Shown here piece by piece: positions 1-64,000 of a DNA stretch of 64,000 nucleotides. This DNA comes from Amycolatopsis aidingensis. GTDB taxonomy: Bacteria; Actinomycetota; Actinomycetes; Mycobacteriales; Pseudonocardiaceae. Under the pieces are notes generated by a model that made no database searches, was not told where the DNA came from, and saw nothing but the letters and a program-made list of their open reading frames with translations. Location: positions 4,934,001 through 4,998,000 of the forward strand of contig NZ_CP076538.1 in NCBI RefSeq assembly GCF_018885265.1. Direction: 5' to 3'. Position 1 is the stretch's first letter, and each line of letters begins with the position of its first letter. The translations under genes and the position numbers were made by a program.

Positions 1-1
1 A

Positions 2-757
2 CTGCTGCGGGTGGCCGAAGCCGCCGTCGCCGCACTGGACGGCGCGGCCAGGCCGCTACGGCTGGACCTGATCGACTCCCGGCTTTCCCCGATGTTCATG
101 CTGCGCAGGATGGCCGAGCGGGACCCGGAGCTGCGGATCGAGCGCAGCCAGTTGCGCGGGCTGGCGAACGCGCTCGGCCCGTTGCTGCACGGTGAGCTCG
201 ACCTCGCCTTCGGCCGGGTGCGCGACCTCGGCCGGGAGCTGCCCGCGGAGCTGGAGCACCGGCTGATCCGGCTGGAGCCGCTGGTGGCCCTGCTGCCACC
301 GGAGCATCCGCTGGCTGCGGGCGAGGTCGTCCGGATGACCGATCTGCGGGCGGAGGGAATCTGGCTGCCCTCGCTGGCCGGGCCGGTGGAGTGGCTGGCG
401 TACCTGCGCCGGATGAGCGAGAGCCTCGGGGTGCCGCTGGACGAGTCCGGGGTCAGCTACGACCTCCGGCACACCCTGGAGCAGACCCGGTACGGCAGGC
501 AGCGGGTCACCCTGGCCGGTGCCGATATGGAGCTCGCAGCCGACCTGAACCTGCGGGTGCTGCCGTTCGAACCGGCGCCGCTGTTCCCGTGGTCGGTGGT
601 CTGGCACCGGGACAACCGGCATCCGGGCCTGGCAAGGCTGCTGGCACTGGCCGGCCAGACCAGCAGGGCGGAGTCCTGGTGTGACTACGACCCCGCCAGG
701 AACTGGGTGCCTGCGGACGAGCCGGTTACCGCAGGCGGGAGCGGAACCACGCGGTGA
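2..757 (+). CDS. LysR-family regulator, effector-binding domain (5' end outside window)
   Basis: The open frame enters from the left edge (first full codon at base 2) and ends at 757. The visible 250 residues look like the substrate-binding half of a LysR-type regulator: a beta-alpha start (LRLDLIDSRL), a central dimer region, an LVALLPPEHPLA strand typical of the second subdomain, and an ALAGQT-type C-terminal helix. The N-terminal winged helix-turn-helix lies off the window, so its operator and target cannot be judged. The last 32 bases overlap the 3' end of the convergent hydrolase gene. Family call is firm; the effector is unknown. Confidence 0.75.
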   Translation: MLRVAEAAVAALDGAARPLRLDLIDSRLSPMFMLRRMAERDPELRIERSQLRGLANALGPLLHGELDLAFGRVRDLGRELPAELEHRLIRLEPLVALLPPEHPLAAGEVVRMTDLRAEGIWLPSLAGPVEWLAYLRRMSESLGVPLDESGVSYDLRHTLEQTRYGRQRVTLAGADMELAADLNLRVLPFEPAPLFPWSVVWHRDNRHPGLARLLALAGQTSRAESWCDYDPARNWVPADEPVTAGGSGTTR

Positions 758-1529
758 ACTCCGCGTCCACCGCTGCGGCGTGCGGGGTCTGCGCGGCCGC
801 CTCGATGCCGGGCTCCTCGGCCAGTGCATGCGCCATGCCGCCGATGGTGACCAGCCTGGCCCGGTCACCGAGCTTGCCCGCCAGTGCCGCCGCGGGCTCG
901 GTGAAGGCGATGTCGTCCTGCTCGCCGAGCACCAGCAGCACCTCGGCGGTCAGCTCCTCCGCGCGGCGCACGAAGTCGAACCGGTCGGCCACCGCACGGG
1001 ACCGCTCGCTCCACGGGTACCGCACGCCGTAGGCCCGTTCGTTGCGCCCGACGGCTGCGGCGAGCTGGACCACCGGGCTCACTACGGCGGCGGCCGCGAT
1101 CGGCAGCTCCGCGCGGGCCAGCACCTCCAGTGCCACCGCCGCACCCGCCGAGCCGCCGGCCACGCCGACCGGGCCGTCCGCGATGGGCAGGGCGGCGCGC
1201 AGCTCGGCGACCACGGCAGGGAACTCGGCCGCGGCCCGCTCGGTCACCGGTTCGGCGATGTTCAGCACGAAGTCCTCGCCCGCCAGCCGGAGGAACTCCG
1301 CGAAGCCGCCTTCCGGTGCCCTGCTCCCGCTCATCGGCAGCCCGAGGTGGACCCGCCAGGCCGGCAGTCCGGCCATCGGCAGCGCCGCGGCCATGGCCTG
1401 CTCGCTGCGCGGGGGTTCCATCAGGTGCCAGGTGACCACCAACGGTGCCGGTCCATCGGCCGCGGCCGGTGGGACGGCGACGTACGGAACCCCCGCGGCG
1501 ATCCCCTCGACGGCTGGCGAAGTCTGCAT
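726..1529 (-). CDS. Alpha/beta hydrolase (esterase/peptidase-like)
   Basis: A 267-residue single-domain alpha/beta hydrolase. The nucleophile elbow is GVAGGSAGAA (G-G-S-A-G, Ser near residue 144). A later GEQDD stretch and GGMAHAL provide candidate acid and base residues. The N-terminal strand LVVTWHLMEPP fits the oxyanion region. The start is ATG at 1529 with GGGGAGA just upstream. No signal peptide, so it is probably cytosolic. The 3' end overlaps the LysR gene by 32 bases in convergent orientation. Substrate cannot be inferred. Confidence 0.75.
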   Translation of the reverse strand: MQTSPAVEGIAAGVPYVAVPPAAADGPAPLVVTWHLMEPPRSEQAMAAALPMAGLPAWRVHLGLPMSGSRAPEGGFAEFLRLAGEDFVLNIAEPVTERAAAEFPAVVAELRAALPIADGPVGVAGGSAGAAVALEVLARAELPIAAAAVVSPVVQLAAAVGRNERAYGVRYPWSERSRAVADRFDFVRRAEELTAEVLLVLGEQDDIAFTEPAAALAGKLGDRARLVTIGGMAHALAEEPGIEAAAQTPHAAAVDAEFTAWFRSRLR

Positions 1530-1620
1530 GAGGTCTCCCCATCTTCGGTGGGCCGGGACCTTCCCGGCCCGCTGACCTCAGCAAACCGCCCCCGCACCGG
1601 CCCCGTCCAACAGCCATCCG

Positions 1621-1655
1621 GCGCCCGGCCACAACCGGCGGTTGTGACCGGGCGC
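1621..1655 (-). terminator. Hairpin terminator downstream of livF
   Basis: A 16-bp stem (1621-1636 with 1640-1655, one C-A mismatch) closed by a 3-nt loop lies 8 bases beyond the livF stop codon. It probably ends the liv operon transcript. No long T-run follows, as is common in high-GC actinobacteria. Confidence 0.6.
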
Positions 1656-1663
1656 CCGGTTGG

Positions 1664-2377
1664 TCAGGCGACCCCGAGGTAGGCCTCCTTGATCGACTCG
1701 TCGGCGAGCAGCTCGGCGCCGGTGCCGGACTTGACGATGTAGCCGGTCTCCAGCACGTAGGCCCGGTGTGCCCTGGACAGGGCCTGCTGGGCGTTCTGCT
1801 CCACCAGCAGCACGGTGGTGCCCTGCTCGTTGATCTCGGTGATGATCCGGAAGATCTGCTGGATGATCTGCGGCGCGAGCCCCATCGATGGCTCGTCCAG
1901 CAGCAACAGCTTCGGTTCCGCCATCAGTGCCCTGCCGATCGCGAGCATCTGCTGCTCCCCGCCGGAGAGGGTGCCGCCCACCTGGGTGCTGCGTTCGGCC
2001 AGCCGCGGGAACAGCTCGTAGACCCGTTCGAGTACCGCGCGGGTGGCCTTGCGGTCGCGGCGAGTGTAGGCGCCCATGTCCAGGTTCTCCGCCACGGTCA
2101 TGCCGGGGAAGATGCCGCGCCCCTCCGGGGCCTGCGAGATCCCGCGGACCACGCGCAGGTCGGCCCGCAGCTTGGTGATGTCCTCCCCGCCGAAGGAGAT
2201 CCGTCCCGCGGACAGCGGGCGGATCCCGGAGATGGCGCGCATGGTGGTGGTCTTGCCTGCCCCGTTGGCCCCGATGAGGGTGACGATCTCGCCTTCCTCG
2301 ACGGTGATGGTGATGTCGGCGACCGCCTCGATACGTCCGTAGTGGACGGACACTCCGGACAGCTCAAGCAGGCTCAT
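1664..2377 (-). CDS. livF: Branched-chain amino acid ABC transporter, ATPase LivF
   Basis: A 237-residue ABC ATPase, the usual LivF size. Walker A is GANGAGKTT, the signature is LSGGEQQ, Walker B is LLLLDEPS, followed by the H-loop region VLLVEQNA, which is characteristic of the LivF branch (E-Q-N after the H-loop). It powers uptake of leucine/isoleucine/valine or related substrates through LivHM at the cytoplasmic face. The start overlaps the livG stop by 14 bases, so translation is likely coupled. Last gene of the operon. Confidence 0.93.
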   Translation of the reverse strand: MSLLELSGVSVHYGRIEAVADITITVEEGEIVTLIGANGAGKTTTMRAISGIRPLSAGRISFGGEDITKLRADLRVVRGISQAPEGRGIFPGMTVAENLDMGAYTRRDRKATRAVLERVYELFPRLAERSTQVGGTLSGGEQQMLAIGRALMAEPKLLLLDEPSMGLAPQIIQQIFRIITEINEQGTTVLLVEQNAQQALSRAHRAYVLETGYIVKSGTGAELLADESIKEAYLGVA

Positions 2378-3293
2378 CGTCAGGCACTCCCAGGTAGGCG
2401 GCGATCACGGCCGGGTTCTCCCTGATCTCCGACGGGCTCCCCTCGGCGATCTTCTTGCCGAACTCCAGCACGACGATCCGGTCGGTCACGCCCATCACCA
2501 GCCGCATGTCGTGCTCGATCAGCAGTACCGTGTAGCCGTCGTCGCGGATCTTCCGGATCAGGCCCATGAGCTCGGCCTTCTCTCCGGTGTTGAAGCCCGC
2601 GGCCGGCTCGTCGAGGCAGAGCAGCTTCGGCTCGGTGGCCAGCGCGCGGGCGATCTCCAGCCGCCGCTGGGAGCCGTAGGGCAGGTTCTTCGCCTTGTCC
2701 GCGGCCCGGTCGGCGATATCGACGAACTCCAGCAGCGCCATGCCACGCTCGACCGCTGTCCGCTCCTCGCGGTCGTGCCGGGGCAGCCGCAGCAGCGCCC
2801 CGGTCACGCTGGTCTTGTGCCGGGCGTCCGTGCCGACCACCACGTTCTCCAGCGCGGTCATCTCGCCGAAGAGGCGGATGTTCTGGAAGGTGCGGGCGAT
2901 GCCCCGCCGGGTGATGTGGTGTTTCTTGGCCTTGCCGAGTGGCTTGCCCTCCAGCAGCACCCGCCCCGAGCTGGGCCGGTACACCCCGGTCATCGCGTTG
3001 AAGCAGGTGGTCTTTCCCGCACCGTTCGGCCCGATCAGCCCGAGGATCTCGCCGCGCTGGATGGCGAAGGAGACCGAGTCCAGCGCCACCAGCCCGCCGA
3101 AACGGACGCTGAGGTCCTGCAGTTCCAGCAGGGTCTGCCCGACCTCGACGTCCATTTCGCGGTGGGGGGCCACGGCCTGCGCGACCTCGGCCTCGTGCTC
3201 GGCTCGCTGGCCGGGACTCATCCGGTCCAGCTCGGCCAGCAGCCCCTGGTCCAGGTAGACGGTCGGTTCCTCGTCCCGCCCCGGTTCGGTCAC
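2364..3293 (-). CDS. livG: Branched-chain amino acid ABC transporter, ATPase LivG
   Basis: A 309-residue ABC ATPase with Walker A GPNGAGKTT, Walker B LLCLDEPAAG and the C-terminal EGSPSEIRENPAVIAAYLG segment typical of LivG. It has about 55 extra N-terminal residues (acidic, ending LDQGLLAELDRMSPGQRAEHE) before the first ATPase strand, a feature seen in some actinobacterial LivG proteins. The start overlaps the livM stop (ATGA at 3290-3293). It partners LivF as the heterodimeric motor of the importer. Confidence 0.92.
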   Translation of the reverse strand: MTEPGRDEEPTVYLDQGLLAELDRMSPGQRAEHEAEVAQAVAPHREMDVEVGQTLLELQDLSVRFGGLVALDSVSFAIQRGEILGLIGPNGAGKTTCFNAMTGVYRPSSGRVLLEGKPLGKAKKHHITRRGIARTFQNIRLFGEMTALENVVVGTDARHKTSVTGALLRLPRHDREERTAVERGMALLEFVDIADRAADKAKNLPYGSQRRLEIARALATEPKLLCLDEPAAGFNTGEKAELMGLIRKIRDDGYTVLLIEHDMRLVMGVTDRIVVLEFGKKIAEGSPSEIRENPAVIAAYLGVPDDEPA

Positions 3294-4441
3294 GGCTTAC
3301 CCCCGTTCCGGTGCTCCCCGGTGAGTGGCGAGTCCCCGCTGACGCTCTCGCCCCTGCCGAGGAAGCGTTGGTACACCTTTCTGCCGTAGGCGAGCAGGTG
3401 CTGCCGCGCCCCGAGGAGACCCTGTGGCCGGAAGATCATCAGCACCACCAGCGCCATCCCGAAGATAAGGTACTTGTACTCGGCGATCACCAGGAAGCGC
3501 AGTGGGACGTAGGCGATGACGAACGCGCCCAGCACCACGCCCACCTTGTTCCCCGAGCCGCCGAGGATCACGGCACAGAGGAAGAGGACCGAGGTCACCA
3601 CGTCGAACTTCTGGTTGTTCACGAAGGAGAGCTGGCCCGCGTAGAGCGCACCGGCCAGCCCGCCGATCGCAGCCCCGATCACGAAGGCCCAGATCTTGTA
3701 CCGGAAGGTCGGCACGCCCATGAGCTGCGCGGCGTCCTCGTCGTCCCGGATGGCGACCCATGCCCTGCCGACCCGGGAGCGTTCCAGGTTCCCGACCAGC
3801 ATGAGCATCACGATGATGATCGTGACGCAGAACCAGTACCAGGGTTTGCCGTCGGTGTTGGTGAAGATCGCGCTGCCGTCGGACCAGGTGCCTGGCGGCG
3901 CGCCGACCTCCTGGAAACCGCGGTTGCCGCGGAGCGGGTCGATGTTGTCCGCCAGCAGCCGGACGATCTCGCCGAAGCCGAGGGTGACGATCGCGAGGTA
4001 GTCACCGCGCAGCCGGAGTGTCGGCGTTCCGAGGATCACCCCGAACACCATCGTGATCGCCATGGCGATCGGCAGGACCACCAGGAACGGCAGCTTGGCC
4101 AGCACCGAGTCGGGGCTGGTGAACAGTGCCGCGACATAGGCGCCGATGGCGAAGAAGCCGACGTAGCCGAGGTCGAGCAGCCCGGCCTGGCCGACGACGA
4201 CGTTCAGCCCGATCGCGATCAGCGCGAACCGGGCGACCTCGAACATCGCGATGGAGAAGTCGAAGCCCGGCTCGGTGGTGAGGATCGGCGGGTTCAGCAC
4301 CGGGAGCAGGTAGATGAGCACGACGACCGGGATGAGCACCGCCCACTGCTGGAACCGGTTGAGCGTGCTCCACCACTCGCGGACCGGCCTGCCGCCGCTT
4401 CGCCTGGTGGGTTTCGGGGAGGTTGTGGTGGCCGTCGTCAT
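3290..4441 (-). CDS. livM: Branched-chain amino acid ABC transporter, permease LivM
   Basis: A 383-residue polytopic membrane protein. It carries the LivM hallmarks: an NVVVGQAGLLDLGYVGFFAIGAY segment and a C-terminal run ILGGSGNKVGVVLGAF with FRPQGLLG at the end. A hydrophilic N-tail (about 35 residues) precedes the first helix. It forms the transmembrane pore with LivH. The start overlaps the livH stop as ATGA, so the five genes behave as one translational unit. Confidence 0.92.
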   Translation of the reverse strand: MTTATTTSPKPTRRSGGRPVREWWSTLNRFQQWAVLIPVVVLIYLLPVLNPPILTTEPGFDFSIAMFEVARFALIAIGLNVVVGQAGLLDLGYVGFFAIGAYVAALFTSPDSVLAKLPFLVVLPIAMAITMVFGVILGTPTLRLRGDYLAIVTLGFGEIVRLLADNIDPLRGNRGFQEVGAPPGTWSDGSAIFTNTDGKPWYWFCVTIIIVMLMLVGNLERSRVGRAWVAIRDDEDAAQLMGVPTFRYKIWAFVIGAAIGGLAGALYAGQLSFVNNQKFDVVTSVLFLCAVILGGSGNKVGVVLGAFVIAYVPLRFLVIAEYKYLIFGMALVVLMIFRPQGLLGARQHLLAYGRKVYQRFLGRGESVSGDSPLTGEHRNGGKP

Positions 4442-5445
4442 ACTCGTGCCTTCCCGAGAGACTCACCGAGGATGCCCGTCGGGCGGAACATCAGGATCAG
4501 GATCAGGACCACGAAGGCCACGATGTCCCGCCATTCACCGCCGAACAGCGACTGCCCGTAGTTCTCGAACAGGCCGATCAGCAGCCCGCCGAGCAGTGCG
4601 CCGCGGATGTTGCCGATGCCGCCGAGCACCGCGGCGGCGAACGCCTTGATGCCGAGCAGGAAGCCGCCCTGGTAGGAGGCCCCCTGCGGGATCTTCATCA
4701 TGTAGAGCAAGGCGGCCGCACCCGCGAGCAGGCCGCCGACCAGGAAGGTCAGCATGATGACGCGTTCCTTGTTGACCCCCATCAGCGTGGCGGTGTCCGG
4801 GTCCTGCGCTACGGCGCGGATTCCCCTGCCGATCCGGGTGCGGTTGATGAAGGTGTCCGCGACAAGCATCAGGGCCAGCGAGGAGAGCACGATGATGATC
4901 GTGAGGTTGGTGACGCCTGCCCCGAATATCTGGAAGGCCTCCTCCGGCCGCATCAGCCGGATCGCCTGCTCCGCGTTGCCGCCGCGCCAGATGAAGATGA
5001 TCTGCTGCAACACGAACGAGGCACCGATCGCGGTGATCAGGAAGGCCAGTCGGGGCGCCTTGTGTTTGCGTAATGGTCGATAGGCGACACGTTCCAGAAT
5101 CACCGCCGTGCCGCCGGATATCAGCATCGCCGCTATCAGGGCGAGCAGCAGGAACCCGACGAGTTCGAAAATCGGCAGATCGGGCGTCGATCCGGGACGG
5201 AAACCGAGCCCGTAGAAGGTGAACCAGGTGGCGAAAGCACCATAGATGAAGACTTCGGAATGCGCGAAGTTGATCAGCTTCAGCACACCATAGACGAGCG
5301 TGTAGCCGAGCGCGATCAGCGCATAGATACTTCCTTGGGACAGTCCCTCGACGGTGTTGAACCAGAACTGCTCACCGAGGGCTTCGACGTCGAAATTGAT
5401 CCAGGGGTCTTGCGCGAGAAACAGCGCGGGCAACTCGTGGCGCAC
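4438..5445 (-). CDS. livH: Branched-chain amino acid ABC transporter, permease LivH
   Basis: A 335-residue membrane permease with the LivH motifs GSIYALIALGYTLVYGVLKLINFAH near the N terminus and FAAAVLGGIGNIRGALLGG and MFRPTGILG near the C terminus. GTG start at 5445. It pairs with LivM. The gap to the upstream livK stop holds a strong hairpin (5551-5592), so livHMGF may be expressed at a lower level than the binding protein. Confidence 0.92.
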   Translation of the reverse strand: MRHELPALFLAQDPWINFDVEALGEQFWFNTVEGLSQGSIYALIALGYTLVYGVLKLINFAHSEVFIYGAFATWFTFYGLGFRPGSTPDLPIFELVGFLLLALIAAMLISGGTAVILERVAYRPLRKHKAPRLAFLITAIGASFVLQQIIFIWRGGNAEQAIRLMRPEEAFQIFGAGVTNLTIIIVLSSLALMLVADTFINRTRIGRGIRAVAQDPDTATLMGVNKERVIMLTFLVGGLLAGAAALLYMMKIPQGASYQGGFLLGIKAFAAAVLGGIGNIRGALLGGLLIGLFENYGQSLFGGEWRDIVAFVVLILILMFRPTGILGESLGKARV

Positions 5446-5550
5446 GGCCTCACTCGTTTTCTACAGCACCAGGGCGCACGCCAGGCGGGTTCGACCGCCA
5501 CACGCGCGCCCCGGATGCAGGCCATCAGTCGGGTCGGGAATCAAGGAAGG

Positions 5551-5592
5551 GAGTGGGCGCCGGGCCGACGTTGCCCGGCCCGGCGCCCACTC
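5551..5592 (-). terminator. Strong hairpin between livK and livH
   Basis: A perfect 17-bp stem (5551-5567 with 5576-5592) with an 8-nt loop, placed 6 bases after the livK stop. Its position between the binding-protein gene and the permease genes suggests partial termination or 3' protection that raises livK mRNA over livHMGF mRNA, a layout common in ABC importer operons. The regulatory role is inference. Confidence 0.65.
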
Positions 5593-5598
5593 ATTCAG

Positions 5599-6810
5599 TC
5601 ACTTGATCTCGACATTGCGGACGATCTTGCCATTCTCCACTTTGTAAGTCCACACCGGAGTTTCGGTCAGGTCGCCCTTGTCGTCCCAGGTGAACTTCTT
5701 GGTCAGGCCCTGGCCCTCGTAGTTGGACACGTAGTCCAGCATGGCGGCCCGGTCGGTGTTGCCCTCGTCGATTCCCTTGAGCAGGATCGTGGTGACGTCG
5801 TACCCCTCGGCGGAGTACGTGCCAGGGGCCTTGCCGAACGCGGCGTTATAGGCATCGATGAAGTCGGTGAACTGGTCCTCGGGCACGCAGGGGCAGGTGA
5901 AGTAGGCGTTGTTCGCGGCCTCGCCCGCCCCCTTGACGAACTCGGCGTCCTTGATGCCGTCCGGACCGGCGAAGGTGGCGTCCACACCCTGGTCGTAGAG
6001 CTGCTGCGCGAAGGGCGCGGCCTCACGGTAGTAGCCCGCGTAGTAGATCGCGTCCGGAGACTCGCTCTTGATCTTGTTGATGACCGCGGAGAACTCCTTC
6101 TGCTTGGACTTGACCTCCTCCTGGCAGGCCACGCTGTCACCCAGCGCCTCCTTCACGGAGTTGGCGAGACCCACGCCGTACTCGGAGTCGTCCTGCACCA
6201 CGCACACGTTCTGCGCGCCGAGGTTCTCGGTGAGGAACTTCGCCGCCGCCGGACCCTGGTCGGTGTCGGTTCCGACGCCACGGAAGAAGGTCTTCCAGCC
6301 GTTGCTGCTCAGGTCCGGGTTGGTGGCCGAGGGGGTGATGGAAACCAGGCCGGCCTCGTGGAAGATGTTGCCCGCGGCCTTGGACTCCCCGGAGAAGGGC
6401 AGGCCGACCACGCCGATGATGTCCGGGGTGTTGGCCATCTGGGTGACGATGCCCGGCGCCTTGTCCGGAACACCCTCGGTCTCGAACTCGGCGAGCTTCA
6501 CCTGGCACTGCTCGTTGGCCTCGTTGTGCTGCTCGACCGCCAGCTTCACGCCGTTGAGGATGTTCTGACCGAGTGCAGCGTTCTCGCCGTTAATGGTTCC
6601 CGCATAGGCGATCGTTGTTGATGGATCACATACAGCATTGCCATCGCCTCGGGGATTTGCGGCGTCCACCGGCTGGGCCGGTGCGTCAGCCTGGGGCTGA
6701 TTGTCGTTACCGCCACCGTCCGAACCGTCGTCGCGGGCGGCGCAGGCGCCCAATGCGAGCGAAGCAGCCGCTGCCAGCACGAAAACCCGTGTGAGTCGTG
6801 CTTTTGACAC
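5599..6810 (-). CDS. livK: Branched-chain amino acid ABC transporter, lipoprotein binding component
   Basis: Start chosen at GTG 6810 because GGAGGG lies 4-5 bases upstream and translation then begins with a lipoprotein signal (basic n-region SKARLTR, hydrophobic core, lipobox LGAC). The 403-residue product is a periplasmic-binding type I (leucine-binding) protein: IAYAGTINGENAALGQNILNG is the first lobe, FSAVINKIKSESPDAIYYAGY the hinge-proximal part, and PVWTYKVENGKIVRNVEIK the C-terminal strand. It is anchored outside the membrane and delivers substrate to LivHM. Longer in-frame starts upstream lack a ribosome site. Confidence 0.93.
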   Translation of the reverse strand: MSKARLTRVFVLAAAASLALGACAARDDGSDGGGNDNQPQADAPAQPVDAANPRGDGNAVCDPSTTIAYAGTINGENAALGQNILNGVKLAVEQHNEANEQCQVKLAEFETEGVPDKAPGIVTQMANTPDIIGVVGLPFSGESKAAGNIFHEAGLVSITPSATNPDLSSNGWKTFFRGVGTDTDQGPAAAKFLTENLGAQNVCVVQDDSEYGVGLANSVKEALGDSVACQEEVKSKQKEFSAVINKIKSESPDAIYYAGYYREAAPFAQQLYDQGVDATFAGPDGIKDAEFVKGAGEAANNAYFTCPCVPEDQFTDFIDAYNAAFGKAPGTYSAEGYDVTTILLKGIDEGNTDRAAMLDYVSNYEGQGLTKKFTWDDKGDLTETPVWTYKVENGKIVRNVEIK

Positions 6811-7207
6811 TCGTCCCTCCAAATGCCGACATGCCGCGTGATGAGCGGCGGTCCTCTCGAGGACTATGACTGGCCGATGAACGTAGCCGTCGGATGCCCC
6901 GATGCCCAGGGGCAGCCAAGGTCTTGTATCCACATCGTGACGGTCATCACCCGTGTTAGCGGCTTTTCTTACCTGATTGCCGGACTGCAACAATCGGAGC
7001 AGTAACGCGCTGTAAGACCTGGTCGTTGATTCGACCGGGACGTGGACCGATTCGGCTGATTTACGGGCCCCGGCCGATCAATGTTGCTTTTTCACCGGAC
7101 CGGGCAACCGATCGTCGACTCACGGTAGCCGAGCCATGACCTTGTGGAAGGCAAAGACGGACCGCCGCCGCCTGACCGCGACAGGTGAAAGTGGAGGCAG
7201 GTACCGC
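6811..7207 (+). other. Intergenic region, livK 5' side to pdtaR 3' side
   Basis: About 400 bases between two minus-strand genes. It must hold the livK/liv operon promoter; the livK ribosome site (GGAGGG) is at 6815-6820. I see no convincing gene, tRNA or riboswitch. Short frames here have no ribosome site or family resemblance. Confidence 0.5.
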
Positions 7208-7819
7208 TCAGCTGATGTTCTCGACCACGGCTTGCGCCACGGCCTTCATCGTGGTGCGCCGATCCATGGCTGTACGCTGGATCCACCGGAACGCGTCGGG
7301 TTCGGACAGCCCCTGCGCGGTCATCAGCAGCCCCTTGGCCCGGTCGATGATCTTGCGGGTCTCCAGCCGGTCGGTCAGCCCGGCGACCTCGGACTCCAGT
7401 GCCTGCAGCTCGGCGAACCGGCTCACCGCGAGCTCGATCGCAGGCACCAGGTCGCGCTTGGCGAAGGGCTTGACCAGGTAGGCCATGGTGCCTGCGTCCC
7501 GGGCCCGCTCCACCAGCTCACGCTGGCTGAACGCGGTCAGGATGACCACCGGCGCGATCCGATCCCCCGTGATCTTGGAAGCAGCCTCGATACCGTCCAG
7601 CTTCGGCATCTTGACGTCGAGGATCACCAGGTCAGGGCTAAGATCGGTGGCAAGCTTGATGGCCTCCTCACCATCGCCCGCCTCGCCGACCACCTCGTAA
7701 CCTTCCTCGCGCAACATCTCGACCAGGTCAAGCCTGATCAGCGCCTCGTCCTCGGCGACAAGCACTCGCCGCTGGGGTTCGGCCACACCACCATTGGCCT
7801 CGGCAGCCACTTCGGTCAC
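7208..7819 (-). CDS. pdtaR: ANTAR-domain response regulator, PdtaR-like
   Basis: A 203-residue two-domain regulator. The receiver domain (residues 18-135) has the acidic pocket EDE, phospho-acceptor Asp in LVILDVKMPKLDG, a Thr in ILTAFSQ and Lys in YLVKPF. The C-terminal ANTAR domain (about 140-200) has the conserved R-K-I-I-D-R-A-K-G-L-L-M and DAFRWIQRTAMDRR helices, which bind paired RNA hairpins to antiterminate transcription. Closely matches mycobacterial PdtaR (Rv1626 type), the partner of histidine kinase PdtaS, which is not in the window. Confidence 0.92.
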   Translation of the reverse strand: MTEVAAEANGGVAEPQRRVLVAEDEALIRLDLVEMLREEGYEVVGEAGDGEEAIKLATDLSPDLVILDVKMPKLDGIEAASKITGDRIAPVVILTAFSQRELVERARDAGTMAYLVKPFAKRDLVPAIELAVSRFAELQALESEVAGLTDRLETRKIIDRAKGLLMTAQGLSEPDAFRWIQRTAMDRRTTMKAVAQAVVENIS

Positions 7820-7992
7820 CGGGGTCCTCCTGCGCGCTCGACGGGTCGGCTGAACGCGGCGTACCGCGACACCAGAAGCTTACCGGGAGTGAAGCCACCT
7901 CCCGAGATGGTGTTCACCACGTGGCGCACCGGCCACCACCGGCGACCCAGGGCAAGACCATCCAGCCCGGTCGCGTAAAGTCTGCCGTCGCC

Positions 7993-8066
7993 GCCCCCGT
8001 AGCCCAATTGGCAGAGGCAGCGGACTCAAAATCCGTCCAGTGTGCGTTCGAGTCGCACCGGGGGCA
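7993..8066 (+). tRNA. tRNA, anticodon CAA (tRNA-Leu by anticodon), short variable loop
   Basis: A full cloverleaf folds: acceptor GCCCCCG/CGGGGGC, D arm with GG in the loop, anticodon stem GCGGA/TCCGT (one G-T pair) with loop CTCAAAA giving anticodon CAA, and T stem GTGCG/CGCAC with loop TTCGAGT. The variable region is only CCAGT (5 nt), so the molecule has class I shape although leucine tRNAs normally have a long variable arm. The discriminator is A; CCA is not encoded. The 3' half is the integration target of the adjacent island. Confidence 0.9.
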
Positions 8067-8067
8067 C
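8049..8067 (+). repeat. attL core (tRNA 3' end), left copy of a 19-bp direct repeat
   Basis: The bases cgagtcgcaccgggggcac (T arm through acceptor stem of the tRNA) recur exactly at 45356-45374. Both copies lie 60-100 bases upstream of a tyrosine integrase gene in the same orientation, as expected for att sites of tRNA-targeting integrative elements. The left copy restores the tRNA. Confidence 0.8.
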
Positions 8068-8128
8068 ACCGCCTGACCAGGCGTTACAACCAAACATAGA
8101 TCAACTCTGTTGATCATTAGGTGCGGCC

Positions 8129-9427
8129 GTGGGTGCGAGTACACTCACGGCTACAGCTGCTGCGCGCTCCGATGGTCGCCAGCGCGGCCGGATCGAGGAA
8201 CGCGGGGACTCGCTCCGCGTGATCGTCTATGCCGGGCTCGACCCGGTGACCGGCAAGCGCACGTACCTGCGTAAGACGATCGAAGGCACCGACAAGGCCG
8301 CGCAGCGGCGCGCGCAGAAGCAGTTGAACAAGTTCCTCACGCAGGTGGACGAGCAGCGCGCTCCGTCGTCGTCCGTGACACTCTCCTACGTGCTGGACGA
8401 GTGGATGCGTGTGACCGAGTTGGAAGAGAGCACGCGCAACACCTACGAGGGCTACATAGCCCGCACGATCAAGCCAGCGTTCGGCAACGAGCCAGCGCGC
8501 AAGATCGACGCGCGAGCGTTGGAGAGCCTCTACACCGAGCTACGGCGCTGCCGCGCCCGTTGCGATCGCAGGCCGTTCATCGAGAAGCACAAGTCGACCG
8601 AGGCCGATCACGACTGCAAGGCACGCGGGTGCAAGGTCCACACCTGCCGACCGCTGGGCGCCTCCACCGTCCGGCAGATCCACGCGATTCTGAGCGGCGC
8701 CCTCGGCGCCGCCGAACGCTGGGGCTGGATCGACGGCAACCTTGCTCGGATAGCCCGCCGTCCGAAACAGAAGCCACCGGAACCCGATCCCCCGACACCA
8801 GCCGAGGCCGCGAAGCTCGTCGAAGAAGCATTCCGGATGGATGACGACTGGGGAACACTGGTGTGGCTCGCGATGACCACGGGCGTACGCCGAGGAGAAC
8901 TGGCCGGACTCCGGTTCTCCCGGATCGACCTGGACGCCGAGGTGATCGACCTACGCCGCAACTGGGTACGCGGCAAGGAGAAGGACACCAAGACACACCA
9001 GAATCGACGCATCGCGCTCGACTCGGAAACCGTGGTGCTACTCAAGGAACACCGTAAGCGCGTACAGAAGCGACTCAAGGAACTGGGTCGGAAGTTCACC
9101 GACGATCTGTTCGTCTTCTCCGGAACCAAGACACCGGACCACTCCGAACCCTACTCCCCCAACGCCGTCACGCAGCGATACAAGGACATGGCGACACGCC
9201 TCGGCATAGATACCCACCTCCATGCGCTACGCCACTACAGCGCAACCGAGCTACTCTCCGCTGGTATCGACTTGCGCACCGTCGCCGGACGTCTCGGCCA
9301 CGGTGGGGGCGGCGCAACAACATTGCGCGTGTACGCCGCGTGGGTCGCAGCCACCGACCGCAAGGCCGCAGAAATACTTGGTTCAAGAATGCCAAAACAA
9401 AGCACCAGAAACACATACAGAACTTGA
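8129..9427 (+). CDS. int: Tyrosine site-specific integrase of the island
   Basis: A 432-residue tyrosine recombinase. An N-terminal AP2-like arm-binding region (GDSLRVIVYAGLDPVTGKRTY) is followed by a SAM-like core-binding domain (VTLSYVLDEWMR...). The catalytic domain shows Arg in TTGVRRGELAGLRFS, the H-x-x-R box LHALRHYSA, LGHGG and the nucleophile Tyr in LRVYAAW. A Cys/His cluster (residues about 150-175, RARCDRR...HDCKARGCKVHTC) interrupts the core-binding domain as in many actinobacterial ICE integrases. It starts 62 bases past the tRNA, so it most likely catalyses integration at this tRNA. Intact; no excisionase gene recognised nearby. Confidence 0.93.
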   Translation: MGASTLTATAAARSDGRQRGRIEERGDSLRVIVYAGLDPVTGKRTYLRKTIEGTDKAAQRRAQKQLNKFLTQVDEQRAPSSSVTLSYVLDEWMRVTELEESTRNTYEGYIARTIKPAFGNEPARKIDARALESLYTELRRCRARCDRRPFIEKHKSTEADHDCKARGCKVHTCRPLGASTVRQIHAILSGALGAAERWGWIDGNLARIARRPKQKPPEPDPPTPAEAAKLVEEAFRMDDDWGTLVWLAMTTGVRRGELAGLRFSRIDLDAEVIDLRRNWVRGKEKDTKTHQNRRIALDSETVVLLKEHRKRVQKRLKELGRKFTDDLFVFSGTKTPDHSEPYSPNAVTQRYKDMATRLGIDTHLHALRHYSATELLSAGIDLRTVAGRLGHGGGGATTLRVYAAWVAATDRKAAEILGSRMPKQSTRNTYRT

Positions 9428-9455
9428 AAGCATAAAATGCCAAAGAAAGAGATAT

Positions 9456-10228
9456 ATGGAGATTCTAATTGAAGGCACTCCGCCAGCAGACTGGAAAGAC
9501 CTGGAATCTCGAGCCGCCCAGATTCTACAAGAAAGCGGATGGCAAGCAGAGCGAGGAAAATCACTTCAACTAGCACGTGGATCAGTGGACGTAGACGTCT
9601 ACGCATTCGATCCGAAGAGTTCCCCTCCTGCAACCATGATTGTTGAATGCAAGAATTGGCGAAGTCGAGTATCTAAGAATACGGTTCACGGATTAAGAAC
9701 CGTCGTAGCCGACACTGGCGCTAACATAGGAATCTTAGTGTCGTCTTCGGGTTTCAGCAGGGAGCATCAGAAGCCGCCTTGCATAGCAATATCAAACTCC
9801 TCACATGGAACGAGTTTCAGTATCTGCTTGTGGAGCGCTGGTATAACGAATACATGCTTCCAACAATTCGGGCTGAATCAGAAGCGCTTATCGACTATAC
9901 AGAGCCAATAAATAGCCGAATACTCAGAAAGGTGGACGAACTACCCGAAGTCAAACAGAAAAAGTTTATTGATCTTCGAAATAGGCACTTACGACTAGGG
10001 TCATTGGCAATCTCGCTGCTATGGAGGCCTGATAACTACGCACAGCGCGCATCCTTGCCAGAGATGCCACTGCGAAAGAAAATGAGCAAAAAATCAGGAA
10101 TTCAGCCTCACTCCGACCTAGGCGAGATACTGGACGCGACAGCTCTAAGGCCGCTACTATTGGCATTAATTCAAAGTTTTCAAAATGCGACCTCGGATTT
10201 TGACGAAGTATTCGGCGGACGAGCATAG
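9456..10228 (+). pseudogene. Mrr-like PD-(D/E)XK restriction endonuclease, split by a -1 shift
   Basis: Begins at ATG 9456 (AAAGAAAGAG upstream). The first frame has a restriction-endonuclease fold: helix DWKDLESRAAQILQESGW, then SVDVDVYAFDP (catalytic Asp), then TMIVECKNW (E-x-K), then a VRSVV-type helix. At 9749-9755 the family sequence continues only in the -1 frame (GFQQGASEAALHSNIKLLTWNEFQ), which runs to 10228 with a helical C-terminal part. The shift site reads G GGT TTC in frame, a formal X-XXY-YYZ slippery heptamer; loss of one G is the simpler reading. The whole gene is much more AT-rich than its neighbours, a sign of recent transfer. Probably DNA-targeting defence nuclease; no methyltransferase partner is seen. 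Confidence 0.65.
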
Positions 10229-10320
10229 AATCCAGGATTTCTAATTGATGGCGGTCCGGCTCTGACCGAGGCTCCCTACGGCCGCCTGGGATACTTGTAC
10301 AGGCCGTTAGGGTTACGCTT

Positions 10321-10908
10321 GTGAATGATGAACGTGGCGGGTGGCAGACCTTTGGCGAGCGGACGATCTATGACAACCGGTGGGTTCGGCTCGGGTTGAC
10401 CGATGTGCAGGCGCCGAACGGTGAGCGGTGGGAGTATCACGTTGTCAACCTGGCGCGTATCGCGATAGCGCTGATCGTGGACGAGCGGGACCGGGTGTTG
10501 ATGTTGTGGCGGTACCGGTTTGTCACTGATCAGTGGGGCTACGAGTTGCTTGGTGGGTTGGTGGAGGATGGGGAGGACCCGGCGGCGACAGCGGCGCGTG
10601 AGGCGGCCGAGGAGAGTGGCTACCGGCCGTTGGGCGAGCCGGAGCATCTGATCGGGTTCGAGCCGCTGCCAGGGCAGGTCAGGGCACAGGTGGACGTGTT
10701 CCTGTGGCGTGGTGCCGAGCGGATCGGCGAACCGACCGACACCGAGGAGGTCGGGCGGCTGGAGTGGGTGCCGCTGAGCCGGATTCCGGAACTTGCGCAG
10801 CGGCAGCAGCTTCTTGGTGCGGGCGCGTTGGTGCCGTTGCTGTACTACGTGGCTTCACGTGGCGTTGGTGGCTCCGGCGGGCAGGATGAGGCGCCCGAGT
10901 CGGCGTAG
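10321..10908 (+). CDS. NUDIX hydrolase
   Basis: A 195-residue NUDIX protein. The Nudix box starts with GGLVEDGEDP and continues AREAAEESG, fitting G-x5-E-x7-R-E-U-x-E-E-x-G. N-terminal strands (RTIYDNRWVRLGLTDV...WEYHVVNL) and the upstream IALIVDERDRVLMLWRYRF strand resemble ADP-ribose pyrophosphatase-type members. GTG start at 10321. The last 54 bases overlap the 3' end of the convergent XRE gene. Substrate is not predictable, though the pairing of NUDIX and XRE-TPR genes is common in actinomycete genomic islands. Confidence 0.85.
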   Translation: MNDERGGWQTFGERTIYDNRWVRLGLTDVQAPNGERWEYHVVNLARIAIALIVDERDRVLMLWRYRFVTDQWGYELLGGLVEDGEDPAATAAREAAEESGYRPLGEPEHLIGFEPLPGQVRAQVDVFLWRGAERIGEPTDTEEVGRLEWVPLSRIPELAQRQQLLGAGALVPLLYYVASRGVGGSGGQDEAPESA

Positions 10909-12027
10909 CTGGCGGTCGGACTTGATCTGGGTGGCGAGGCGGCGCGCCTGGCGGGCATGATCCAGTGCCGTGTCGCGGTCGCCAGCGGCGGCGTGCGCGA
11001 AGGCGAGATCAACGAGCATCCCGGTGCGTGCGCGTACGAAGTCCGGCGGCAGGCGTGGCAAGGTGTTGCCGATCTGGTCGATCGCTTCGGGATCGCCGAG
11101 CTTGCTCAACGCGCTGCCGCGCCAGCGGTCGAGGTGGACGCCGCCGAGGAACAGGAACGGCAGGGCGGGGTCGACCGGATCGGGCGGTAGCAAGGCGTCG
11201 GCCGTGTCGAATGCGCGCAGCGCATCGTCGCCGTGACCGGCCACCGAGAGCCCTTCACCGTGGGCCGCTGCGAGCCAGGCCCGGAGCAGTGGCGGTGCTG
11301 AGCGTTCGGCGAGTTCGCGGGCCTCGGCGAGTTGGCTGACGGCCATCTCGGTTTCCTGGATCTCGATCAGGATGAACGCTTGTTGTGCGGTGGCGTGTGC
11401 GAGCAGGGTCGGTGATCCGGCTTCGCGGGCGGCTGCCTTGGCGGTCTCGTGGTGGTCCCATGCCTGGCGGATGGCGTTGCGGTCGAGTGCTTCCCACCCG
11501 GCCAGTGCGGATACTTCGGTGAGGACGGTGGCCAGTGCCTCGCGTTGCCCGCGCAGGGTGCTGAAGCCGAGGCGCCCTTGAATGTGTTCGGCGTTGCCGC
11601 GTAGCTGGTCCAGGAGTGTCACGCCGCCGAACTTGCGGTCAACGTGCCGGGCGTAGTCGAGTTGCTGCCGGAAGGCGCTGACGGTCTCGGTGTCCACGGT
11701 CCGGGCGGCTGCGAGTCGCGCGCGTAGCTCGTCGGTGCCTTCGTCCACTCGCTCCGGTGGGAAGCCGAGTTCCTCGTTCGTGCGGCCGTACACGTCCCGG
11801 AAGAGCCGTTGGTAGGGCTCGCTGACCGCCTCGCGGCCGTTCTCCCACCGGGACAGCTTGGTTTTCAGGCTTGTCGGCGACATGGCGGGTACGCCGAGGA
11901 TGTCGGCGCGCCGGAGCAGCATTCTGATGACGTCCTCGGCTTTGTAGTCGAGGTGTCTGCGGGTGACTTGGAGCTGTGTCCGCCACCCACCACCTCCGCG
12001 TGAAGATCGGTGTGCTGGTTGCGGCAC
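10855..12027 (-). CDS. XRE-type regulator with C-terminal TPR-like helices
   Basis: A 390-residue protein with an N-terminal helix-turn-helix (residues about 35-80: DVIRMLLRRADILGVPAMSPTSLKTKLSRWENGREAVSEPYQRLFRDVYGRT) and about 300 residues of alpha-helical, Ala/Leu/Arg-rich repeats that resemble the TPR-like sensor half of actinobacterial transcriptional regulators. No enzymatic motif. It is convergent with the NUDIX gene (54-base overlap). A second gene of the same architecture lies at 24220-25550. The ligand is unknown. Confidence 0.75.
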   Translation of the reverse strand: MPQPAHRSSRGGGGWRTQLQVTRRHLDYKAEDVIRMLLRRADILGVPAMSPTSLKTKLSRWENGREAVSEPYQRLFRDVYGRTNEELGFPPERVDEGTDELRARLAAARTVDTETVSAFRQQLDYARHVDRKFGGVTLLDQLRGNAEHIQGRLGFSTLRGQREALATVLTEVSALAGWEALDRNAIRQAWDHHETAKAAAREAGSPTLLAHATAQQAFILIEIQETEMAVSQLAEARELAERSAPPLLRAWLAAAHGEGLSVAGHGDDALRAFDTADALLPPDPVDPALPFLFLGGVHLDRWRGSALSKLGDPEAIDQIGNTLPRLPPDFVRARTGMLVDLAFAHAAAGDRDTALDHARQARRLATQIKSDRQLRRLGRLILPAGATNAT

Positions 12028-12224
12028 GGACCGACCACGAGGCCAATGCGGGGCCGACGAGAACCCCGATCACGCCGGCGACCGGACTCATCACGGCCGG
12101 CAGGCAAGCTGCACTCACCAACCAAGTGTCCGCATCGAAGACCGAAATCGAAGACAGACGGGCCGAGCCGACCAGCCCACCGCTCACCCGAGTGAACAGC
12201 CACAGTCTCTCGACCGCGGATAAG

Positions 12225-12267
12225 GAAGGGCGGGGCCGCTTCGTCAACACGAGCGGCCCCGCCCTTC
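12225..12267 (-). terminator. Perfect 16-bp hairpin terminator
   Basis: Arms 12225-12240 and 12252-12267 are perfect complements (gaagggcggggccgct and its reverse complement) with an 11-nt loop. It sits 10 bases past the end of the small 12277-12438 frame and would terminate the minus-strand XRE-DUF397 transcript. Confidence 0.65.
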
Positions 12268-12276
12268 GCGGACGTG

Positions 12277-12438
12277 TCAGTTGCCGTTGAGCGGTGCGGG
12301 CTCGATGTCGTCGATCGACACCGCCCGACAGCGGTGACCGAACATGCGTGTCGAGGCCACCGGCACCGAGTTGTGGTTCCGAAGTAGCCGCCGACCCAGT
12401 ACGGCTTCCACTCCGGCACACTCGGCGTTGTTGCTCAT
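12277..12438 (-). CDS. Small hypothetical protein downstream of DUF397
   Basis: A 53-residue frame starting at ATG 12438 with a GAGGTG ribosome-site candidate 9 bases upstream and ending just before a strong terminator. The C-terminal part (CRAVSIDDIEPAPLNGN) is not low-complexity, and position in the XRE-DUF397 operon supports translation. I do not recognise a family. It could be a chance frame. Confidence 0.4.
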   Translation of the reverse strand: MSNNAECAGVEAVLGRRLLRNHNSVPVASTRMFGHRCRAVSIDDIEPAPLNGN

Positions 12439-12452
12439 GCTGTGACTACACC

Positions 12453-12671
12453 TCAAGCAGCGGGTGTTTGGACGGTGGCGCTGCTCATCACGAGCCGGAC
12501 GAACGACCTCCAGGTGGAGTGGCTCAGCACGAGGTTGGGACCCTGGCCAAGCTGCTTGGAATCGCGGATACCGATGGCGTCTTCGGTGTACGCGACCTCG
12601 ACGCAAGCACCCGAGCCGTTGCTTCGGGTGCTCTTGCGCCAGCGGGCGTTGGTGAAATCGGACGCGGACAT
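12453..12671 (-). CDS. DUF397 protein
   Basis: A 72-residue protein with the DUF397 signature: ARWRKSTRSNGSGACVEVAY near the N terminus, then IGIRDSKQLGQGPNLVLSHSTWRSFV. Start is ATG 12671 (AAGGAGAAGGG just upstream) rather than the longer frame. It follows the DUF5753 XRE gene by 17 bases. XRE/DUF397 pairs are a hallmark of actinomycetes and resemble the BldB/AbaA-type or WhiJ-type regulator pairs; some behave like toxin-antitoxin or developmental switches. Exact role unknown. Confidence 0.88.
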   Translation of the reverse strand: MSASDFTNARWRKSTRSNGSGACVEVAYTEDAIGIRDSKQLGQGPNLVLSHSTWRSFVRLVMSSATVQTPAA

Positions 12672-12688
12672 AACCCTTCTCCTTGTCC

Positions 12689-13555
12689 TCACGTCCGGTC
12701 CCGACGGATCTCGGCGATGCGCCGGGCGGACGCTTCCGTGTCGAGCGCGAGTTCGCTGACGCGCTCAAAGTTCAGGGTATATGCCTCAATGCTCGGCTCG
12801 TCCTCGATGAACCACCCGTCATCGAGGTTCTCCAGGTAGACCGCCGCGACGTCACCGTCGCCGAAGTCGAGCAGGTGGTAGGAGGCACCGAACCCGGGGT
12901 ACGGGCCGAGCTCCACCGGCAGTACCTGCAGCGTGATGTGCGGCTGCCGGGCCTTGATGACCAGGTGGTCGAGTTGCTCGGCCATGGTATCCACCCCGCC
13001 GACCGCCTGGAGCAGGGCTGATTCGTGCACCACGGCGTGGAGGTGGAGCGGGTTCTCCGGATCGTCCAGCCGTGCCTGACGTTGCTGGCGGAGGTGGCGC
13101 CGTTCCTCGACAAGCTGCTCATCGGGTGTGCGTAGCCAGGCCCGGACCAGCGCATCGGTGTAGGCCGCGGTCTGCAGCAGGCCCGGGATCAGCAGGGCTT
13201 CGAGGTTCCGGACGGCCGTCGCTTCGGCCTCGGTTTCGAGGTAGTCGGTCAGGTACGTCGGTACGGTGTCCGGTCCGTAGTCACGCCAGAAGCCCGGATC
13301 GTCCAGCGCTTCGACAGCCAGCTTCACGACCCGGTCGCGCTCCTCGTCCTCGACCCCGTAGATCGTGGCGAGGGCGATGATCTCGGCCGGCCCTGCCGGA
13401 TAGGTCGCGGTTTCGAACCGGCTCAGCTTCGCGTGCGGCCAGTGGAGCTGTCCGGCGACGTCTTGGAGCGTGCCCGCGTCTCGCTCCTTGCGCCAGCGAC
13501 GAAGCGTCCGGGCAACTCTTCGCTGGCGGACGCTGGGTCGCGTCGTCTTGGCCAC
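12689..13555 (-). CDS. XRE-family regulator with DUF5753 domain (WhiJ-like)
   Basis: Start set at GTG 13555, 6 bases after GGGAGGT, giving 288 residues. Helix-turn-helix at residues about 10-65 (RVARTLRRWRKERDAGTLQDVAGQ, then LSRFETATYPAGPAEIIALATIYGV). The rest is the DUF5753 sensor domain (LEALLIPGLLQTAAYTDALVRA, QPHITLQVLPVELGPYPGFG, VAAVYLENLDDGWFIED). It is the partner of the DUF397 gene directly downstream. A pair of GAAC-type palindromes 80-100 bases upstream is a likely autoregulatory operator. Confidence 0.88.
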   Translation of the reverse strand: MAKTTRPSVRQRRVARTLRRWRKERDAGTLQDVAGQLHWPHAKLSRFETATYPAGPAEIIALATIYGVEDEERDRVVKLAVEALDDPGFWRDYGPDTVPTYLTDYLETEAEATAVRNLEALLIPGLLQTAAYTDALVRAWLRTPDEQLVEERRHLRQQRQARLDDPENPLHLHAVVHESALLQAVGGVDTMAEQLDHLVIKARQPHITLQVLPVELGPYPGFGASYHLLDFGDGDVAAVYLENLDDGWFIEDEPSIEAYTLNFERVSELALDTEASARRIAEIRRDRT

Positions 13556-13632
13556 TGAGGTACCTCCCGAGATCGTTGCGACCGAGCCTATCGGCGCCCA
13601 GTGCCTCTCATGCATGACTACCCCAATGTAGT

Positions 13633-13657
13633 GAACGTGTTCATATTGAACATGTTC
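13633..13657 (+). promoter_or_regulatory. Paired palindromes gaacgtgttc / gaacatgttc, likely XRE operator
   Basis: Two 10-bp near-perfect palindromes (13633-13642 and 13648-13657) repeat at a 15-base spacing in the divergent region between the DUF5753 regulator gene and the plus-strand gene at 13723. The region is AT-rich compared with its surroundings, so it probably also holds promoter elements. Binding by the neighbouring XRE protein is inference. Confidence 0.45.
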
Positions 13658-13722
13658 ATCGTCTACCGTGAACAAGGTCACGTTGTAGGCAGCAGATTAC
13701 CCGGTCGCCCCTGGAGGACCCG

Positions 13723-14067
13723 ATGGCACTGCTCGTCCGGTACCCGGCACCCACAAGCAGCCTGGTGGACCGGAACAGACCCCGACCTGAGCCGGTCCAC
13801 CAGGTGTCCATCCGGGCGGCCTCGCAGAGCGGGCCACGACCCCTCTGCGTCGGGCCAGCGCGGCGGAGCTGCGGCGGCGGATGCCGCGTCGACGGCGCTC
13901 TCGGCCGCCGCGTGACCCCATGGTGCGCGGCGAGCGCCAGGCACGCGGGTATCCGCATCGCCTCCCTCCGCGATCCGCATGCCTGCCGCGCACCTGCCGG
14001 TCCGCACGGCCGCGGTGAACCCAGCACCAAGGCCGTGCGGACCGGCCCCCGCCCTGAAACGAGGTGA
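13723..14067 (+). CDS. Hypothetical protein, possible
   Basis: A 114-residue frame with GGAGG 7 bases before ATG 13723; its stop lies 5 bases before the ATG of the next gene. The product is Arg/Pro/Ser-rich with no recognisable domain, and several overlapping frames exist here in GC-rich DNA, so the coding status rests on the ribosome site and the tight spacing. Confidence 0.4.
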   Translation: MALLVRYPAPTSSLVDRNRPRPEPVHQVSIRAASQSGPRPLCVGPARRSCGGGCRVDGALGRRVTPWCAASARHAGIRIASLRDPHACRAPAGPHGRGEPSTKAVRTGPRPETR

Positions 14068-14072
14068 AAGGC

Positions 14073-15011
14073 ATGACACAGCGCAAGACCGCACTCCCCC
14101 TGATCCGGCTGCTGGCCCGGCTCGGCTGGCAACCCAATCCGGACGCCTGGACGATCCGGTGCCGGGACGGTCACGGCAAGCGCGCGCGGCTACGGGTCCA
14201 GCTCGCGACGACCGGCGTCGCCGTGGTGCCCTCCGCGCCGGGGCCGTGGTGCCTCGGTCCGCTGGAGGGCGGGCGACTGCGTCGAGTGCTCGCCGAGGCG
14301 TTCCTCAGCTACGGGCATCTCGCCGGAACCGAGCCGCGTGATCTCGCGCCCCGAGCACACCACGGTCCGCGGGCCGCGGTCACACGCCGGTGCGCTCCTC
14401 GCCCGCAACAACCGCCCGAACCTCACGACCCGTCGTCGCCGGCGGCGAGCACGCGACACCCCGCGGAGGAAACCACTGCGACAGCGAGCGCAACGAGGCC
14501 CAGCGACCGACCGGCGGCAGCACCGCGCTGGCTGCGCGACCTCGCGCACGCGCGAGTCGAGTACCAGGGCCAACTGGGCTGGCCGGTCCATCTCGAGGTC
14601 AAGGAACGGCGCCTGGTCACCCAGGCCGGTACGGCATTCGACGCGCTGACCATGCCCTTCGACCTGGCCGAGGAGACCCGGCGAGACCTGGAGATCGCCA
14701 TGCTGGTGGGACCGGTCTTGACCGGTCCCGGACGGCGGTGGTGGACGTTCCTCACCAAACCAGCGCCCTCGCGCAGGCTGCATGTTCCTGCCGATCTTCA
14801 CCAGCTGAGAGTCCGGCCGATTCCGCGCGGCACGCACATCGTCCTGCCGTTCCACATCGACGTGCGTCAGCCTGAGTCGTGGCAGTGGATCGAGTCGCCC
14901 ATGCTTCGCCGCACGTTGCCCCCGTGGTCGACCGTGGTGGCGGTCGCGCGCCGGGTCGCCAATCGCCGGAGCGTTGAACTCGCTCCGCCTACCCGACCAC
15001 AGGTGACGTGA
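14073..15011 (+). CDS. Hypothetical protein (unrecognised two-part protein)
   Basis: A 312-residue product; start ATG 14073 preceded by GAGGTG. The N-terminal 90 residues (LIRLLARLGWQPNPDAWTIRCRDG) form a compact domain. A Pro/Thr/Ser-rich linker (about 110-155) joins it to a C-terminal domain with HARVEYQGQLGWPVHLEVKERR and GPGRRWWTFLTKP. The GWPV start and the WTFLT strand are reminiscent of the N-terminal part of bifunctional primase/polymerase proteins found in actinomycete mobile elements, but the catalytic acidic residues are not evident. I do not assign a function. Confidence 0.55.
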   Translation: MTQRKTALPLIRLLARLGWQPNPDAWTIRCRDGHGKRARLRVQLATTGVAVVPSAPGPWCLGPLEGGRLRRVLAEAFLSYGHLAGTEPRDLAPRAHHGPRAAVTRRCAPRPQQPPEPHDPSSPAASTRHPAEETTATASATRPSDRPAAAPRWLRDLAHARVEYQGQLGWPVHLEVKERRLVTQAGTAFDALTMPFDLAEETRRDLEIAMLVGPVLTGPGRRWWTFLTKPAPSRRLHVPADLHQLRVRPIPRGTHIVLPFHIDVRQPESWQWIESPMLRRTLPPWSTVVAVARRVANRRSVELAPPTRPQVT

Positions 15012-15095
15012 CGGAGCGCTGCCGAATCACCTCCGGGGCACGCCCTTGCCCAGACGCTGCCGCTCAGGTCCGGCGGCTTACGACCGGGAACCGCT

Positions 15096-15383
15096 ATGCA
15101 GAAGTCCACGCTCAATTGGGTGCCGCTCGACCGCGACACCTACCGCGTCACCTTTGACGGCAGGGTGTGGATCCTGCGGCGAACCCCAACAGCCAAACGC
15201 CCTTGGCTTCTCCATACGAAATGTGACGGCCGGACGGCGGGATGTCACTGTCGCGAGCAGGAGATCGGTGTGTCCGCTCTAGCCGACGCGCAGCGCGTGG
15301 CCGAGGTCTGGCTGGACATGTCCTCGCCCCGGTACGGACTTTCCTGGTGGGACGAAGATCATCAGGCCGGAGGCCACACATGA
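15096..15383 (+). CDS. Hypothetical protein
   Basis: A 95-residue product, start ATG 15096. Residues 8-50 read as a beta-rich module (WVPLDRDTYRVTFDGRVWILRR...WLLHTKCDG) with a Cys pair in KCDGRTAGCHC, which could bind a metal. The C-terminal helix (LADAQRVAEVWLDMSS) follows. The stop overlaps the start of the next gene (ATGA at 15380-15383), so the two are translationally coupled. Family not recognised. Confidence 0.6.
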   Translation: MQKSTLNWVPLDRDTYRVTFDGRVWILRRTPTAKRPWLLHTKCDGRTAGCHCREQEIGVSALADAQRVAEVWLDMSSPRYGLSWWDEDHQAGGHT

Positions 15384-15661
15384 GCTACGGCGGCCACGAG
15401 GAACATCAACTGAGCGTTCCTGTCACGACGCGCTGCAGCGCTGGAATGATCCTCTACCAAGGTCGCCTGCCCGCCCTGGTGATCGACTACGGGGGCGCCG
15501 AACTCATCCTGGTTACCAACGAGGAGCGCTCACTCGCCACCACACGCGAATTTATCATCAATCTTATTTCCGCGTCCGCGGCAATGATGAACGCGCTCAC
15601 CGTAATGATGCACACCGGCCGACATCGTCTCCACGAACAGCCGGACGACAAGGAGACGTAA
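15380..15661 (+). CDS. Small conserved protein, paralogue of 31903-32208
   Basis: A 93-residue protein whose core (ILYQGRLPALVIDYGG, then TREFIINLISASAAMMNALT) matches the product at 31903-32208 (VVLRGGLPALAIGYGG, then AKEFAITLASAALAFAGGCT). The shared R/G-G-x-L-P-A-L-x-I-x-Y-G-G box and downstream EF-helix define a small family that is present twice in this island. The C-terminal half is hydrophobic enough for one membrane-associated helix. Function unknown; it is coupled to the preceding gene and lies just upstream of an XRE gene. Confidence 0.6.
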   Translation: MSYGGHEEHQLSVPVTTRCSAGMILYQGRLPALVIDYGGAELILVTNEERSLATTREFIINLISASAAMMNALTVMMHTGRHRLHEQPDDKET

Positions 15662-15725
15662 AGAATCGCCCGATTACCACCCAAACTACAGGGGTCAATT
15701 CGCCTCAAACGTCAAGGACCTACGC

Positions 15726-16223
15726 ATGACCATTCAGCCCACCAGCCTATGCTCCAGCGAAACTTACTGCCGAGCGCTCGGAGACGAACTCCGCCGACTG
15801 CGAAGACGCCGCGAATGGACTCGAAAGGATCTGCAAAAGCGACTCCGAAGCAATATTTCCTTGCAGACGCTGGCAACCTACGAGCTGGGAACTCGGCACT
15901 GCTCGGTGGTCCGGCTTATCGAGCTGTGTCTCGCCTTGGATGAACAGCCGGAAACGCTGATCGCGAAGGTACATCGGCGCGTATTCCCGGACAACCCGGG
16001 CTGCATTCGGGTGAGCCTGACACACGTTGTTGCCGACAGTCAGCCAGAGCTGCTACCCCTGCGCCGGTGGGCGGAAAACCAGCTGCGACAGCACAAACCA
16101 TCTGGATCGGACGAGGTACTACTCAGCCTTGCCGCGATCGAGTGCATGGCCGAGCTCTGCGCCATTCCAGCCGCCGACCTGACCGCACACCTCCTCACCC
16201 TGCGTTGCCCGAACGACCGATAA
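15726..16223 (+). CDS. XRE-family regulator
   Basis: A 165-residue regulator. The helix-turn-helix (residues 15-70: ALGDELRRLRRRREWTRKDLQKRL, then LATYELGTRHCSVVRLIELCLALDEQPETLI) resembles the BldD/XRE-type N-terminal domain. A second helical domain (about 85-165) is unassigned. ATG start at 15726. It follows the small conserved protein gene by 64 bases and may regulate it or itself. Confidence 0.8.
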   Translation: MTIQPTSLCSSETYCRALGDELRRLRRRREWTRKDLQKRLRSNISLQTLATYELGTRHCSVVRLIELCLALDEQPETLIAKVHRRVFPDNPGCIRVSLTHVVADSQPELLPLRRWAENQLRQHKPSGSDEVLLSLAAIECMAELCAIPAADLTAHLLTLRCPNDR

Positions 16224-16277
16224 ACGGCATGAGGCCTGCGCCAGAAGCTAGCAGCGGCAGAAGAGTGCGGCGCAAGT

Positions 16278-16949
16278 CTAGGAGCGGCCCTTCCAGGGAT
16301 GCCCGATGCCCGTTCGTGTCGCGCTGCTGCCGGGTGGCAGGTCGAGGACGTCGATCAGGCTGTGGTCCTCGTCGATGGCGTGGTGCAGATGCCCGGTCTT
16401 GGCGGTGCTGCCGTCCGCGTCGGAGGAGCCGATGAGCTGCCAGGTGCCGTCATCGGCGTCATGCTGGACCAGCAGAATGGGCTCGCGGCGCTCGAAGACC
16501 TCGAGGGTCTGGACGCAGGTGGTTCGCAGCAGCCAGTGCCACATCCACCAGGCCCGCCGATCGCGCTGCATGATCTGGTCGGTGACCCACCAGACGAACG
16601 GCAGGTCCTCATGGGCGCGTGCCTCATGCGCGGTCAGGTCCGGGCCGCCCTGTGGGACGCTCTCGAACGGGTCGTCGATCAGCGAGAACGCATGCCCGCC
16701 CTCGTTCTCGAAGATGACCGCATGGAAGGTTCCGCCGCCGGGGTTACCCGCGCCGATCCCGACCGACAGGCGAGCGACGTGCGGGTCTGCCCCAGTGGTC
16801 CAACCGAATGCGTACGAGGCCAGCTCACCCTGCGGCCCGACAAACTCCCCGAACGCACGTCGATCCATTCCCGTAACAGCCTTCGTGGGCACCTCGACCA
16901 GCGCACCCTCCAGCACCTGAACATCCACGCCCGCACGATAGCCGATCAA
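16278..16949 (-). CDS. Hypothetical protein
   Basis: A 223-residue acidic product, probable TTG start at 16949 with GAGAGTGG upstream. Predicted mixed alpha/beta: DRRAFGEFVGPQGELASYAFGWTTG, ARLSVGIGAGNPGGGTFHAVIFEN, then a Trp-rich segment (FVWWVTDQIMQRDRRAWWMWHWLL) and a C-terminal DGTWQLIGSSDADGS region. This arrangement resembles small actinobacterial DUF proteins with an immunity-like C-terminal strand, but I cannot name a family. It lies tail-to-tail with the XRE gene and 180 bases beyond the end of the caspase-Hsp70 gene. Confidence 0.6.
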   Translation of the reverse strand: MIGYRAGVDVQVLEGALVEVPTKAVTGMDRRAFGEFVGPQGELASYAFGWTTGADPHVARLSVGIGAGNPGGGTFHAVIFENEGGHAFSLIDDPFESVPQGGPDLTAHEARAHEDLPFVWWVTDQIMQRDRRAWWMWHWLLRTTCVQTLEVFERREPILLVQHDADDGTWQLIGSSDADGSTAKTGHLHHAIDEDHSLIDVLDLPPGSSATRTGIGHPWKGRS

Positions 16950-17131
16950 GAAACCACTCTCTCAGGTACACGCCACCCCTCTGCCACTTGGCTACCCGGA
17001 CACACACAGCGGCACGAGCGGATGGTTGACAGATGTCGCTGACCATCGTCCCCGATGGCAGGGATACACCGAACATCTACAAGTTCGTCGCGGTGGAGTT
17101 CACCGGCGTCCCGCGGCAGTCCTCCTGGTCG

Positions 17132-19717
17132 TCAGTCGAGGTCGTTGCCGACCACCGCGGACCACTCCTCCGCCGGTGCGGGTCGATCCTTTTCGTCAAG
17201 CTGGGTAGGCATGACCTCGTCGAGACCCGCGTGTGCTCCTGCGGCTTCGGAACCAGCCATCACGGTCGCCTCCGACAGTCGCTTGTTGGCCCGGGTTCCG
17301 CTGCCGAGGTCGGTCACCGTGACGTGCACGGCCCCATTCGCGTCGATGTCGACGAGGACCTCGATCTGCGGTACGCCCTGGGGCACCGGAGGCAGGTCGG
17401 TGAGTTCGATGACGCCGACCTTCTTGTTGTCTTCGGCCAGGTCGTGGTCGCCCTGGAAGACCTGGACGGCCACGGTGGTCTGGTTGTCGTCGGCGGTGGT
17501 GAAGATCTCCGAGCGCTTGGTCGGGAGGGTGGTGTTGCGCTCGATGAGCCTGGTGAACACCCCGCCCTTGGTCGCGATGCCCAGCGACAGCGGGGTCACG
17601 TCGAGCGGCAAAACGTCCTTGACCTCGCCTTTGAGCACACCGCCTTGCAGCGCGGCGCCGACCGCGACCGCCGTGTACGGGTCAACCTCGGCCAGTGGGA
17701 TCGGGCTGTCGCCGAGGGACGTGAGCATCCGCGAGATGGCCGGGAGTGCCGCGGAGCCGCCCACGGCGGCGACGAGGTCCACCTCGTCAGCCGAGATGCC
17801 GACGTCCCGGAGGACGTCCATGACCTTCCGCCTGCACCGTTCGACGAGATCCGTGGTCCGGCGCTCGAACGCGATGCGGTCCAAGGTGACGTCTAAGTGC
17901 ACGGGTAGCCCGTCAGCCTGGGCCAGGTAGGGCAGGTGCACGCGAGCGGTGGTGGCGTGCGAGAGCTCGATCTTGGCCTTCTCTGCCTCCTTGCGCAGTC
18001 GCCACGCCGCAGTGGAGTCCGACCGCGGGTCGACACCGCTCGCCTCGATCGCGAGTTCGACCAGCCAGTCGAGCAGCCTCTGGTCCCAGTCCGACCCGCC
18101 GAGGCGCTCGTCGCCGCTGGTCGCGCGGATCTCAACGACCCCCTCGCCGAGCTCCACGACTGAGACGTCCAGTGTTCCGCCACCGAGGTCGAACACAAGG
18201 ATGGTCTGCTCCTTGTCGCCAAGTGCGGAACCCGCCGCCAACGCAGCCGCCGCAGGCTCGTTGATCATCCGCACGGCGTTGAGACCGGCGAGGCGCGCGG
18301 CGCGGCTCAAGGCGTCCCGCTCAGCGACGCCGTAGTGCGCGGGGATAGTGATGACCGCATCGCCCACCGGCTCTCCGAGGTACCTTTCCGCATCCCGCCT
18401 GAGCTGGTCGAGGATGAATGCCGCCACGTTCTCGGCACTGTACTCCGCGTCGGCGACGACAAAGGACCGGCCAGTCCCCAACGCCCGCTTGACCTCGGCG
18501 ATCGTGGTACTCGGGCGCAGGTGCGCCTGGTCCTTCGCGACGGCTCCGACATCCACCACCGATCCCTGGATGGTGACGACGCTGGGCGTGAGCTGCACGC
18601 CCAGGTGGTTCGACACGACCACGGGGCGGCCGTCGACCAGGACGGCAACCACCGAGTTCGTCGTGCCAAAGTCGATCCCGACGCTGTGCGACGTGGGCTC
18701 GACCGTCCGCTCGGCCGCCAGTCCGACCGCGATCGGGACGGCGCTGCCCACCTTCTCCCGCCACACGGCCAGGGCCCGCTCCGCCACAGCCTCGTCCGCG
18801 TCCCGTGTCAGCGGCACCAGCGCCTCTCGCGCAGCGTTGCCGGTCTGGACGTCGTCGAGGAGCCGCTCGAGCCCGAGTGTGGCCCCGAAGCGCTCCCAGG
18901 GCTCTCCGTTCACCACCGCGCGATGGATCGCGGCGGGTATCGGTGGCTCAGCCTCGTGGCCCTGATACAGAGCGCGGATGTTGCGCGCGAGGTAGATGGT
19001 CCCGCTGAGGCGGTCCATGGACAGCTCGGGCTTCTGATTCGCGACCTGTTGCGCCACGCGCATGCTGACGAAGCGGTAGAGGTCCTCCACGCTGACCTGA
19101 CCGTCGGAGTCCTGATCCGCCAGGCCGGTGCTCATCCCTTCGATCACCGCGGAGGTGAAGACCGAGGGCTCTCCTGCCGGCTTGCTCAGCACCGTGGACT
19201 CGTAGGCGTACTGCAGGGCCGAGCATGCTGTGATGACCGCTTTACCGTGGCCCTGGAAACGCTTGCCGACCACAGGCTCGTCCTGCGCGCCCCGTTGTCG
19301 GAGGCCACGCGTGTAGCCGCCACTGAAGCAGCAGTCCAGCAGCAGTACTGTCCTGCGGGCGCGGGACTCATCGATACAGTCGTTGACGAACTGGGCGGAG
19401 ATACCAGTGGCCGCGAGGTAGGCGGACTCGGTGTCCCGCGCGACGAAGTGCAGCTCACGAGTAGCGGAGACCTGCCCATGGCAGGACATGTGCAGCAGAA
19501 GCAGGTCGTCCTGCTCCGCGGTGGCAAAGAACTCCTCGATGTCCCTGCGCACGGTCCTGGCGTCCTTGTCGGGCACGACGGTGACATCGAACTCGCCGAT
19601 CGCCCGGGACCCGAGCACCTCGGCGAGCTGCTGGGCATCACCTGCCGCGCCCGGCAGCTCGGTCCAGCGCGGGTCGTCGTACACCTGGTTCGCTATGAGC
19701 AGCGCCCGCTTGCGCAA
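17132..19717 (-). CDS. Caspase-like protease fused to an Hsp70-type chaperone ATPase
   Basis: An 861-residue fusion (TTG start at 19717, GGGAG upstream). Residues 1-245 are a caspase/peptidase C14 domain: first strand KRALLIANQVY, catalytic His80 in HMSCHGQ, catalytic Cys130 in LLLDCCFSGG. Residues 201-212 (DQDSDGQVSVED) form an EF-hand-like calcium loop. After a helical linker, residues 345-835 are an Hsp70 ATPase with GIDFGTTNS, VFDLGGGTLDVS, AAVGGSAALP and a short beta substrate-binding part (DVTPLSLGIATKGG) but no long helical lid or EEVD tail. Actinobacterial caspases of this kind are named EACC1-associated and occur in predicted conflict systems; an EACC1-like gene is divergent at 19912. 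Likely role: Hsp70 senses stress or invader proteins and gates the protease. That mechanism is inference. Confidence 0.88.
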   Translation of the reverse strand: MRKRALLIANQVYDDPRWTELPGAAGDAQQLAEVLGSRAIGEFDVTVVPDKDARTVRRDIEEFFATAEQDDLLLLHMSCHGQVSATRELHFVARDTESAYLAATGISAQFVNDCIDESRARRTVLLLDCCFSGGYTRGLRQRGAQDEPVVGKRFQGHGKAVITACSALQYAYESTVLSKPAGEPSVFTSAVIEGMSTGLADQDSDGQVSVEDLYRFVSMRVAQQVANQKPELSMDRLSGTIYLARNIRALYQGHEAEPPIPAAIHRAVVNGEPWERFGATLGLERLLDDVQTGNAAREALVPLTRDADEAVAERALAVWREKVGSAVPIAVGLAAERTVEPTSHSVGIDFGTTNSVVAVLVDGRPVVVSNHLGVQLTPSVVTIQGSVVDVGAVAKDQAHLRPSTTIAEVKRALGTGRSFVVADAEYSAENVAAFILDQLRRDAERYLGEPVGDAVITIPAHYGVAERDALSRAARLAGLNAVRMINEPAAAALAAGSALGDKEQTILVFDLGGGTLDVSVVELGEGVVEIRATSGDERLGGSDWDQRLLDWLVELAIEASGVDPRSDSTAAWRLRKEAEKAKIELSHATTARVHLPYLAQADGLPVHLDVTLDRIAFERRTTDLVERCRRKVMDVLRDVGISADEVDLVAAVGGSAALPAISRMLTSLGDSPIPLAEVDPYTAVAVGAALQGGVLKGEVKDVLPLDVTPLSLGIATKGGVFTRLIERNTTLPTKRSEIFTTADDNQTTVAVQVFQGDHDLAEDNKKVGVIELTDLPPVPQGVPQIEVLVDIDANGAVHVTVTDLGSGTRANKRLSEATVMAGSEAAGAHAGLDEVMPTQLDEKDRPAPAEEWSAVVGNDLD

Positions 19718-19911
19718 ATCTGAGCTCCCAAGGTGTCAGCGATCGCGAGGACCGACTCTCCGTGTTGTTCGCTACCGTTATCCCGCGCGATCAATCGCGG
19801 CGCAAGGACGGCGGCCGAGCCTCGGGCGGCCGACGCCACCCGCGATTCGCTCCACGGATCCACGTCGTTCTCCGTCGTTGCCTCGGCGACCTCGCCGGTA
19901 TCGTTGACCAA

Positions 19912-20297
19912 GTGCTCACTATCTCCCTTGCCGTTGTCGATGACGACCCAGAGCGGGTCGACGACCTCACTCGACAACTCGCGCAGGAACTCAGGGCCAC
20001 CGAAGCCGACCGCGTCGAGGTGATCCATGCCCCGGTCCCGGAGGGCGCCAGGTCGTCTGCGGGGTGGTCGTCTCGATCGTCGTCGCTGTGGCGACCTCGC
20101 CGGTGTTGGTGTCCCTGGCCGGTGTCCTGCGCGAATGGGTCAATCGGCGGAACAAACGCAGCATGGTGATCCGCGACGGCGACCGGTCGATGGAGGTAAC
20201 CGGCTACGACGCTCAGGATATCGCCGTTTTCCTGGGCAAGTGTCAGCCTTCGGGGCAACCGGAGCGGGAGCCCGGTGCACCTGACGAGCCCGCCTGA
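19912..20297 (+). pseudogene. EACC1-like effector-associated component, one-base frameshift
   Basis: From GTG 19912 the frame gives VLTISLAVVDDDPERVDDLTRQLAQEL and VEVIHAPVPEGARS, then must move to the -1 frame at the GGGG run 20061-20064, giving VVVSIVVAVATSPVLVSLAGVLREWVNRR (a hydrophobic helix) and SMEVTGYDAQDIAVFLGK. The order short acidic N-terminal helix, P-E-G-x linker, membrane-like helix, W-L-R-x-R-R, and a small C-terminal strand-helix unit is that of EACC1 proteins, which accompany caspase or trypsin effectors in actinobacteria. It is divergent from the caspase-Hsp70 gene, sharing a 195-base control region. Whether the shift is decay or a missing G in the assembly is open. Confidence 0.6.
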
Positions 20298-20796
20298 CGC
20301 CATCCGTGGCGACCTGGTTACAAGCAGCGAACCGCCCCACCAGTCTGAACATGCGCTCTCGGCAGAAGAGTGCACGCTTTGCGGCATGACAGGACGTTGG
20401 AAAAGAAGCGGACCGCTTCGCCGCGGCGCTGTGGCGCTCAAGCTGCGAGGCGTCACGCGCGCCAGCTGATGTACGTCAAACCGATGAAGCTCGGCGGCGG
20501 GACGACTACTCTGACCGGGTCCGCTGGCTCAGCGCCGCTGGCAGGTCAAGGCCAGGAACCGCGGCTACTGCCACGGAAGCGGGTACCGTTGCTCGATCTC
20601 GGCTGGCGGCATCGGCTCCAACAGGTCGGTGAACTGGAAGCCGCTGTCCACCGCTGCGCGGAGGTAGGCGAACTACTCCGCGTCGGCGTATCCCGGTGGT
20701 ACCGCCAGAACAGGGGTGAGCGAGGTGCGCCCCCGCCCGATGCACATAGCTGGGTGCAGCCCATGCCATCTCAGCGATACTCGGCGCACCAGAGTG
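20298..20796 (-). other. Gene-poor stretch with a protein remnant
   Basis: About 500 bases without an intact gene. On the minus strand, codons 20672-20565 encode FAYLRAAVDSGFQFTDLLEP and end EQRYPLPWQ then stop, preceded by an in-frame TAG (20673-20675) and LTPVLAVPPGYADAE. This looks like the tail of a decayed gene, source unknown. Nothing else is recognised. Confidence 0.35.
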
Positions 20797-21168
20797 TCAG
20801 CTTCGACGCCAGTAGTTTGGTCGCCACCAGTAGAGCGACGTGTGATCGGTCGGCCAAGGTGCGCTGTTGACACCCTGGAGCTCGACGTTGTCGACGGCGA
20901 GATCGATGGGGCGCCAGCCGTCGTCGACCGGCTCGGATGGGGTGGCTGTACGCACGAGACCGGTGAAACGAAACTCCATCGCACCGAGTTCGGCGTAGGC
21001 ACGCTGCGCATCAATCAGTGCAGGAGTATTCGCACCGCCGCTCCAGTCAGGCCACCGCAACTGGACCGCATCGTCCTCCCAGAAACACACTTCGCAGATC
21101 TCGTGGGAGCCTGGCGGCTCAGTGAACATCAGATGCCCACAGCACGGGCACGGGTACTCCGCCTCCAC
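20797..21168 (-). CDS. CPCC-family cysteine-rich protein
   Basis: A 123-residue protein opening with YPCPCCGHLMF and, 20 residues on, EICEVCFWEDD, the paired Cys motifs that define the CPCC domain. A conserved GGANTPALIDAQRAYAELGA helix follows. The four Cys probably bind a metal ion. A GTG start at 21168 is used; no strong ribosome site. Such proteins are scattered in bacterial polymorphic-toxin and accessory loci; function unknown. Confidence 0.8.
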   Translation of the reverse strand: MEAEYPCPCCGHLMFTEPPGSHEICEVCFWEDDAVQLRWPDWSGGANTPALIDAQRAYAELGAMEFRFTGLVRTATPSEPVDDGWRPIDLAVDNVELQGVNSAPWPTDHTSLYWWRPNYWRRS

Positions 21169-21339
21169 GATCGTTCAGTGTCAGCACCTGACAGACAGGA
21201 GTCAACTCGAATACCAGACTGTCCTGAATGGCATCCAAGTCTGCGCGATCCATCTGGTCGCGCTGAATGTGGCGGTGTCAGTATGCAAGGTTGGAGACCG
21301 AAGACACCAACGACAAAATGGAGGAGACGTTCTTCGCCG

Positions 21340-21483
21340 ACTGTCAGTGGGAACTTCGAGCGGGCGCCGTTGCGGGCCAGGTCCTACCGGATCGCCACCA
21401 ACGACTGCTCGACCTGTTTGCCCAGCCTGCCGCCGGTGGCGAGGTGCTGCGGCTGCGCCCAAGCGCCGTTCTCACCTTCGTGA
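21340..21483 (+). pseudogene. ECF sigma factor fragment
   Basis: In the plus frame the bases read SGNFERAPLRARSYRIATNDC and then degenerate and stop. This matches the region 2.4 segment of ECF sigma factors (F-E-x-R-A-P-L-R-A-W-L-Y-R-I-A-T-N-x-C). No intact region 2.1-2.3 or region 4 is in frame, so it is a remnant. Surrounding 21169-21643 holds nothing else that I can support. Confidence 0.4.
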
Positions 21484-21643
21484 ACGGCCGCGTTCGAGAT
21501 CGTCACCCCCGACAGGCGCCGCTGAAAGCTGCGCGACGGCGAGCCCGGAGGACCACCGCCACCAGCGCGTGACCCCGTCCACTTATCGGCAATAGCATGC
21601 CGTGGGCCCGGTGCCTCGCAGCGGTCTGCGCGAACATGGCGCG

Positions 21644-22145
21644 CTACTGGCTGCTGATGAGTTGTTCACGCAGGATGTCGACGTGCCCGCAGTGCTGGGC
21701 GAGTTCGCGCAGCACGTGCAGATACACCCAACGCAGAGGTAGCGGGCCACGGCGGTTGCCGTGGACCATGTCATCTAACCCCAGGGACGAGGTCGTGTGA
21801 CGTGATGCCGCACGCGCGTCGCGGTGTGCCTGCCGGGCAGAGGCGATAATGTCGCCCTCATCGAGGATGAAGGACTCGTCCGGTGTCGCGGGGATATCGA
21901 TCTCGGCACGCGACCGGCAGGTGAGGGCTTCGTCGAACCAGACCTTCTCGATGAACGTCGCATGCTTGACTAGGCCCAGCAGCGTAGTCCGGGACGGCAC
22001 CAACGATCGGCACACCTGCTCCTCGGTCAGCCTGTCCAAAACACCTGCCGAGCGCACCCCGATGCTCATCGAGGAACGCCTCGAACTGGACCCGAACCGG
22101 CTGATCGATGACGTCCTCGGCGGACATTGTTGAGAGCGTGGACAT
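21644..22145 (-). pseudogene. DinB-superfamily (DUF664) protein, frameshifted
   Basis: The first frame (ATG 22145) gives VQFEAFLDEHRGALGR; the family sequence then continues in the +1 frame at about 22045-22052 with VLDRLTEEQVCRSLVPSRTTLLGLVKHATFIEKVWF and ends HVLRELAQHCGHVDILREQLISSQ at 21644. Together this is a complete four-helix DinB/DUF664 protein of about 165 residues with metal-ligand histidines (VKHATF, LAQHCGHVD). DinB proteins are often bacillithiol- or mycothiol-dependent enzymes. One extra base disrupts it. It may be a pseudogene or a sequence error. Confidence 0.65.
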
Positions 22146-22222
22146 GTACAGGACATCCCAGACGGACGTCCGCGAACAACACATATCGGCACGGGCGAGT
22201 CCTGGGCGGGCAGAATCCCAGC

Positions 22223-22579
22223 ATGGACACTGAACGTGAGCACGACCGATGGACGGCGACCGAACGTGAGTGCGGGTACATCCGTGCGCGGTTGCGGCTT
22301 CTCACCACGGCGCAAGGCGGTCGCCTCACCTCGATCTGCTCGGGCTACCGGGCGCACTGGGCCTTCCCGCCAGATGTCGATCAGGAACGCCACGACGCGC
22401 CTCTGACTCTGGAGCAAGCGAGGACACTGGCCCCTGGCGAGGACGCGATGGTTCGCCTTCACCCGCTCGTGCCCGACCTCTGGCCACAAGTCGCGGTGGG
22501 CCTGCGGCTGTCGATGCTTGAGGGAGCCCGAGTGGTCGGGCTGGCCGATGTCATGGAGACAGTCTCTCCGGTCCCATGA
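22223..22579 (+). CDS. Hypothetical protein
   Basis: A 118-residue acidic product from ATG 22223. It has the sequence RWTATERECGYIRARLRLL, then AHWAFPPDVDQERHDAPLTLEQARTLAPGEDAMVRLHPLVPDLWPQV. It appears as a well-balanced globular composition rather than a shadow frame. It is divergent from the DinB gene across 77 bases. No family recognised. Confidence 0.5.
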   Translation: MDTEREHDRWTATERECGYIRARLRLLTTAQGGRLTSICSGYRAHWAFPPDVDQERHDAPLTLEQARTLAPGEDAMVRLHPLVPDLWPQVAVGLRLSMLEGARVVGLADVMETVSPVP

Positions 22580-22662
22580 CCGAACACGACCATCGGCAGG
22601 TGCGGATGTTGCTCGGCTGGGCTGTCTCGATCGCGGTTGTGGAGCGTGCACCGCGTCGTGTT

Positions 22663-24007
22663 TCACGTATCCGGGGTCTCTCCCCAGCGCGGCTGGGGAG
22701 AGGGCACTCGGATGTCCACGTTCTCGATAGGGTCCACGGCCTTGCCGAGACTCTTGAGGTGGTCGAGAACGTCCGCGAAGCTGCCGATCAGGATCGTCGT
22801 GGCGGGGCACCGGGGACACGGCTTGTCGCGGCGGCATCGAGGGTCTCCGTTGACCAGGTTGCGGGCGTGGTTGTAGGCACTGATCGGGTCGTCGGCCCGG
22901 ATCAGGTGCCACTCGCCATGCTGGTGGTCGGTGGGTAGGCCGGCGGCGAGTCCGGGGGCTACGGGGCGGGTCGATGCGGCAGGCGTGGTGGCGGATGAGG
23001 AAGTCGCGGTCGAGGGGATCGACTTCGTCGTCCTCGGGCTGGCGGTCGAGGTACCACGCCAACGCGTCGGTGGGTGGTCCCGGTCCCCACAACATGTCGA
23101 TGGGAGACTGCGTCGTGGTGTAGAGAGCATCGAAGCGCCACAGGTCGTCCAGGTTCTGCGTTGAGGCGCGAACCAGGATGGTCATCACCGGCCCTCCCAG
23201 CCGGACATGAGGGAGTTCGGCGGCAGCACAGGTTTCCTTGTCGCCCGCCGAGTTCCAGGACACGGCGATCACAGTGCGCTGGACAGGTGCCGGATGAAGC
23301 CGGCCACCAGGGGTGGGTACATCCCACAGGCAGTTGATGATCTCGGCTACGTCGCGGATGCTGCGGGCGGCCTCGACCGGGGAGCTCAGCTGGTAGTGCG
23401 TGGGATGGGCCGTCATGTCACGTAGATGCTTCTGAGTCGCCGCGATCCGTCGCGCCCACTGACCCGGCAGCAGCCCTTCCTGCTCTGCCCAGCGCCGCAA
23501 GCCGCCCAGCATGCCGTTAAAGGATGGGATGGTGCTGCCGGATCGCGGCAATTCGAGGATGCGGTCCGCAGGACGAATATTGTCGAGTTGATCCTTGATG
23601 TCGTGGAACGAGCCGCCGGTCAGAAGCCTGGCGGCACCGGCTCGGTCCCTGACCGGAATCCCGGTCGCGTAGTACGTCATGAACCGGTCCCGGAAAGCCA
23701 GCTCCATGAGCAGCCGGGCCCGGTCCTCGGCAAAGGTGAACAGGTCGTAGCTGAGGGCACCATAAATTAACGCTGATCGGACCTGGTCGAAGGCGTTGCG
23801 GGTGTTCTCCGGTACCGCGTCCGCCAGAACGATCGCCGCCATCAGCTCGTATTGGAAAGCCACGGTGCTCTCGGACGTCAAGATGTGCGATCCGCCCAGC
23901 CCCCACGGCGTGAAGCCCTGGGTACGCCGGTCGACGAGCCGCAACTCCTCCAGCGTGTGCGGCAGGCAGTCTCGTCGCTCCGCATCCGGCAGTGTCTCGT
24001 CCTCCAC
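22663..24007 (-). pseudogene. Unrecognised 450-residue protein, frameshifted
   Basis: Starts at GTG 24007, 7 bases after AGGAGGAGG. About 350 residues are open (FTPWGLGGSHILTSESTVAFQYELMAAIVLADAVPENTR, DQVRSALIYGALSYDLFTFAED, MTAHPTHYQLSSP, LWRFDALYTTTQSP). Near 22945-22960, after HHACRID, the reading continues one frame over as APGLAAGLPTDHQHGEWHL, ends with a Cys cluster (CRRDKPCPRCP) and ILIGSFADVLDHLKSLG, and stops at 22663. The single-frame reading to 21644 is therefore wrong. Function unknown; the C-terminal zinc-type knuckle is the only visible motif. Confidence 0.55.
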
Positions 24008-24219
24008 GACAGGCCTCCTCCTGGACATCAGGGCCCGCCGACCATGGCGAGCCGACCAGGATGTCACAAGCCCGGCTGCCGCCGCATCTGGGTTTGCCCA
24101 TCCCGATCCGCACCGCGCGCTGCCTCGGCGTAGAAGCTTGTCTCGGTTGTCACGGGGGCAACGCGGTCGCATTTCACGAAATGAAACCAGGCACACCCCG
24201 GCACGACGGGGTGTGCGGT

Positions 24220-25550
24220 TCATCGTCCGATGAGTGAGTCGTGTATGTGGTCGTCGAGTTCGGTGAGGAAGTGTTCGGTTCGCCAGGGGCGCAGGTGTTG
24301 TCGGGCTAGCCGGATTCGCTGTGCCGGTACGCGTCCGCCGGTGGTGGCGGTGATGTCGATGGCCTTGTGCAGGAGGTCGGCGCAGGCGGGGTCGCCGAGT
24401 CGCAGTCGTGCGAGGGCGAGGTCGGTGCTGACGATGCCGCGTTGAACGGCGTCCCGTGATGTCTTCAGGGCGTTGAGTGAGTGGGCGAGGCTGTCGTGGG
24501 CGCGGTTGGCGTCGCCGGCGTGGAGTGCGCAGAGTCCGTCGAATCCGTGGAGGCGGTCGGCGTTGAACCCGCTGTGCGGGTCGTCGGACGTGAGTTGCTC
24601 GACGGTCCGCCAGGCTCGGTCGAGTGCGGCGCCGGCCTCGCGGGTCTGGCCGGCGCGTGCGCAGATCTCGGCGTGCACGGCGTGTGCGCGGGCTCGAACG
24701 GCGTAGCTGGATCCCTGATGGGCGTCGATGGTCGCGGCGTGGGCGATGGTGCGGGCTGTGTCGAGGTCGTTGGTCGCGTGCAGGGTCACCATCGTGTGGC
24801 TGGTCCGTACCGTCGCGCGGTGATTGCGGTCTTTCAGCTGTCCGGCGACGGCGGTGGCGTCGGTGTAGAGCGCAGTGGCGAGTTGGTCGTCGCGGGTCTC
24901 GAAGGCCAGCCGTGCGGCAAGGGCGTAGGTGTGGGTGGCCAGCCGGGCCAGCTCGTCGTGCTGTCCGGGGTGGTCGCGCTGCAGGAGCCGGCGGCAGGAC
25001 TCGACGATCGGCGCGAGCTGGAGCTGGAGCCGGACGAATGGGGTCGATCCCACCTGCCTGGTGATCGCCGTGACGGAGCGCTGGAGCTGGCCGAGCAGGT
25101 CGTGGTCGAGCGGGCAGGAGCCGCGCTGAACCGCCGTGATGCCGAAGTGGGTGGCTGGCGACAGCAGCGTCGACGAGTCGCTGCGGGCGTTCTGGGTGAC
25201 CAGATCAAGGAGCGCTTGGATGCGGTGCGGTGGCGTTCCGAAAAGGCGGAGCGCATCCAGCAGGGTGCCGAGATCGGATCCGGGTCCCAGGGCCAGGTCA
25301 CCGGAGGGGTGCGGGCGTAGAGGTGGGCGAGCAGGACCTGGTAGCGATCGCCGGGGCTGGTTCGTTCGGTGCCGCTTTCCCATCGGGCGACGGTGCGTTG
25401 GATGCTGGTGACCTGGCGGTGCGTCAGCGAGGTGACGGCAAGCTGGCGCGCGGTGTCGCGCAGTGCTCGGGCCAGGTCGGCCCAGGACCAGCCACGGCCT
25501 TCGCGCAGCTGGCGCAGCAGGCGCGCCCCGGTGTCCCGATCGGTGCTCAT
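24220..25550 (-). pseudogene. XRE-TPR regulator, frameshifted after the DNA-binding domain
   Basis: The first frame (ATG 25550) has an XRE helix-turn-helix: ARLLRQLREGRGWSWADLARAL, then TVARWESGTERTSPGDRYQVLLAHLYARTP. At the C-run equivalent to +25306-25309 the natural continuation (SGDLALGPGSDLGTLLDALRLFG) is in the next frame and runs to 24220 as about 340 residues of TPR-like helices (LALARLRLGDPACADLLHKA, LTELDDHIHDSLIGR). The product, about 440 residues, has the same architecture as the gene at 10855-12027. It follows the SLOG gene by 27 bases and may be its operon partner. Confidence 0.65.
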
Positions 25551-25577
25551 GGCATCCAGTACACCATCCCCAGCAGA

Positions 25578-26039
25578 TCAGACGGGCACGACCAGCCGGG
25601 GTTTGTCCTGCTCGGCGGCGTAGTTCACGGTGTACCAGGTGCCGCTGGCCGGATCCGTGCCGTGCGGGAAGGCGATCACGAACCTGCTGCGGTCGACCAT
25701 CCATCGGTTGCGGGCGTGATAGGCCGAGGCGCCGAGCGTGTCGGCGTGCAGTTCGACCACTCCGGTGAGCCGGCCGGCTCGCTGCCATCGGCGAATCACC
25801 TCGCCCGCGGCTGCCGGCTGGTCGGCCACGGTGCACGGCACGACAACGGTGAGGTCGGCCTGGGTGTGACTGGCCAGCCAGTCCAGCGCGGCGGTGTCGA
25901 TCCCCGCGGCTCCGCCGAGGTAGAAGGTGGCGTCCGGGTCGGCGAACGGCCGCAGGTAGTCACCGAACAGTCCGGGTAGGTCCGCCTCGGTCTGGGGAGG
26001 GATCGACCGTGCGCCGGTGATCGTCACGTGGCGGGCCAA
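25578..26039 (-). CDS. SLOG-type nucleotide-binding protein (DprA-like Rossmann)
   Basis: A 153-residue Rossmann-like protein: HVTITGARSIPP (strand plus G-A-R-S), FYLGGAAGIDTAALDWL (the G-G-A-x-G-I-D loop of SLOG/DprA-like domains), LTVVVPCTVADQP, and FVIAFPHGTDPASGTWYTVNYA. SLOG domains bind nucleotide-derived ligands and often act as sensors in conflict systems. TTG start at 26039 with GGGAGGG 9 bases upstream. Downstream XRE-TPR gene follows after 27 bases; together they may be a ligand-responsive regulator pair. Confidence 0.75.
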   Translation of the reverse strand: MARHVTITGARSIPPQTEADLPGLFGDYLRPFADPDATFYLGGAAGIDTAALDWLASHTQADLTVVVPCTVADQPAAAGEVIRRWQRAGRLTGVVELHADTLGASAYHARNRWMVDRSRFVIAFPHGTDPASGTWYTVNYAAEQDKPRLVVPV

Positions 26040-26352
26040 GCTCGCGCTCCCTCCCGGATGTCATCGAATGTCATCTACCCACATCGTGCCTGGTCACGTT
26101 CTCATGAACGCACCGGCTGCGGCGAGGCTCGCCCCCCGACCCGTCGCAGCCGGTTGCCCACGCCACGGGGACCGTGAGGAGGAGCCTGCTGACCACGACC
26201 ACGTACCCGGGTGCGGCGGACGACCTGCTCCACGTTTTTGGCACGAAAGCGGGTGGAATAGCGCCACCAATGAATCAACAGTGAAAATCACCCCATTAAA
26301 TATGCGCGCGAACGGGAATGGCGATTACGACAAGAGGAGAAGAGGTGTCCCG
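26040..26352 (+). promoter_or_regulatory. Divergent control region of SLOG and lanthipeptide genes
   Basis: About 310 bases with no gene. From about 26270 the DNA becomes AT-richer (aatcaacagtgaaaatcacc, ccattaaatatg), consistent with a plus-strand promoter for the lanthipeptide operon; AGGAGAAGAGGTG at 26335-26347 is the precursor ribosome site. No operator repeat was seen. Confidence 0.45.
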
Positions 26353-26505
26353 ATGACAACGGTCCTCACCGGGGAACCAGGCGGCGTTTTCGATCTGGAT
26401 GTTCGGATGGAGACGGAGCGGATCTTGTCCGAGGCGGTGGCGTGCCAGACCGAGGACGGGTGTGGGCATACGTGCCAGATTTCCGCCTGTGTGTCGCAGC
26501 TGTGA
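26353..26505 (+). CDS. lanA: FxLD-type class I lanthipeptide precursor
   Basis: A 50-residue precursor with the leader box FDLDVR at residues 13-18, the F-x-L-D signature that recruits class I LanB dehydratases. The C-terminal region (about residues 31-50) is CQTEDGCGHTCQISACVSQL: four Cys (31, 37, 41, 46) and four Ser/Thr (33, 40, 44, 48), enough for up to four (methyl)lanthionine rings, plus a single Asp-Gly pair (35-36). ATG with AGGAGAAGAGGTG upstream. No obvious double-Gly leader cleavage site, and no protease gene is seen nearby. Directly followed by lanB. Confidence 0.9.
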   Translation: MTTVLTGEPGGVFDLDVRMETERILSEAVACQTEDGCGHTCQISACVSQL

Positions 26506-26586
26506 CTTTCTCGGGGTTGGGGCCTGGATTCGTTCCTGGCCCCGCCCCGGGCTCCACGTTTGCTGATAGGAACGGGAGGTGCGGGG

Positions 26587-29544
26587 ATGCCCGAGGTGGG
26601 CTACCGGCATCGCGGTACGGGGGTGCTGCGTGCGTCGGCGCAGCAGGTCACACCGGCGTGGTGGCCGGCCCTGTCCGATGCGCGGGATTGCCGCGCGTGG
26701 CTGGGTGAGGTGTGGCCGACGGTCGCGGTGGCGGTGCGGCATGCGAGCCCGGTGCTGGCCTGCGGGGTCGAGGCGATCCTGGCCGGGCGTCCGCGGTCTG
26801 GGCGGAAGGTGCGTCGCGCGGCCCTGGCCGTGGTCCGGTACGTGTTGCGTTTCCAGCGTTCGACCCCGTTCGGTTTGTTCGCCGGAGTCGCCCCGCTCAC
26901 GGTCAGCAGCACCAGCAGTGTCCGGTTCGGCCAGCAGCATCGGCCGGTCGCGCGGCCGGATCACCGGTGGCTGCACCAGGTGATCAACCGGCTGAAAGCG
27001 TGCTCGGAGCTGCTGGCGCAGCTGGATGTGGTGTTCCACGACGCGGTTGAGCGGCAGGGCGAGCGGCTCGTGCTGGCGGGGCCGGAGGTGGTGAGTGTCC
27101 GCTGCACCCCGGCGGTGCGATTCGTGCGTCGCCACGCGGCCGGTCCGGTCCGCGTCGGCGTGTTGGCCGAGGCGCTGGCGGCGGCGTTCCCCGGTGCTGG
27201 CGATGCGGCTGTGCTGGTGCGGTCGTTGCTGGAGCACGGTTTCCTGGTCAGTAGTCTGCGCGCGCCGAGTACGGTCACCGACCCGCTGGGCTTCCTTACC
27301 GATTCCTTGCAGGCGCTCGACACCGAGGGCACCGCGGTGGCGTCGCTGGTGAACGAGCTGGGCGAGATCCGCCGCGCACTCGATGGGCACAACCAGCACC
27401 CGTGCGAGCAGGCGCGGACCGAGCTGGCCGCACGGATGCAGGCGATCGCGGGCGTGCCGCGAGGGGTGTTGTCAGTGGACCTGCGGCTGGATGGCCAGGT
27501 GCGCCTGCCAGAGCGGGTGGTACGGGAGATGGAACGGGCCGCCGACGTGCTGGCCCGGGTGGCGCGGGAACACACTGGAAGCCGGGCGTGGCGGGAGTAC
27601 TTCACCGCGTTCTGCGAACGGTTCGGCACCGGCACCTTGGTCCCGCTGCGGCTGCTGGTGGACCCGGCCTGCGGCGTGGGCTGGCCGCAGGGCTACCCCG
27701 CCGGGCCCGCGCAGGGCGGGCGGCATGTGTTCTCCGAGCGGGACCGCCTGTTGCTGTCCTGGGCCGCCGAGGCCACGGCCGGGGGCCGGCGCGAATTCGA
27801 GCTCGACGCCGGGGCGGTTGATGCGCTGGCCGCCGTGGGCGGCAACCCGGAGGTCGCGCCGCCGCATGTCGACCTGGGCGCGCGGATTCACGCCGCCAGC
27901 ACTGCCGCGCTGGATCGGGGCGAGTTCCGGCTGACCGTGGCACCGGGCCGGGCCGCGGGCACTTTCTCCTCCCGGTTCACCCCGCTGGTTCCCGAAGCCG
28001 GGCTGGAGGCGGTGTTCGCCGGGCTGCCCACCATCACCGAGGGGGCGGTTGCGGCGCAGGTGTCCTGCGCGCCCCTGTATCCCGGTGGGGAGAACGTCGC
28101 CCGCGTCCCCCGCTGTCTGCCCGAGATCGTCTCCGTCGGCGAACACGAGCCCGCCGCGATCGGGGTGGACGACCTGGCGATCACCGCAACCCGCCACCGG
28201 CTGCACCTGGTCAGCCTGTCGCGCCGCCGGGTGGTCGAGCCGCTGGTGCTGCACGCGCTCGCGCCGAAGCAGCAGCCGCCGCTGGCGCGCCTGCTGGGCG
28301 AGCTGCCCGGGGCGCTGGGCACGGGGTGGCTGGGGTTCGACTGGGGTCCGGTGGCCGGGTCGTTGCCGTTCCTGCCGCGGCTGCGCCACGGGCGGGTCAT
28401 CCTGGCTCCGGCGCAGTGGCGACTCACCCGGCACGAGCTGCCCGCCGACACGGCTGGTCGGGACCGGGCGCTCGCCCGGTGGCAGGCGGCATGGGGGTGT
28501 CCGGACCGGGTGCAGCTGCGGGACTTCGATCAGCAGTTGCCGCTGGACCTGGCCGTGCCCGCGCACCGGGAGGTGCTCGCCCACCACCTGCACGGATCTG
28601 AGGAGGCCGTGCTGATCGAGTCCCCCGAGCCCGGCGCCGACGGGTGGCTGGAGGGCCGTCCGCATCTGGTGGTGCTGCCCCTGGCCTCCCGCCGCAGGCC
28701 GGAGCCCGCGCCACGGGTCGAGTCGTTGCCCGTGCTGACCCACCAGCACGGCCACCCACCCGGCTCGGCCCACTCGGGGTGGCTGTACGCCAAGCTCTAT
28801 CTGCCCGCGCACCGTGTGGATCGGCTGCTGGTGCACCAGCTGCCGGACCTGCTGGTCGAGCTGGGTGAGCGGGACTGGTGGTTCGTGCGCTATCCCCGTA
28901 CCCGCGACGGCGACGAACCGGATCACCTGCGGCTGCGCATCCGCACCACCGGCGACGCCGACAAGGTGCTCGCCGCCCTCACCACCTGGGCCGACCGGCT
29001 CCGCGAGGACGGGCTGCTGAGCCGGGGGGCGTTGGACACCTACTACCCCGAGACCGGCCGCTACCGCGCCATCCACGATGCCGAGCGGCTGTTCGCCGCC
29101 GACTCCCGGCTGGTGCTCGCCTGCCTCACCCACCGCCCAGGTGGGGTGTCCCCGGTCGCGGCCACCGGTCTGTCCCTGTTCGAGCTGGCCGCCGCGTTCC
29201 TCGGCGACCGGCAGCACGCCGCCGACTGGCTACACCACCGGGCACCCCGCGCTGTGCCCGGCCGGGCCGCGGTCGACCAGGTCATCCGGCTCGCCCGCGG
29301 CTGGCCGGACACCGCCGAGCCAGCCGAGGTGGCAGCCGCACACCGGGATCACGGCGAGGCGGTGCGCCGCTACCGGCACGCCCTGCCCGCCGACACCGAT
29401 CTCGACGCCTGTCTCCATGCGCTGCTGCACATGCACCACAACCGCGCCCTCGGCGTCGATCCAGAACTCGAGGCGGTGTGCCTGCGGCTGGCCCGGCAGG
29501 CCGCCACCACCTGGCACACCACCCACCCGGGGCGGTCGTCGTGA
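26587..29544 (+). CDS. lanB: Class I lanthipeptide dehydratase (LanB, full length)
   Basis: A 985-residue LanB, start ATG 26587 behind GGGAGGT. The N-terminal glutamylation domain carries the conserved RYVLRFQRSTPFGLFAGVAPL block (residues about 85-110) and later QVSCAPLYPGGENVARVPR. The C-terminal glutamate-elimination (SpaB_C/TIGR03891-like) domain starts near WLYAKLYLPAHRVDRLL and has RYPRTRDGDEPDHLRLRIR and YYPETGRYRAI. It uses glutamyl-tRNA to dehydrate Ser/Thr of the precursor. Full length suggests an active enzyme. Its stop overlaps the GTG of lanC. Confidence 0.93.
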   Translation: MPEVGYRHRGTGVLRASAQQVTPAWWPALSDARDCRAWLGEVWPTVAVAVRHASPVLACGVEAILAGRPRSGRKVRRAALAVVRYVLRFQRSTPFGLFAGVAPLTVSSTSSVRFGQQHRPVARPDHRWLHQVINRLKACSELLAQLDVVFHDAVERQGERLVLAGPEVVSVRCTPAVRFVRRHAAGPVRVGVLAEALAAAFPGAGDAAVLVRSLLEHGFLVSSLRAPSTVTDPLGFLTDSLQALDTEGTAVASLVNELGEIRRALDGHNQHPCEQARTELAARMQAIAGVPRGVLSVDLRLDGQVRLPERVVREMERAADVLARVAREHTGSRAWREYFTAFCERFGTGTLVPLRLLVDPACGVGWPQGYPAGPAQGGRHVFSERDRLLLSWAAEATAGGRREFELDAGAVDALAAVGGNPEVAPPHVDLGARIHAASTAALDRGEFRLTVAPGRAAGTFSSRFTPLVPEAGLEAVFAGLPTITEGAVAAQVSCAPLYPGGENVARVPRCLPEIVSVGEHEPAAIGVDDLAITATRHRLHLVSLSRRRVVEPLVLHALAPKQQPPLARLLGELPGALGTGWLGFDWGPVAGSLPFLPRLRHGRVILAPAQWRLTRHELPADTAGRDRALARWQAAWGCPDRVQLRDFDQQLPLDLAVPAHREVLAHHLHGSEEAVLIESPEPGADGWLEGRPHLVVLPLASRRRPEPAPRVESLPVLTHQHGHPPGSAHSGWLYAKLYLPAHRVDRLLVHQLPDLLVELGERDWWFVRYPRTRDGDEPDHLRLRIRTTGDADKVLAALTTWADRLREDGLLSRGALDTYYPETGRYRAIHDAERLFAADSRLVLACLTHRPGGVSPVAATGLSLFELAAAFLGDRQHAADWLHHRAPRAVPGRAAVDQVIRLARGWPDTAEPAEVAAAHRDHGEAVRRYRHALPADTDLDACLHALLHMHHNRALGVDPELEAVCLRLARQAATTWHTTHPGRSS

Positions 29545-30644
29545 CCGCACAGTCGCTGGCCGACGGGCCCGCCGGGCAGGCGCTGCTGGCGCTGGAACGC
29601 GACCAGGACGCCCGGGACTGGCTGGCCGCGATGGTGGCCGAGCCCGTGCGCGCCCACCCCGACGAGGTCAGCCTGTTCGAGGGAGCCCCCGCGGTCGCCT
29701 TCACCCTCGCCGCCACCCGCATGGCCGACACCCAGGACGTGCTGGACGGGCACGTCCGGTGGATCACCCGGGCGCGGTTGAAGGCCGCGCACCACCGCCT
29801 CGCCGCCGGGGCGCTAGCCGACACGCGCGAGTTCGACCTCATCTCCGGCCTCACCGGGCTCGGCGCCTACCTCCTGCGCCGCGGCGGAAACCACGAGCTG
29901 CTGCGGGACGTGCTGCGCTACCTGGTGCGGCTGACCCACCCCCACCGCGGCGGACTGCCCGGCTGGTGGGCACGCAGCGGCCCCACCGGTCCCGGCCCCG
30001 GGTGGCACGGCGGGCACGGCAACCCCGGCATGGCGCACGGCATCGCCGGGCCACTCGCGCTGCTGGCGCTCGCCATGCTGCGCGGGATCGTCGTATCCGG
30101 GCAGGCCGCCGCCATCGACCGCGTCGGCACCTGGCTGGACCGCTGGCGTTGCGGCACCCCACCCAGGGTGTGGTGGCCCGAGGCGATCACCCGCGCCGAG
30201 CACGACCGCGGCGAGGCCTTCCGACCCGGTCCGGGCCGGCCGAGCTGGTGCTACGGCACCCCCGGCATCACCCGCGCCCTGCACCTGGCCGGCCGCGCCC
30301 TCGACGACCCCGCACGGCAACACCTAGCTGAGGAGATCCTGGCGCTGTGCGTCACCGACGAAGCACAGCTGGCCCAGCTTGCGGACGTGTCGCTGTGCCA
30401 CGGGTGGGCCGGCCTGCTGCACACTGCCTGGCGCGCCAGCCACCACAGCGACCGCATCGCCACCGCTCTGCCCCGTCTGCTCCACGGACTCACCGACCGC
30501 CTGGCCCGCCGGCCACCGGCCGGGCAGGGACTGCTCACCGGCACCGCCGGGGCCCTGCTGGCCCAGCACGCCGCCCGCACCAACACGCCACCGGTCACCC
30601 GGTGGGATGCCTGCCTGCTGCTCAACGACGAAGGGACACGATGA
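29541..30644 (+). CDS. lanC: Lanthipeptide cyclase (LanC)
   Basis: A 367-residue LanC-like protein; GTG at 29541 overlaps the lanB stop (GTGA). The zinc site is visible: SWCYGTPG (Cys), SLCHGWAG (Cys, His), with the GNPGMAHGIAG loop carrying the catalytic His. It should add Cys thiols to the dehydro residues made by LanB. ATGA overlap with the methyltransferase gene keeps the three enzymes coupled. Confidence 0.92.
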   Translation: MTAQSLADGPAGQALLALERDQDARDWLAAMVAEPVRAHPDEVSLFEGAPAVAFTLAATRMADTQDVLDGHVRWITRARLKAAHHRLAAGALADTREFDLISGLTGLGAYLLRRGGNHELLRDVLRYLVRLTHPHRGGLPGWWARSGPTGPGPGWHGGHGNPGMAHGIAGPLALLALAMLRGIVVSGQAAAIDRVGTWLDRWRCGTPPRVWWPEAITRAEHDRGEAFRPGPGRPSWCYGTPGITRALHLAGRALDDPARQHLAEEILALCVTDEAQLAQLADVSLCHGWAGLLHTAWRASHHSDRIATALPRLLHGLTDRLARRPPAGQGLLTGTAGALLAQHAARTNTPPVTRWDACLLLNDEGTR

Positions 30645-31885
30645 ACCACGCCACCACCAGCTCACCCGCCGACCTGCGCGAGACCATGATCACCAGCGTC
30701 AAGCAGGCCGGGTACGCCCAGCGCCCCGAGGTCGAACGGGCACTGCGCCGGGTCCCGCGGCACGAGTTCGTGCCCGAGGCCGACCTGGATACGGCCTACG
30801 ACCCCTGGCAAGCCGTCATCACCCACCGCTTCACCGACGGCACCGCTCTCTCCTGCGCCAGCGCGCCCTCCGTGGTCGCCATGATGCTCGACCAGCTCGC
30901 CGTCGAACCCGGCAACGCCGTGCTGGAGATCGGGGCCGGGACCGGCTACAACGCCAGCCTCCTCGCCGAACTCACCAACCAGGACACCCACGTGGTCACC
31001 ATCGACCTCGACGGCGGCGTCACCACCCACGCCACCCGCAACCTGGCCGCGACCGGCTACCACGGTGTCCGCGTCGTCACCGGCGACGGCGCGCTCGGCG
31101 TCCCCGAACACGGCCCCTACGACCGGATCATCGCCACCGTCTCCCCCTGGGACATCCCTACAGCCTGGTGGCAACAACTCACCCCCGGCGCCCGTCTCGT
31201 AGTCCCGCTGCGGTGGCGCGGGCAAACCCGCAGCGTCGCCTTCGCCCACCACAACGGGCGGCTGGTGGCCGACTCCATCGAACTGTGCGGCTTCGTCCCC
31301 CTCGTCACCGACGACGACGGCGAACTCTCCGCCCCCATCACCGCCGATGGCACCATTCACCTGCACTGGGACCGCGACCAACCGGTCGACCCCACGGTCC
31401 TGCACGGAGTCCTCGACCGGCCGAGCAACACCGCCTGGTCCGGCGTCAGCATCGCCGGAGACGAACCCCACGACGGCATCTGGCTACGCCTCACTGTCAC
31501 CGACCTCCGCACCTGCCGACTCAACGCCCCCGCCGATACCCCGCCCGAGATCTGCGCCCCCATCTCGCCGTTGCGCGCGCCCGCCCTCGTCGACGGAACC
31601 TCCCTGGCCTACCTCACCCTCCGCCGACACCAAGGCAGCGGACCCAGCCGCTGGGAACTCGGCGCCATCGGGCACGGACCAGCCGCCACCGAACTGGCCA
31701 CCCACCTCTGCGACGAACTCCGCGCCTGGTCCATCGATCGAGACCGGCGCAAACCCAACCTGACCGCCTACCCCGCCGACACCCCCGAGCATGAGCTGAC
31801 CGGCACCATCATCGACAAGGCCCACAGCAAGCTTGTCCTCACCTACGACACCGACGAACCACACGAGCACCGGTACCGTGCCTGA
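30641..31885 (+). CDS. PCMT-like methyltransferase, FxLD system
   Basis: A 414-residue enzyme. Residues 1-215 are a protein-L-isoaspartate O-methyltransferase domain: PRHEFVPEADLDTAYDP, the SAM loop VLEIGAGTGYNASLL, DGALGVPEHGPYDRIIATVSPW. The roughly 190-residue C-terminal extension (DGTSLAYLTLRR, GAIGHGPAATELATHLCDELRAW) is typical of the methyltransferase found only in FxLD lanthipeptide loci. Related enzymes methylate an Asp of the core so that it cyclises to a succinimide and opens to isoaspartate; the Asp35-Gly36 of this precursor is the likely substrate. Substrate assignment is inference. Confidence 0.88.
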   Translation: MNHATTSSPADLRETMITSVKQAGYAQRPEVERALRRVPRHEFVPEADLDTAYDPWQAVITHRFTDGTALSCASAPSVVAMMLDQLAVEPGNAVLEIGAGTGYNASLLAELTNQDTHVVTIDLDGGVTTHATRNLAATGYHGVRVVTGDGALGVPEHGPYDRIIATVSPWDIPTAWWQQLTPGARLVVPLRWRGQTRSVAFAHHNGRLVADSIELCGFVPLVTDDDGELSAPITADGTIHLHWDRDQPVDPTVLHGVLDRPSNTAWSGVSIAGDEPHDGIWLRLTVTDLRTCRLNAPADTPPEICAPISPLRAPALVDGTSLAYLTLRRHQGSGPSRWELGAIGHGPAATELATHLCDELRAWSIDRDRRKPNLTAYPADTPEHELTGTIIDKAHSKLVLTYDTDEPHEHRYRA

Positions 31886-31902
31886 TACGGAAACGGACGT
31901 TG

Positions 31903-32208
31903 ATGAACGAAAGCGCCGATCACGGCATAACCGGATCGTCAATCGAGATCGACAACCAGTGCTATGCACGTGCCGTGGTCCTTCGTGGAGGACTGCCGGC
32001 GTTGGCTATCGGCTACGGCGGCACTGACACGGTCTTGTCCGCCGGTCCACGGTTGCAGGACGCTGCGATAGCGAAAGAATTCGCCATCACTCTCGCCTCG
32101 GCAGCGTTGGCGTTCGCGGGCGGCTGCACCGTCCGTCTGACACAGAGACATAATCAGCACGAGCCCGCGCAGCCACGCCTCAACGAACACGACAGCCCGG
32201 ATCACTGA
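31903..32208 (+). CDS. Small conserved protein, paralogue of 15380-15661
   Basis: A 101-residue product from ATG 31903, 17 bases after the methyltransferase stop. Its middle (CYARAVVLRGGLPALAIGYGG, AKEFAITLASAALAFAGG) matches the product of 15380-15661. The hydrophobic second half could be one membrane helix. Location at the end of the lanthipeptide operon could mean a linked role (for example immunity), but the paralogue is not next to a lanthipeptide cluster. Function unknown. Confidence 0.6.
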   Translation: MNESADHGITGSSIEIDNQCYARAVVLRGGLPALAIGYGGTDTVLSAGPRLQDAAIAKEFAITLASAALAFAGGCTVRLTQRHNQHEPAQPRLNEHDSPDH

Positions 32209-32480
32209 CATCGCCTCGACGAGTGTCGATCCCTGACGGCGGATCATGTCCGATTCTCCGGCCCGAGGTAGCTGACGCTCCCGAGCGAGCAGGACACGAT
32301 CCATGATTCTTCAGTCCCTCGCCGCGTTGTTGATCTTATACGCGCCCGCTCGAATGTGACCCCAATCACCAGGGCCGGTTCTTGCGCAACCGTCCTGTAC
32401 GCACAGACCCTCGCGCTTACACTGAGCGTTCAGGGGGAACGGTCATGTAGCTGAGTTCGGCGATCGGGAGGGGACCGTAG

Positions 32481-33152
32481 GTGTCGGGGGGAGCCGAGGA
32501 GCAAGGTCGGCACGGACGACGGCCACGCACAGTGGACCCGGACGAGGTACCGAGGCAGGCGCCGGATGGCCTGTACCTGCTCACCACGCCTACGGGACAT
32601 GGCGGAGTCATCGAGTTGTGGACGCTCCGTGATGGAACCTCTGCCGTGATGGGTTACTCCTCCATCGGTCGGCTGATGGTGGCGTGCGGTAGCGGGCAGC
32701 CGTTCCGGCACATGGCAGCCGATGAGGTCGAATCGACCTGCGAATCGATAGGTGCCAAGGTCGTCGTTGTCGATACGGTGCCTCCCGGTGGCCGGCGGTA
32801 TCCCGAGGTCGATTCCCGGGACCAACCCGACTTGCCTCTCCTCGACGCCGAGGATCCGGACCAACCGGTCGTCTATGTGCCCTCACGGCCTTACCGTGCG
32901 GGTCAGCGCGATGCTGTGCTGGAGCTTCAACCGCATGAGGGTCGGCTGACACTGCTCGCCTACACCTCACGCGAACTACTGGAGGAAGGGTGCGGGCCGT
33001 ATCAGGCGTGGGTGTCGATTCCTTCTCACCTGCTCGAGGAAGCCGCCTGGCGGGTCGGGGCTGAGGCGGTGCTGTTCAACCCTGTCCTGTCGGAGGAGTC
33101 CAGACACGCCGCACCGGTGCTGGACTGGACCCGCCGCGACAACAACCGATAG
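32481..33152 (+). CDS. SAV_915/SseB-like protein of the WXG locus
   Basis: A 223-residue acidic protein (GTG 32481). It has two copies of a beta-alpha unit: GLYLLTTPTGHGGVIELWTLRDGTSAVMGYSS...GRLMVACGSGQPFRHM and VVYVPSRPYRAGQRDAVLELQPHEGRLTLLAYTSRELLEEGCGPYQAWVSIP. The repeated G-x-x-x-x-x-x-Y-S/T-S strand pattern fits the SseB/SAV_915 superfamily, found next to WXG-type genes in Streptomyces. It precedes the WXG genes by 11 bases, so is likely an operon head or chaperone. Moderately sure of family. Confidence 0.6.
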   Translation: MSGGAEEQGRHGRRPRTVDPDEVPRQAPDGLYLLTTPTGHGGVIELWTLRDGTSAVMGYSSIGRLMVACGSGQPFRHMAADEVESTCESIGAKVVVVDTVPPGGRRYPEVDSRDQPDLPLLDAEDPDQPVVYVPSRPYRAGQRDAVLELQPHEGRLTLLAYTSRELLEEGCGPYQAWVSIPSHLLEEAAWRVGAEAVLFNPVLSEESRHAAPVLDWTRRDNNR

Positions 33153-33163
33153 GAGCATCGCAC

Positions 33164-33505
33164 ATGGGTGGTAACGAGGGATTCAGCTACAGCACGGCCG
33201 GACTGGAAAGCGTGGTCAGCCAGCTACGCGAGGGCGCCCGGCACCTCGACGAAGCCAATGAAGCCGCGGTGGAGATGGTCGACGCCGGTGGTTCCTCGGA
33301 GATCGTGGGGAAGGCGCTCGCCGACTTGCTGATGTCGTCGGTCAACTCCGCGGCGACGATGGACAACGCCGCGGGCAAGGTCGATGCGGCGAAGGGCAGC
33401 TACCACGACATCGAGAACACCAACGAAGGCGCGATGCGCAAGAAGCAGCACGACATCATGGAGGACTATCCCGACGTGCACGACATGAATGTTCCGCTGA
33501 ACTGA
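33164..33505 (+). CDS. Small helical ESX/WXG-like protein
   Basis: A 113-residue helical protein with AGGAG before ATG 33164. It begins FSYSTAGLESVVSQLREGARHLDEANEAAVEMVDA and ends with an acidic tail (DVHDMNVPLN). Two long helices and the size fit an ESAT-6-like secreted or chaperone protein, although the central W-x-G is absent. It is followed by the WXG-containing protein after 28 bases. Type VII export is inferred from the pair. Confidence 0.6.
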   Translation: MGGNEGFSYSTAGLESVVSQLREGARHLDEANEAAVEMVDAGGSSEIVGKALADLLMSSVNSAATMDNAAGKVDAAKGSYHDIENTNEGAMRKKQHDIMEDYPDVHDMNVPLN

Positions 33506-33533
33506 TCCGGGCCACCAGGGAAGGGGGAGCGAC

Positions 33534-34760
33534 ATGGGACAGGCGCTGAACACCCAGGTCAACGGCAGTTCAGGAACCTGCGTCGAGGCCGCGGACTGGC
33601 TTGCCAAGCTCTACAGCCAAGCGCACCAAGCCGCGGCAGCGGCCGCCGGGGCGCGCGGCACGGCCGAGGCCGACTGGCACGGCCCCGCGCAGGAAGCGTT
33701 CCACGAGGCCACCACGAACGTGGACACGCACACGAGAGCCATCGCGGACCGTGCTTTCGAGTGCGAATGGGCGTTGCGGGACTTCGCTGACTCGCTGGAC
33801 TCCATCAATGCCAAGATGGACGACGCGCTGGCCAAGGCCACCGCGGCCGGCCTGCGGGCCGAAGGCCCCTTCATCATCGCCCCCGAGGCTCCCGCGGCAC
33901 CCAAGCTCCTTCCCACCGGCCCCTGCGGCACCGCCGACGCCACGGCGATCATGCAGCAGAACCAGGAAGCCATCGCCGCGTACAACAACGGGCCGCTGGC
34001 CACGTACAACGCCAAAGCCGCCGCCTACAACGAGTGCAAGGCGATCGTCAACCAGGCACGCAACCTGGAACAGACCGCGCACGAGACACTCCGCGCGGCG
34101 ATGGGCAAGGCAACCGAAACGGCGAACGACACGGTCTCCTCGCTGTTCACCTGGGTCTCCCAGACACGCAGCTACGTCGGAGGAGGAGAAAACTCCCGCC
34201 GTCTTGCCGCAGCCAAGGCCGAGCGCCTGTTCGCACAGTCAAAGTTCTTGAACGACTTCGCGCTCGGCGCGGTCTCCGACACCAACCCAGCTCAGCAACG
34301 CATCCTGAACAGGGCCGCGGAACTCGCCAACGACGGCGGCAAGCAACAGACCCGCGCGCAACAGTTCGAGAAGTGGGTAAAAATGATCCCGAAAGACGTC
34401 CGGGACGTTGTCACGCGCTATCCAGGACAAGGCGCGGTAGAGCGCCTGTCCGAGCACTCGAATGTGAAGGTCCCCGACTTCTCCTCCAGGATGCTGCGGT
34501 CGGTGCCCTACGTCGGTGCTGGCCTCACCGTGGTCAACGAATCAATCGGCGCAGCCAAGGGCGAACAGTCGTGGGGACGAGCCGCCGCCGACACAGCCGC
34601 GGCCATCGGCGGCGGCGCCCTCGGCGGGGCGCTGACCGGCGCGGTCGCCGGTAGCGCCTTCGGACCCTTCGGCACTGTCGTCCTGGGCCTGGCCGGAGGG
34701 TTCGGCGGCGCCATGTTCGCACAGGACATCGTCGCCGGCTTCGCAGGAGACGGGAAATAG
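33534..34760 (+). CDS. WXG-containing secreted protein with glycine-rich membrane-insertion tail
   Basis: A 408-residue protein. The N-terminal 100 residues form a WXG100-like hairpin with EADWHGPAQEAF at the turn. The middle is helical. The last 70 residues hold Gly/Ala-rich hydrophobic segments (AAIGGGALGGALTGAVAGSAFGPFGTVVLGLAGGFGGAMF), a glycine-zipper pattern known from membrane-active effectors. Strong ribosome site (AAGGGGGAGCGAC) before ATG. The adjacent two-helix membrane protein could be an immunity partner. Toxin activity is inference; no catalytic motif is visible. Confidence 0.65.
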   Translation: MGQALNTQVNGSSGTCVEAADWLAKLYSQAHQAAAAAAGARGTAEADWHGPAQEAFHEATTNVDTHTRAIADRAFECEWALRDFADSLDSINAKMDDALAKATAAGLRAEGPFIIAPEAPAAPKLLPTGPCGTADATAIMQQNQEAIAAYNNGPLATYNAKAAAYNECKAIVNQARNLEQTAHETLRAAMGKATETANDTVSSLFTWVSQTRSYVGGGENSRRLAAAKAERLFAQSKFLNDFALGAVSDTNPAQQRILNRAAELANDGGKQQTRAQQFEKWVKMIPKDVRDVVTRYPGQGAVERLSEHSNVKVPDFSSRMLRSVPYVGAGLTVVNESIGAAKGEQSWGRAAADTAAAIGGGALGGALTGAVAGSAFGPFGTVVLGLAGGFGGAMFAQDIVAGFAGDGK

Positions 34761-34772
34761 GCGAGACACGAC

Positions 34773-35513
34773 ATGGCAGGCCATCACCGCCGCAAGACAC
34801 CGCAACGTACCTGGCACGAATTCCCCCAGCTACCACCCCGGCCAAACCCCGACACCGGCGAACCACTCCCCCCTCATGCCCCCGGCTACTCAGGCCCCGA
34901 CCACCCCGGCAACAACCCCCGGCTCGCCGGTCCCATGTTCGGCCCGCCCGAGCCACCACCAGGGATGGGGCCGTGCCTGGCCTGGCACCGCGACGACATC
35001 ACCGGCAACATCCGACGCTACATCGTCGCCCTGGCCATCCTCGCCCTCGGCAGCTCCGTGCTGTCACTCCTGCGCGGCGACACCTTCGGCGACGCCCTGA
35101 CCTACTGGCCAGTATGGATCGTCATCGTCGTCTTCGCCTACCTGATGTCGGACCCGCTGACCTTCAAAACCATGTCCGCAGGCGCCGACTGGCTCCAATG
35201 GGGAACCCGGAAACGCTGGTACCACCGGACACCACGCGCCGGCCACGTCAAATTCTACGACCTCGTCTCCATCACCGCCTCAGGCTCCGGAATCACCATC
35301 TACCTCAGACTGGAAGACACCGAAGGAAACGTGCTGTACCGGATGCCGCACGCACTCCAACAAAACAGACACATATGGGACCTGCTATACAACGGCATCC
35401 TGCACTCCGTCGCCAACGGAGCCGAAATCGACAACCTCGCCATCAAAGCTCTCCGACTAGACGAAACCCAGGCACTGCAACTACGCCAACAGATCTCAAC
35501 AACAGACGACTAG
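34773..35513 (+). CDS. Two-TM membrane protein, possible immunity partner
   Basis: A 246-residue protein with a Pro-rich N-terminal tail (about 65 residues), two transmembrane helices (IVALAILALGSSVLSLL and WPVWIVIVVFAYLM) and a C-terminal cytoplasmic domain (KRWYHRTPRAGHVKFYDLVSITASG, LQLRQQISTTDD). It lies 12 bases after the WXG protein gene in one operon. Membrane immunity to a pore-forming effector is the best guess but no family was recognised. Confidence 0.6.
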   Translation: MAGHHRRKTPQRTWHEFPQLPPRPNPDTGEPLPPHAPGYSGPDHPGNNPRLAGPMFGPPEPPPGMGPCLAWHRDDITGNIRRYIVALAILALGSSVLSLLRGDTFGDALTYWPVWIVIVVFAYLMSDPLTFKTMSAGADWLQWGTRKRWYHRTPRAGHVKFYDLVSITASGSGITIYLRLEDTEGNVLYRMPHALQQNRHIWDLLYNGILHSVANGAEIDNLAIKALRLDETQALQLRQQISTTDD

Positions 35514-35676
35514 CCCGGATCTTTCGCGGGGGCGGCCGGGTTGGGGTCCGTAACAGAAACGGTGTTTCCGGCTCTGGTTGTCAGTAGCTCTCAGCGCCCG
35601 GCCAGGGCGTGAGGATGTCTACGGGTTGCCGATGATGAGCACTCCTCGTTTCGTTGGCCCGAGCGGTTGTAGGCAG

Positions 35677-38600
35677 CTAGGGGCCCTCAGGGCTGGAGTC
35701 CGTAGTGTTGTCGTGCTTCGGTTTACTGTTATCCTTGCCCGCGAATCCCTCCGGCGGGGTGATGTCGAGGATGACTGGTGTAATGTGGAAGCCGTTCTTC
35801 AACTCTGCGTCGGCCTGCTCTTTGAGAGTAGCTCGGAGCGCGTCCTTGTCCGGGTGGAGATTCTTGGGCCAGCCACGTCCGCTAGGGCGACGGTCGGGGT
35901 GGATCCAGTAGATGAGCAGGATGCCGTGGCGTCTGCCTTCCGGGATGAGGTAACGGTCGATCAGTTGTGCCCGCATAGCTGTCAGGACTTCTGAGTTGTT
36001 CGCCAGTTTCGCCTCGAACAGCACCCGGGCTGTGCCCTTGGTCTCGGTGAACGTTGTGGCAACGCCGTCGATCCGAGTTCCTACACCTTTGGGCTTCACG
36101 CGTTTGGCTTGGACCTCCCGGTCCACGACGACGCCCTCAGAGAGGCGGTCTTTGAGGCGCCGCTTCACCCAGTCGGTGATGCTGTCCTCCGAATGGGGGA
36201 TGTTGCCGCCCCAGATCTCCTGGAACGCAGTGCTGTGGGTGAGGTGGTGCTGCAGGTTGTCGAGTTGGTGCAGAATGACTGTGAGTAAGTCAGCGTCATC
36301 GCGGACCAGTCGGGCGTCGGCGGAGCGTAGAAGGTCCAGCAGGGTCTGCGGGCTGATGGCCTTGACGGCGAGGTCGGCTTGGCGTGCGCGGGCGGTGGCC
36401 AGGTATTGCCCCAGGATTTGCTGTTCTATGTCTTCACGGTGTGCCAGCAGAGTGAACAGGTCATCCACCCGACCAGCCGAAGCCAGTTGCTGCAGAAGAT
36501 TCGAGCGTAGTCTGCGGGCCGTGTCCTCTGGCTCCACAGCGCCACTTCTCATCGGCGGGTCGTTGTGGTACGGGAACGTGTCAAGCAGAAGCCGGGCGGC
36601 CGAGAGCACGTGGTCGTGGTCGAGCCCAGCGGAGTTGATCCTGCTGACGACTGCCGCGACCTGTGCGGATGTGTGATCCGCGCTTGTGAGTTCGTCGAGG
36701 GCGGAGTTCGGATCCAGTCCTGGGAGCAGTTCCTTCGCGCGAGCGGCCAGTGGAGAGTCTGGCTCGTTGCGCAGTCGGTGGCACAGGTCGAGAGCGGTCT
36801 CGGTCGCACTTGCTCGGACGACTAGGGACAGGAGTTCGTCCGCAGTCGGGCTGGTCTCGGACACGTCGAGCAGCCAGGCGACCATCCGGTCAGCGAACTC
36901 CAGCACCACGTGCTGGTAGAACCCGTACGCGGACAGGTGTTCTCCTGCGGCGTGCAGCACCTCAAGGTGGTTTATCGCGTGGTCCGCCAGCACCGGCCGC
37001 AGCTCGGTCGGGATGGCGTCAAGCAGGAGCCCGCGCAGGTCGTCAGGATCGTCGCCTGCGAAGACGGGCACGGCAACGATGGCGCTTATCCAGCGGCGCC
37101 AGACATCCAGCTGAACATCGGAGAGCTTGTTTGGGTAGTGCCAGACAAGCGTGGTGAGTAGATACACGCCGGCCCAGTCCGGCATGACCTGATCGCTGGT
37201 CCACGAGATCAGAGGCGTCCACGTGGCTGGGTTCGGCGTGTGCGCTTCGAGGTAGCGGATACCGGTATCGACTACTTTTGCGGCGTCCTCGGGCTGTAGC
37301 TCGTTCCAACCCGGCCATGCGGTCAGGTCGTGCCCCCCTGACGGTGCGGCGTCGCCTTGTCTGGCTTGCTGGACGAGTACGGGTATCTGCCACCAGGAGC
37401 CGGGATCCACGTCGACGTGCGTCAGGGCGTTGTTGAGGGCAAGCTTCGCCTGCTCCTGGGCCTGGGTTCGCGCCTCAGCGGCCTTCTGCATAGCGACAGC
37501 GTGCTTACGTTGGAACTGGGCGATTTCGCTCGACATGTCCACGCTGCCGCGCAAAGAGTGGGTGGCGTCGTAGGCAGGGTGGCTAGGCTGGAGGCTCAAC
37601 AAACGATCAGCGAGCGCCGCGGTCATGTCAACGATCTGGATGCGTGCCAGGCATTCGGCTAGTGACGCGGCAGTAGACGGCGGGCAGGTATCGACCTCGT
37701 CGAGGAGCCATTCCACGTCGTGCGACCCCAACAAGCCCATCAGAATGATCGCCTGCCAGCTGTCCTCCTGGATGGCCGCCATCTCCAGGACGAGGCTGTG
37801 CCGACGATCCGCTTCTCTTTCGATCCACGGCAAGGTGGTGCGTCCTTCCCGGGACTGGAGGCGCCAGCTTGCGGAGACAAGCATCCGCGCGAGCATTTGT
37901 CGGACAGCGGTGTCGTCGCTGTGCTCCCACGCTTGCCGCAGCAGTCCTTCGACAAACCGATCGTAGCGGCGGGCAATCGACTTGTCGTCGAGTTGCCTCA
38001 ACCAGTCGAGTGCGAGGGGAAGGTCGGTCGGGGGAATGCGATCAGCAAGCTCGCCGAGCGAACGGCTGTAGTAATAGTCGTAGCCCACGGGATAGGAGGA
38101 TCGTGGTCGGAGGGCCGCCAGCAATGTCCGCGTGGACATGAGCTTCGGGTACAGGACGTCGATGACGGCCGCTCGCACTTGATGGTCAGGGTCCTCGTCC
38201 TGGTCCAGGATGCTCGCAAGTCCGGTGATGATGTCGTTGTCGCCCAGCTCGCCGACAGCGATCACAGTCGCACGACGTGCGTAGGGGTACCACTGCGTGT
38301 CGACCGCAGCCTCCACCAACGCCGCGGCAAGCCCGGTGCACTGGCCAGCGGCGGCTAGGCGGGCGATCCACCAGAGCTGTTGAGACCGCTGCAAAGCTTT
38401 CAAGCTCTGGCTCAGCTCTGCCTCAAGGGAGGTGTGGACGAGCAGTGCGGGATCGACCCTCCAGTCCGTGTGGATCTTTCCGCTGGCCGCGTGGTCAAGC
38501 AGGGCGGCGACCACAGCCGCACGTATCGCATCCGAGGGCAGTTCCGTCGCCGCACCGGACGATGCGAACATCAGAGCGTTGGCGTGGACCAGGCTCTCGA

Positions 38601-39714
38601 CCAACCCGGGTTGAAGCGCTCCGAGCCAGGCGGCCACTCCAAGCCGACTAGTGGGGAGCAGTCCGTTGGAGTGCACGCCCAGCAGGGCGGGAACCTGGCC
38701 AGGTTGCAGCTTCCGCTCGACCAGGTATGCGGCGGTCGAGTATTCGACGTAGCTCTGGTGTCGGAACACGACTGCGCCTGCCGGACCAGTGTCGAACAGC
38801 GCAGTATCGAGTACATCGCGGTAGTCGGCGGGATCGATCGCTCTGGCCGTTTCAACGGGCTCAGGTTCGGACGGCAACTGATCGACGGTCAGCGTGCTGG
38901 GAGCGCCTGAGGTTGAGACTGCGAATGCCTGGGTACCGCTGAACGTCTCGAACGCCGCCAGCCGCATGGCGATGCGCATCGCCCGGTCAGCAGGAAGATC
39001 GCGTAGACGCTGGGAGTTGGTCTCCTGAAGCAGGTGCGCGACCTCGTACTCCATGGCCTCGACCGCGGTGTCGGGCAGGACCCCGCGGCCATGCCAGAAC
39101 CGTGCCACCGCGATCAACTGGCTCAGGCAGCCCGACAGCCTGCCCAACCCCGCCGCTGCCGCAGCCTCGATGAACGCGGCCCCGTCGAAGTCAGCAGCAC
39201 CCACAGCTTCCCCGACTACCGCCGCAGCCGTGACCCGGTCCAGGGGAAGCAGCTTCCACGTCTTGAAGTCCGGCAAGGACGTGGCGAAGACCCGGTCCCA
39301 CGCCGCTGCCCGGCAAGATAGACGCCAGTACCCATCGGCAGCCCCAGGCCGACCTAGTTCACGGGCCAACCAGCGCAGGATGAACTGATCGCTGGCAACG
39401 GCCTCATCCAAGGCGTCGAAGTACAAAGTCTTCTTCGTGCCCGCGGCCCCTGAAATCAGGTTCTCAAGCTTGTCACGCGTCTCAAGCGGAGTCTCGACGT
39501 ACTCGGCATCCGGCTCGACCGCGACGAGGGCGGTCGTCGTCGTGGTCTTGCCCGCCCCACCTGCTGCCAAAAGGGCAAAGTTGCGGGAGAGCGTCGGCAG
39601 GAGCGAGACCGGCACCACACCGCTCTTGCTATCAAGCTTCAAGAAGCCATCACTGTCGACGGGGACGGGCTCCTCAGGAGACGCGGCATAGCGGTGAAGG
39701 CCGTACGTTGACAC
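35677..39714 (-). CDS. Giant STAND-type NTPase with C-terminal PD-(D/E)XK nuclease (Avs-like defence protein)
   Basis: A 1345-residue protein, GTG start at 39714. Walker A is AAGGAGKTTT (residues 51-60); Walker B is TLYFDALDEA (96-105), close to the hhhhD-x-x-D-E form of NACHT/STAND ATPases. A winged-helix/sensor region follows (RHQSYVEYSTAAYLVERKLQPGQVPALLG), then about 750 residues of helical repeats. Near the C terminus GTRIDG (Asp1216) and VLFEAKLAN (Glu1234, Lys1236) give a D-x17-E-x-K nuclease core. Antiviral STAND proteins (Avs) use helical repeats to bind phage proteins and then activate an effector nuclease, but in described Avs the nuclease is usually N-terminal; here it is C-terminal. 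Divergent from the HEPN-like gene. Defence role is inference. Confidence 0.75.
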   Translation of the reverse strand: MSTYGLHRYAASPEEPVPVDSDGFLKLDSKSGVVPVSLLPTLSRNFALLAAGGAGKTTTTTALVAVEPDAEYVETPLETRDKLENLISGAAGTKKTLYFDALDEAVASDQFILRWLARELGRPGAADGYWRLSCRAAAWDRVFATSLPDFKTWKLLPLDRVTAAAVVGEAVGAADFDGAAFIEAAAAAGLGRLSGCLSQLIAVARFWHGRGVLPDTAVEAMEYEVAHLLQETNSQRLRDLPADRAMRIAMRLAAFETFSGTQAFAVSTSGAPSTLTVDQLPSEPEPVETARAIDPADYRDVLDTALFDTGPAGAVVFRHQSYVEYSTAAYLVERKLQPGQVPALLGVHSNGLLPTSRLGVAAWLGALQPGLVESLVHANALMFASSGAATELPSDAIRAAVVAALLDHAASGKIHTDWRVDPALLVHTSLEAELSQSLKALQRSQQLWWIARLAAAGQCTGLAAALVEAAVDTQWYPYARRATVIAVGELGDNDIITGLASILDQDEDPDHQVRAAVIDVLYPKLMSTRTLLAALRPRSSYPVGYDYYYSRSLGELADRIPPTDLPLALDWLRQLDDKSIARRYDRFVEGLLRQAWEHSDDTAVRQMLARMLVSASWRLQSREGRTTLPWIEREADRRHSLVLEMAAIQEDSWQAIILMGLLGSHDVEWLLDEVDTCPPSTAASLAECLARIQIVDMTAALADRLLSLQPSHPAYDATHSLRGSVDMSSEIAQFQRKHAVAMQKAAEARTQAQEQAKLALNNALTHVDVDPGSWWQIPVLVQQARQGDAAPSGGHDLTAWPGWNELQPEDAAKVVDTGIRYLEAHTPNPATWTPLISWTSDQVMPDWAGVYLLTTLVWHYPNKLSDVQLDVWRRWISAIVAVPVFAGDDPDDLRGLLLDAIPTELRPVLADHAINHLEVLHAAGEHLSAYGFYQHVVLEFADRMVAWLLDVSETSPTADELLSLVVRASATETALDLCHRLRNEPDSPLAARAKELLPGLDPNSALDELTSADHTSAQVAAVVSRINSAGLDHDHVLSAARLLLDTFPYHNDPPMRSGAVEPEDTARRLRSNLLQQLASAGRVDDLFTLLAHREDIEQQILGQYLATARARQADLAVKAISPQTLLDLLRSADARLVRDDADLLTVILHQLDNLQHHLTHSTAFQEIWGGNIPHSEDSITDWVKRRLKDRLSEGVVVDREVQAKRVKPKGVGTRIDGVATTFTETKGTARVLFEAKLANNSEVLTAMRAQLIDRYLIPEGRRHGILLIYWIHPDRRPSGRGWPKNLHPDKDALRATLKEQADAELKNGFHITPVILDITPPEGFAGKDNSKPKHDNTTDSSPEGP

Positions 39715-40023
39715 CTCACCACCTCACCACACCGATGTTGCCTTGCGAACACCGCCACGCCGACGGCTGCCATTCGTGTCGCCATCGTTGGCAGACACGT
39801 CCGGACGTCAACCTCCACCGTGCCGACACACCGTCTGCCGCCAACTCGGGTTGAGCTGGTGGTCCCGTCGATTCGGCTCTGACCATCGCCACGAGCAACA
39901 GAGCGCGTGCGGCTCCGATACGGAGCACTGGGAGGACCGGGCGACGGACTCAGTCTCGGCCGCCAGCACCTCGCGGGCTCGAATCACCTCATAGGTGGGG
40001 CTGACACGTGGGACCCTGACGTC
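39715..40023 (+). promoter_or_regulatory. Divergent region of STAND and HEPN-like genes
   Basis: About 310 bases between divergent genes, expected to hold both promoters. I see no strong palindrome, tRNA or small gene. Frames here are shadows or unsupported. Confidence 0.4.
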
Positions 40024-41750
40024 ATGCTCCAGGTCATCACGGGGATGTACTTCCAGGATGTACGGCTCAACGAGACCGAACATCGCCGGACCCTGTATAC
40101 GAACGCGTCCTTCTGAGGCGTGACCATGTCGACATACCTATCGGTCATTTGACGCCGGCAACAGAGTGGTCCACCGTCAACACGATTCTCGCGTACTTCA
40201 CCGAACGTCTTGAAGCGGTCCTACCTGACGGCAGCGACGACTTCATGATCTCAACCGGCGGTGATGCTATCGCAGACGATCTCGCCGTCGTGCTTTCGTT
40301 TGCGCTCGGTGCTACGTTCACTCCGAACCGAGAGAAGGCCGACCGACTGATCCGTGCACCGTCGGGGTCACTCCACAGTCCAGCCCCAGCCGACATTCTT
40401 CCGCGCACCTTCACCCCGCAGGTCGTACTCAACGATGGTGATCTTGATGATCTGCGCGCATTTATGATCGAGTTGCTGGCACTTAACCGAGGCGTCTTCG
40501 AACGGACGATGAGGGCGATGCGGCGCATCGTTACGGCGAGCGAGCGCGTCGCCGAGGATCCGACGCTTTCCTACACTGACTACGTCGCCGCCCTTGAGTC
40601 ACTCTCGACGGACGTCAAGGTGCCCGCTCCGACTTGGAACCGTCTCGACCCCCGTAAGCGTGGGATTCTCGACCGAGCCTTGGACACGTTAGGGGCTGGC
40701 GACGCCGACCGTGTTCGCACAGCGATCCTTGAAGCCGAGCGGGCAGGCATCAAGTACAGGTACGTCGAGTTCGTACTCAGCCATGTTCGCCCATCGTTCT
40801 TCCGCGAGGAAGCGATCGGCTTGAACCGTCCAGTGCGGCAAGCGTCCCTTCGACGGGTGGTGTCTAACGCCTACGACGCACGTTCGAAGAATCTCCATGA
40901 ACTCGGGGACCTTGCCATCGGGAAATGGCTTCTTGTCGGTGGCGCGCACACTGTCACCCCGCCCGGCGAAACGCTGATGCTCACGCACGCGGAACTCAAC
41001 AGGCTAGCCCGGCACGTGGTCCGTACCTACGTCCAGCGCGGATCTACCGAACTCGACCGAGACTACAAATGGAGAGACCATCTTCCCAACGTCATCAAGG
41101 CGCAACTGGCGCCGGAGTTCTATCTCGGGACCGCCGAGGCCATGCGTCCGGCCGATGCGGCAACCCGAGCCGGTGAGTTTTTTGACCACCTGATAGAAGC
41201 GCTGTCCGGACGCGTCAAGCTCAAGATCGACATGCGCCCTGCTCTCAGCCGTATTGAGGAATTGCTCGTCACCCAGCGGTCGCCCAACGTCCGAGAGCCG
41301 ATGCTTGCTATCTACCTGCTTTGGCACCGCCTACTGCCCCCGGAGGTTCATCAGCCAGCACCCGAGAGGGTCATGACGGCCGCGCTGGAAGAGTTACAAC
41401 GCCCGAGCCTATACTCGTTCACGGCAAGTGTGCTCCTCGACGTGATCCCGCCTTGGTCCGTAGACGAGGTATGCGAGCTAGCGGAGCAGCGGCACGTTGA
41501 GCTGCAAAAACGTCGCCATCTCGAGCTTCCCTCACGCCTTGACTCCGCGCTCTGGATCTACGCCGCAAAGCGCCTGTGGTTCGATGGACCACAGGACCTG
41601 GCGTCCGCGGCGGTCAGAAGGGCAGTGGAGTGCTCTCCCGGCCATGAAGACCTTCTCGCGCTCGAGCACGAAGTTGCCGCTGGCCGTGAGATCGATTTCA
41701 ACGTCCGAGCCTTCCTGCTCGGTGCAACCCCAGCGACAGACGAGCACTGA
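40024..41750 (+). pseudogene. HEPN-like defence-associated protein, one-base frameshift near the start
   Basis: The main frame (40149 on, 533 residues) has no convincing start, but the preceding frame from ATG 40024 reads MLQVITGMYFQDVRLNETEHRRTLYTN and joins smoothly to VLLRRDHVDIPIGHLTPATEWS if one base is restored at about 40105 (aacgcgtcc, expected aacgcggtcc). The joined product is about 575 residues. The helical core holds NAYDARSKNLHELGDLA, an R-x4-H motif as in ApeA-like HEPN RNases. The rest is helical with no other motif. Divergent from the STAND nuclease gene, so it may be its partner or a second effector. Confidence 0.55.
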
Positions 41751-42107
41751 TGTCGCGGCAAACGCACTGTGGCCGACCGGTGCCAGCATACGACGGCGTC
41801 CGCCTCGACGAGGCCCACACCAGCACCGACGACGCCATCACGGCCACTCGTCGGCACCACTCGCCTCCCGTGGCGACTGGTCAAACCGAACCCGAACGGA
41901 TCGGCCAGCTCGCGCCGCAAACCCTGCACAACCCAACAAGTGCAGTCGTTCCGCGAGCAGGAGGCCCACGCCCAAGGCTTGAATACCCCTGGCTGGCATC
42001 CCGCGCACGACACCGCCGGCGACAACCGGCCTCGCCGCCACGGCCGACCTCGCCCTCAGCCCAGATCGGGTCCAAGCGGACGAGGCCGGCTGTGGCAGCA
42101 CGCTCCC
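41751..42107 (+). other. Convergent intergenic region, no gene seen
   Basis: About 360 bases between the ends of the HEPN-like and HNH genes. Several frames are open in this GC-rich DNA but none has a ribosome site with a family-like product. No hairpin of note was seen. Confidence 0.35.
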
Positions 42108-42845
42108 CTACATGAAGCCGCTTGCGCGAGTTACTGCGCGGTCAATGCTGGCCGCCACGTCCTCCAAACCTGCCACTCTGTTGGCGGCATCGGCCAAAGT
42201 GGAAACACTGTCCTCAAGGTGCGCCAGATCACGCGCGGCCGAAGACAACACCGAGGCGTTGTCTTCGAGGTGCCCGAGGTCACGCGCGGCGGTGCTGAGC
42301 ATGAAGACAGCGTCCGGGTCAAGGATGGACCCGGCTTTACGCAATGCCTTGATCTCGTCCGACAGTTCCCGTACGAGGGCCGCAGCTTCCGCATCGGTCC
42401 GTTCGAGGCGCGCCAGCGTGGTACGGATGTCGTGGTTCTGATCATCGATCGCCGAAGTGATCCGCTCGACCAAACCGTCCTCGGTGACGTCGCGGAGTCC
42501 CCGCAGTTCCTCGTAGCGGCCTTCCTCACGATCCAGCTTCCAGGCTTCGAGAACTTCGATCGTGAATCGTTCGGCGGCTCCCGGTTCGTCAACGGTGTCG
42601 TGGTGAGGCTTGCAGAGGAACAGCAGATTCTCGAATGCGTCAACTCGATCGCGGGATATGCCCGGGATGTAGCGTTCTGCTGCCTGTTCGTCCGATCGTA
42701 TATGCGCGATCTGCAGGTTTAGGCGATACCTGTTTTCAACTTTCATGAGAAGGGGCTCGGTGCAGCCCGGACCCCAATAACACTTGCCTCGGCCGAACAG
42801 AATCAGCGCGGCACGGTCGCCGCGGGTGTAGTTGCGCGGTGGCAC
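42108..42845 (-). CDS. HNH endonuclease with C-terminal helical repeats
   Basis: Start set at GTG 42845 behind AGGAGGAGG, giving 245 residues. The N-terminal half is an HNH nuclease: GKCYWGPGCTEPL (Cys pair), LQIAHIRSDEQAAERY (His), FENLLFLCKPHHDTVDE (Asn, Cys, His-His). The C-terminal 80 residues are three short helical repeats built on AARDLGHLED, AARDLAHLED and AANRVAGLED, likely a coiled coil or ligand-binding bundle. This HNH type appears as the nuclease of CBASS-like and other abortive systems, although no SAVED domain follows. It belongs with the STAND/HEPN block. Confidence 0.8.
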   Translation of the reverse strand: MPPRNYTRGDRAALILFGRGKCYWGPGCTEPLLMKVENRYRLNLQIAHIRSDEQAAERYIPGISRDRVDAFENLLFLCKPHHDTVDEPGAAERFTIEVLEAWKLDREEGRYEELRGLRDVTEDGLVERITSAIDDQNHDIRTTLARLERTDAEAAALVRELSDEIKALRKAGSILDPDAVFMLSTAARDLGHLEDNASVLSSAARDLAHLEDSVSTLADAANRVAGLEDVAASIDRAVTRASGFM

Positions 42846-43103
42846 GGTTCCTCCTCCTGAACGTACGGTCACGGACGTGATACACCCGGACACCGACAGT
42901 TCTGGTCACCGAGGAGTGCGTCACCCGTTTATGCCACCCGTTTGGCGCAACTTTGTGTAGGCGATAGCCCTCCTTCCGCGCCGCTCACCGCAGTCGACGC
43001 AGACGCCATGCTCCGCTGCGTGACTGGGTGAGTACCGGGACGGCATACGAGCCAACTCCATCGATCTTGCACGCTCACATCCCCAACGATGCAGACCAGC
43101 ACT

Positions 43104-43257
43104 TCACGCTCCGACTGACTTCCCGCGTCCCATAGCGGAGCTGCCAGGCTGACTTGTCCTGATCATCGACACCAACAACCGGGACCGCGCGGCACCGATC
43201 CGAAACTGTCGACGCAATGTCTCGGCAGAGATCGGTCTGTCGTTTCCGGCTGAATAC
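43104..43257 (-). pseudogene. C-terminal fragment of DUF2637 protein (3' side of IS30 insertion)
   Basis: The minus strand left of the IS reads YSAGNDRPISAETLRRQFRIGAARSRLLVSMIR and ends GRGKSVGA stop at 43104. The RPISAETLR..GAARSR helix-turn-helix is the usual C terminus of DUF2637 proteins, so this is the severed end of the gene whose front half is at 44562-45215. Confidence 0.6.
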
Positions 43258-44561
43258 TGACCCCCTGGTTCCGCTTGGGTTCCAGTGCTTGTCGCAACAC
43301 TCCTGGTAGAAGAGGGCGTGCTGATGGCGAGGCGTGGAGCGAAGCGGCGGCTGGATCTTGAGTCGCGGTACTGGCAGTTGATCCTGTCGGGGGTAGGGAC
43401 GGTCGAGGCGTGCCAGATCATCGGGATCGGCCGTAAGACCGGCTACCGCTGGCGGGCGGAGAACGGCGGGCTCCCACCTGCGTTGGTCGCCGAGGAGGCC
43501 CGTTCGAGCCGATATCTGTCCCGGTCCGAACGGCAGCGGATCGCCACCCTGCGGGCCCAGAAACTGTCGATCCGGGAGATCGCGCGGCGGATTTGCCGTC
43601 ACGCTTCCACGGTCAGCCGGGAGCTGCGCCGCAACGTCCGGCCGCATGATCAAGGGCGCTACGACGCTGACCTGGCGCATTCCCGGGCCCGGCAACGTGC
43701 GCGTCGGCCGCGCCAGGCTCGGTTGATCCAGGATTCGCAGCTGCGGGCGGCCGTGCAGGCGAAGCTTGAGCTGGAGTGGAAGTCCCGAGCAGATCGCCAA
43801 CTATCTGCGGTCCGCTTTCCCTGATCACGCCAGCTGGCACGTGTGCCACGAAACGATCTACCAAGCGCTCTACCACGGTGGCAAGGGCGGTCTGAGCCGC
43901 CGGCTCACGCAGCGTCTGCGTACCGGCCGGGCGTTGCGCAAGCGTCGCCGCCGCGCTGATCAGCGACGGAGCCGGTTCGTCGCGCCCACTCTGCTGATCG
44001 AGCACCGCCCGGCGGCGGCCCACGAGCGGACCCGCGTTGGTGATTGGGAAGGTGACCTCATCGTGGGCCGCGGCAACCAGTCGGCCATCGCCACCCTTGT
44101 CGACCGCTCCAGCCGCCTCCTGCGTCTGGTTCACCTGCCCGGCAACCGCGGCGCCGACACGGTCCGCGACGCCCTGATCGCTGTCCTGGGCGCCCTTCCC
44201 GAAGCAGCGCGACTGACGTTGACCTGGGACCAAGGATCCGAAATGGCCTACCACGAACAGATCGCACCGCTGCTGCGTGAAGGTGTGTTCTTCGCGCACC
44301 CAGGAAGTCCATGGCAGCGCGGCACGAACGAGAACACGAATGGCTTGCTGCGCCAGTACTTTCCCAAACGCACCGACCTCGCGATCCATACGCCCGAGCA
44401 CCTCGGCATGGTCGAGCACAAGCTCAACCACCGGCCACGCAAGACACTCGGATGGCGGACACCCGCCGAGGTCTTCCACAACGCCGTGGCATCATAGACC
44501 CCGTCACCGTTGCGACGACCGCTCGAATTCGCCCTGGAACCCAAGCGGAACAGATGGGTCA
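43258..44561 (+). mobile_element. IS30-family insertion sequence
   Basis: About 1304 bases bounded by inverted repeats of 28 bases with four mismatches (43258-43285 and 44534-44561; shared part gttccgcttgggttccag and tgaccc at the tips). It contains one transposase gene, itself frameshifted. It splits a DUF2637 gene. No convincing target-site duplication is visible. Confidence 0.8.
43324..44497 (+). pseudogene. IS30-family transposase, frameshifted
   Basis: First frame from ATG 43324: helix-turn-helix LNLSREEIARRI-like part (KLSIREIARRICRHASTVSRELRRN). After AKLELEW at about 43783 an extra A forces a switch to the frame reading SPEQIANYLRSAFPD, which runs to 44497 and carries the DDE core: VGDWEGDLIVGRGN (Asp), LTWDQGSEMAYHE (Asp), FAHPGSPWQRGTNENTNGLLRQYFPK (Glu). 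Family firm; the frameshift suggests the copy is inactive or the read has an extra base. Confidence 0.8.
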
Positions 44562-45215
44562 CCATTCGACCGACGTTGACATCGGTCGACGGTGCTCCAT
44601 CCAATGGCGCGCATCCGCCCGACGTGCCCGCTCCAACAAACCATCCTCGACGTGAAGCGATCCGCTCTTGGCCCGCTCTGACTCCGGCCGTTGGGCTCGT
44701 GTCGCACCGTCGCCGAGGGCGGTCGTTTCCGAACGTGACACCTCAGACGCTGCCACGCTGCTGGCCCGAACGGTGGCTGACACGGCATCCAACAGCCCCG
44801 GCCCTACCTCGGCCCAACCAATCAGCAACAGCGGACCCACGGCATCGAAAGCGGCCCTGCCGAACTCACCGGCGATCAACGGGTCAGCCACATTCAACGC
44901 CAACGCCACCACACTGGCGAACACGAGCAACCGCCGAGCAGGCCGAGTCTGTTCGGCAGTAGCCCCGTGCAGCACCAAGTGACGGATACCAAGCAGCAGG
45001 CCAACGATCGACAGATCGACCGCCGGCGCGACCAATGGAGCAACCCACGGCGACACGCCCAAGCGCAGCGCCAAGCTCAGCACATTGCCGAACCCGAACA
45101 TGAAGGTCAACGCGACCACGACACCAGCAATCACCGTAACGCATCGCAACGTCGCATCACGCTCCGTAGAATGGTGTGGCGTGCTAGCAGCCTCCACGGG
45201 CATCCCGGAGGTCAT
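44562..45215 (-). pseudogene. DUF2637 membrane protein, front half cut by IS30
   Basis: The ATG at 45215 begins a protein with four transmembrane helices (VTVIAGVVVALTFMFGFGNVLSLAL, WVAPLVAPAVDLSIVGLLLGI, LLVFASVVALALNVADPLI, AAFDAVGPLLLIGWAEVGPGLL), the DUF2637 pattern found in conjugative actinomycete elements (SpdB-like spread proteins). Shortly after HWMEHRRPMSTSVE the frame enters the IS inverted repeat and stops at 44559. The C-terminal helix-turn-helix is left behind at 43104-43257. It is the only conjugation-related gene still recognisable in the island. Confidence 0.7.
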
Positions 45216-45355
45216 CGCTGATTCCCCTGCTTCCGGCGCTCCATCACCAGCGGCACCCGCGCCTCGATAACCAGCGGCTTCCCGCTTAGGCGTGGGCTAC
45301 CTGAACGAGCCGCCCGTGGCTGCTGGACGGATCCGGAATCCGTGTGCATCCTGCG

Positions 45356-45374
45356 CGAGTCGCACCGGGGGCAC
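45356..45374 (+). repeat. attR core, right copy of the 19-bp direct repeat
   Basis: Exact copy of bases 8049-8067 (tRNA 3' end), with no functional tRNA attached: the preceding bases form only a degenerate tRNA-like anticodon arm. Marks the right end of the island. The downstream integrase gene at 45472 suggests a second element inserted in tandem. Confidence 0.8.
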
Positions 45375-45471
45375 CAAAAGGCCAGGTCACAGGCGCGGCG
45401 GGTGGGCCTGTCGACCGTGACGCCGGGCGTGTCCATGGTTTATCCATGGAGAACGTCCGGGGGAGGTCTGA

Positions 45472-46739
45472 ATGCCTCGTCCGCCGTTGCCCCTCGGCAC
45501 GTGGGGTGAGATCCGTACGCTGCAGGTCCCGGCCGTGCTCGACGACACCGGGGCGCTGGTGAGAAGGGCCCGGTGGCGGGCCTTCACCCAGTACCGTGGC
45601 CGCGATGGCCGTACCCGCCAGGTCGAGCGAAGCGGGACCAGCCGTACCGCGGCCCTCCGCCGTCTCCGTGAACACCTGCGGTCCCTGACCGCCGCCAGCG
45701 GTAGTCCAGAACTGTCGGCCTCGTCTCGCCTCGCCGAGGCTGCCGACCTCTGGGTCGAACGGGTGATCAGCCGGCGGGAACCCACCACCTACGATCGCTA
45801 CCGGTGCCGCCTGGACAACCACATCCTGCCCACTCTCGGGGACCTGCTCCTGCGCGAGTGCACGATCGGCCGTCTCGAGCACTACTTCGACAACCTGGCC
45901 CTTACCCTGGCTCCGAACACCCTCCGGGCATCCGCAGCGTGCTCTCCGGGATCCTGCAGCTCGCCGTCCGCCGCCAAGCCCTGGACCACAACCCCGTCCG
46001 GAACATCGAGCCCATCGAAGGCGGCAACACCCGCCCCAAGCTCACCTTCACCGCCACCGACCTGAGCGACTTCCTCACCCGGCTCGACGCCGATCCCGGC
46101 GCCCGCCGAGCCGACCTTCCCGACCTCGTTCGCTTCCTGTTCGGTACCGGCGTCCGGATCAGCGAGGCCCTCGCGCTGCGCTGGTGCGACCTCAACCTCA
46201 CCACCATCACGGTCACCCGCGACGGTCAGGCCATCCCGCCGTGGTCGGTGTGGATCAGCGCCCACCTCGTCGTCGTCACCGGCAGAGGAATCCTCCGCCG
46301 CCCAGGCCAGGCCAACCGGACCAAGAAATCCGACCGGATCCTCGGCCTGCCCTCATACCTCACCACCGTGCTCCTGGCCCGCCACCCCGCCGACGCACGT
46401 CCCGACGATCCCGTCTTCCCTTCCGCCACGCTCGGCTGGCGCCACCCCTGCAACGTGCAGCGCTCCGTCCGTCGCCTACGCGAACGTGCCGGGTATCCCA
46501 CCTTCACCACCCACGTCGGTCGGCGCACCGTCGCAACCGTTCTCGACCACGCGGGGCAAACCGCACGCCAGATCGCCGACCAACTCGGCCACGCCAAGGT
46601 CTCCACCACCCAGAACGACTACCTCGGCCGTCACCTGGCCAACCCCCTCGCCCCCGCACTTCTCGACCACCCCACCGCACCCACGCCGGTATCCCTCGGC
46701 GCCACCGCCGCCCCGGCGCACACCGTGAACCCGTACTGA
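45472..46739 (+). pseudogene. Second tyrosine integrase, frameshifted
   Basis: GGGGGAGG precedes ATG 45472. The first frame contains the arm-binding and core-binding domains (YRGRDGRTRQVERSGTSRTAALRRLREHL, PTLGDLLLRECTIGRLEHYFDNLALTLAPNTLR). After about 45925 (gggc, expected ggggc) the family sequence continues in the -1 frame (IRSVLSGILQLAVRRQALDHNPV) with Arg in GTGVRISEALALRW, H-x-x-R in THVGRRT, LGHAKVSTTQNDY (Tyr). Sequence is quite unlike the first integrase, so it is from a different element. Confidence 0.75.
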
Positions 46740-46875
46740 AAGAAACGCATCGTGCCCGATCCCAGATTCTCCGCAGCGCGCCACCCGACGCGCACAACGC
46801 CGGAAACGACGCCGCCAGACGATCACAACGGCCGTCTCGCTCCTCCGCAGAGCCCTGGTACATCTCGGGGCGAAC

Positions 46876-47138
46876 GTGATCGCAGTACCGATCGTTGCGG
46901 CCACAGCCTCGGCATGGTGGTTCCAGTACAACGCGATGCGCGCGGCCGGACTCGCCGTTCTGCTGGCCTGCACGGTGGCCACGTCGCTGGAGTCCCTGGG
47001 CCTGACCTTCGCCGGTCTCGCCCACAAGGCACGCACCGGCCAGGACTCCGCAGCGCCCTACCGAATCGGAATGTGGGCCATCGTCTTCATCGCCGCCGCT
47101 GTGAACTACCGACACGGCTCACCCGGGACTGTCCGGAC
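46876..47138 (+). pseudogene. Membrane protein truncated by IS110 remnant
   Basis: GTG 46876 begins about 85 residues with three hydrophobic segments (MIAVPIVAATASAWWFQYNA, AAGLAVLLACTVATSLESLGL, IGMWAIVFIAAAVNYRHG). After YRHGSPG the frame enters sequence that belongs to the IS110 fragment. The remaining part resembles small DUF2637-like/SpdB-type membrane proteins of actinomycete elements. Truncated, therefore probably inactive. Confidence 0.45.
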
Positions 47139-47165
47139 AACCGAGGGGGTGTCCCTATGTGGTTG

Positions 47166-47581
47166 TCAAGCCGCCGCGGCAGGAGCGGAGTCTGGTCGGG
47201 GATGCCGGTAGTAGGTGCGGTTGCGGAGCATGGCGAACAGGACGTCGCAGCGGCGTCGGCGATGATGAACGCGTCGCGGGCGTCGGTCTTGGCGGTGCCG
47301 GGGTAGAGGTCGGCGATACGGCGCATAGCCAGTCCAGGCAGGTAGGCCATCTGGTGGCCGCAGGCGCGGGCGACCGGTAGCGCACCGATGGTGGCCGGTT
47401 GGTCGACAATGACCAGCAACGATCCGTGGGCGGCGAGCTTGTCGAGCAGCGCCCGCAGCTTAGGCTCGCTGTTGGGCAGCGGCCCGTCGTGCAGCCGCTT
47501 CCCGGTGGGGTCCAGGCCGACGCCGTGGTGTTCGCCCTTGCCGACGTCCAAGCCGAGGAACACGCCATAACTGCTGGTCAT
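47166..47581 (-). pseudogene. IS110-family transposase with large internal deletion
   Basis: From ATG 47581 the N-terminal DEDD (RuvC-like) domain is clear: GVFLGLDVGKGEHHGVGLDPTGK (first Asp), LLVIVDQPATIGALPVA, ARACGHQMAYLPGLAMRRIADLYPGTAKTDARDAFIIADAA. Directly afterwards the frame shifts into RCDVLFAMLRNRTYYRHPRPD and stops at 47166, which is the C terminus of the same family. Roughly 700 bases of the middle (end of DEDD domain, coiled coil, serine-containing domain) are missing. The copy cannot be self-mobile. Confidence 0.75.
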
Positions 47582-47730
47582 GCGCAGTGTCTTTCGTCCG
47601 TTGCGGGTGGTCGCCGGTCGAGCATCGATGGCTGGCACCCACGTTACGACGAGACCTACCCGAAAGCAGCCGTGTCCCTATTCAGCGGTCCTTCGATGCC
47701 ACCAGGCCCGGTGACACGCGGCGCGGCCCG

Positions 47731-47789
47731 GCCACCGTCGCCACCGTGGTTCGTTGCTGGATGCGACGAACCACGGTGGCGACGGTGGC
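47731..47789 (-). terminator. Perfect 24-bp hairpin, terminator-like
   Basis: Arms 47731-47754 and 47766-47789 are exact complements with an 11-nt loop. It lies 38 bases beyond the surface-protein stop and would terminate that minus-strand gene; it could also act from the other side. Longest perfect stem in the window. Confidence 0.6.
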
Positions 47790-47826
47790 GATCTGCTCGT
47801 TGTTTACCAGGCCACTACCCGTCCGA

Positions 47827-48996
47827 TCACCGCCGGTCAGCCCGGGTGCGCCGCCGCAACAGCAACAGGAGGCCACCGCCGGTGGCCACGGCGAGCAGCC
47901 CGATGATCGCGACCGGCGCCACCGATAGCCCGGTGACCGCAAGGTCGCCGGAAGAAGACATCGGCGTCGGCGTATCAGATTCGGCGACCGGCCCATCCTC
48001 CGTGGCCGTCGTCGTGGGCTCCGTCGTCGTGGGCTCCGTCGTCGTGGGCTCCGTCGTCGTGGGCTCCGTCGTCGGCGTGTCACCGCCACCGTCGCCGCCC
48101 GCGTCGGAGCGCGGCAAGGAGCCCGAGACCGTCGCCGACTCGCTACCGGCGGCCACGACGGCCTTGTTGGTGTACTCGTCGAGCGGATCGCCGCTCACGT
48201 CCGCTGCGACATACATGCGGATGACCTCGTCTTGCGCAACGTCGTCCACCCGGAGAACGAGCTCATCGGCCGTACAGCTGACGACCTCGTAACGGTCGGC
48301 GGAGACGGCCTGCACGTTCTGCAACTCGCCGACCTCGTTCCACTCCGCCGAGCTCTCAACCGCCACCGAGTCGCAGTCCATGGCCATGCCCGCTCCGACG
48401 GTGTCGGTGATGGTCACTGACGGCCACGGCCCCTTGACCGCCTCAACGCCCCACATCGCCCGCTCGTCCTGCTCACTCCAAAACCCGAACTTGCGCGACT
48501 TGCCACGGTCGATGACGCCTGCTCCAATGTAGACTGAGTCGGTGAATTCCGTGGTGTCGTTGACCGTGAAGGTCACCGGGTTGTCGGCGTTGAAGTCGAT
48601 CTCGTCTTGATTGAACTTGCTGGTGAAATATGCCGTACCGGCGACGTTGTCGTGGCTGTCCGCGTAGCCGGTCAAGGTGAACGTGGCGACGTCGTCCACG
48701 ATCTCGGCGGTGGCGACCGTCTCCCCGTCCGGCGACTTAAGGTCGAAGCCGTCCGCCGTGGCGTCCAGCTCTGGAGGCAACGTCAATGTGAACGTGTCAC
48801 CGGACGCTGCCGAATCCGAGACGGCCCAGTCGATGTCGACATGCACGGAGTCCCAGCGGTCAGCCGAATCCTCACGCACCTGAACATTCGTGATCGCGTC
48901 GTCGATCTGATCGGCGGAGGCCATCACTACCCCCAAGCCGAACACGGTCACCAGTACGACCGACAGCCCGGTCGCAACGGCAGCCAATATTCTCAT
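47827..48996 (-). CDS. Sortase-anchored cell-surface protein (LAVTG)
   Basis: Start ATG 48996 (AAGGAG upstream), 389 residues. Residues 1-28 are a secretion signal (RILAAVATGLSVVLVTVFGLGVVMASA). The body is beta-rich, with Ig-like adhesin features (DDAITNVQVREDSADRWDSVHVDIDWAVSD, FTLTLPPELDATADGF), similar to bacterial collagen-/fibrinogen-binding domains that carry internal isopeptide bonds. Then an E-P-T-T-T repeat stalk, the sorting motif LAVTG, a hydrophobic helix and a basic tail (RRRTRADRR). LAXTG is the class E sortase motif of actinomycetes. Located in the debris field, it may be cargo. Confidence 0.85.
   Translation of the reverse strand: MRILAAVATGLSVVLVTVFGLGVVMASADQIDDAITNVQVREDSADRWDSVHVDIDWAVSDSAASGDTFTLTLPPELDATADGFDLKSPDGETVATAEIVDDVATFTLTGYADSHDNVAGTAYFTSKFNQDEIDFNADNPVTFTVNDTTEFTDSVYIGAGVIDRGKSRKFGFWSEQDERAMWGVEAVKGPWPSVTITDTVGAGMAMDCDSVAVESSAEWNEVGELQNVQAVSADRYEVVSCTADELVLRVDDVAQDEVIRMYVAADVSGDPLDEYTNKAVVAAGSESATVSGSLPRSDAGGDGGGDTPTTEPTTTEPTTTEPTTTEPTTTATEDGPVAESDTPTPMSSSGDLAVTGLSVAPVAIIGLLAVATGGGLLLLLRRRTRADRR
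48008..48073 (-). repeat. 15-bp tandem repeat coding E-P-T-T-T stalk
   Basis: The unit gtcgtcgtgggctcc repeats four times exactly plus a partial copy (48008-48022, 48023-48037, 48038-48052, 48053-48067, 48068-48073). On the coding strand it encodes Thr-Glu-Pro-Thr-Thr. Perfect DNA identity suggests recent expansion and likely length variation between strains. Confidence 0.85.
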
Positions 48997-49304
48997 TGTC
49001 AGCTCCTTCTCAAAGATCCTGCCGTTCGTCGGTTCGGCTGATCCTCGAAACGAGATACCCGATATCAAGGCCACACCTTGACAGCCCCTCGCGGCAAGGG
49101 GGCCAGATCTTCGACAATGTCGCCCAAATTCACACGATTGTGCTACCCAGGTGGGTCGACTCATTACCCCGGGACAGAAGTCATTCCAGGCACCAGCTGA
49201 AGGCGGAGTCGAAGGCAAACCGCGCCGCACCACCGCACCGGACTGGGGCACGCCACCGCTGTACACCACGAGCTTGATGTCGATCAGCTCGGCAGTGCCC
49301 GCCG
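48997..49304 (+). other. Intergenic region, no clear gene
   Basis: About 300 bases upstream of the surface protein on the minus strand; must hold its promoter. Plus-strand frames here lack a ribosome site. Nothing else recognised. Confidence 0.35.
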
Positions 49305-49805
49305 ATGGCAGCACCAGCTTCGCTGACGCTGAGCACCTACAGCTGCAGCGAAGGGCAATACGTCGAGGTCGCCGATGCTGCCGACGGTGGATTTTGGGTA
49401 CGCGACACGAAGGACCGTTGCCGCCCAGCCCACTACTTCACCGCTGCCGAGCGGCGAGCGTTCGTGGTCGGTGTCAAGGAGAGAGAATTCGACACAGAAA
49501 CGCCCCGCGACCTTGACAGCCCTGTGGTTCCCGACTTCCGTGGCAGATTCTCAGCCCTACTGGCAGGGACACGGCAGATCTGCCACGGGAGTGAGATATG
49601 CGCGTTTGGGTACCGGGCCAGCGGCTCGGTACCCAAACGCGCTCGGTATGGACGATCATGTGCATATGATCGACGACACAGTCGGGGCCGTGCGCGTGCG
49701 GATTCACGTCGGCGAAGACGGCGCGGAATTCGCCATGCAGTGGCGTCAGGCCGGTACGGAATTGCTGTTCGTGACACAATCGTGGCGGACTTTCCGCTGG
49801 TATGA
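49305..49805 (+). CDS. DUF397-like protein, uncertain 3' end
   Basis: After ATG 49305 the frame reads LSTYSCSEGQYVEVADAADGGFWVRDTKDRCRPAHYF, then TAAERRAFVVGVKEREFD, the DUF397 pattern (S-C-S-x-x-x-Y-V-E-V-A, V-R-D-T-K, F-V-x-x-V-K). DUF397 proteins end about here, but the frame runs on for 80 unrelated residues through a large palindrome, so the natural stop was probably lost. No XRE partner precedes it. Remnant or fused form. Confidence 0.45.
   Translation: MAAPASLTLSTYSCSEGQYVEVADAADGGFWVRDTKDRCRPAHYFTAAERRAFVVGVKEREFDTETPRDLDSPVVPDFRGRFSALLAGTRQICHGSEICAFGYRASGSVPKRARYGRSCAYDRRHSRGRARADSRRRRRRGIRHAVASGRYGIAVRDTIVADFPLV
49600..49642. repeat. Perfect 16-bp inverted repeat with 11-nt loop
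   Basis: gcgcgtttgggtaccg (49600-49615) and its reverse complement (49627-49642). A 12-bp palindrome ggcagatctgcc lies just upstream at 49573-49584. It could be a terminator for the DUF397-like gene, the control element of the small frame at 49648, or the end of a mobile element. Confidence 0.5.
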
Positions 49806-49845
49806 TCAGACCGATCAAAGCAATGGGCAGCCGAGAGTACTCTAG
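49648..49845 (+). CDS. Small hypothetical protein
   Basis: A 65-residue frame from ATG 49648: MDDHVHMIDDTVGAVRVRIHV, then EFAMQWRQAGTELLFVTQSWRTFRWYDQTDQ. The composition looks protein-like and it starts six bases after the inverted repeat, but it overlaps the extended DUF397-like frame. No family recognised. Confidence 0.4.
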   Translation: MDDHVHMIDDTVGAVRVRIHVGEDGAEFAMQWRQAGTELLFVTQSWRTFRWYDQTDQSNGQPRVL

Positions 49846-49982
49846 TTTGATCCGGATGAGTGTTGGGATGAACACCAAAGGCAGCGCTGCATGATTTAAA
49901 TTGCGCTGGAGTGTGGTAGGCATAACCACCCCAATGAGGACGTGTGAACCCCACGCTGCGCAGCGGAACGCGGCGCCGGGCC

Positions 49983-50221
49983 ATGACCATGGCCGGAGAT
50001 GCCCCGGCCCGGTTGGACAATCTCACGTTGGCGCGCAAGGAGGGCTGGCGGTGTTTCGTCAACGCACCCACCCGCACCCAACCAGAGCCACTGACCACGC
50101 GAGAACTCTGCGCGTTGGGTGAGGTGGCGCTGGCCGACTACAACCGGCGGCGCCGGGAGTGGCACGCGAATCTAGGACCGATAAAGACCCGCAGTTGGCC
50201 GCGCTGCACGAGGACTTGTGA
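49983..50221 (+). pseudogene. TniB/TnsC-like transposition ATPase, N-terminal scrap
   Basis: Reads PARLDNLTLARKEGWRCFVNAPTRTQ, then LCALGEVALADYNRRRREWHANLGPIKT, then shifts frame to DPQLAALHEDL and hits TGA at 50219-50221. The order matches the start of AAA-type transposition helper ATPases in actinomycete transposons. No Walker motif remains. Decayed fragment. Confidence 0.4.
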
Positions 50222-50233
50222 GACATTGCGGAC

Positions 50234-50338
50234 GGCAATGCCCAGCTCCTCGGCGACATGGGCGATGGGACGGGTCTGGCAACGGGCGACCAACCGGCGG
50301 CGGCCCTCCAGTGACAGCGGGGCGTTCCGATGAGACAC
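50234..50338 (-). pseudogene. IS481-family transposase N-terminal scrap
   Basis: On the minus strand from GTG 50338: MSHRNAPLSLEGRRRLVARC, then RPIAHVAEELGIA. This is the characteristic opening of IS481-type integrase-core transposases (helix-turn-helix start). The match ends where the TniB-like scrap begins on the other strand, so it is a small fragment of mobile-element debris. Confidence 0.5.
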
Positions 50339-50438
50339 GGAAGGGTCTTTCTGCTCGACGGACGAGTGACTTGGCAGTTCTCATCCTGCCGCCGAAGGAC
50401 CCGTCCCCCGCCTCAGACCCCCACAGCCGTCAACAACG

Positions 50439-51011
50439 TCATGACCCGCAACAGCAGGCGGAATGCGCCTTGGTCACGATGGCGCTCATCACGATCTCGA
50501 ACAGGCGCTCGGCGCGCGCCTCGAGCCCCGGCTGGTCGCTGAGCCAGACGAGCGAGGAGACCAGGGCGAACAGGTCGGCGCCGTCGAGGTCGGTGCGCGC
50601 CGCGCCGGCCCCCTGGGCGCGGGTGAGCAGCCGCGCCCCGGACCCGCGCATCGCGACGCAGGAGGTGTGGAGCGCCGATTCGGGGTCTTCGATCGCCTGC
50701 ACCATCGCCGTCACGACGCCGCGGTAGTTCGTGCAGACCGCGATGAAGTCGCGCAACCACACCACCAGCGCCTCGCCAGGCGAGTTCGAGGTCTCGACTT
50801 GCCCCGCCCGCTCGGTCAGCTCGTCGAAACTTGTCCGGAGCAGGGCTTCGAGCAGCGACTCCCGGGTCGGGAAGTGCCGCTGCAACGTGGCGAGCCCGAC
50901 CCCGGCGCGGCGCGCGATGTCGCGCATCGACGCCTCGGTGCCCTGCTCGGTGATGACGGCGCCAGCGACGACGAGCAGGCGGTCGTGGTTGGCCTGGGCG
51001 TCCGCCCTCAT
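50439..51011 (-). CDS. TetR-family repressor
   Basis: Start ATG 51011 behind AAGGAGAGCAG, 190 residues. The helix-turn-helix is at residues 8-55 (LLVVAGAVITEQGTEASMRDIARRAGVGLATLQRHFPTRESLL). The all-helical ligand domain follows (LVVWLRDFIAVCTNYRG, LLTRAQGAGAARTDLDGADLFALVSSLVWL). It is divergent from a quinone oxidoreductase gene; three phased operators lie between them, so it very likely represses both. Confidence 0.9.
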   Translation of the reverse strand: MRADAQANHDRLLVVAGAVITEQGTEASMRDIARRAGVGLATLQRHFPTRESLLEALLRTSFDELTERAGQVETSNSPGEALVVWLRDFIAVCTNYRGVVTAMVQAIEDPESALHTSCVAMRGSGARLLTRAQGAGAARTDLDGADLFALVSSLVWLSDQPGLEARAERLFEIVMSAIVTKAHSACCCGS

Positions 51012-51029
51012 CTGCTCTCCTTGCTTAAC

Positions 51030-51086
51030 CGGGTCACTGACCCGTATTATCGGGTCAGTGACCCGGTTATACGGGTCTCTGACTCG
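51030..51086. promoter_or_regulatory. Three phased 15-bp palindromic operators
   Basis: cgggtcactgacccg (51030-51044), cgggtcagtgacccg (51051-51065) and cgggtctctgactcg (51072-51086) repeat at exactly 21 bases, two helical turns. The first two together form a 42-bp perfect palindrome (51027-51068). They lie between the divergent TetR and oxidoreductase genes and are the likely TetR binding array. Confidence 0.85.
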
Positions 51087-51120
51087 TTTCGAGTTTACCC
51101 CGTGAGACATGGAGAGAGCT

Positions 51121-52134
51121 GTGCCGACAGAGACCATGAACGCGATCCGCCTGCACGAGTACGGCGGACCCGAGGTGCTGCGCTACGAGGCGGCACCCGT
51201 GCCCAAGCCGGGGCCGGGCCAGCTGCTTGTCCGGGTGCACGCGGTAGGCGTCAACCCTCCCGACTGGTATGCGCGCGAGGGGATGCCCGACGTGCCGACC
51301 GAGCTGAAGCCGCCGGTCGAGCTGCCCCTGATTCCGGGGACCGACGTCTCGGGCGTCGTCGCGGCGATCGGTGCTGGCGTCGAGGGTTTCGCGGTCGACG
51401 ACGAGGTGTTCGGCCTGCTGAACTTCCCGCTCTCCTTGCAGGGCAACGCCTACGCCGAGTACGTCGCCGCGTCGGCAACGGACTTCGCGCACAAGCCGGC
51501 CGGTGTCGACCACGAACACGCCGCGGCCGTGGCCATGTCCGGGCTGACGGCGTGGCAGTTCCTGATCGAGCTCGGCCACGACTTCCCCTCACCGTTCCAG
51601 CAAGCCCAGCACCGCCCGATGGCGCTCGACACCGGGAGCACGGTCCTGGTCAACGGCGCCGCCGGCGGCGTCGGGCACCTCGCGCTGCAGCTCGCCAAGT
51701 GGCAGGGCGCGCGGGTCATCGCCGTCGCCTCCGGCGCCCACGAAACGTTCCTGCGCGACCTCGGCGCCGACGAGGTCATCGACTACACGAAGGACCGCCC
51801 CGAGGAGATCGCCCACGACGTCGACCTCGTCCTGGATTGCGTTGGCGGACCGCAGAGTAAGCGCTTCCTCAAGACGATCAAGCGCGGGGGCTCCCTCTAC
51901 CCGGTCTACTTCGGCGAGTTCGACGACGAGGAGAACGCGAGGCTGGGCATCACGGTGACGGCCGCGCAGGTCCGATCGAGCGGCGCGCAGCTGGTCGAGA
52001 TCGGCCGCCTGCTCGAAGACGGCACCCTCCGCGTCGAGGTCGACAGCGCCTTCCCGCTCAAGGACGCCCAGGCCGCGCATGAGCGAGCCGCGCAAGGGCA
52101 CCTCCAGGGCAAGATCGTGCTCACCGTCGCATGA
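51121..52134 (+). CDS. NADPH:quinone oxidoreductase-type MDR protein
   Basis: Start chosen at GTG 51121 with GGAGAG 7 bases upstream; ATG 51136 is an alternative. The product (337 residues) is a medium-chain dehydrogenase/reductase: IRLHEYGGPEVLRYE opening typical of quinone oxidoreductases, IPGTDVSGVVAAIG, the NADPH loop VLVNGAAGGVGHLALQLAK, and DEVIDYTKD. No structural-zinc Cys cluster, so it is a zinc-free quinone/enone reductase. Repressed by the divergent TetR protein is inferred. Its TGA overlaps the next ATG. Confidence 0.9.
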   Translation: MPTETMNAIRLHEYGGPEVLRYEAAPVPKPGPGQLLVRVHAVGVNPPDWYAREGMPDVPTELKPPVELPLIPGTDVSGVVAAIGAGVEGFAVDDEVFGLLNFPLSLQGNAYAEYVAASATDFAHKPAGVDHEHAAAVAMSGLTAWQFLIELGHDFPSPFQQAQHRPMALDTGSTVLVNGAAGGVGHLALQLAKWQGARVIAVASGAHETFLRDLGADEVIDYTKDRPEEIAHDVDLVLDCVGGPQSKRFLKTIKRGGSLYPVYFGEFDDEENARLGITVTAAQVRSSGAQLVEIGRLLEDGTLRVEVDSAFPLKDAQAAHERAAQGHLQGKIVLTVA

Positions 52135-52525
52135 GCCCGGCAGAGCGGCTCGCCGTCCACGAAACCCTGGCCCGCTACGCCTTCGCGCTGGACCAGCACG
52201 ACTCGACGGCGCCGGAGACCGTCTTGGCCGAACACGCGACCTGGACGTTCGAGATCCCCGGCGAGCCCGCCTCGGCCCCATCGCTGGACGCGAGGCGATC
52301 CTGGAGTTCGCGTGGGCCGCGGAAACCGGGCAGCGGTGGCACCACCTGACCAACGTCGTCGTCCGCGGCGCGGACACCACAACCGCGCTGGCGACCGCCT
52401 ACCTGATGCTGACGTCCAACGCGGCCGTGCTCGTGACCGGCGTCTTCACCTTCCAGCTCGACCACACCGGAGGTGAGTGGCGGATCGCGGAGCTGTTCCT
52501 CGCCGCCGACAACACCTGGTCGTGA
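52131..52525 (+). pseudogene. SnoaL-like protein, frameshifted
   Basis: ATG 52131 overlaps the oxidoreductase stop. First frame: LAVHETLARYAFALDQHD, VLAEHATWTFEIPGE. At the CCCC run near 52278-52281 the reading must move on to IAGREAILEFAWAAETGQRWHHLTNVVV, then LVTGVFTFQLDHTGGEWRI and ends at 52525. The joined 130-residue protein has the cone fold of SnoaL/NTF2-like enzymes. One lost C is the apparent lesion. Confidence 0.7.
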
Positions 52526-52618
52526 GTGGCAAGTCCCCTTAAGAGATACGACCTAGGAGCAGGCTGACAATCTTGATCACCAGCTCGTGAAAGACCGAGG
52601 TCTATCTATTCCTCGGAG

Positions 52619-52898
52619 TCATGGCGGCTTGTCGATGGCGTCCGACTCGGTAGCCGCGTCGACCGCGAGGTAGTCGGTCCAGCTGGCCTGGGCGAACTTG
52701 GCCCAGCTATGCGCTGTTCCAGGATGGATGCCGAACAGGTCGGCGATAACGATCGGCGGCAGCTCGCCTACGGCCTCGATCATGGCCGTGTTGCGGGCGG
52801 CGAGCGTGAGCAATCCGTGCTGTCGCAGGAGTTTCTGCACCGCGCGGGCGCTGCGCGGTTTGCCGGGCCGGGTGGCGGGCAGCAGGTACCGGGGTGGA
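52619..52898 (-). pseudogene. Recombinase C-terminal remnant
   Basis: Minus-strand codons read KPRSARAVQKLLRQHGLLT, then NTAMIEAVGELPPIVIADLFGIHPGTAHSWAKFAQASWTDYLA and stop at 52619. The L-A-D-L-F-G-I-H-x-x-T-A-x-x-W-A...W-T-D-Y-L segment is the C-terminal end of a tyrosine recombinase family common in actinomycetes. No front half is present. It abuts the AhpD-like gene end. Confidence 0.5.
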
Positions 52899-53303
52899 TC
52901 ACTGGCAGGCCCAGCGCAGGAAGGACGCGAGGTCTCCGCACCGGGTCGGATTGGTGTCCAGCCAGTGGTCGAGCTGATCCTGGGTGAGCGCATCAAGCGT
53001 GGATATCGCAGCGTCGAGCCAGTCCAGGAACACGCCGCACGGACCGTGTCGACCCGTGTCGACATCGGACAGCAACCTGGTGAGCGTACCTTCGGCGACA
53101 CCGAACGCCTCCGCGGTGGCGGTGTGCACACCGTGGCAGTAGTGGCAGGCGTTCAGCCCGGATACATAGGCGGCGATCAGTTCCCGCTCGGCCACGCTGA
53201 GCGGCGAGGGCCCGCGCAGCAGCTCCTGGTGGTAGTCGATGAGTGGGGCCGAGGTCTGCGGGTGGGCGCGAAACACGTCCAGCAGCGTGGCGCCCTCGGG
53301 CAA
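52899..53303 (-). CDS. AhpD-like/carboxymuconolactone decarboxylase-type protein
   Basis: About 134 residues, tentative TTG start at 53303; homologues usually have a few more N-terminal residues. The core ERELIAAYVSGLNACHYCHGVHTATAEAFGV has the C-x-x-C...H motif of AhpD-type peroxidase-related proteins. It overlaps or abuts the methyltransferase stop (16 bases), so it is probably the last gene of the radical-SAM/methyltransferase operon. Likely redox partner; substrate unknown. Confidence 0.75.
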   Translation of the reverse strand: MPEGATLLDVFRAHPQTSAPLIDYHQELLRGPSPLSVAERELIAAYVSGLNACHYCHGVHTATAEAFGVAEGTLTRLLSDVDTGRHGPCGVFLDWLDAAISTLDALTQDQLDHWLDTNPTRCGDLASFLRWACQ

Positions 53304-53318
53304 CGAGGGAAGATCAGG

Positions 53319-54179
53319 TCACGGTGGGGAACCCTCTTTCTCCGGTTCGTGGTCCGGTGCCTTGGCGACAACCCGGCGGAGCGGAAACGGCAACCTCCGG
53401 CCGGGCCGTGCCCACGAACCCAGCGCTCGCTTCGCCTGCTCCACCCGGCCCGGCTCCGCTTCCGGCAGGTACAACCCCTCGACGATCAGCGCCGCCTGCT
53501 CCGGTGTGTCGACCTCCCGCCAAAACACCCTGTGCTCGCACCTGCCGACGACGAAGCCGTGCGCTCGCAGCAGCGGTGCCAGCCCGTCACGTGCCTGCGG
53601 GTTCGGCCAGGGTTGATCACGAATACCCAGCGCCCGGAACACACGCAGCCAGCGGACAGCCCCGACCGGGCGCCAGCCCAGTCGGGACGGCACCAGCGCG
53701 ACGATCCGCCCGCCGGGTCGCAGCACCCTGCGTACCTCGCCGAGCACGCCCTCCAGCGGGGTCAGCAGCTGCAGGCTCATCGCCGCGCACACATCGACGA
53801 CCGCGTCCTCGGCAACCGGCAACGCGTCCGCCCTACCCAGCACCACCGGTCCCCTGCCGGCCGCCGTGGCGAGGCCGAGTTCGCCCGTCGAGCTGTCGAC
53901 GCCCAGCCATCGCGCATCCGGCAGCAGTTCCCGGGTGGGGGCCGAGCCGCAGGCCAGGTCGAGGATCGGGCCGGGGCTCGACCGGAGCGGCTCGACCAGC
54001 CAGCGGTAGGGCGAGGCGACCCCGCGGGCCGCCGCCACGCTCAGCACGCGCTCGGTGATTCCCGGCCGCTCATCGTGATACCCGGCCACGTAGCGGCACC
54101 ATCCCGCCGCGTTCGGCCGGGTCCGCCGCCCCGACAGGTAGCCCACGCCGGCCACGATAAACGGCACGGCGTGGTTCAC
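53319..54179 (-). CDS. SAM-dependent methyltransferase
   Basis: A 286-residue class I methyltransferase. SAM loop: ILDLACGSAPTRELL (residues about 70-85), acidic second strand WLGVDSSTGEL, motif II ADALPVAEDAVVDVCAAMSLQLL and post-motif RVLRPGGRIVALVPS. The N terminus (VPFIVAGVGYLSGRRTRPNAAGWCRYVAGYHDERPGITE) is hydrophobic and may interact with membrane or lipid. It sits 45 bases downstream of the ArsM-like gene in the same operon. Confidence 0.8.
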   Translation of the reverse strand: MNHAVPFIVAGVGYLSGRRTRPNAAGWCRYVAGYHDERPGITERVLSVAAARGVASPYRWLVEPLRSSPGPILDLACGSAPTRELLPDARWLGVDSSTGELGLATAAGRGPVVLGRADALPVAEDAVVDVCAAMSLQLLTPLEGVLGEVRRVLRPGGRIVALVPSRLGWRPVGAVRWLRVFRALGIRDQPWPNPQARDGLAPLLRAHGFVVGRCEHRVFWREVDTPEQAALIVEGLYLPEAEPGRVEQAKRALGSWARPGRRLPFPLRRVVAKAPDHEPEKEGSPP

Positions 54180-54224
54180 CGCAACCCGAAACAGGTGCCG
54201 ACCGCCGCGGGGTCCGGTTGCCGC

Positions 54225-55034
54225 TCATGTGGGCTTCTGTGCCACCAGCAGGCCGTAGCCGATCACGCCGTCGGCCACGGCCTGCCGGACGAGTTCGGTG
54301 TAGCGCAGCACGGCTTCGATGTCGACACCCGCCTCGGTCAACCGGCTGGGTGCGGTCATCCGCAACAGCCGCAGCCGGGCCTCGATCTGATCGATCATCT
54401 CGGCGATCGCGCCGTCGTGCCGCTCGGTGTGGATGGTGGTCAACCCGGCCGCGGCGAGGATGTCCGCGTACTGCGCCAAGGGCCGGGCATCGGCGATGCA
54501 GGCGATCCAGGCGGTGAGCGTGCGCAGCTGCTCGGGCAGCCCCGCCTCGGTGATCGTCACATCGGTGATGCCGACCCGGCCGCCAGGACGCAGCAGCCGG
54601 GCGAACTCGGTGGCCGCGGTCGGCTTGTCCGGGAAGGTGCAGAACGCGCACTCGCAGAGCACCGCGTCGAAAGCACCGTCCGGTAGCGGGATTCGCTCGG
54701 CGTCTGCGAGGTGGAACCGGATCCGCCCGGCGAGGCCCGCGGCCTCCGCCGCCGTCCGCGCCCGCCGCACCGTGTCCTCGCCGAGGTCGACTCCGTCCAC
54801 CGTGGCGTCGTACTCGGCGGCCAGCAGCCGGGTGGTCGCGCCGGAACCGGCGGCGACGTCGACTACCCGCTGCCCGGCACCCAGCCCGAGGGTCGAGGCA
54901 AGCCGCCGGGTCAGCTCCAGCCCGCCCGGGTGGTAGGACTCGCCCAGCAACAGCGCCACCGCGTCGCTGCCGTAGGCGGCCGTGCAGCACGCCTTGATCT
55001 CCGCCGGGGTGCCGGCGTCGCCTGCGCGGTTCAT
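54225..55034 (-). CDS. ArsM-like SAM methyltransferase
   Basis: Start ATG 55034 (GAGGAGGAG upstream), 269 residues. Begins IKACCTAAYGSDAVALLLGESYHPGGLELTRRL, then SAM loop VVDVAAGSGATTRLL and CECAFCTFPDKPTAATEFARLLRPGGRV. The early Cys-Cys, the Cys-x3-Cys near CECAFC and the S-Y-H-P-G-G opening are shared with arsenite methyltransferases (ArsM) and related bacterial enzymes. The mer neighbours make a metal(loid) substrate plausible, but a natural-product or lipid substrate is possible. Confidence 0.7.
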   Translation of the reverse strand: MNRAGDAGTPAEIKACCTAAYGSDAVALLLGESYHPGGLELTRRLASTLGLGAGQRVVDVAAGSGATTRLLAAEYDATVDGVDLGEDTVRRARTAAEAAGLAGRIRFHLADAERIPLPDGAFDAVLCECAFCTFPDKPTAATEFARLLRPGGRVGITDVTITEAGLPEQLRTLTAWIACIADARPLAQYADILAAAGLTTIHTERHDGAIAEMIDQIEARLRLLRMTAPSRLTEAGVDIEAVLRYTELVRQAVADGVIGYGLLVAQKPT

Positions 55035-55110
55035 GGCTCGACTCCTCCTCGCTGCGCTCCTCGGCCCGCAGGCCGGACCTACGATGCTCGCTCGTCGTCG
55101 CCTGCGCGGC

Positions 55111-56790
55111 TCATGGCTCGACCGCCCGGCGCCCGACGTTGGTGCTGTCCGGGGCCAGGGGTCGGACACCGTTACCATTGCCGTTGTCACTGCCCGCCGT
55201 GTCCGGACCGCTCGCGACCTTGGACCCGTAGGGCGAGTCCACGACGAGGGGTTGCAGCTCGATCGCGTTCGGCACCACGTCGGCGACGGTGACCCCGGAC
55301 TGCTGGGCGCGCACCTGTTCGCGGTAGCCGACGGAGTTGTAGGCACAGAACGGGATCATCCGGCCGTCCGGGGTGATCTCCTCCACGCAGCACTTCATCA
55401 GCTGCTTGACGTTCAGCGTGTAGGGGTCCTGGAAGTCCTGCACCACGATCATGAACGCCCGCTCGGTCAGTTCGGCCAGCGCACCCGGCAGGTTCACCCC
55501 GCAGGCGTCCGCGCAGTCCAGCGCCTCCGCCGTCGCCCGCAACCTGTCCTCGGTGGTCTCGGTGCCCGGGAACGCCGAAGCGCTCCACAGCTTCTCCAGC
55601 GCCTCCCGGATCGCATAGTCGGGCACCACCCGGTTGGACACATAGTCCAGATAATCCTCCACCCGCAACAACCGGGGAATCGGCACCACCCCGAAACCCG
55701 GCTCGCCAGGGGTTCCCTCGGTCAGCAGGTAGGTGATCGAGCGGCAGGTAGGAAAGCAGCACGGCACCGGGAAGAAGTCATCGGTGCGGAACCAGTCCGG
55801 CCGCTGCCGCGCGATCAGTTCCAGCACATCGGAATTGGTCAGCCGGGTCAGTGGGTCGAACTCCACATGCCGCCCGGAATGCGTCACCGGCTGGAACGAC
55901 ACCGACCGCACCGCCGGATGCCCCAGCCCGAACTCGATGATGTCGCCGAGTTCGTGCTCGTTCAACCCGCGCTCCACCGCGGCCACCAGGGTCACCGTCA
56001 GCCCGGCCTCGGCACAGTTGTCCAGCGCCTGCCGCTTGCGCTCCCGCAGGTCCTTACCCCGGATCTCCCGATGGGTGCGCTCATCGAACCCGTCGAACTG
56101 TAGATAGATATTGATCGACTTGCCCTCCCGTCGCCCACCATCACCCTCAACGGAGGCACTTCGTGCCGCTGCGCCTTTGCCGTTGCGCTCCCCCAGCGCG
56201 GCCACGAACCGCCTGTCCGTGGCCAGCCGGATGCCGTTGGTATTCAGGTTGACGTTCCGGATCGGCTTGGCCTGGGCCAGATCGATGAACTCGAGAATGT
56301 TCTTGTGGATGGTGGGTTCCCCACCGGAGAACATCACCACCTCGGCCTCACCCTCCGACTCCACGAACACATCCAGCATCCGATCACACTGCTCCACCGT
56401 GATCGAATACCCATCCGGCTGATGCCCCGAATCGGCAAAACAAATCGGGCAGTCCAGGTTGCACGCCGTGTTCACCTCAATGATCCCCAGGCACGCGTGC
56501 TGCTTGTGCTCCGGGCACAACCCACAGTCCGAGGGGCAGCCGTCCTTCACCTCGGTCTGGAAGGTCAGCGGGATCGTGCCCGGCTTGTTGAACCGCGCCG
56601 AGGACAGGTACGCCTGCGCGTCCCCGTACACCAGCGCCTCGAACGGCCCGTGCTGTTTGCAGCGCTTGCGCAGGTAGACCTTGTTCTCGCGAATGTTGAC
56701 CTGCGCGTCCACCACCACTTTGCACACCGGGCAGATGCTCTTGGTGTACTCGACGAACACCTCGCCCCGATCCCGCTTCCGATCCGACAC
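55111..56790 (-). CDS. COG1964 radical SAM protein (Tes/MJ0619-like)
   Basis: A 559-residue protein. An N-terminal Cys cluster (SICPVCKVVVDAQ, KRCKQHGPFEALVYGD, DGCPSDCGLCPEHK) precedes the radical SAM motif CNLDCPICF (C-x3-C-x2-C) with the GGE loop MFSGGEPTIHK. This layout (two zinc-like clusters, C-P-x-D-C-G-L-C-P-x-H-K-x-H, then C-N-L-x-C-P-I-C-F) is that of COG1964, which includes the archaeal tetraether synthase Tes (MJ0619). Additional Cys near the C terminus (KCCVEEITPDGRMIPFC) suggest auxiliary iron-sulfur clusters. A low-complexity SNGNGNG tail follows. It heads an operon with two methyltransferases and an AhpD-like protein. C-C bond or methyl transfer chemistry is likely; the substrate is unknown. 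Confidence 0.82.
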   Translation of the reverse strand: MSDRKRDRGEVFVEYTKSICPVCKVVVDAQVNIRENKVYLRKRCKQHGPFEALVYGDAQAYLSSARFNKPGTIPLTFQTEVKDGCPSDCGLCPEHKQHACLGIIEVNTACNLDCPICFADSGHQPDGYSITVEQCDRMLDVFVESEGEAEVVMFSGGEPTIHKNILEFIDLAQAKPIRNVNLNTNGIRLATDRRFVAALGERNGKGAAARSASVEGDGGRREGKSINIYLQFDGFDERTHREIRGKDLRERKRQALDNCAEAGLTVTLVAAVERGLNEHELGDIIEFGLGHPAVRSVSFQPVTHSGRHVEFDPLTRLTNSDVLELIARQRPDWFRTDDFFPVPCCFPTCRSITYLLTEGTPGEPGFGVVPIPRLLRVEDYLDYVSNRVVPDYAIREALEKLWSASAFPGTETTEDRLRATAEALDCADACGVNLPGALAELTERAFMIVVQDFQDPYTLNVKQLMKCCVEEITPDGRMIPFCAYNSVGYREQVRAQQSGVTVADVVPNAIELQPLVVDSPYGSKVASGPDTAGSDNGNGNGVRPLAPDSTNVGRRAVEP

Positions 56791-56930
56791 CGGCCGCTCC
56801 TCGACATTGGTGATCGTGCAGAGTCCAGCTCAGCAACGATCGTGCCGGAACGCATCCCGAATGTCAGCGCGCGGACACTCGGCGGGCCGCACCGGCGCTT
56901 CGCCGCCCGCGGGCGCGGCCGACCAGGTGA

Positions 56931-57560
56931 TCAGGACGGCGGCGTCGTCTCTGGCGGCGCGACCCGTTGGCCGAGGTCGTATGCCTCAGCGATGGGGAGG
57001 GCAGCCGCTTCGGGGTGCCGGTCAAGCCACGGACGCGCCGTCTCGGGGCCGGCGAAGAAGTGCACGTGATGACAGAAGGCGGTGCGCACGGAGGTGAGGT
57101 CGTCCGGCGTGACCAGCGAGACGACGGCAGTGCCGGGATCGACGCTGGTCACGCCGGTGCCGTCGACCGTGAGGCGGATGGGTGTTCCGGTGGCATGGCA
57201 CGGGGAGGTGACCCGGGCCGGCTGGGCGAGAAGCCGCGGGTAGATGAGGGTATCCATGGCGCACCAGGTGTAGAGCACGTGCCCGTCGATCTCGAACTGG
57301 TGTGGGGTGGGGCGCAGGGTGAGACCGGCGCCGACGATGCGGCCGTGCTCGTCGTATTCGATGTCCGGCGCTTCGGCCAGCGCTTGCCGCACCTCGTGTA
57401 CCGGCCGACCGTAAGCCTCGGCCAGGGTCTCGACCTCGACAGGTTCGCCGTGGGCCAGTAGCCGCAGCAGTGGCGCACCGTGCCAGCCGTGGGCGGTGTT
57501 GCGTTCGCAGCCGAACACCGCGTCCACTGTGGCCGCAAGCCGGTCGCGTTCGGTGGTCAT
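56931..57560 (-). CDS. merB: Organomercurial lyase MerB
   Basis: A 209-residue alkylmercury lyase. It has the catalytic Cys and Asp in YTWCAMDTL and the second Cys in TAFCHHVHFF, the three residues that protonate C-Hg bonds. A winged-helix-like N-terminal domain (LAEAYGRPVHEVRQAL) fits the family. AAAGG before ATG 57560; it follows merA by 24 bases and is co-transcribed. Releases Hg(II), which MerA then reduces. Confidence 0.93.
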   Translation of the reverse strand: MTTERDRLAATVDAVFGCERNTAHGWHGAPLLRLLAHGEPVEVETLAEAYGRPVHEVRQALAEAPDIEYDEHGRIVGAGLTLRPTPHQFEIDGHVLYTWCAMDTLIYPRLLAQPARVTSPCHATGTPIRLTVDGTGVTSVDPGTAVVSLVTPDDLTSVRTAFCHHVHFFAGPETARPWLDRHPEAAALPIAEAYDLGQRVAPPETTPPS

Positions 57561-57584
57561 GAGAAGCCTTTCGGGTGTGGTGGG

Positions 57585-59000
57585 TCAGGCGGCGCAGCAG
57601 GAAAGCTTGGTGATGTCGCGAGTAAAGGTTTGGGCGGCGAGTTTGAGGGCTTCGGCCATGGTCAGGTACGGGCACCACAGCTCGCCCATCTCGTAGACGC
57701 TCATCCGGTTGTGCAGCGCGTAGACGGCGGTGGCGATCACCTCGCCCGCGCCGTCGGCGAGCACGTGGGCTCCGAGTAGCCGCCCGGTGCCGCGTTCGGC
57801 GACGAGCTTGACCAGCCCGCGGGTGTCGCGGTTGACCAGGGCGCGGGGCACGTGTTCCAGCGGCAGCACCCGGCACTCGCAGTCGTAACCCCGCGCCGTG
57901 GCCCCGGCTTCGGTGAGCCCGGCCGCGGCGACTTGGGGACCGGTGAAGGTCACCCGCGGCAGGTGGTGGTAGTCGAGCCCGCGTTCGGCGTGGTGGAAGG
58001 CGTTGTCGACCACGACCGCGCCGTGCGCGCCGGCGACGTAGACGAACTGCGGATGCCCGGTCACATCGCCTGCCGCCCAGATCCGGGGGTTGTCGGTGCG
58101 CAACCGCTCGTCGACGACGATCTCGCCGCGCTCACCGACGCGCACCCCGACGGCATCCAGCCCCAGACCGCCGGTGACCGGTTTGCGGCCGGTGGCCATC
58201 AGCACCTCGTCGGCCCGCAGCCAGCGGGTACATCCTTCCGCGTCGCGCAACTCGGCCACGACCTGCCCACCCTCGCGGCGCACTTGGCTGAGGACCGTGC
58301 CCGTGTGCACGCCCATCCCCTCGTCCAGGAGGATCTCGGCGAGTGCGGCGGAGAGCTCGGGTTCCTCGGTCGGCGCCAGCCGGTCCCGCATTTCGACGAC
58401 CTCGACCCGCACGCCGAGACGTGCGAACAGTTGTGCCTGTTCCAGCCCGACATAGTTGCCGCCGACCACCAGCATCGACCCGGGCAGAGCCTGCAGTTCC
58501 ATGGCGGTGGTCGAGGTCAGGTGGCCCACCTCCGCCAGCCCGTCCACCGGCGGCGTCCATGGTGCCGAGCCGGTAGCAATGAGATAGTGCTCGGCCTCGA
58601 TCCGGCGCGCCCCTCCCCCGGCGAGCGCGACCTCCAAGACCGGACCCTCGCCGAACCGGGCCTGGCCGGCGACGATCTCCCAGCCGTACTCCGCAGCCAA
58701 CCCGGTGTACTTCTCCTGCCGCATCCCAGCCACCAGGTCGGCTTTCCCCGCGATCAGCTCGGCGAAGGCGACCTCCTCCGCGCCGGCCCGAACCCCCGGG
58801 AACCGGTCGGCCGACAGGGCCACCTGCCGGGCCTCGGCCGCGGCCAGCAACGCCTTCGAGGGCACGCACCCGGTGTTCACGCACGTGCCACCCACGATGC
58901 CGCGCTCAACCATCACCACCGAACGGCCCGATCGCCGCGCGGCGATCGCGGCGGCGAACGCTGAGCCTCCGGAGCCGATGATCGCCAGATCGAAGGCCAT
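57585..59000 (-). CDS. merA: Mercuric reductase MerA
   Basis: A 471-residue flavoprotein from ATG 59000 (an alternative GTG at 59009 adds three residues). FAD-binding GSGGSAFAAAI, redox Cys pair GGTCVNTGCVPSK (about Cys40/Cys45), FAD/dimer motif TNPRIWAAGDVTG, and the C-terminal mercury-shuttling Cys-Cys in TKLSCCAA. It lacks the N-terminal HMA (NmerA) domain, common in actinobacterial MerA. It reduces Hg(II) to Hg(0) with NADPH. Divergent from the ArsR-type regulator with a large dyad between. Confidence 0.95.
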   Translation of the reverse strand: MAFDLAIIGSGGSAFAAAIAARRSGRSVVMVERGIVGGTCVNTGCVPSKALLAAAEARQVALSADRFPGVRAGAEEVAFAELIAGKADLVAGMRQEKYTGLAAEYGWEIVAGQARFGEGPVLEVALAGGGARRIEAEHYLIATGSAPWTPPVDGLAEVGHLTSTTAMELQALPGSMLVVGGNYVGLEQAQLFARLGVRVEVVEMRDRLAPTEEPELSAALAEILLDEGMGVHTGTVLSQVRREGGQVVAELRDAEGCTRWLRADEVLMATGRKPVTGGLGLDAVGVRVGERGEIVVDERLRTDNPRIWAAGDVTGHPQFVYVAGAHGAVVVDNAFHHAERGLDYHHLPRVTFTGPQVAAAGLTEAGATARGYDCECRVLPLEHVPRALVNRDTRGLVKLVAERGTGRLLGAHVLADGAGEVIATAVYALHNRMSVYEMGELWCPYLTMAEALKLAAQTFTRDITKLSCCAA

Positions 59001-59043
59001 ACCCGTCACCTCGTCTCCACCCGGAGGTAGCGGTCTACCTCGT

Positions 59044-59098
59044 CATATTCGCCTCTGCGGATGTATACTGCCTCATAGTATCCGCCTTGGCGAATATG
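59044..59098. promoter_or_regulatory. mer operator/promoter dyad
   Basis: A large interrupted dyad: outer arms catattcgcc (59044-59053) and ggcgaatatg (59089-59098), inner arms gcggat.. and ..atccgc. It lies between divergent merA and the regulator gene, in an AT-rich patch, as expected for binding of a dimeric ArsR/SmtB-type mercury sensor controlling both directions. Confidence 0.7.
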
Positions 59099-59123
59099 TG
59101 AAGGATGGTTGGAGGAACGCCGC

Positions 59124-59510
59124 ATGAGCGAGGCCGCGGGCATCGCCGCCGGTAGCGGGCTGCTGGGCGAGGGGGACGAGGTCGGCACGGTGGCGAAGTT
59201 CTTCCGCGCCCTGGGTGACCCAAGCAGGCTGCGGCTGCTGGAGTTCCTGCTCGACGGCGAGCACAGTGTCAGCGACTGCGTGGCCCACATCGGGCTGTCC
59301 CAAGGGCGAGTATCGACCCACCTGGCATGTCTGGCCGACTGCGGCTACGTCCAGGCCCGCCGCGCAGGCCGGTGGTGCTACTACCGAGTGGCCGACCCGC
59401 GAGTGGCCGAGCTGGTGATGCTGGCCCGCGCGCTGGCCGCGGACAACTGCGCCGCCCTGGCCACCTGCGAGCGCATCGACGGCCCCCAGACCGCGCCGAG
59501 GCGGAACTGA
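59124..59510 (+). CDS. ArsR/SmtB-type mercury-responsive repressor
   Basis: Start ATG 59124 (GGAGG upstream), 128 residues. Winged helix: FFRALGDPSRLRLLEFLLDGEHSVSDCVAHIGLSQGRVSTHLACLADCGYVQARRAGRWCYYRVADP. Cys in SVSDC and ACLADCGY are plausible Hg(II) ligands; actinobacterial mer operons use this ArsR-type protein (called MerR in Streptomyces) rather than the true MerR fold. It heads a plus-strand operon with the MerT-like gene. Confidence 0.9.
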   Translation: MSEAAGIAAGSGLLGEGDEVGTVAKFFRALGDPSRLRLLEFLLDGEHSVSDCVAHIGLSQGRVSTHLACLADCGYVQARRAGRWCYYRVADPRVAELVMLARALAADNCAALATCERIDGPQTAPRRN

Positions 59511-59522
59511 GCGAGGAGACCG

Positions 59523-59792
59523 ATGGCCACGACGAACAAGCGGGGTGTGCTGACCACGCTCGGACTCGGGGCGGTACTGGTGTTGTGCTGTGCCGCGCCC
59601 GCCCTGATCGCCGCGGGCGCGCTGGGCGCGCTCGGCGCCTGGCTGGGCAACCCGTGGGTCATCGGCGCCGCCCTGGCCGCGGCGGTCGTCATATGGCGGA
59701 TCCACAGGCGGCACCGGCGCGGACACACCAGCACCCGTGATCCGTCCGATCGTTCCCACCCCGACGGCAACGACCGGCCTTCCGGCCCGTAA
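59523..59792 (+). CDS. MerT/MerF-like mercury transport protein
   Basis: An 89-residue inner-membrane protein, 12 bases after the regulator (GAGGAG before ATG). Two helices: GLGAVLVLCCAAPALIAAGALGALG and PWVIGAALAAAVVIWRI. The Cys-Cys in helix 1 is the Hg(II) acceptor pair of MerT/MerF transporters. A basic His/Arg-rich tail (RIHRRHRRGH) follows. Imports Hg(II) for MerA. Confidence 0.8.
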   Translation: MATTNKRGVLTTLGLGAVLVLCCAAPALIAAGALGALGAWLGNPWVIGAALAAAVVIWRIHRRHRRGHTSTRDPSDRSHPDGNDRPSGP

Positions 59793-59978
59793 CAGCCGTT
59801 CCGTACCCGTTCGTGATCAGGAGCGTTCATCTCCGAGCCGCCCCGCGGCCGCTGATCATGGTCATGCACTGGCCGGTATCGGTCGCCGGGCGCTTCCTGT
59901 GTTGACCTTCCCCCAGGAGCAAGGTCATACCGTGCCACGACGACATGAGAAACGCAGGTCACAGACCTAGGAGGCGTT

Positions 59979-60325
59979 ATGGGCATGGTGGAGCTCCACG
60001 TGCGGGGCATGGAGTACGGCGCGTGTGCACAGCGGGTGACCGCGGTGCTGAAACGGGTGGACGGGGTGCGTGCGGCGACCGCCGATCACACCTCCGGCCG
60101 GGTGGAGGTCAGCGTGGGCGCGGAGCTACCCGACCGGGAGGTGCTGGTGGAGCGGATCGAGGCGGCAGGCTTCGAGGTGGTCGAGGACGTTTGTGCCATG
60201 ACGACCGCTGCCGAGAACCGTGCCCGGCTGTGGGAGTCCGAGCCAAGCCCGCGGGAGGGGCATCGGCGGATCCGCGCGAAGCTCGCGGGGCTGCACTGCT
60301 CGCTGTGCACCGGCACGATCGGGGA
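59979..60325 (+). pseudogene. Metal-ATPase N terminus (HMA domains), truncated by IS256 remnant
   Basis: AGGAGG precedes ATG 59979. Residues 3-70 form an HMA fold (VELHVRGMEYGACAQRVTAVLKRVDGVRAATADH) but the first metal-binding Cys is replaced by Tyr (M-E-Y-G-A-C). A second Cys motif follows (AKLAGLHCSLCTGTI), the start of the next domain of a heavy-metal P-type ATPase. After GTIG the frame enters insertion-element DNA, so the pump is lost. It belongs to the mer operon direction. Confidence 0.6.
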
Positions 60326-60753
60326 CTGTTTCAAGATCGGTGGGTTCGGCCGACACGCCGGGCTGAGATCCGGCGGGATGGGCACGAAGTGTGATGACTG
60401 TGGATGTCGTGACGAGTGGGGCATCGAAGAAGAAGACCGACGAGGCCGCTGCGGCGGGCGCACAGCACAAGCTGGCTGCGGAGATGATCAAGCAGGCGCA
60501 CGAGCAGGGCCTGGCCCTGACCGGCCCCGACGGGCTGCTGGGGCAGCTGACGAAGACGGAGAGGACCGAGCACCTCGGCTACGACAAGCACGACCCCGCT
60601 GGGCGGGGCAGTGGGAACTCCCGGAACGGAACGCGGTCCAAGACGATGCCGACCGAGATCGGCCCGGTCGAGATCGAGGTTCCGCAGGATACCGACTCCT
60701 CGTTCGAGCCGCAGATCGTGCGCAAGCGTCAACGCTGGCTGGCCGGCGTTTAG
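60326..60753 (+). mobile_element. IS256-family element remnant
   Basis: Bases 60326 on (gggactgtttcaagatcggt) look like the IS256-type left end; the transposase (from about 60394) reads AEMIKQAHEQGLALTGPDGLLGQLTK, jumps over a short missing segment to TEHLGYDKHDPAGRGSGNSRNGTRSKT, then EIGPVEIEVPQDTDSSFEPQIVRKRQRWLAGV and stops at 60753 where group II intron sequence begins. Only the first third of the transposase remains. Confidence 0.75.
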
Positions 60754-61223
60754 GAGACCGGCAGAAAGTCGGTCTCAAAGATCGGTTCCAGCACCAGCTT
60801 CAACGCCTCCCGAACCACCCGATCCGCGATGGTCGGAATGCCCAGTTTCCTGAGCTTCCCCGAACCACCCGGTTTCGGGATGCTGCGCTCACGCACCGCA
60901 GCGGCCGGAACGACCCCTCCTTGACCAGAGCACGCAGCTCGTCCAGGAACCCCGGGACCCAGGCGCTGCTCGACATCGGCGGCGGTAACACCATCGACGT
61001 CAGGCGTGTTCGCGCCCCGGTTACCCGCAACCCGGACAAACGCCATGATCAACGTCGCCGGGGCATACACGAAGTTGAACACATCATCGAACCTGCGACC
61101 AGGATCGGCCGCCCAACGGTGAAGCTTGGCCTGCATCTCCGAGACCCGCTGCCACGGCCCCTTCGGGGCCTCGGCCGGGGCACCACCATTCGATGGTACG
61201 TCTTTCGGCCTCACAGCCACCAT
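60750..61223 (-). pseudogene. Group II intron reverse transcriptase/maturase, 5' fragment
   Basis: ATG 61223 (CAGGAG upstream). The N terminus has LHRWAADPGRRFDDVFNFVYAPATL, RVAGNRGANTPDVDGVTAADVEQRL, then a displaced frame (VPGFLDELRALVKEGSFRPL) and back to RSIPKPGGSGKLRKLGIPTIADRVVREALKLVLEPIFETDFLPVS. These are RT motifs 0-2 of group II intron maturases. It is cut at FLPVS by the junction with the IS256 remnant. Two compensating shifts and truncation mean it is dead. Confidence 0.75.
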
Positions 61224-61910
61224 CTCCTGTCTATCCGCTGTCGCCCTTCCCCATACACCGGGATTCCCCGGCCCGGAGTACTACGGCGACTTCGCCCCAC
61301 TCCAGGCCGACCGGTTGACGGTGAACCCAGCACACCCACAATGGGCTTGTGGACCCGGGTGGGACCCGAAGTGGTTTCCCGTGTTCACTGTGGTTCGCTT
61401 GATCGAAGAGGAGCCCGACTCTGCCCCAGCGGCTTCGCCACGACTACGCCGCAGACCTTGAGCGCAGCCTCCCGGAGGCCCGTTCCAAGATCCACCCGAA
61501 GTGTCGGTCACCGACACGAAGTTGCCCCACTACAAGGGACACGCACCGCACCTCGCCCATATCCACCAGATTCGAGCCGATTCAGCGTGGTGGGACGTTA
61601 CGACATCGGTTCCTCGCGTACTCCTCTCGATCCCGCTCACCGGACCCGCGTCATCTGGCAGTACTGACACGCCCCGGCTTTGCCAGAACTGCTCCCACCC
61701 TCCCGGCACCTCCCGGATCAGGCTGCCCTCAGCTCCTATCGGGCCGCCGTGACCACCCAGCGGCGATGGTCTCTCACCTCCACTCAAACCACAGCGCCTC
61801 ACGGCGATGAACCCGCCGCTCAACGCCTTCACCACAACGTTCGGTGATCGCTGGCCAGCGCCCAGAAGTACTAACCAGCAACGCCGAACCCACCGATTCC
61901 GTTACAGACC
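61224..61910 (-). other. Probable group II intron RNA 5' region (remnant)
   Basis: Bases upstream of the maturase ORF on the minus strand carry no gene of their own but repeat sequence styles usual for the intron 5' ribozyme part. I could not place the 5' splice site or domain boundaries. Structure prediction would be needed. Low confidence in the exact limits. Confidence 0.35.
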
Positions 61911-62000
61911 CCACGCAAGCTGAACCTTGCGGGAAGCCACTAGCCGACCTCCGGTCCTAGTGCCGCATCAAGCAACGTTGCCTAGCTAATCGCCCGAAGA

Positions 62001-62083
62001 GCCCTGAACGTGGCGTTCGAGACGTCAGATGTCTCGGATGTGCCGTTCGCGACGGTGAGCGTCCGGAAAGCCACGTTCAGGGC
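62001..62083. repeat. Long intergenic dyad (gccctgaacgtggc ... gccacgttcagggc)
   Basis: Perfect 14-bp arms 62001-62014 and 62070-62083 enclose an inner hairpin (cgagac 62018-62023 with gtctcg 62031-62036). Such nested dyads with a gaacgtggc core recur in intergenic regions of Pseudonocardiaceae genomes from my general recollection. Could be a terminator or a REP-like element. Confidence 0.5.
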
Positions 62084-62331
62084 ACCCCCGGCGGGCAACC
62101 CGTAACAGCGGCAACGTTCTGTGCGGCGGCACTAGCACGGTACGGAGTAGTACCGCTTGAGACTTCGCCTCACACCGCAATGACGGTGACGTTATTCGCG
62201 CATGACGGCCGCACGACGCGTCTGGTGCACCATCACATTGCGCGGTTGCGCGCGGGACTTGTCTCCCGCGCGCTCAGGTCCGCCAACCGGCCCGAACCCG
62301 ATACCCACGCACTGAAGGATTGGCTGCATCT

Positions 62332-63039
62332 ATGAGCAACTTGGCTGCCGCCCAACGACTCACCACGGCACTCACGCTGGATCTACCGCCTATCGGACTC
62401 ACCTTCACAGATACCCCACCGGCGGACATCCCCGGTCCTGCCCACGAGGTGACCTCGGCTTGCGCATTCTGGCGAATGGCCGAGCAACGCGTCTTCTATG
62501 CACCAGCCGAAACCCACAACAACTGCCCTATTGGTGCGATGGTGATGGGGTTCCCCCTCACCGAACAACTCAAGGCTCAACTCGACGACCTGGTGGTCTC
62601 GATGTGCGACTGCTCCTACCTCAAAGCCGAGGAAGGAGACAAGATCCCCAGCATCCAGCCCTCGACCGCCGGTATCCTCTACGGTCCCCTGGCCGACCTA
62701 CCCACCGCACCCACGCTGGTTCTGTTCTGGCTCGCTCCTCGCCAGGCCATGCTGTACAACGAGGCCGCAGGAACCGCCAACTGGACTCACACCTCCATCC
62801 TGTCCAGTGGCAGACCCGCCTGCGCCGCCCTGCCCAGCGCCCTTTCCAGCGACGCCCCCGCCATCTCATGGGGCTGCATGGGTATGCGCACCTTCACCGA
62901 GATTCCCGATGACCAGCTCCTTGCCGCCGTACCCGGCGCCCGCCTGGATGCCCTGCTCGACGACCTGGACAAGGTCATCGCCGCAAACGAAACCATGAAG
63001 ATCTTCTACGAACGCAAGAAGGCCGAACTCGCCACCTGA
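62332..63039 (+). CDS. DUF169 family protein
   Basis: A 235-residue protein; ATG 62332 with AAGGA upstream. DUF169 motifs: LPPIGLTFTDTPPADIP, SACAFWRMAEQRVFYAPAETHNNCPIGAMVMGF (conserved Cys and N-C-P-I-G), and CAALPSALSSDAPAISWGCMGMRTFTEI. Members are cytosolic proteins of unknown function with conserved Cys, sometimes linked to C1 or metal metabolism. It stands alone between repeat DNA and the SARP gene. Confidence 0.85.
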   Translation: MSNLAAAQRLTTALTLDLPPIGLTFTDTPPADIPGPAHEVTSACAFWRMAEQRVFYAPAETHNNCPIGAMVMGFPLTEQLKAQLDDLVVSMCDCSYLKAEEGDKIPSIQPSTAGILYGPLADLPTAPTLVLFWLAPRQAMLYNEAAGTANWTHTSILSSGRPACAALPSALSSDAPAISWGCMGMRTFTEIPDDQLLAAVPGARLDALLDDLDKVIAANETMKIFYERKKAELAT

Positions 63040-63376
63040 CCCACCCGCGGGTGCGTCGGGGTCGCGTAACGAAAGCTTGTCGCACCCCCAGTGGTGTATT
63101 CGGATAGTTGCCGTGCGGGTCTGCCCAATCGGCTGTGTCCGATGCGGCGCGGCCGAACGCGGGCGCTCTGGCCGTGGCTCAGCACGGCAGCGCCCCGGAC
63201 ATCGCCCGGCTACCCGAAGGCTTTGACCCCCAGAACTGAAGCCTCCCAGCGGAGCCGAACGATCTTGGCACGATCATGGTCACGCACACCGGCGCTCGCT
63301 GGGATTCTCGCTGCAGAAGCGAAGCGGGGATAGGCTGGGCATGTCCTGTCGGCCGAACGCCACATGGCCGGATTGA
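63040..63376 (+). other. Intergenic region, nothing recognised
   Basis: About 340 bases between the DUF169 stop and the 3' end of the convergent SARP gene. No gene with a ribosome site, no repeat, no tRNA was seen. Confidence 0.4.
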
Positions 63377-64000
63377 TCAGCCGTCCGGACAGACGAACGC
63401 CATCGGATCTTCCTTGCATCCTTCAGGTGCCGCCTCGGACGGTTCTCCGTGCCGACCTTCCTCCAAGATGCGCAGGAAATCCTCGGAAGGAGTCACGCCA
63501 AGCTCGGTCTGCAGAAGTTGACAGTATTCCTGGTAATGTCTGTGCGCCTCGAACTGGCTGCCTTCTGCAAGATGTGCCTTGATCAGCAGCCGGTAGGCGC
63601 TTTCCCGGAAAGGATCAGCTCGCACGGCGGCAAGGGTCGCCTCGATGGCCGCGCCGTACCAACCTGCCTCGAGCACGTTTCTCGCCAACACTTCCAACGC
63701 GTGCACACGCAGCTGACGGAACCGTTCGCGCTCGGTGATCAACCACTCGGCGTCGCCGATGTCCGGTGCGATGTCCTGGTGAAGATTGCAGCGCAACGCG
63801 ACCTGGAGAGCATCGGGCCCCAGGTCCGCGGACTGGTGGATCAGCCGGTACGCGACGTCGAAGGCTTCCTGGATATCCACCGTCACCATCGGCGAGAGTC
63901 GTACGTCGTAGAAAGAAGCCTCGACGGCCTCGTCGCACCCTTGCTGAAGCCGCCAGAGCATGGATCGCAGGTTTGCGGCTGCCCTGCTACCCCGAGCATC
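63377..64000 (-). CDS. SARP-family regulator, BTAD domain (N terminus outside window)
   Basis: The frame is open through the right edge; the visible 205 residues end at 63377. RAAANLRSMLWRLQQ is the end of the winged-helix domain of SARP (AfsR/DnrI-type) regulators, followed by the bacterial transcriptional activation domain: RFRQLRVHALEVLARNVLEAGWYGAAIEATLAAVRADPFRESAYRLLIKAHLAEGSQFEAHRHYQEYCQLLQTELGVTPSEDF. A short acidic tail closes it. SARPs activate antibiotic gene clusters by binding tandem repeats; the target lies outside this window. Confidence 0.85.
   Translation of the reverse strand, partial: DARGSRAAANLRSMLWRLQQGCDEAVEASFYDVRLSPMVTVDIQEAFDVAYRLIHQSADLGPDALQVALRCNLHQDIAPDIGDAEWLITERERFRQLRVHALEVLARNVLEAGWYGAAIEATLAAVRADPFRESAYRLLIKAHLAEGSQFEAHRHYQEYCQLLQTELGVTPSEDFLRILEEGRHGEPSEAAPEGCKEDPMAFVCPDG

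Follow-up and report, generated by a model that had tools for sequence, protein, structure and literature searches.

Receptors of the STAND type usually carry an N-terminal effector, a central NTPase and a C-terminal sensor, in the account given by PMC12931631, which describes the Avs (AVAST) proteins as NTPase switches with, in Avs1-4, a nuclease as N-terminal effector. NCBIfam holds two models of NACHT antiphage proteins that come closer to the gene studied here, namely EruA (NF058535, NACHT domain-containing antiphage protein) and HyoA (NF058534), and a further NACHT-containing defence protein, DS-8, is described in the DefensePredictor paper with a metallophosphatase as its other domain (PMC13092281). 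A literature search by name returned no paper describing the antiphage EruA. The EruA of PMC12839154 is unrelated in name only, being an E. coli regulator of the SlyA type and thus a different protein. The layout that we ascribe to EruA is thus taken from its model and from EruA-like proteins, and not from an authentic EruA sequence.

Sequence comparison identifies gene A of the present locus as a remote actinomycete branch of the EruA-type family. The locus lies in a window of 64,000 nucleotides (bases 4934001-4998000 of the 7.66 Mb single-contig genome of Amycolatopsis aidingensis) and comprises three ORFs, A, B and C, of which A and B are divergent and B and C convergent (Table 1). The EruA model matches A with an E-value of 4.5e-58, aligning A residues 41-1318 with model positions 22-1317 of 1318, that is, nearly end to end and including both the NTPase and the C-terminal nuclease. 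However, with 197.4 bits A stays well under the curated cut-off of 1000, and is therefore a remote relative rather than an EruA equivalog. The likeness to HyoA is narrower (E 2.3e-37, in two stretches, the best at A residues 180-575), and the score of 128 bits compares with a cut-off of 1200 bits. The best EruA match that we fetched (L124, 774 bits) is also under the cut-off; its P-loop is N-terminal and its D...ExK domain C-terminal, and five more EruA-like proteins have the same invariant residues. When the profile of the A family was aligned with these six proteins using hhalign, 1291 columns matched with an E-value of 3e-106. A quick tree, in which the EruA-like L124 and L128 have long branches, put A in an actinomycete clade of 27 rows with 100% SH-aLRT, apart from the EruA-like rows. 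Genomes passing the EruA cut-off were found neither among 396 of the phylum, six of which match at E <= 1e-25 (our own included), nor among 397 of the order, where 120 match at E <= 0.001, many through short P-loop hits only.

Table 1. Features of the locus and of its right flank, in window positions.
Feature	Position	Strand	Remarks
Gene A, NACHT/STAND-type NTPase with C-terminal PD-(D/E)XK nuclease, remote EruA relative	35677..39714	-	1345 aa
Walker A of A, residues 50-57 (AAGGAGKT), K56	39544..39567	-	G53, G55 and K56 in 26/26 aligned sequences
Walker B of A, residues 95-104 (KTLYFDALDE)	39403..39432	-	D100 and D103 in 26/26
FxHQxYxEYxxAxYL motif of A, residues 314-334	38713..38775	-	F317 in 26/26, H319 in 25/26
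Helical middle of A, ~residues 400-1165, putative sensor	36220..38517	-	Weak HEAT/TPR matches; helical start of the 1060-1345 model
PD-(D/E)XK nuclease domain of A, ~residues 1170-1323	35746..36207	-	AF2 model and VIA-align matches
E1234-A-K1236 catalytic motif of A	36007..36015; partner D1216 at 36067-36069	-	25/25 sequences reaching the region, A included
Displaced N-terminal piece of B, from MLQVITG to a stop	40024..40116	+	Other frame; equivalent in one frame in L104 and L047
Gene B, open part of a HEPN-type protein, separate locus, frameshifted	40149..41750	+	533 aa
R-x4-H motif of B, R245-H250	40881..40898	+	18/18 distinct rows
Gene C, HNH endonuclease, putative coiled-coil tail (own reading)	42108..42893, likely start 42845	-	
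IS30-like element (family by own reading)	43247-44572		42-nt inverted repeats (79% complementary) and a transposase spread over two overlapping frames
Tyrosine recombinase	45472-46739		SAM-like and catalytic parts in different frames

The surroundings are rich in mobile elements. To the right of the block lie the IS30-like element, the split tyrosine recombinase of Table 1 and a fragment of an IS110 element. Third-position GC is 0.76 in A, 0.70 in B and 0.69 in C, and 0.72-0.90 in the other genes called at 29-52 kb, which hints at a separate arrival at most, because the comparison list was pre-filtered at values above 0.70. Elsewhere in the window, a tRNA-Leu(caa) directly followed by a tyrosine integrase (7993-9424) is a likely integration site of a mobile element, and a caspase (Peptidase_C14)-HSP70 fusion (17135-19717, minus strand) may be an immunity or cell-death protein. 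A lantibiotic dehydratase, an ORF that we read as LanC-like and a PCMT-type methyltransferase (26560-31885, plus strand) make up a probable class I lanthipeptide cluster. PADLOC, run on 42 other genes of the window, matched mad3, mad2, mad8 and AriA.

The motifs of A are conserved at both ends. We aligned A with 25 relatives, leaving out the three fragments L099, L102 and L103, and found Walker A and Walker B residues, K56 and D100/D103 among them, in all 26 sequences. The conserved FxHQxYxEYxxAxYL motif that follows resembles the winged-helix motif of NACHT proteins. At the other end, in the 25 sequences that reach the region (L094 lacks the C-terminus), E1176, D1177, D1181, D1216, E1234, K1236 and Q1250 are invariant, which gives a D...(D/E)xK signature, and the AF2 model of residues 1060-1345 (pLDDT 85.4) has, after a helical start, a nuclease-like fold with a mixed alpha/beta core, whose structural matches in VIA-align are headed by restriction enzymes, BamHI first. 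Conservation thus supports the catalytic competence of both sites. The preliminary description of this DNA, made from the letters alone, had read A as a Walker A/B NTPase with a C-terminal PD-(D/E)XK nuclease, had singled out K56 and E1234/K1236, and had proposed structure prediction as a check; this part of it holds, as do the presence of three genes with their motifs and the orientations assigned to them. Its long helical repeats stand less firmly, since they correspond to the helical start of the C-terminal model and to weak HEAT/TPR similarities in the middle of A that fall under the Pfam cut-offs.

Relatives of A are patchily distributed. A search of 150 genomes matched six, our own included, the others being nearly full-length copies in G048 and G065, a broken copy in G039, a fragment in G033 and a C-terminal part only in G148; G039 and G048 belong to the genus of the window genome. 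These genome counts, like those given above for the EruA model and below for B and C, are lower bounds because few candidates were scored per genome. A single-sequence scan of genome contigs with A detected no relative, and an alignment-based scan of such contigs recovered 25 loci, all in actinobacterial records (Amycolatopsis, Saccharothrix, Lentzea, Micromonospora, Nocardia, Mycobacterium and Kribbella among them). Near full-length relatives from many actinomycete genera are approximately 31-46% identical to A, far above chance. Eight plasmid records match A, and the relatives on three Rhodococcus plasmids are 31-32% identical to it. Across the plasmid and genome-contig searches, full-length relatives were seen in Actinomycetota only, and none were found in phages or in viral contigs. 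The nuclease region alone is matched outside Actinomycetota by a Bradyrhizobium plasmid (L131) and a Dolichospermum plasmid (L132). Also, the C-terminal nuclease module of A seems to have been re-used in an 862-aa protein (L045:9964-12549, minus strand), where, by our own reading, it sits behind a ParB-like N-terminus.

Gene B is the less expected find. R-x4-H is the signature of HEPN RNases, and in B, as had been proposed for this gene, it is present as R245-H250; together with E150 and S246 it is invariant in 18 of 18 distinct rows, window copy included. These sequences place B in a so far unnamed HEPN-type family that is carried by plasmids and viral contigs and characterized by an MLQxxTGK start, E150, R-x4-H and a TPR-like tail. 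No convincing match was found for the family in Pfam or PHROGs, nor for B itself in PADLOC or NCBIfam. Three of the 150 genomes match B, our own included, and two of the three matches are fragments or weak; B is found on seven plasmid records (four plasmid-borne relatives were aligned and six plasmid regions read), and 15 relatives come from viral contigs, the best at 79% identity. The plasmid relatives are spread over Actinomycetota, Pseudomonadota, Bacillota and, weakly, a cyanobacterium. The AF2 model of the homologue L104 (pLDDT 72.2) has a helical core; its structure matches, many of them to TPR proteins, fall mostly in the TPR-like tail (residues 349-557). The aligned homologues start with MLQ (VLQ in L104); in the window the corresponding stretch is out of frame with the rest of B and runs into a stop codon, a point absent from the preliminary description. 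B is thus damaged or misassembled here.

Gene C is a commoner gene with a recognizable head. Its likely GTG start is at 42845, because the L039 homologue begins there with MPPRNYT, and this is where the preliminary description had ended the block. Residues 23-157 match the PADLOC models PDC-M68A (3.7e-16) and SAVED_HNH (2.8e-15), with HNH effector matches down to 1.1e-15, and C matches PDB 9om4 with an E-value of 2.4e-7, whereas Pfam HNH_2 gives 17.3 bits against a cut-off of 21. The HNH nuclease anticipated for this ORF is therefore confirmed for the head of the protein, weakly in Pfam and clearly in PADLOC and 9om4. The head is like that of CBASS SAVED-HNH effectors and of PDC-M68A, but the match is limited to the N-terminal part of C, the rest of which looks like coiled coil in our reading. 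C matches 26 of the 150 genomes and 11 plasmid records, including Streptomyces plasmids, and no shared partner was seen in the two plasmid regions that we read.

The arrangement of these genes had suggested a multi-effector system, in which the NTPase-nuclease, a HEPN RNase and an HNH nuclease would act together in defence. We consider this scarcely credible, although the three genes are adjacent in the window and two further genomes hint at a link between A and C: in the same-genus G039, a broken A is followed in the same order and orientation, 6.3 kb away, by a gene 66-67% identical to C, and G065 has both genes, 25 kb apart. These two cases outside our own genome compare with 0.84 expected (P = 0.20), and in G039 there are transposase-like ORFs between A and C by our own reading. 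(A Cas3-like ORF, likewise our reading, lies about 2 kb from the broken A.) When we searched by tblastn the DNA of 37 other A-family loci (the 25 from the alignment-based scan, two plasmids and two sets of five; three of them, L099, L102 and L103, hold A fragments only, and flanks reach at most ~9-10 kb), B was found in none and C in one, which is the G039 case (L039). Nor do A, B and C occur equally often (in 6, 3 and 26 of 150 genomes), no accession is common to the plasmid records of the three, and B is frameshifted here. Most likely, B and C are genes in their own right that share this mobile-element-rich stretch with A.

A itself seems to stand alone. We called 552 ORFs by codon-position GC in 28 of the 37 loci and saw no companion gene of A among them; the top neighbours, an ABC-transporter ATPase and transposases, recur in four other loci at most. 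A defence scan covered 92 of the 156 genes called around A relatives; among the matches listed, the best 25 of 171 and of 187 families, there are single matches to GajA and GajB (Gabija), JetA (Wadjet), LmuA (Lamassu) and an argonaute-associated REase, two to type III methyltransferases and one to the BPTD_3080 restriction enzyme, and the remainder includes transposases and integrases as well as ordinary genes.

What, then, is the function of A? It is probably a defence protein, and we think it likely that it is a single-gene anti-phage receptor of the EruA type that responds to a phage component, assembles with ATP and cleaves DNA. Homology along almost all of the EruA model, the conservation of both catalytic sites, the nuclease-like fold, the lack of a conserved partner in the loci examined and the single defence genes near some relatives all point this way, while sensing, oligomerisation, DNA as the substrate and the anti-phage effect itself are assigned by analogy. 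Were A instead an Avs protein with its effector shifted to the opposite terminus, it would have the same kinds of parts (a STAND-type NTPase, a long middle and a nuclease), set against the usual order of effector, NTPase and sensor (PMC12931631). This origin is very unlikely: A has no PADLOC match, and its near full-length homology is to EruA, Avs having been compared by description. Moreover, the P-loop of A is at residues 50-57, and with ~48 residues before it, and at most ~80 in the six aligned relatives, there is no room for an N-terminal nuclease domain in any of them. The lack of an effector ahead of the NTPase, where Avs carries it by description (PMC12931631), sets A apart from that group. 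The preliminary description had been right to read A as NTPase-first and nuclease-last, but this is not unique to A, and the new Avs-like design that it envisaged was not borne out: proteins across the EruA-type family, L124 included, are laid out alike, so the design is not new.

A could also serve multicellular actinomycetes as a STAND regulator or a conflict protein with a role other than against phages, for example a switch for kin recognition or cell death. The finding of full-length relatives in Actinomycetota only and the caspase-HSP70 fusion in the same window would fit such a role, and the anti-phage function of A is after all a prediction; we nevertheless hold it to be unlikely, given the patchy presence of A in 6 of 150 genomes, the plasmid copies of its relatives, the single defence genes near them and the homology to EruA. 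A bolder proposal, which we regard as possible though doubtful, is that two undescribed defence families lie here side by side, the A clade being a separate class of STAND receptors with reversed polarity and the B family a single-gene HEPN system of mobile elements. In such a receptor the helical sensor would lie between NTPase and nuclease, so that assembly would have to bring C-terminal nucleases together, unlike in Avs. The B family, for which the libraries tried gave no convincing match, would merit a separate screen.

Returning to A as an EruA-type receptor, its N-terminal NACHT-like NTPase would be the switch, its long helical middle the likely sensor and the effector its C-terminal PD-(D/E)XK domain. 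Binding of a phage component to the helical middle would be followed by ATP-driven oligomerisation, and the clustered nuclease domains would cut DNA, so that the phage is stopped or the cell killed. With these results an antiphage NACHT family that was named only recently gains a divergent actinomycete branch, in which the effector again comes last. That this layout is so widely kept makes possible a clear test of how a STAND receptor may drive a nuclease placed at the opposite end from that of Avs.
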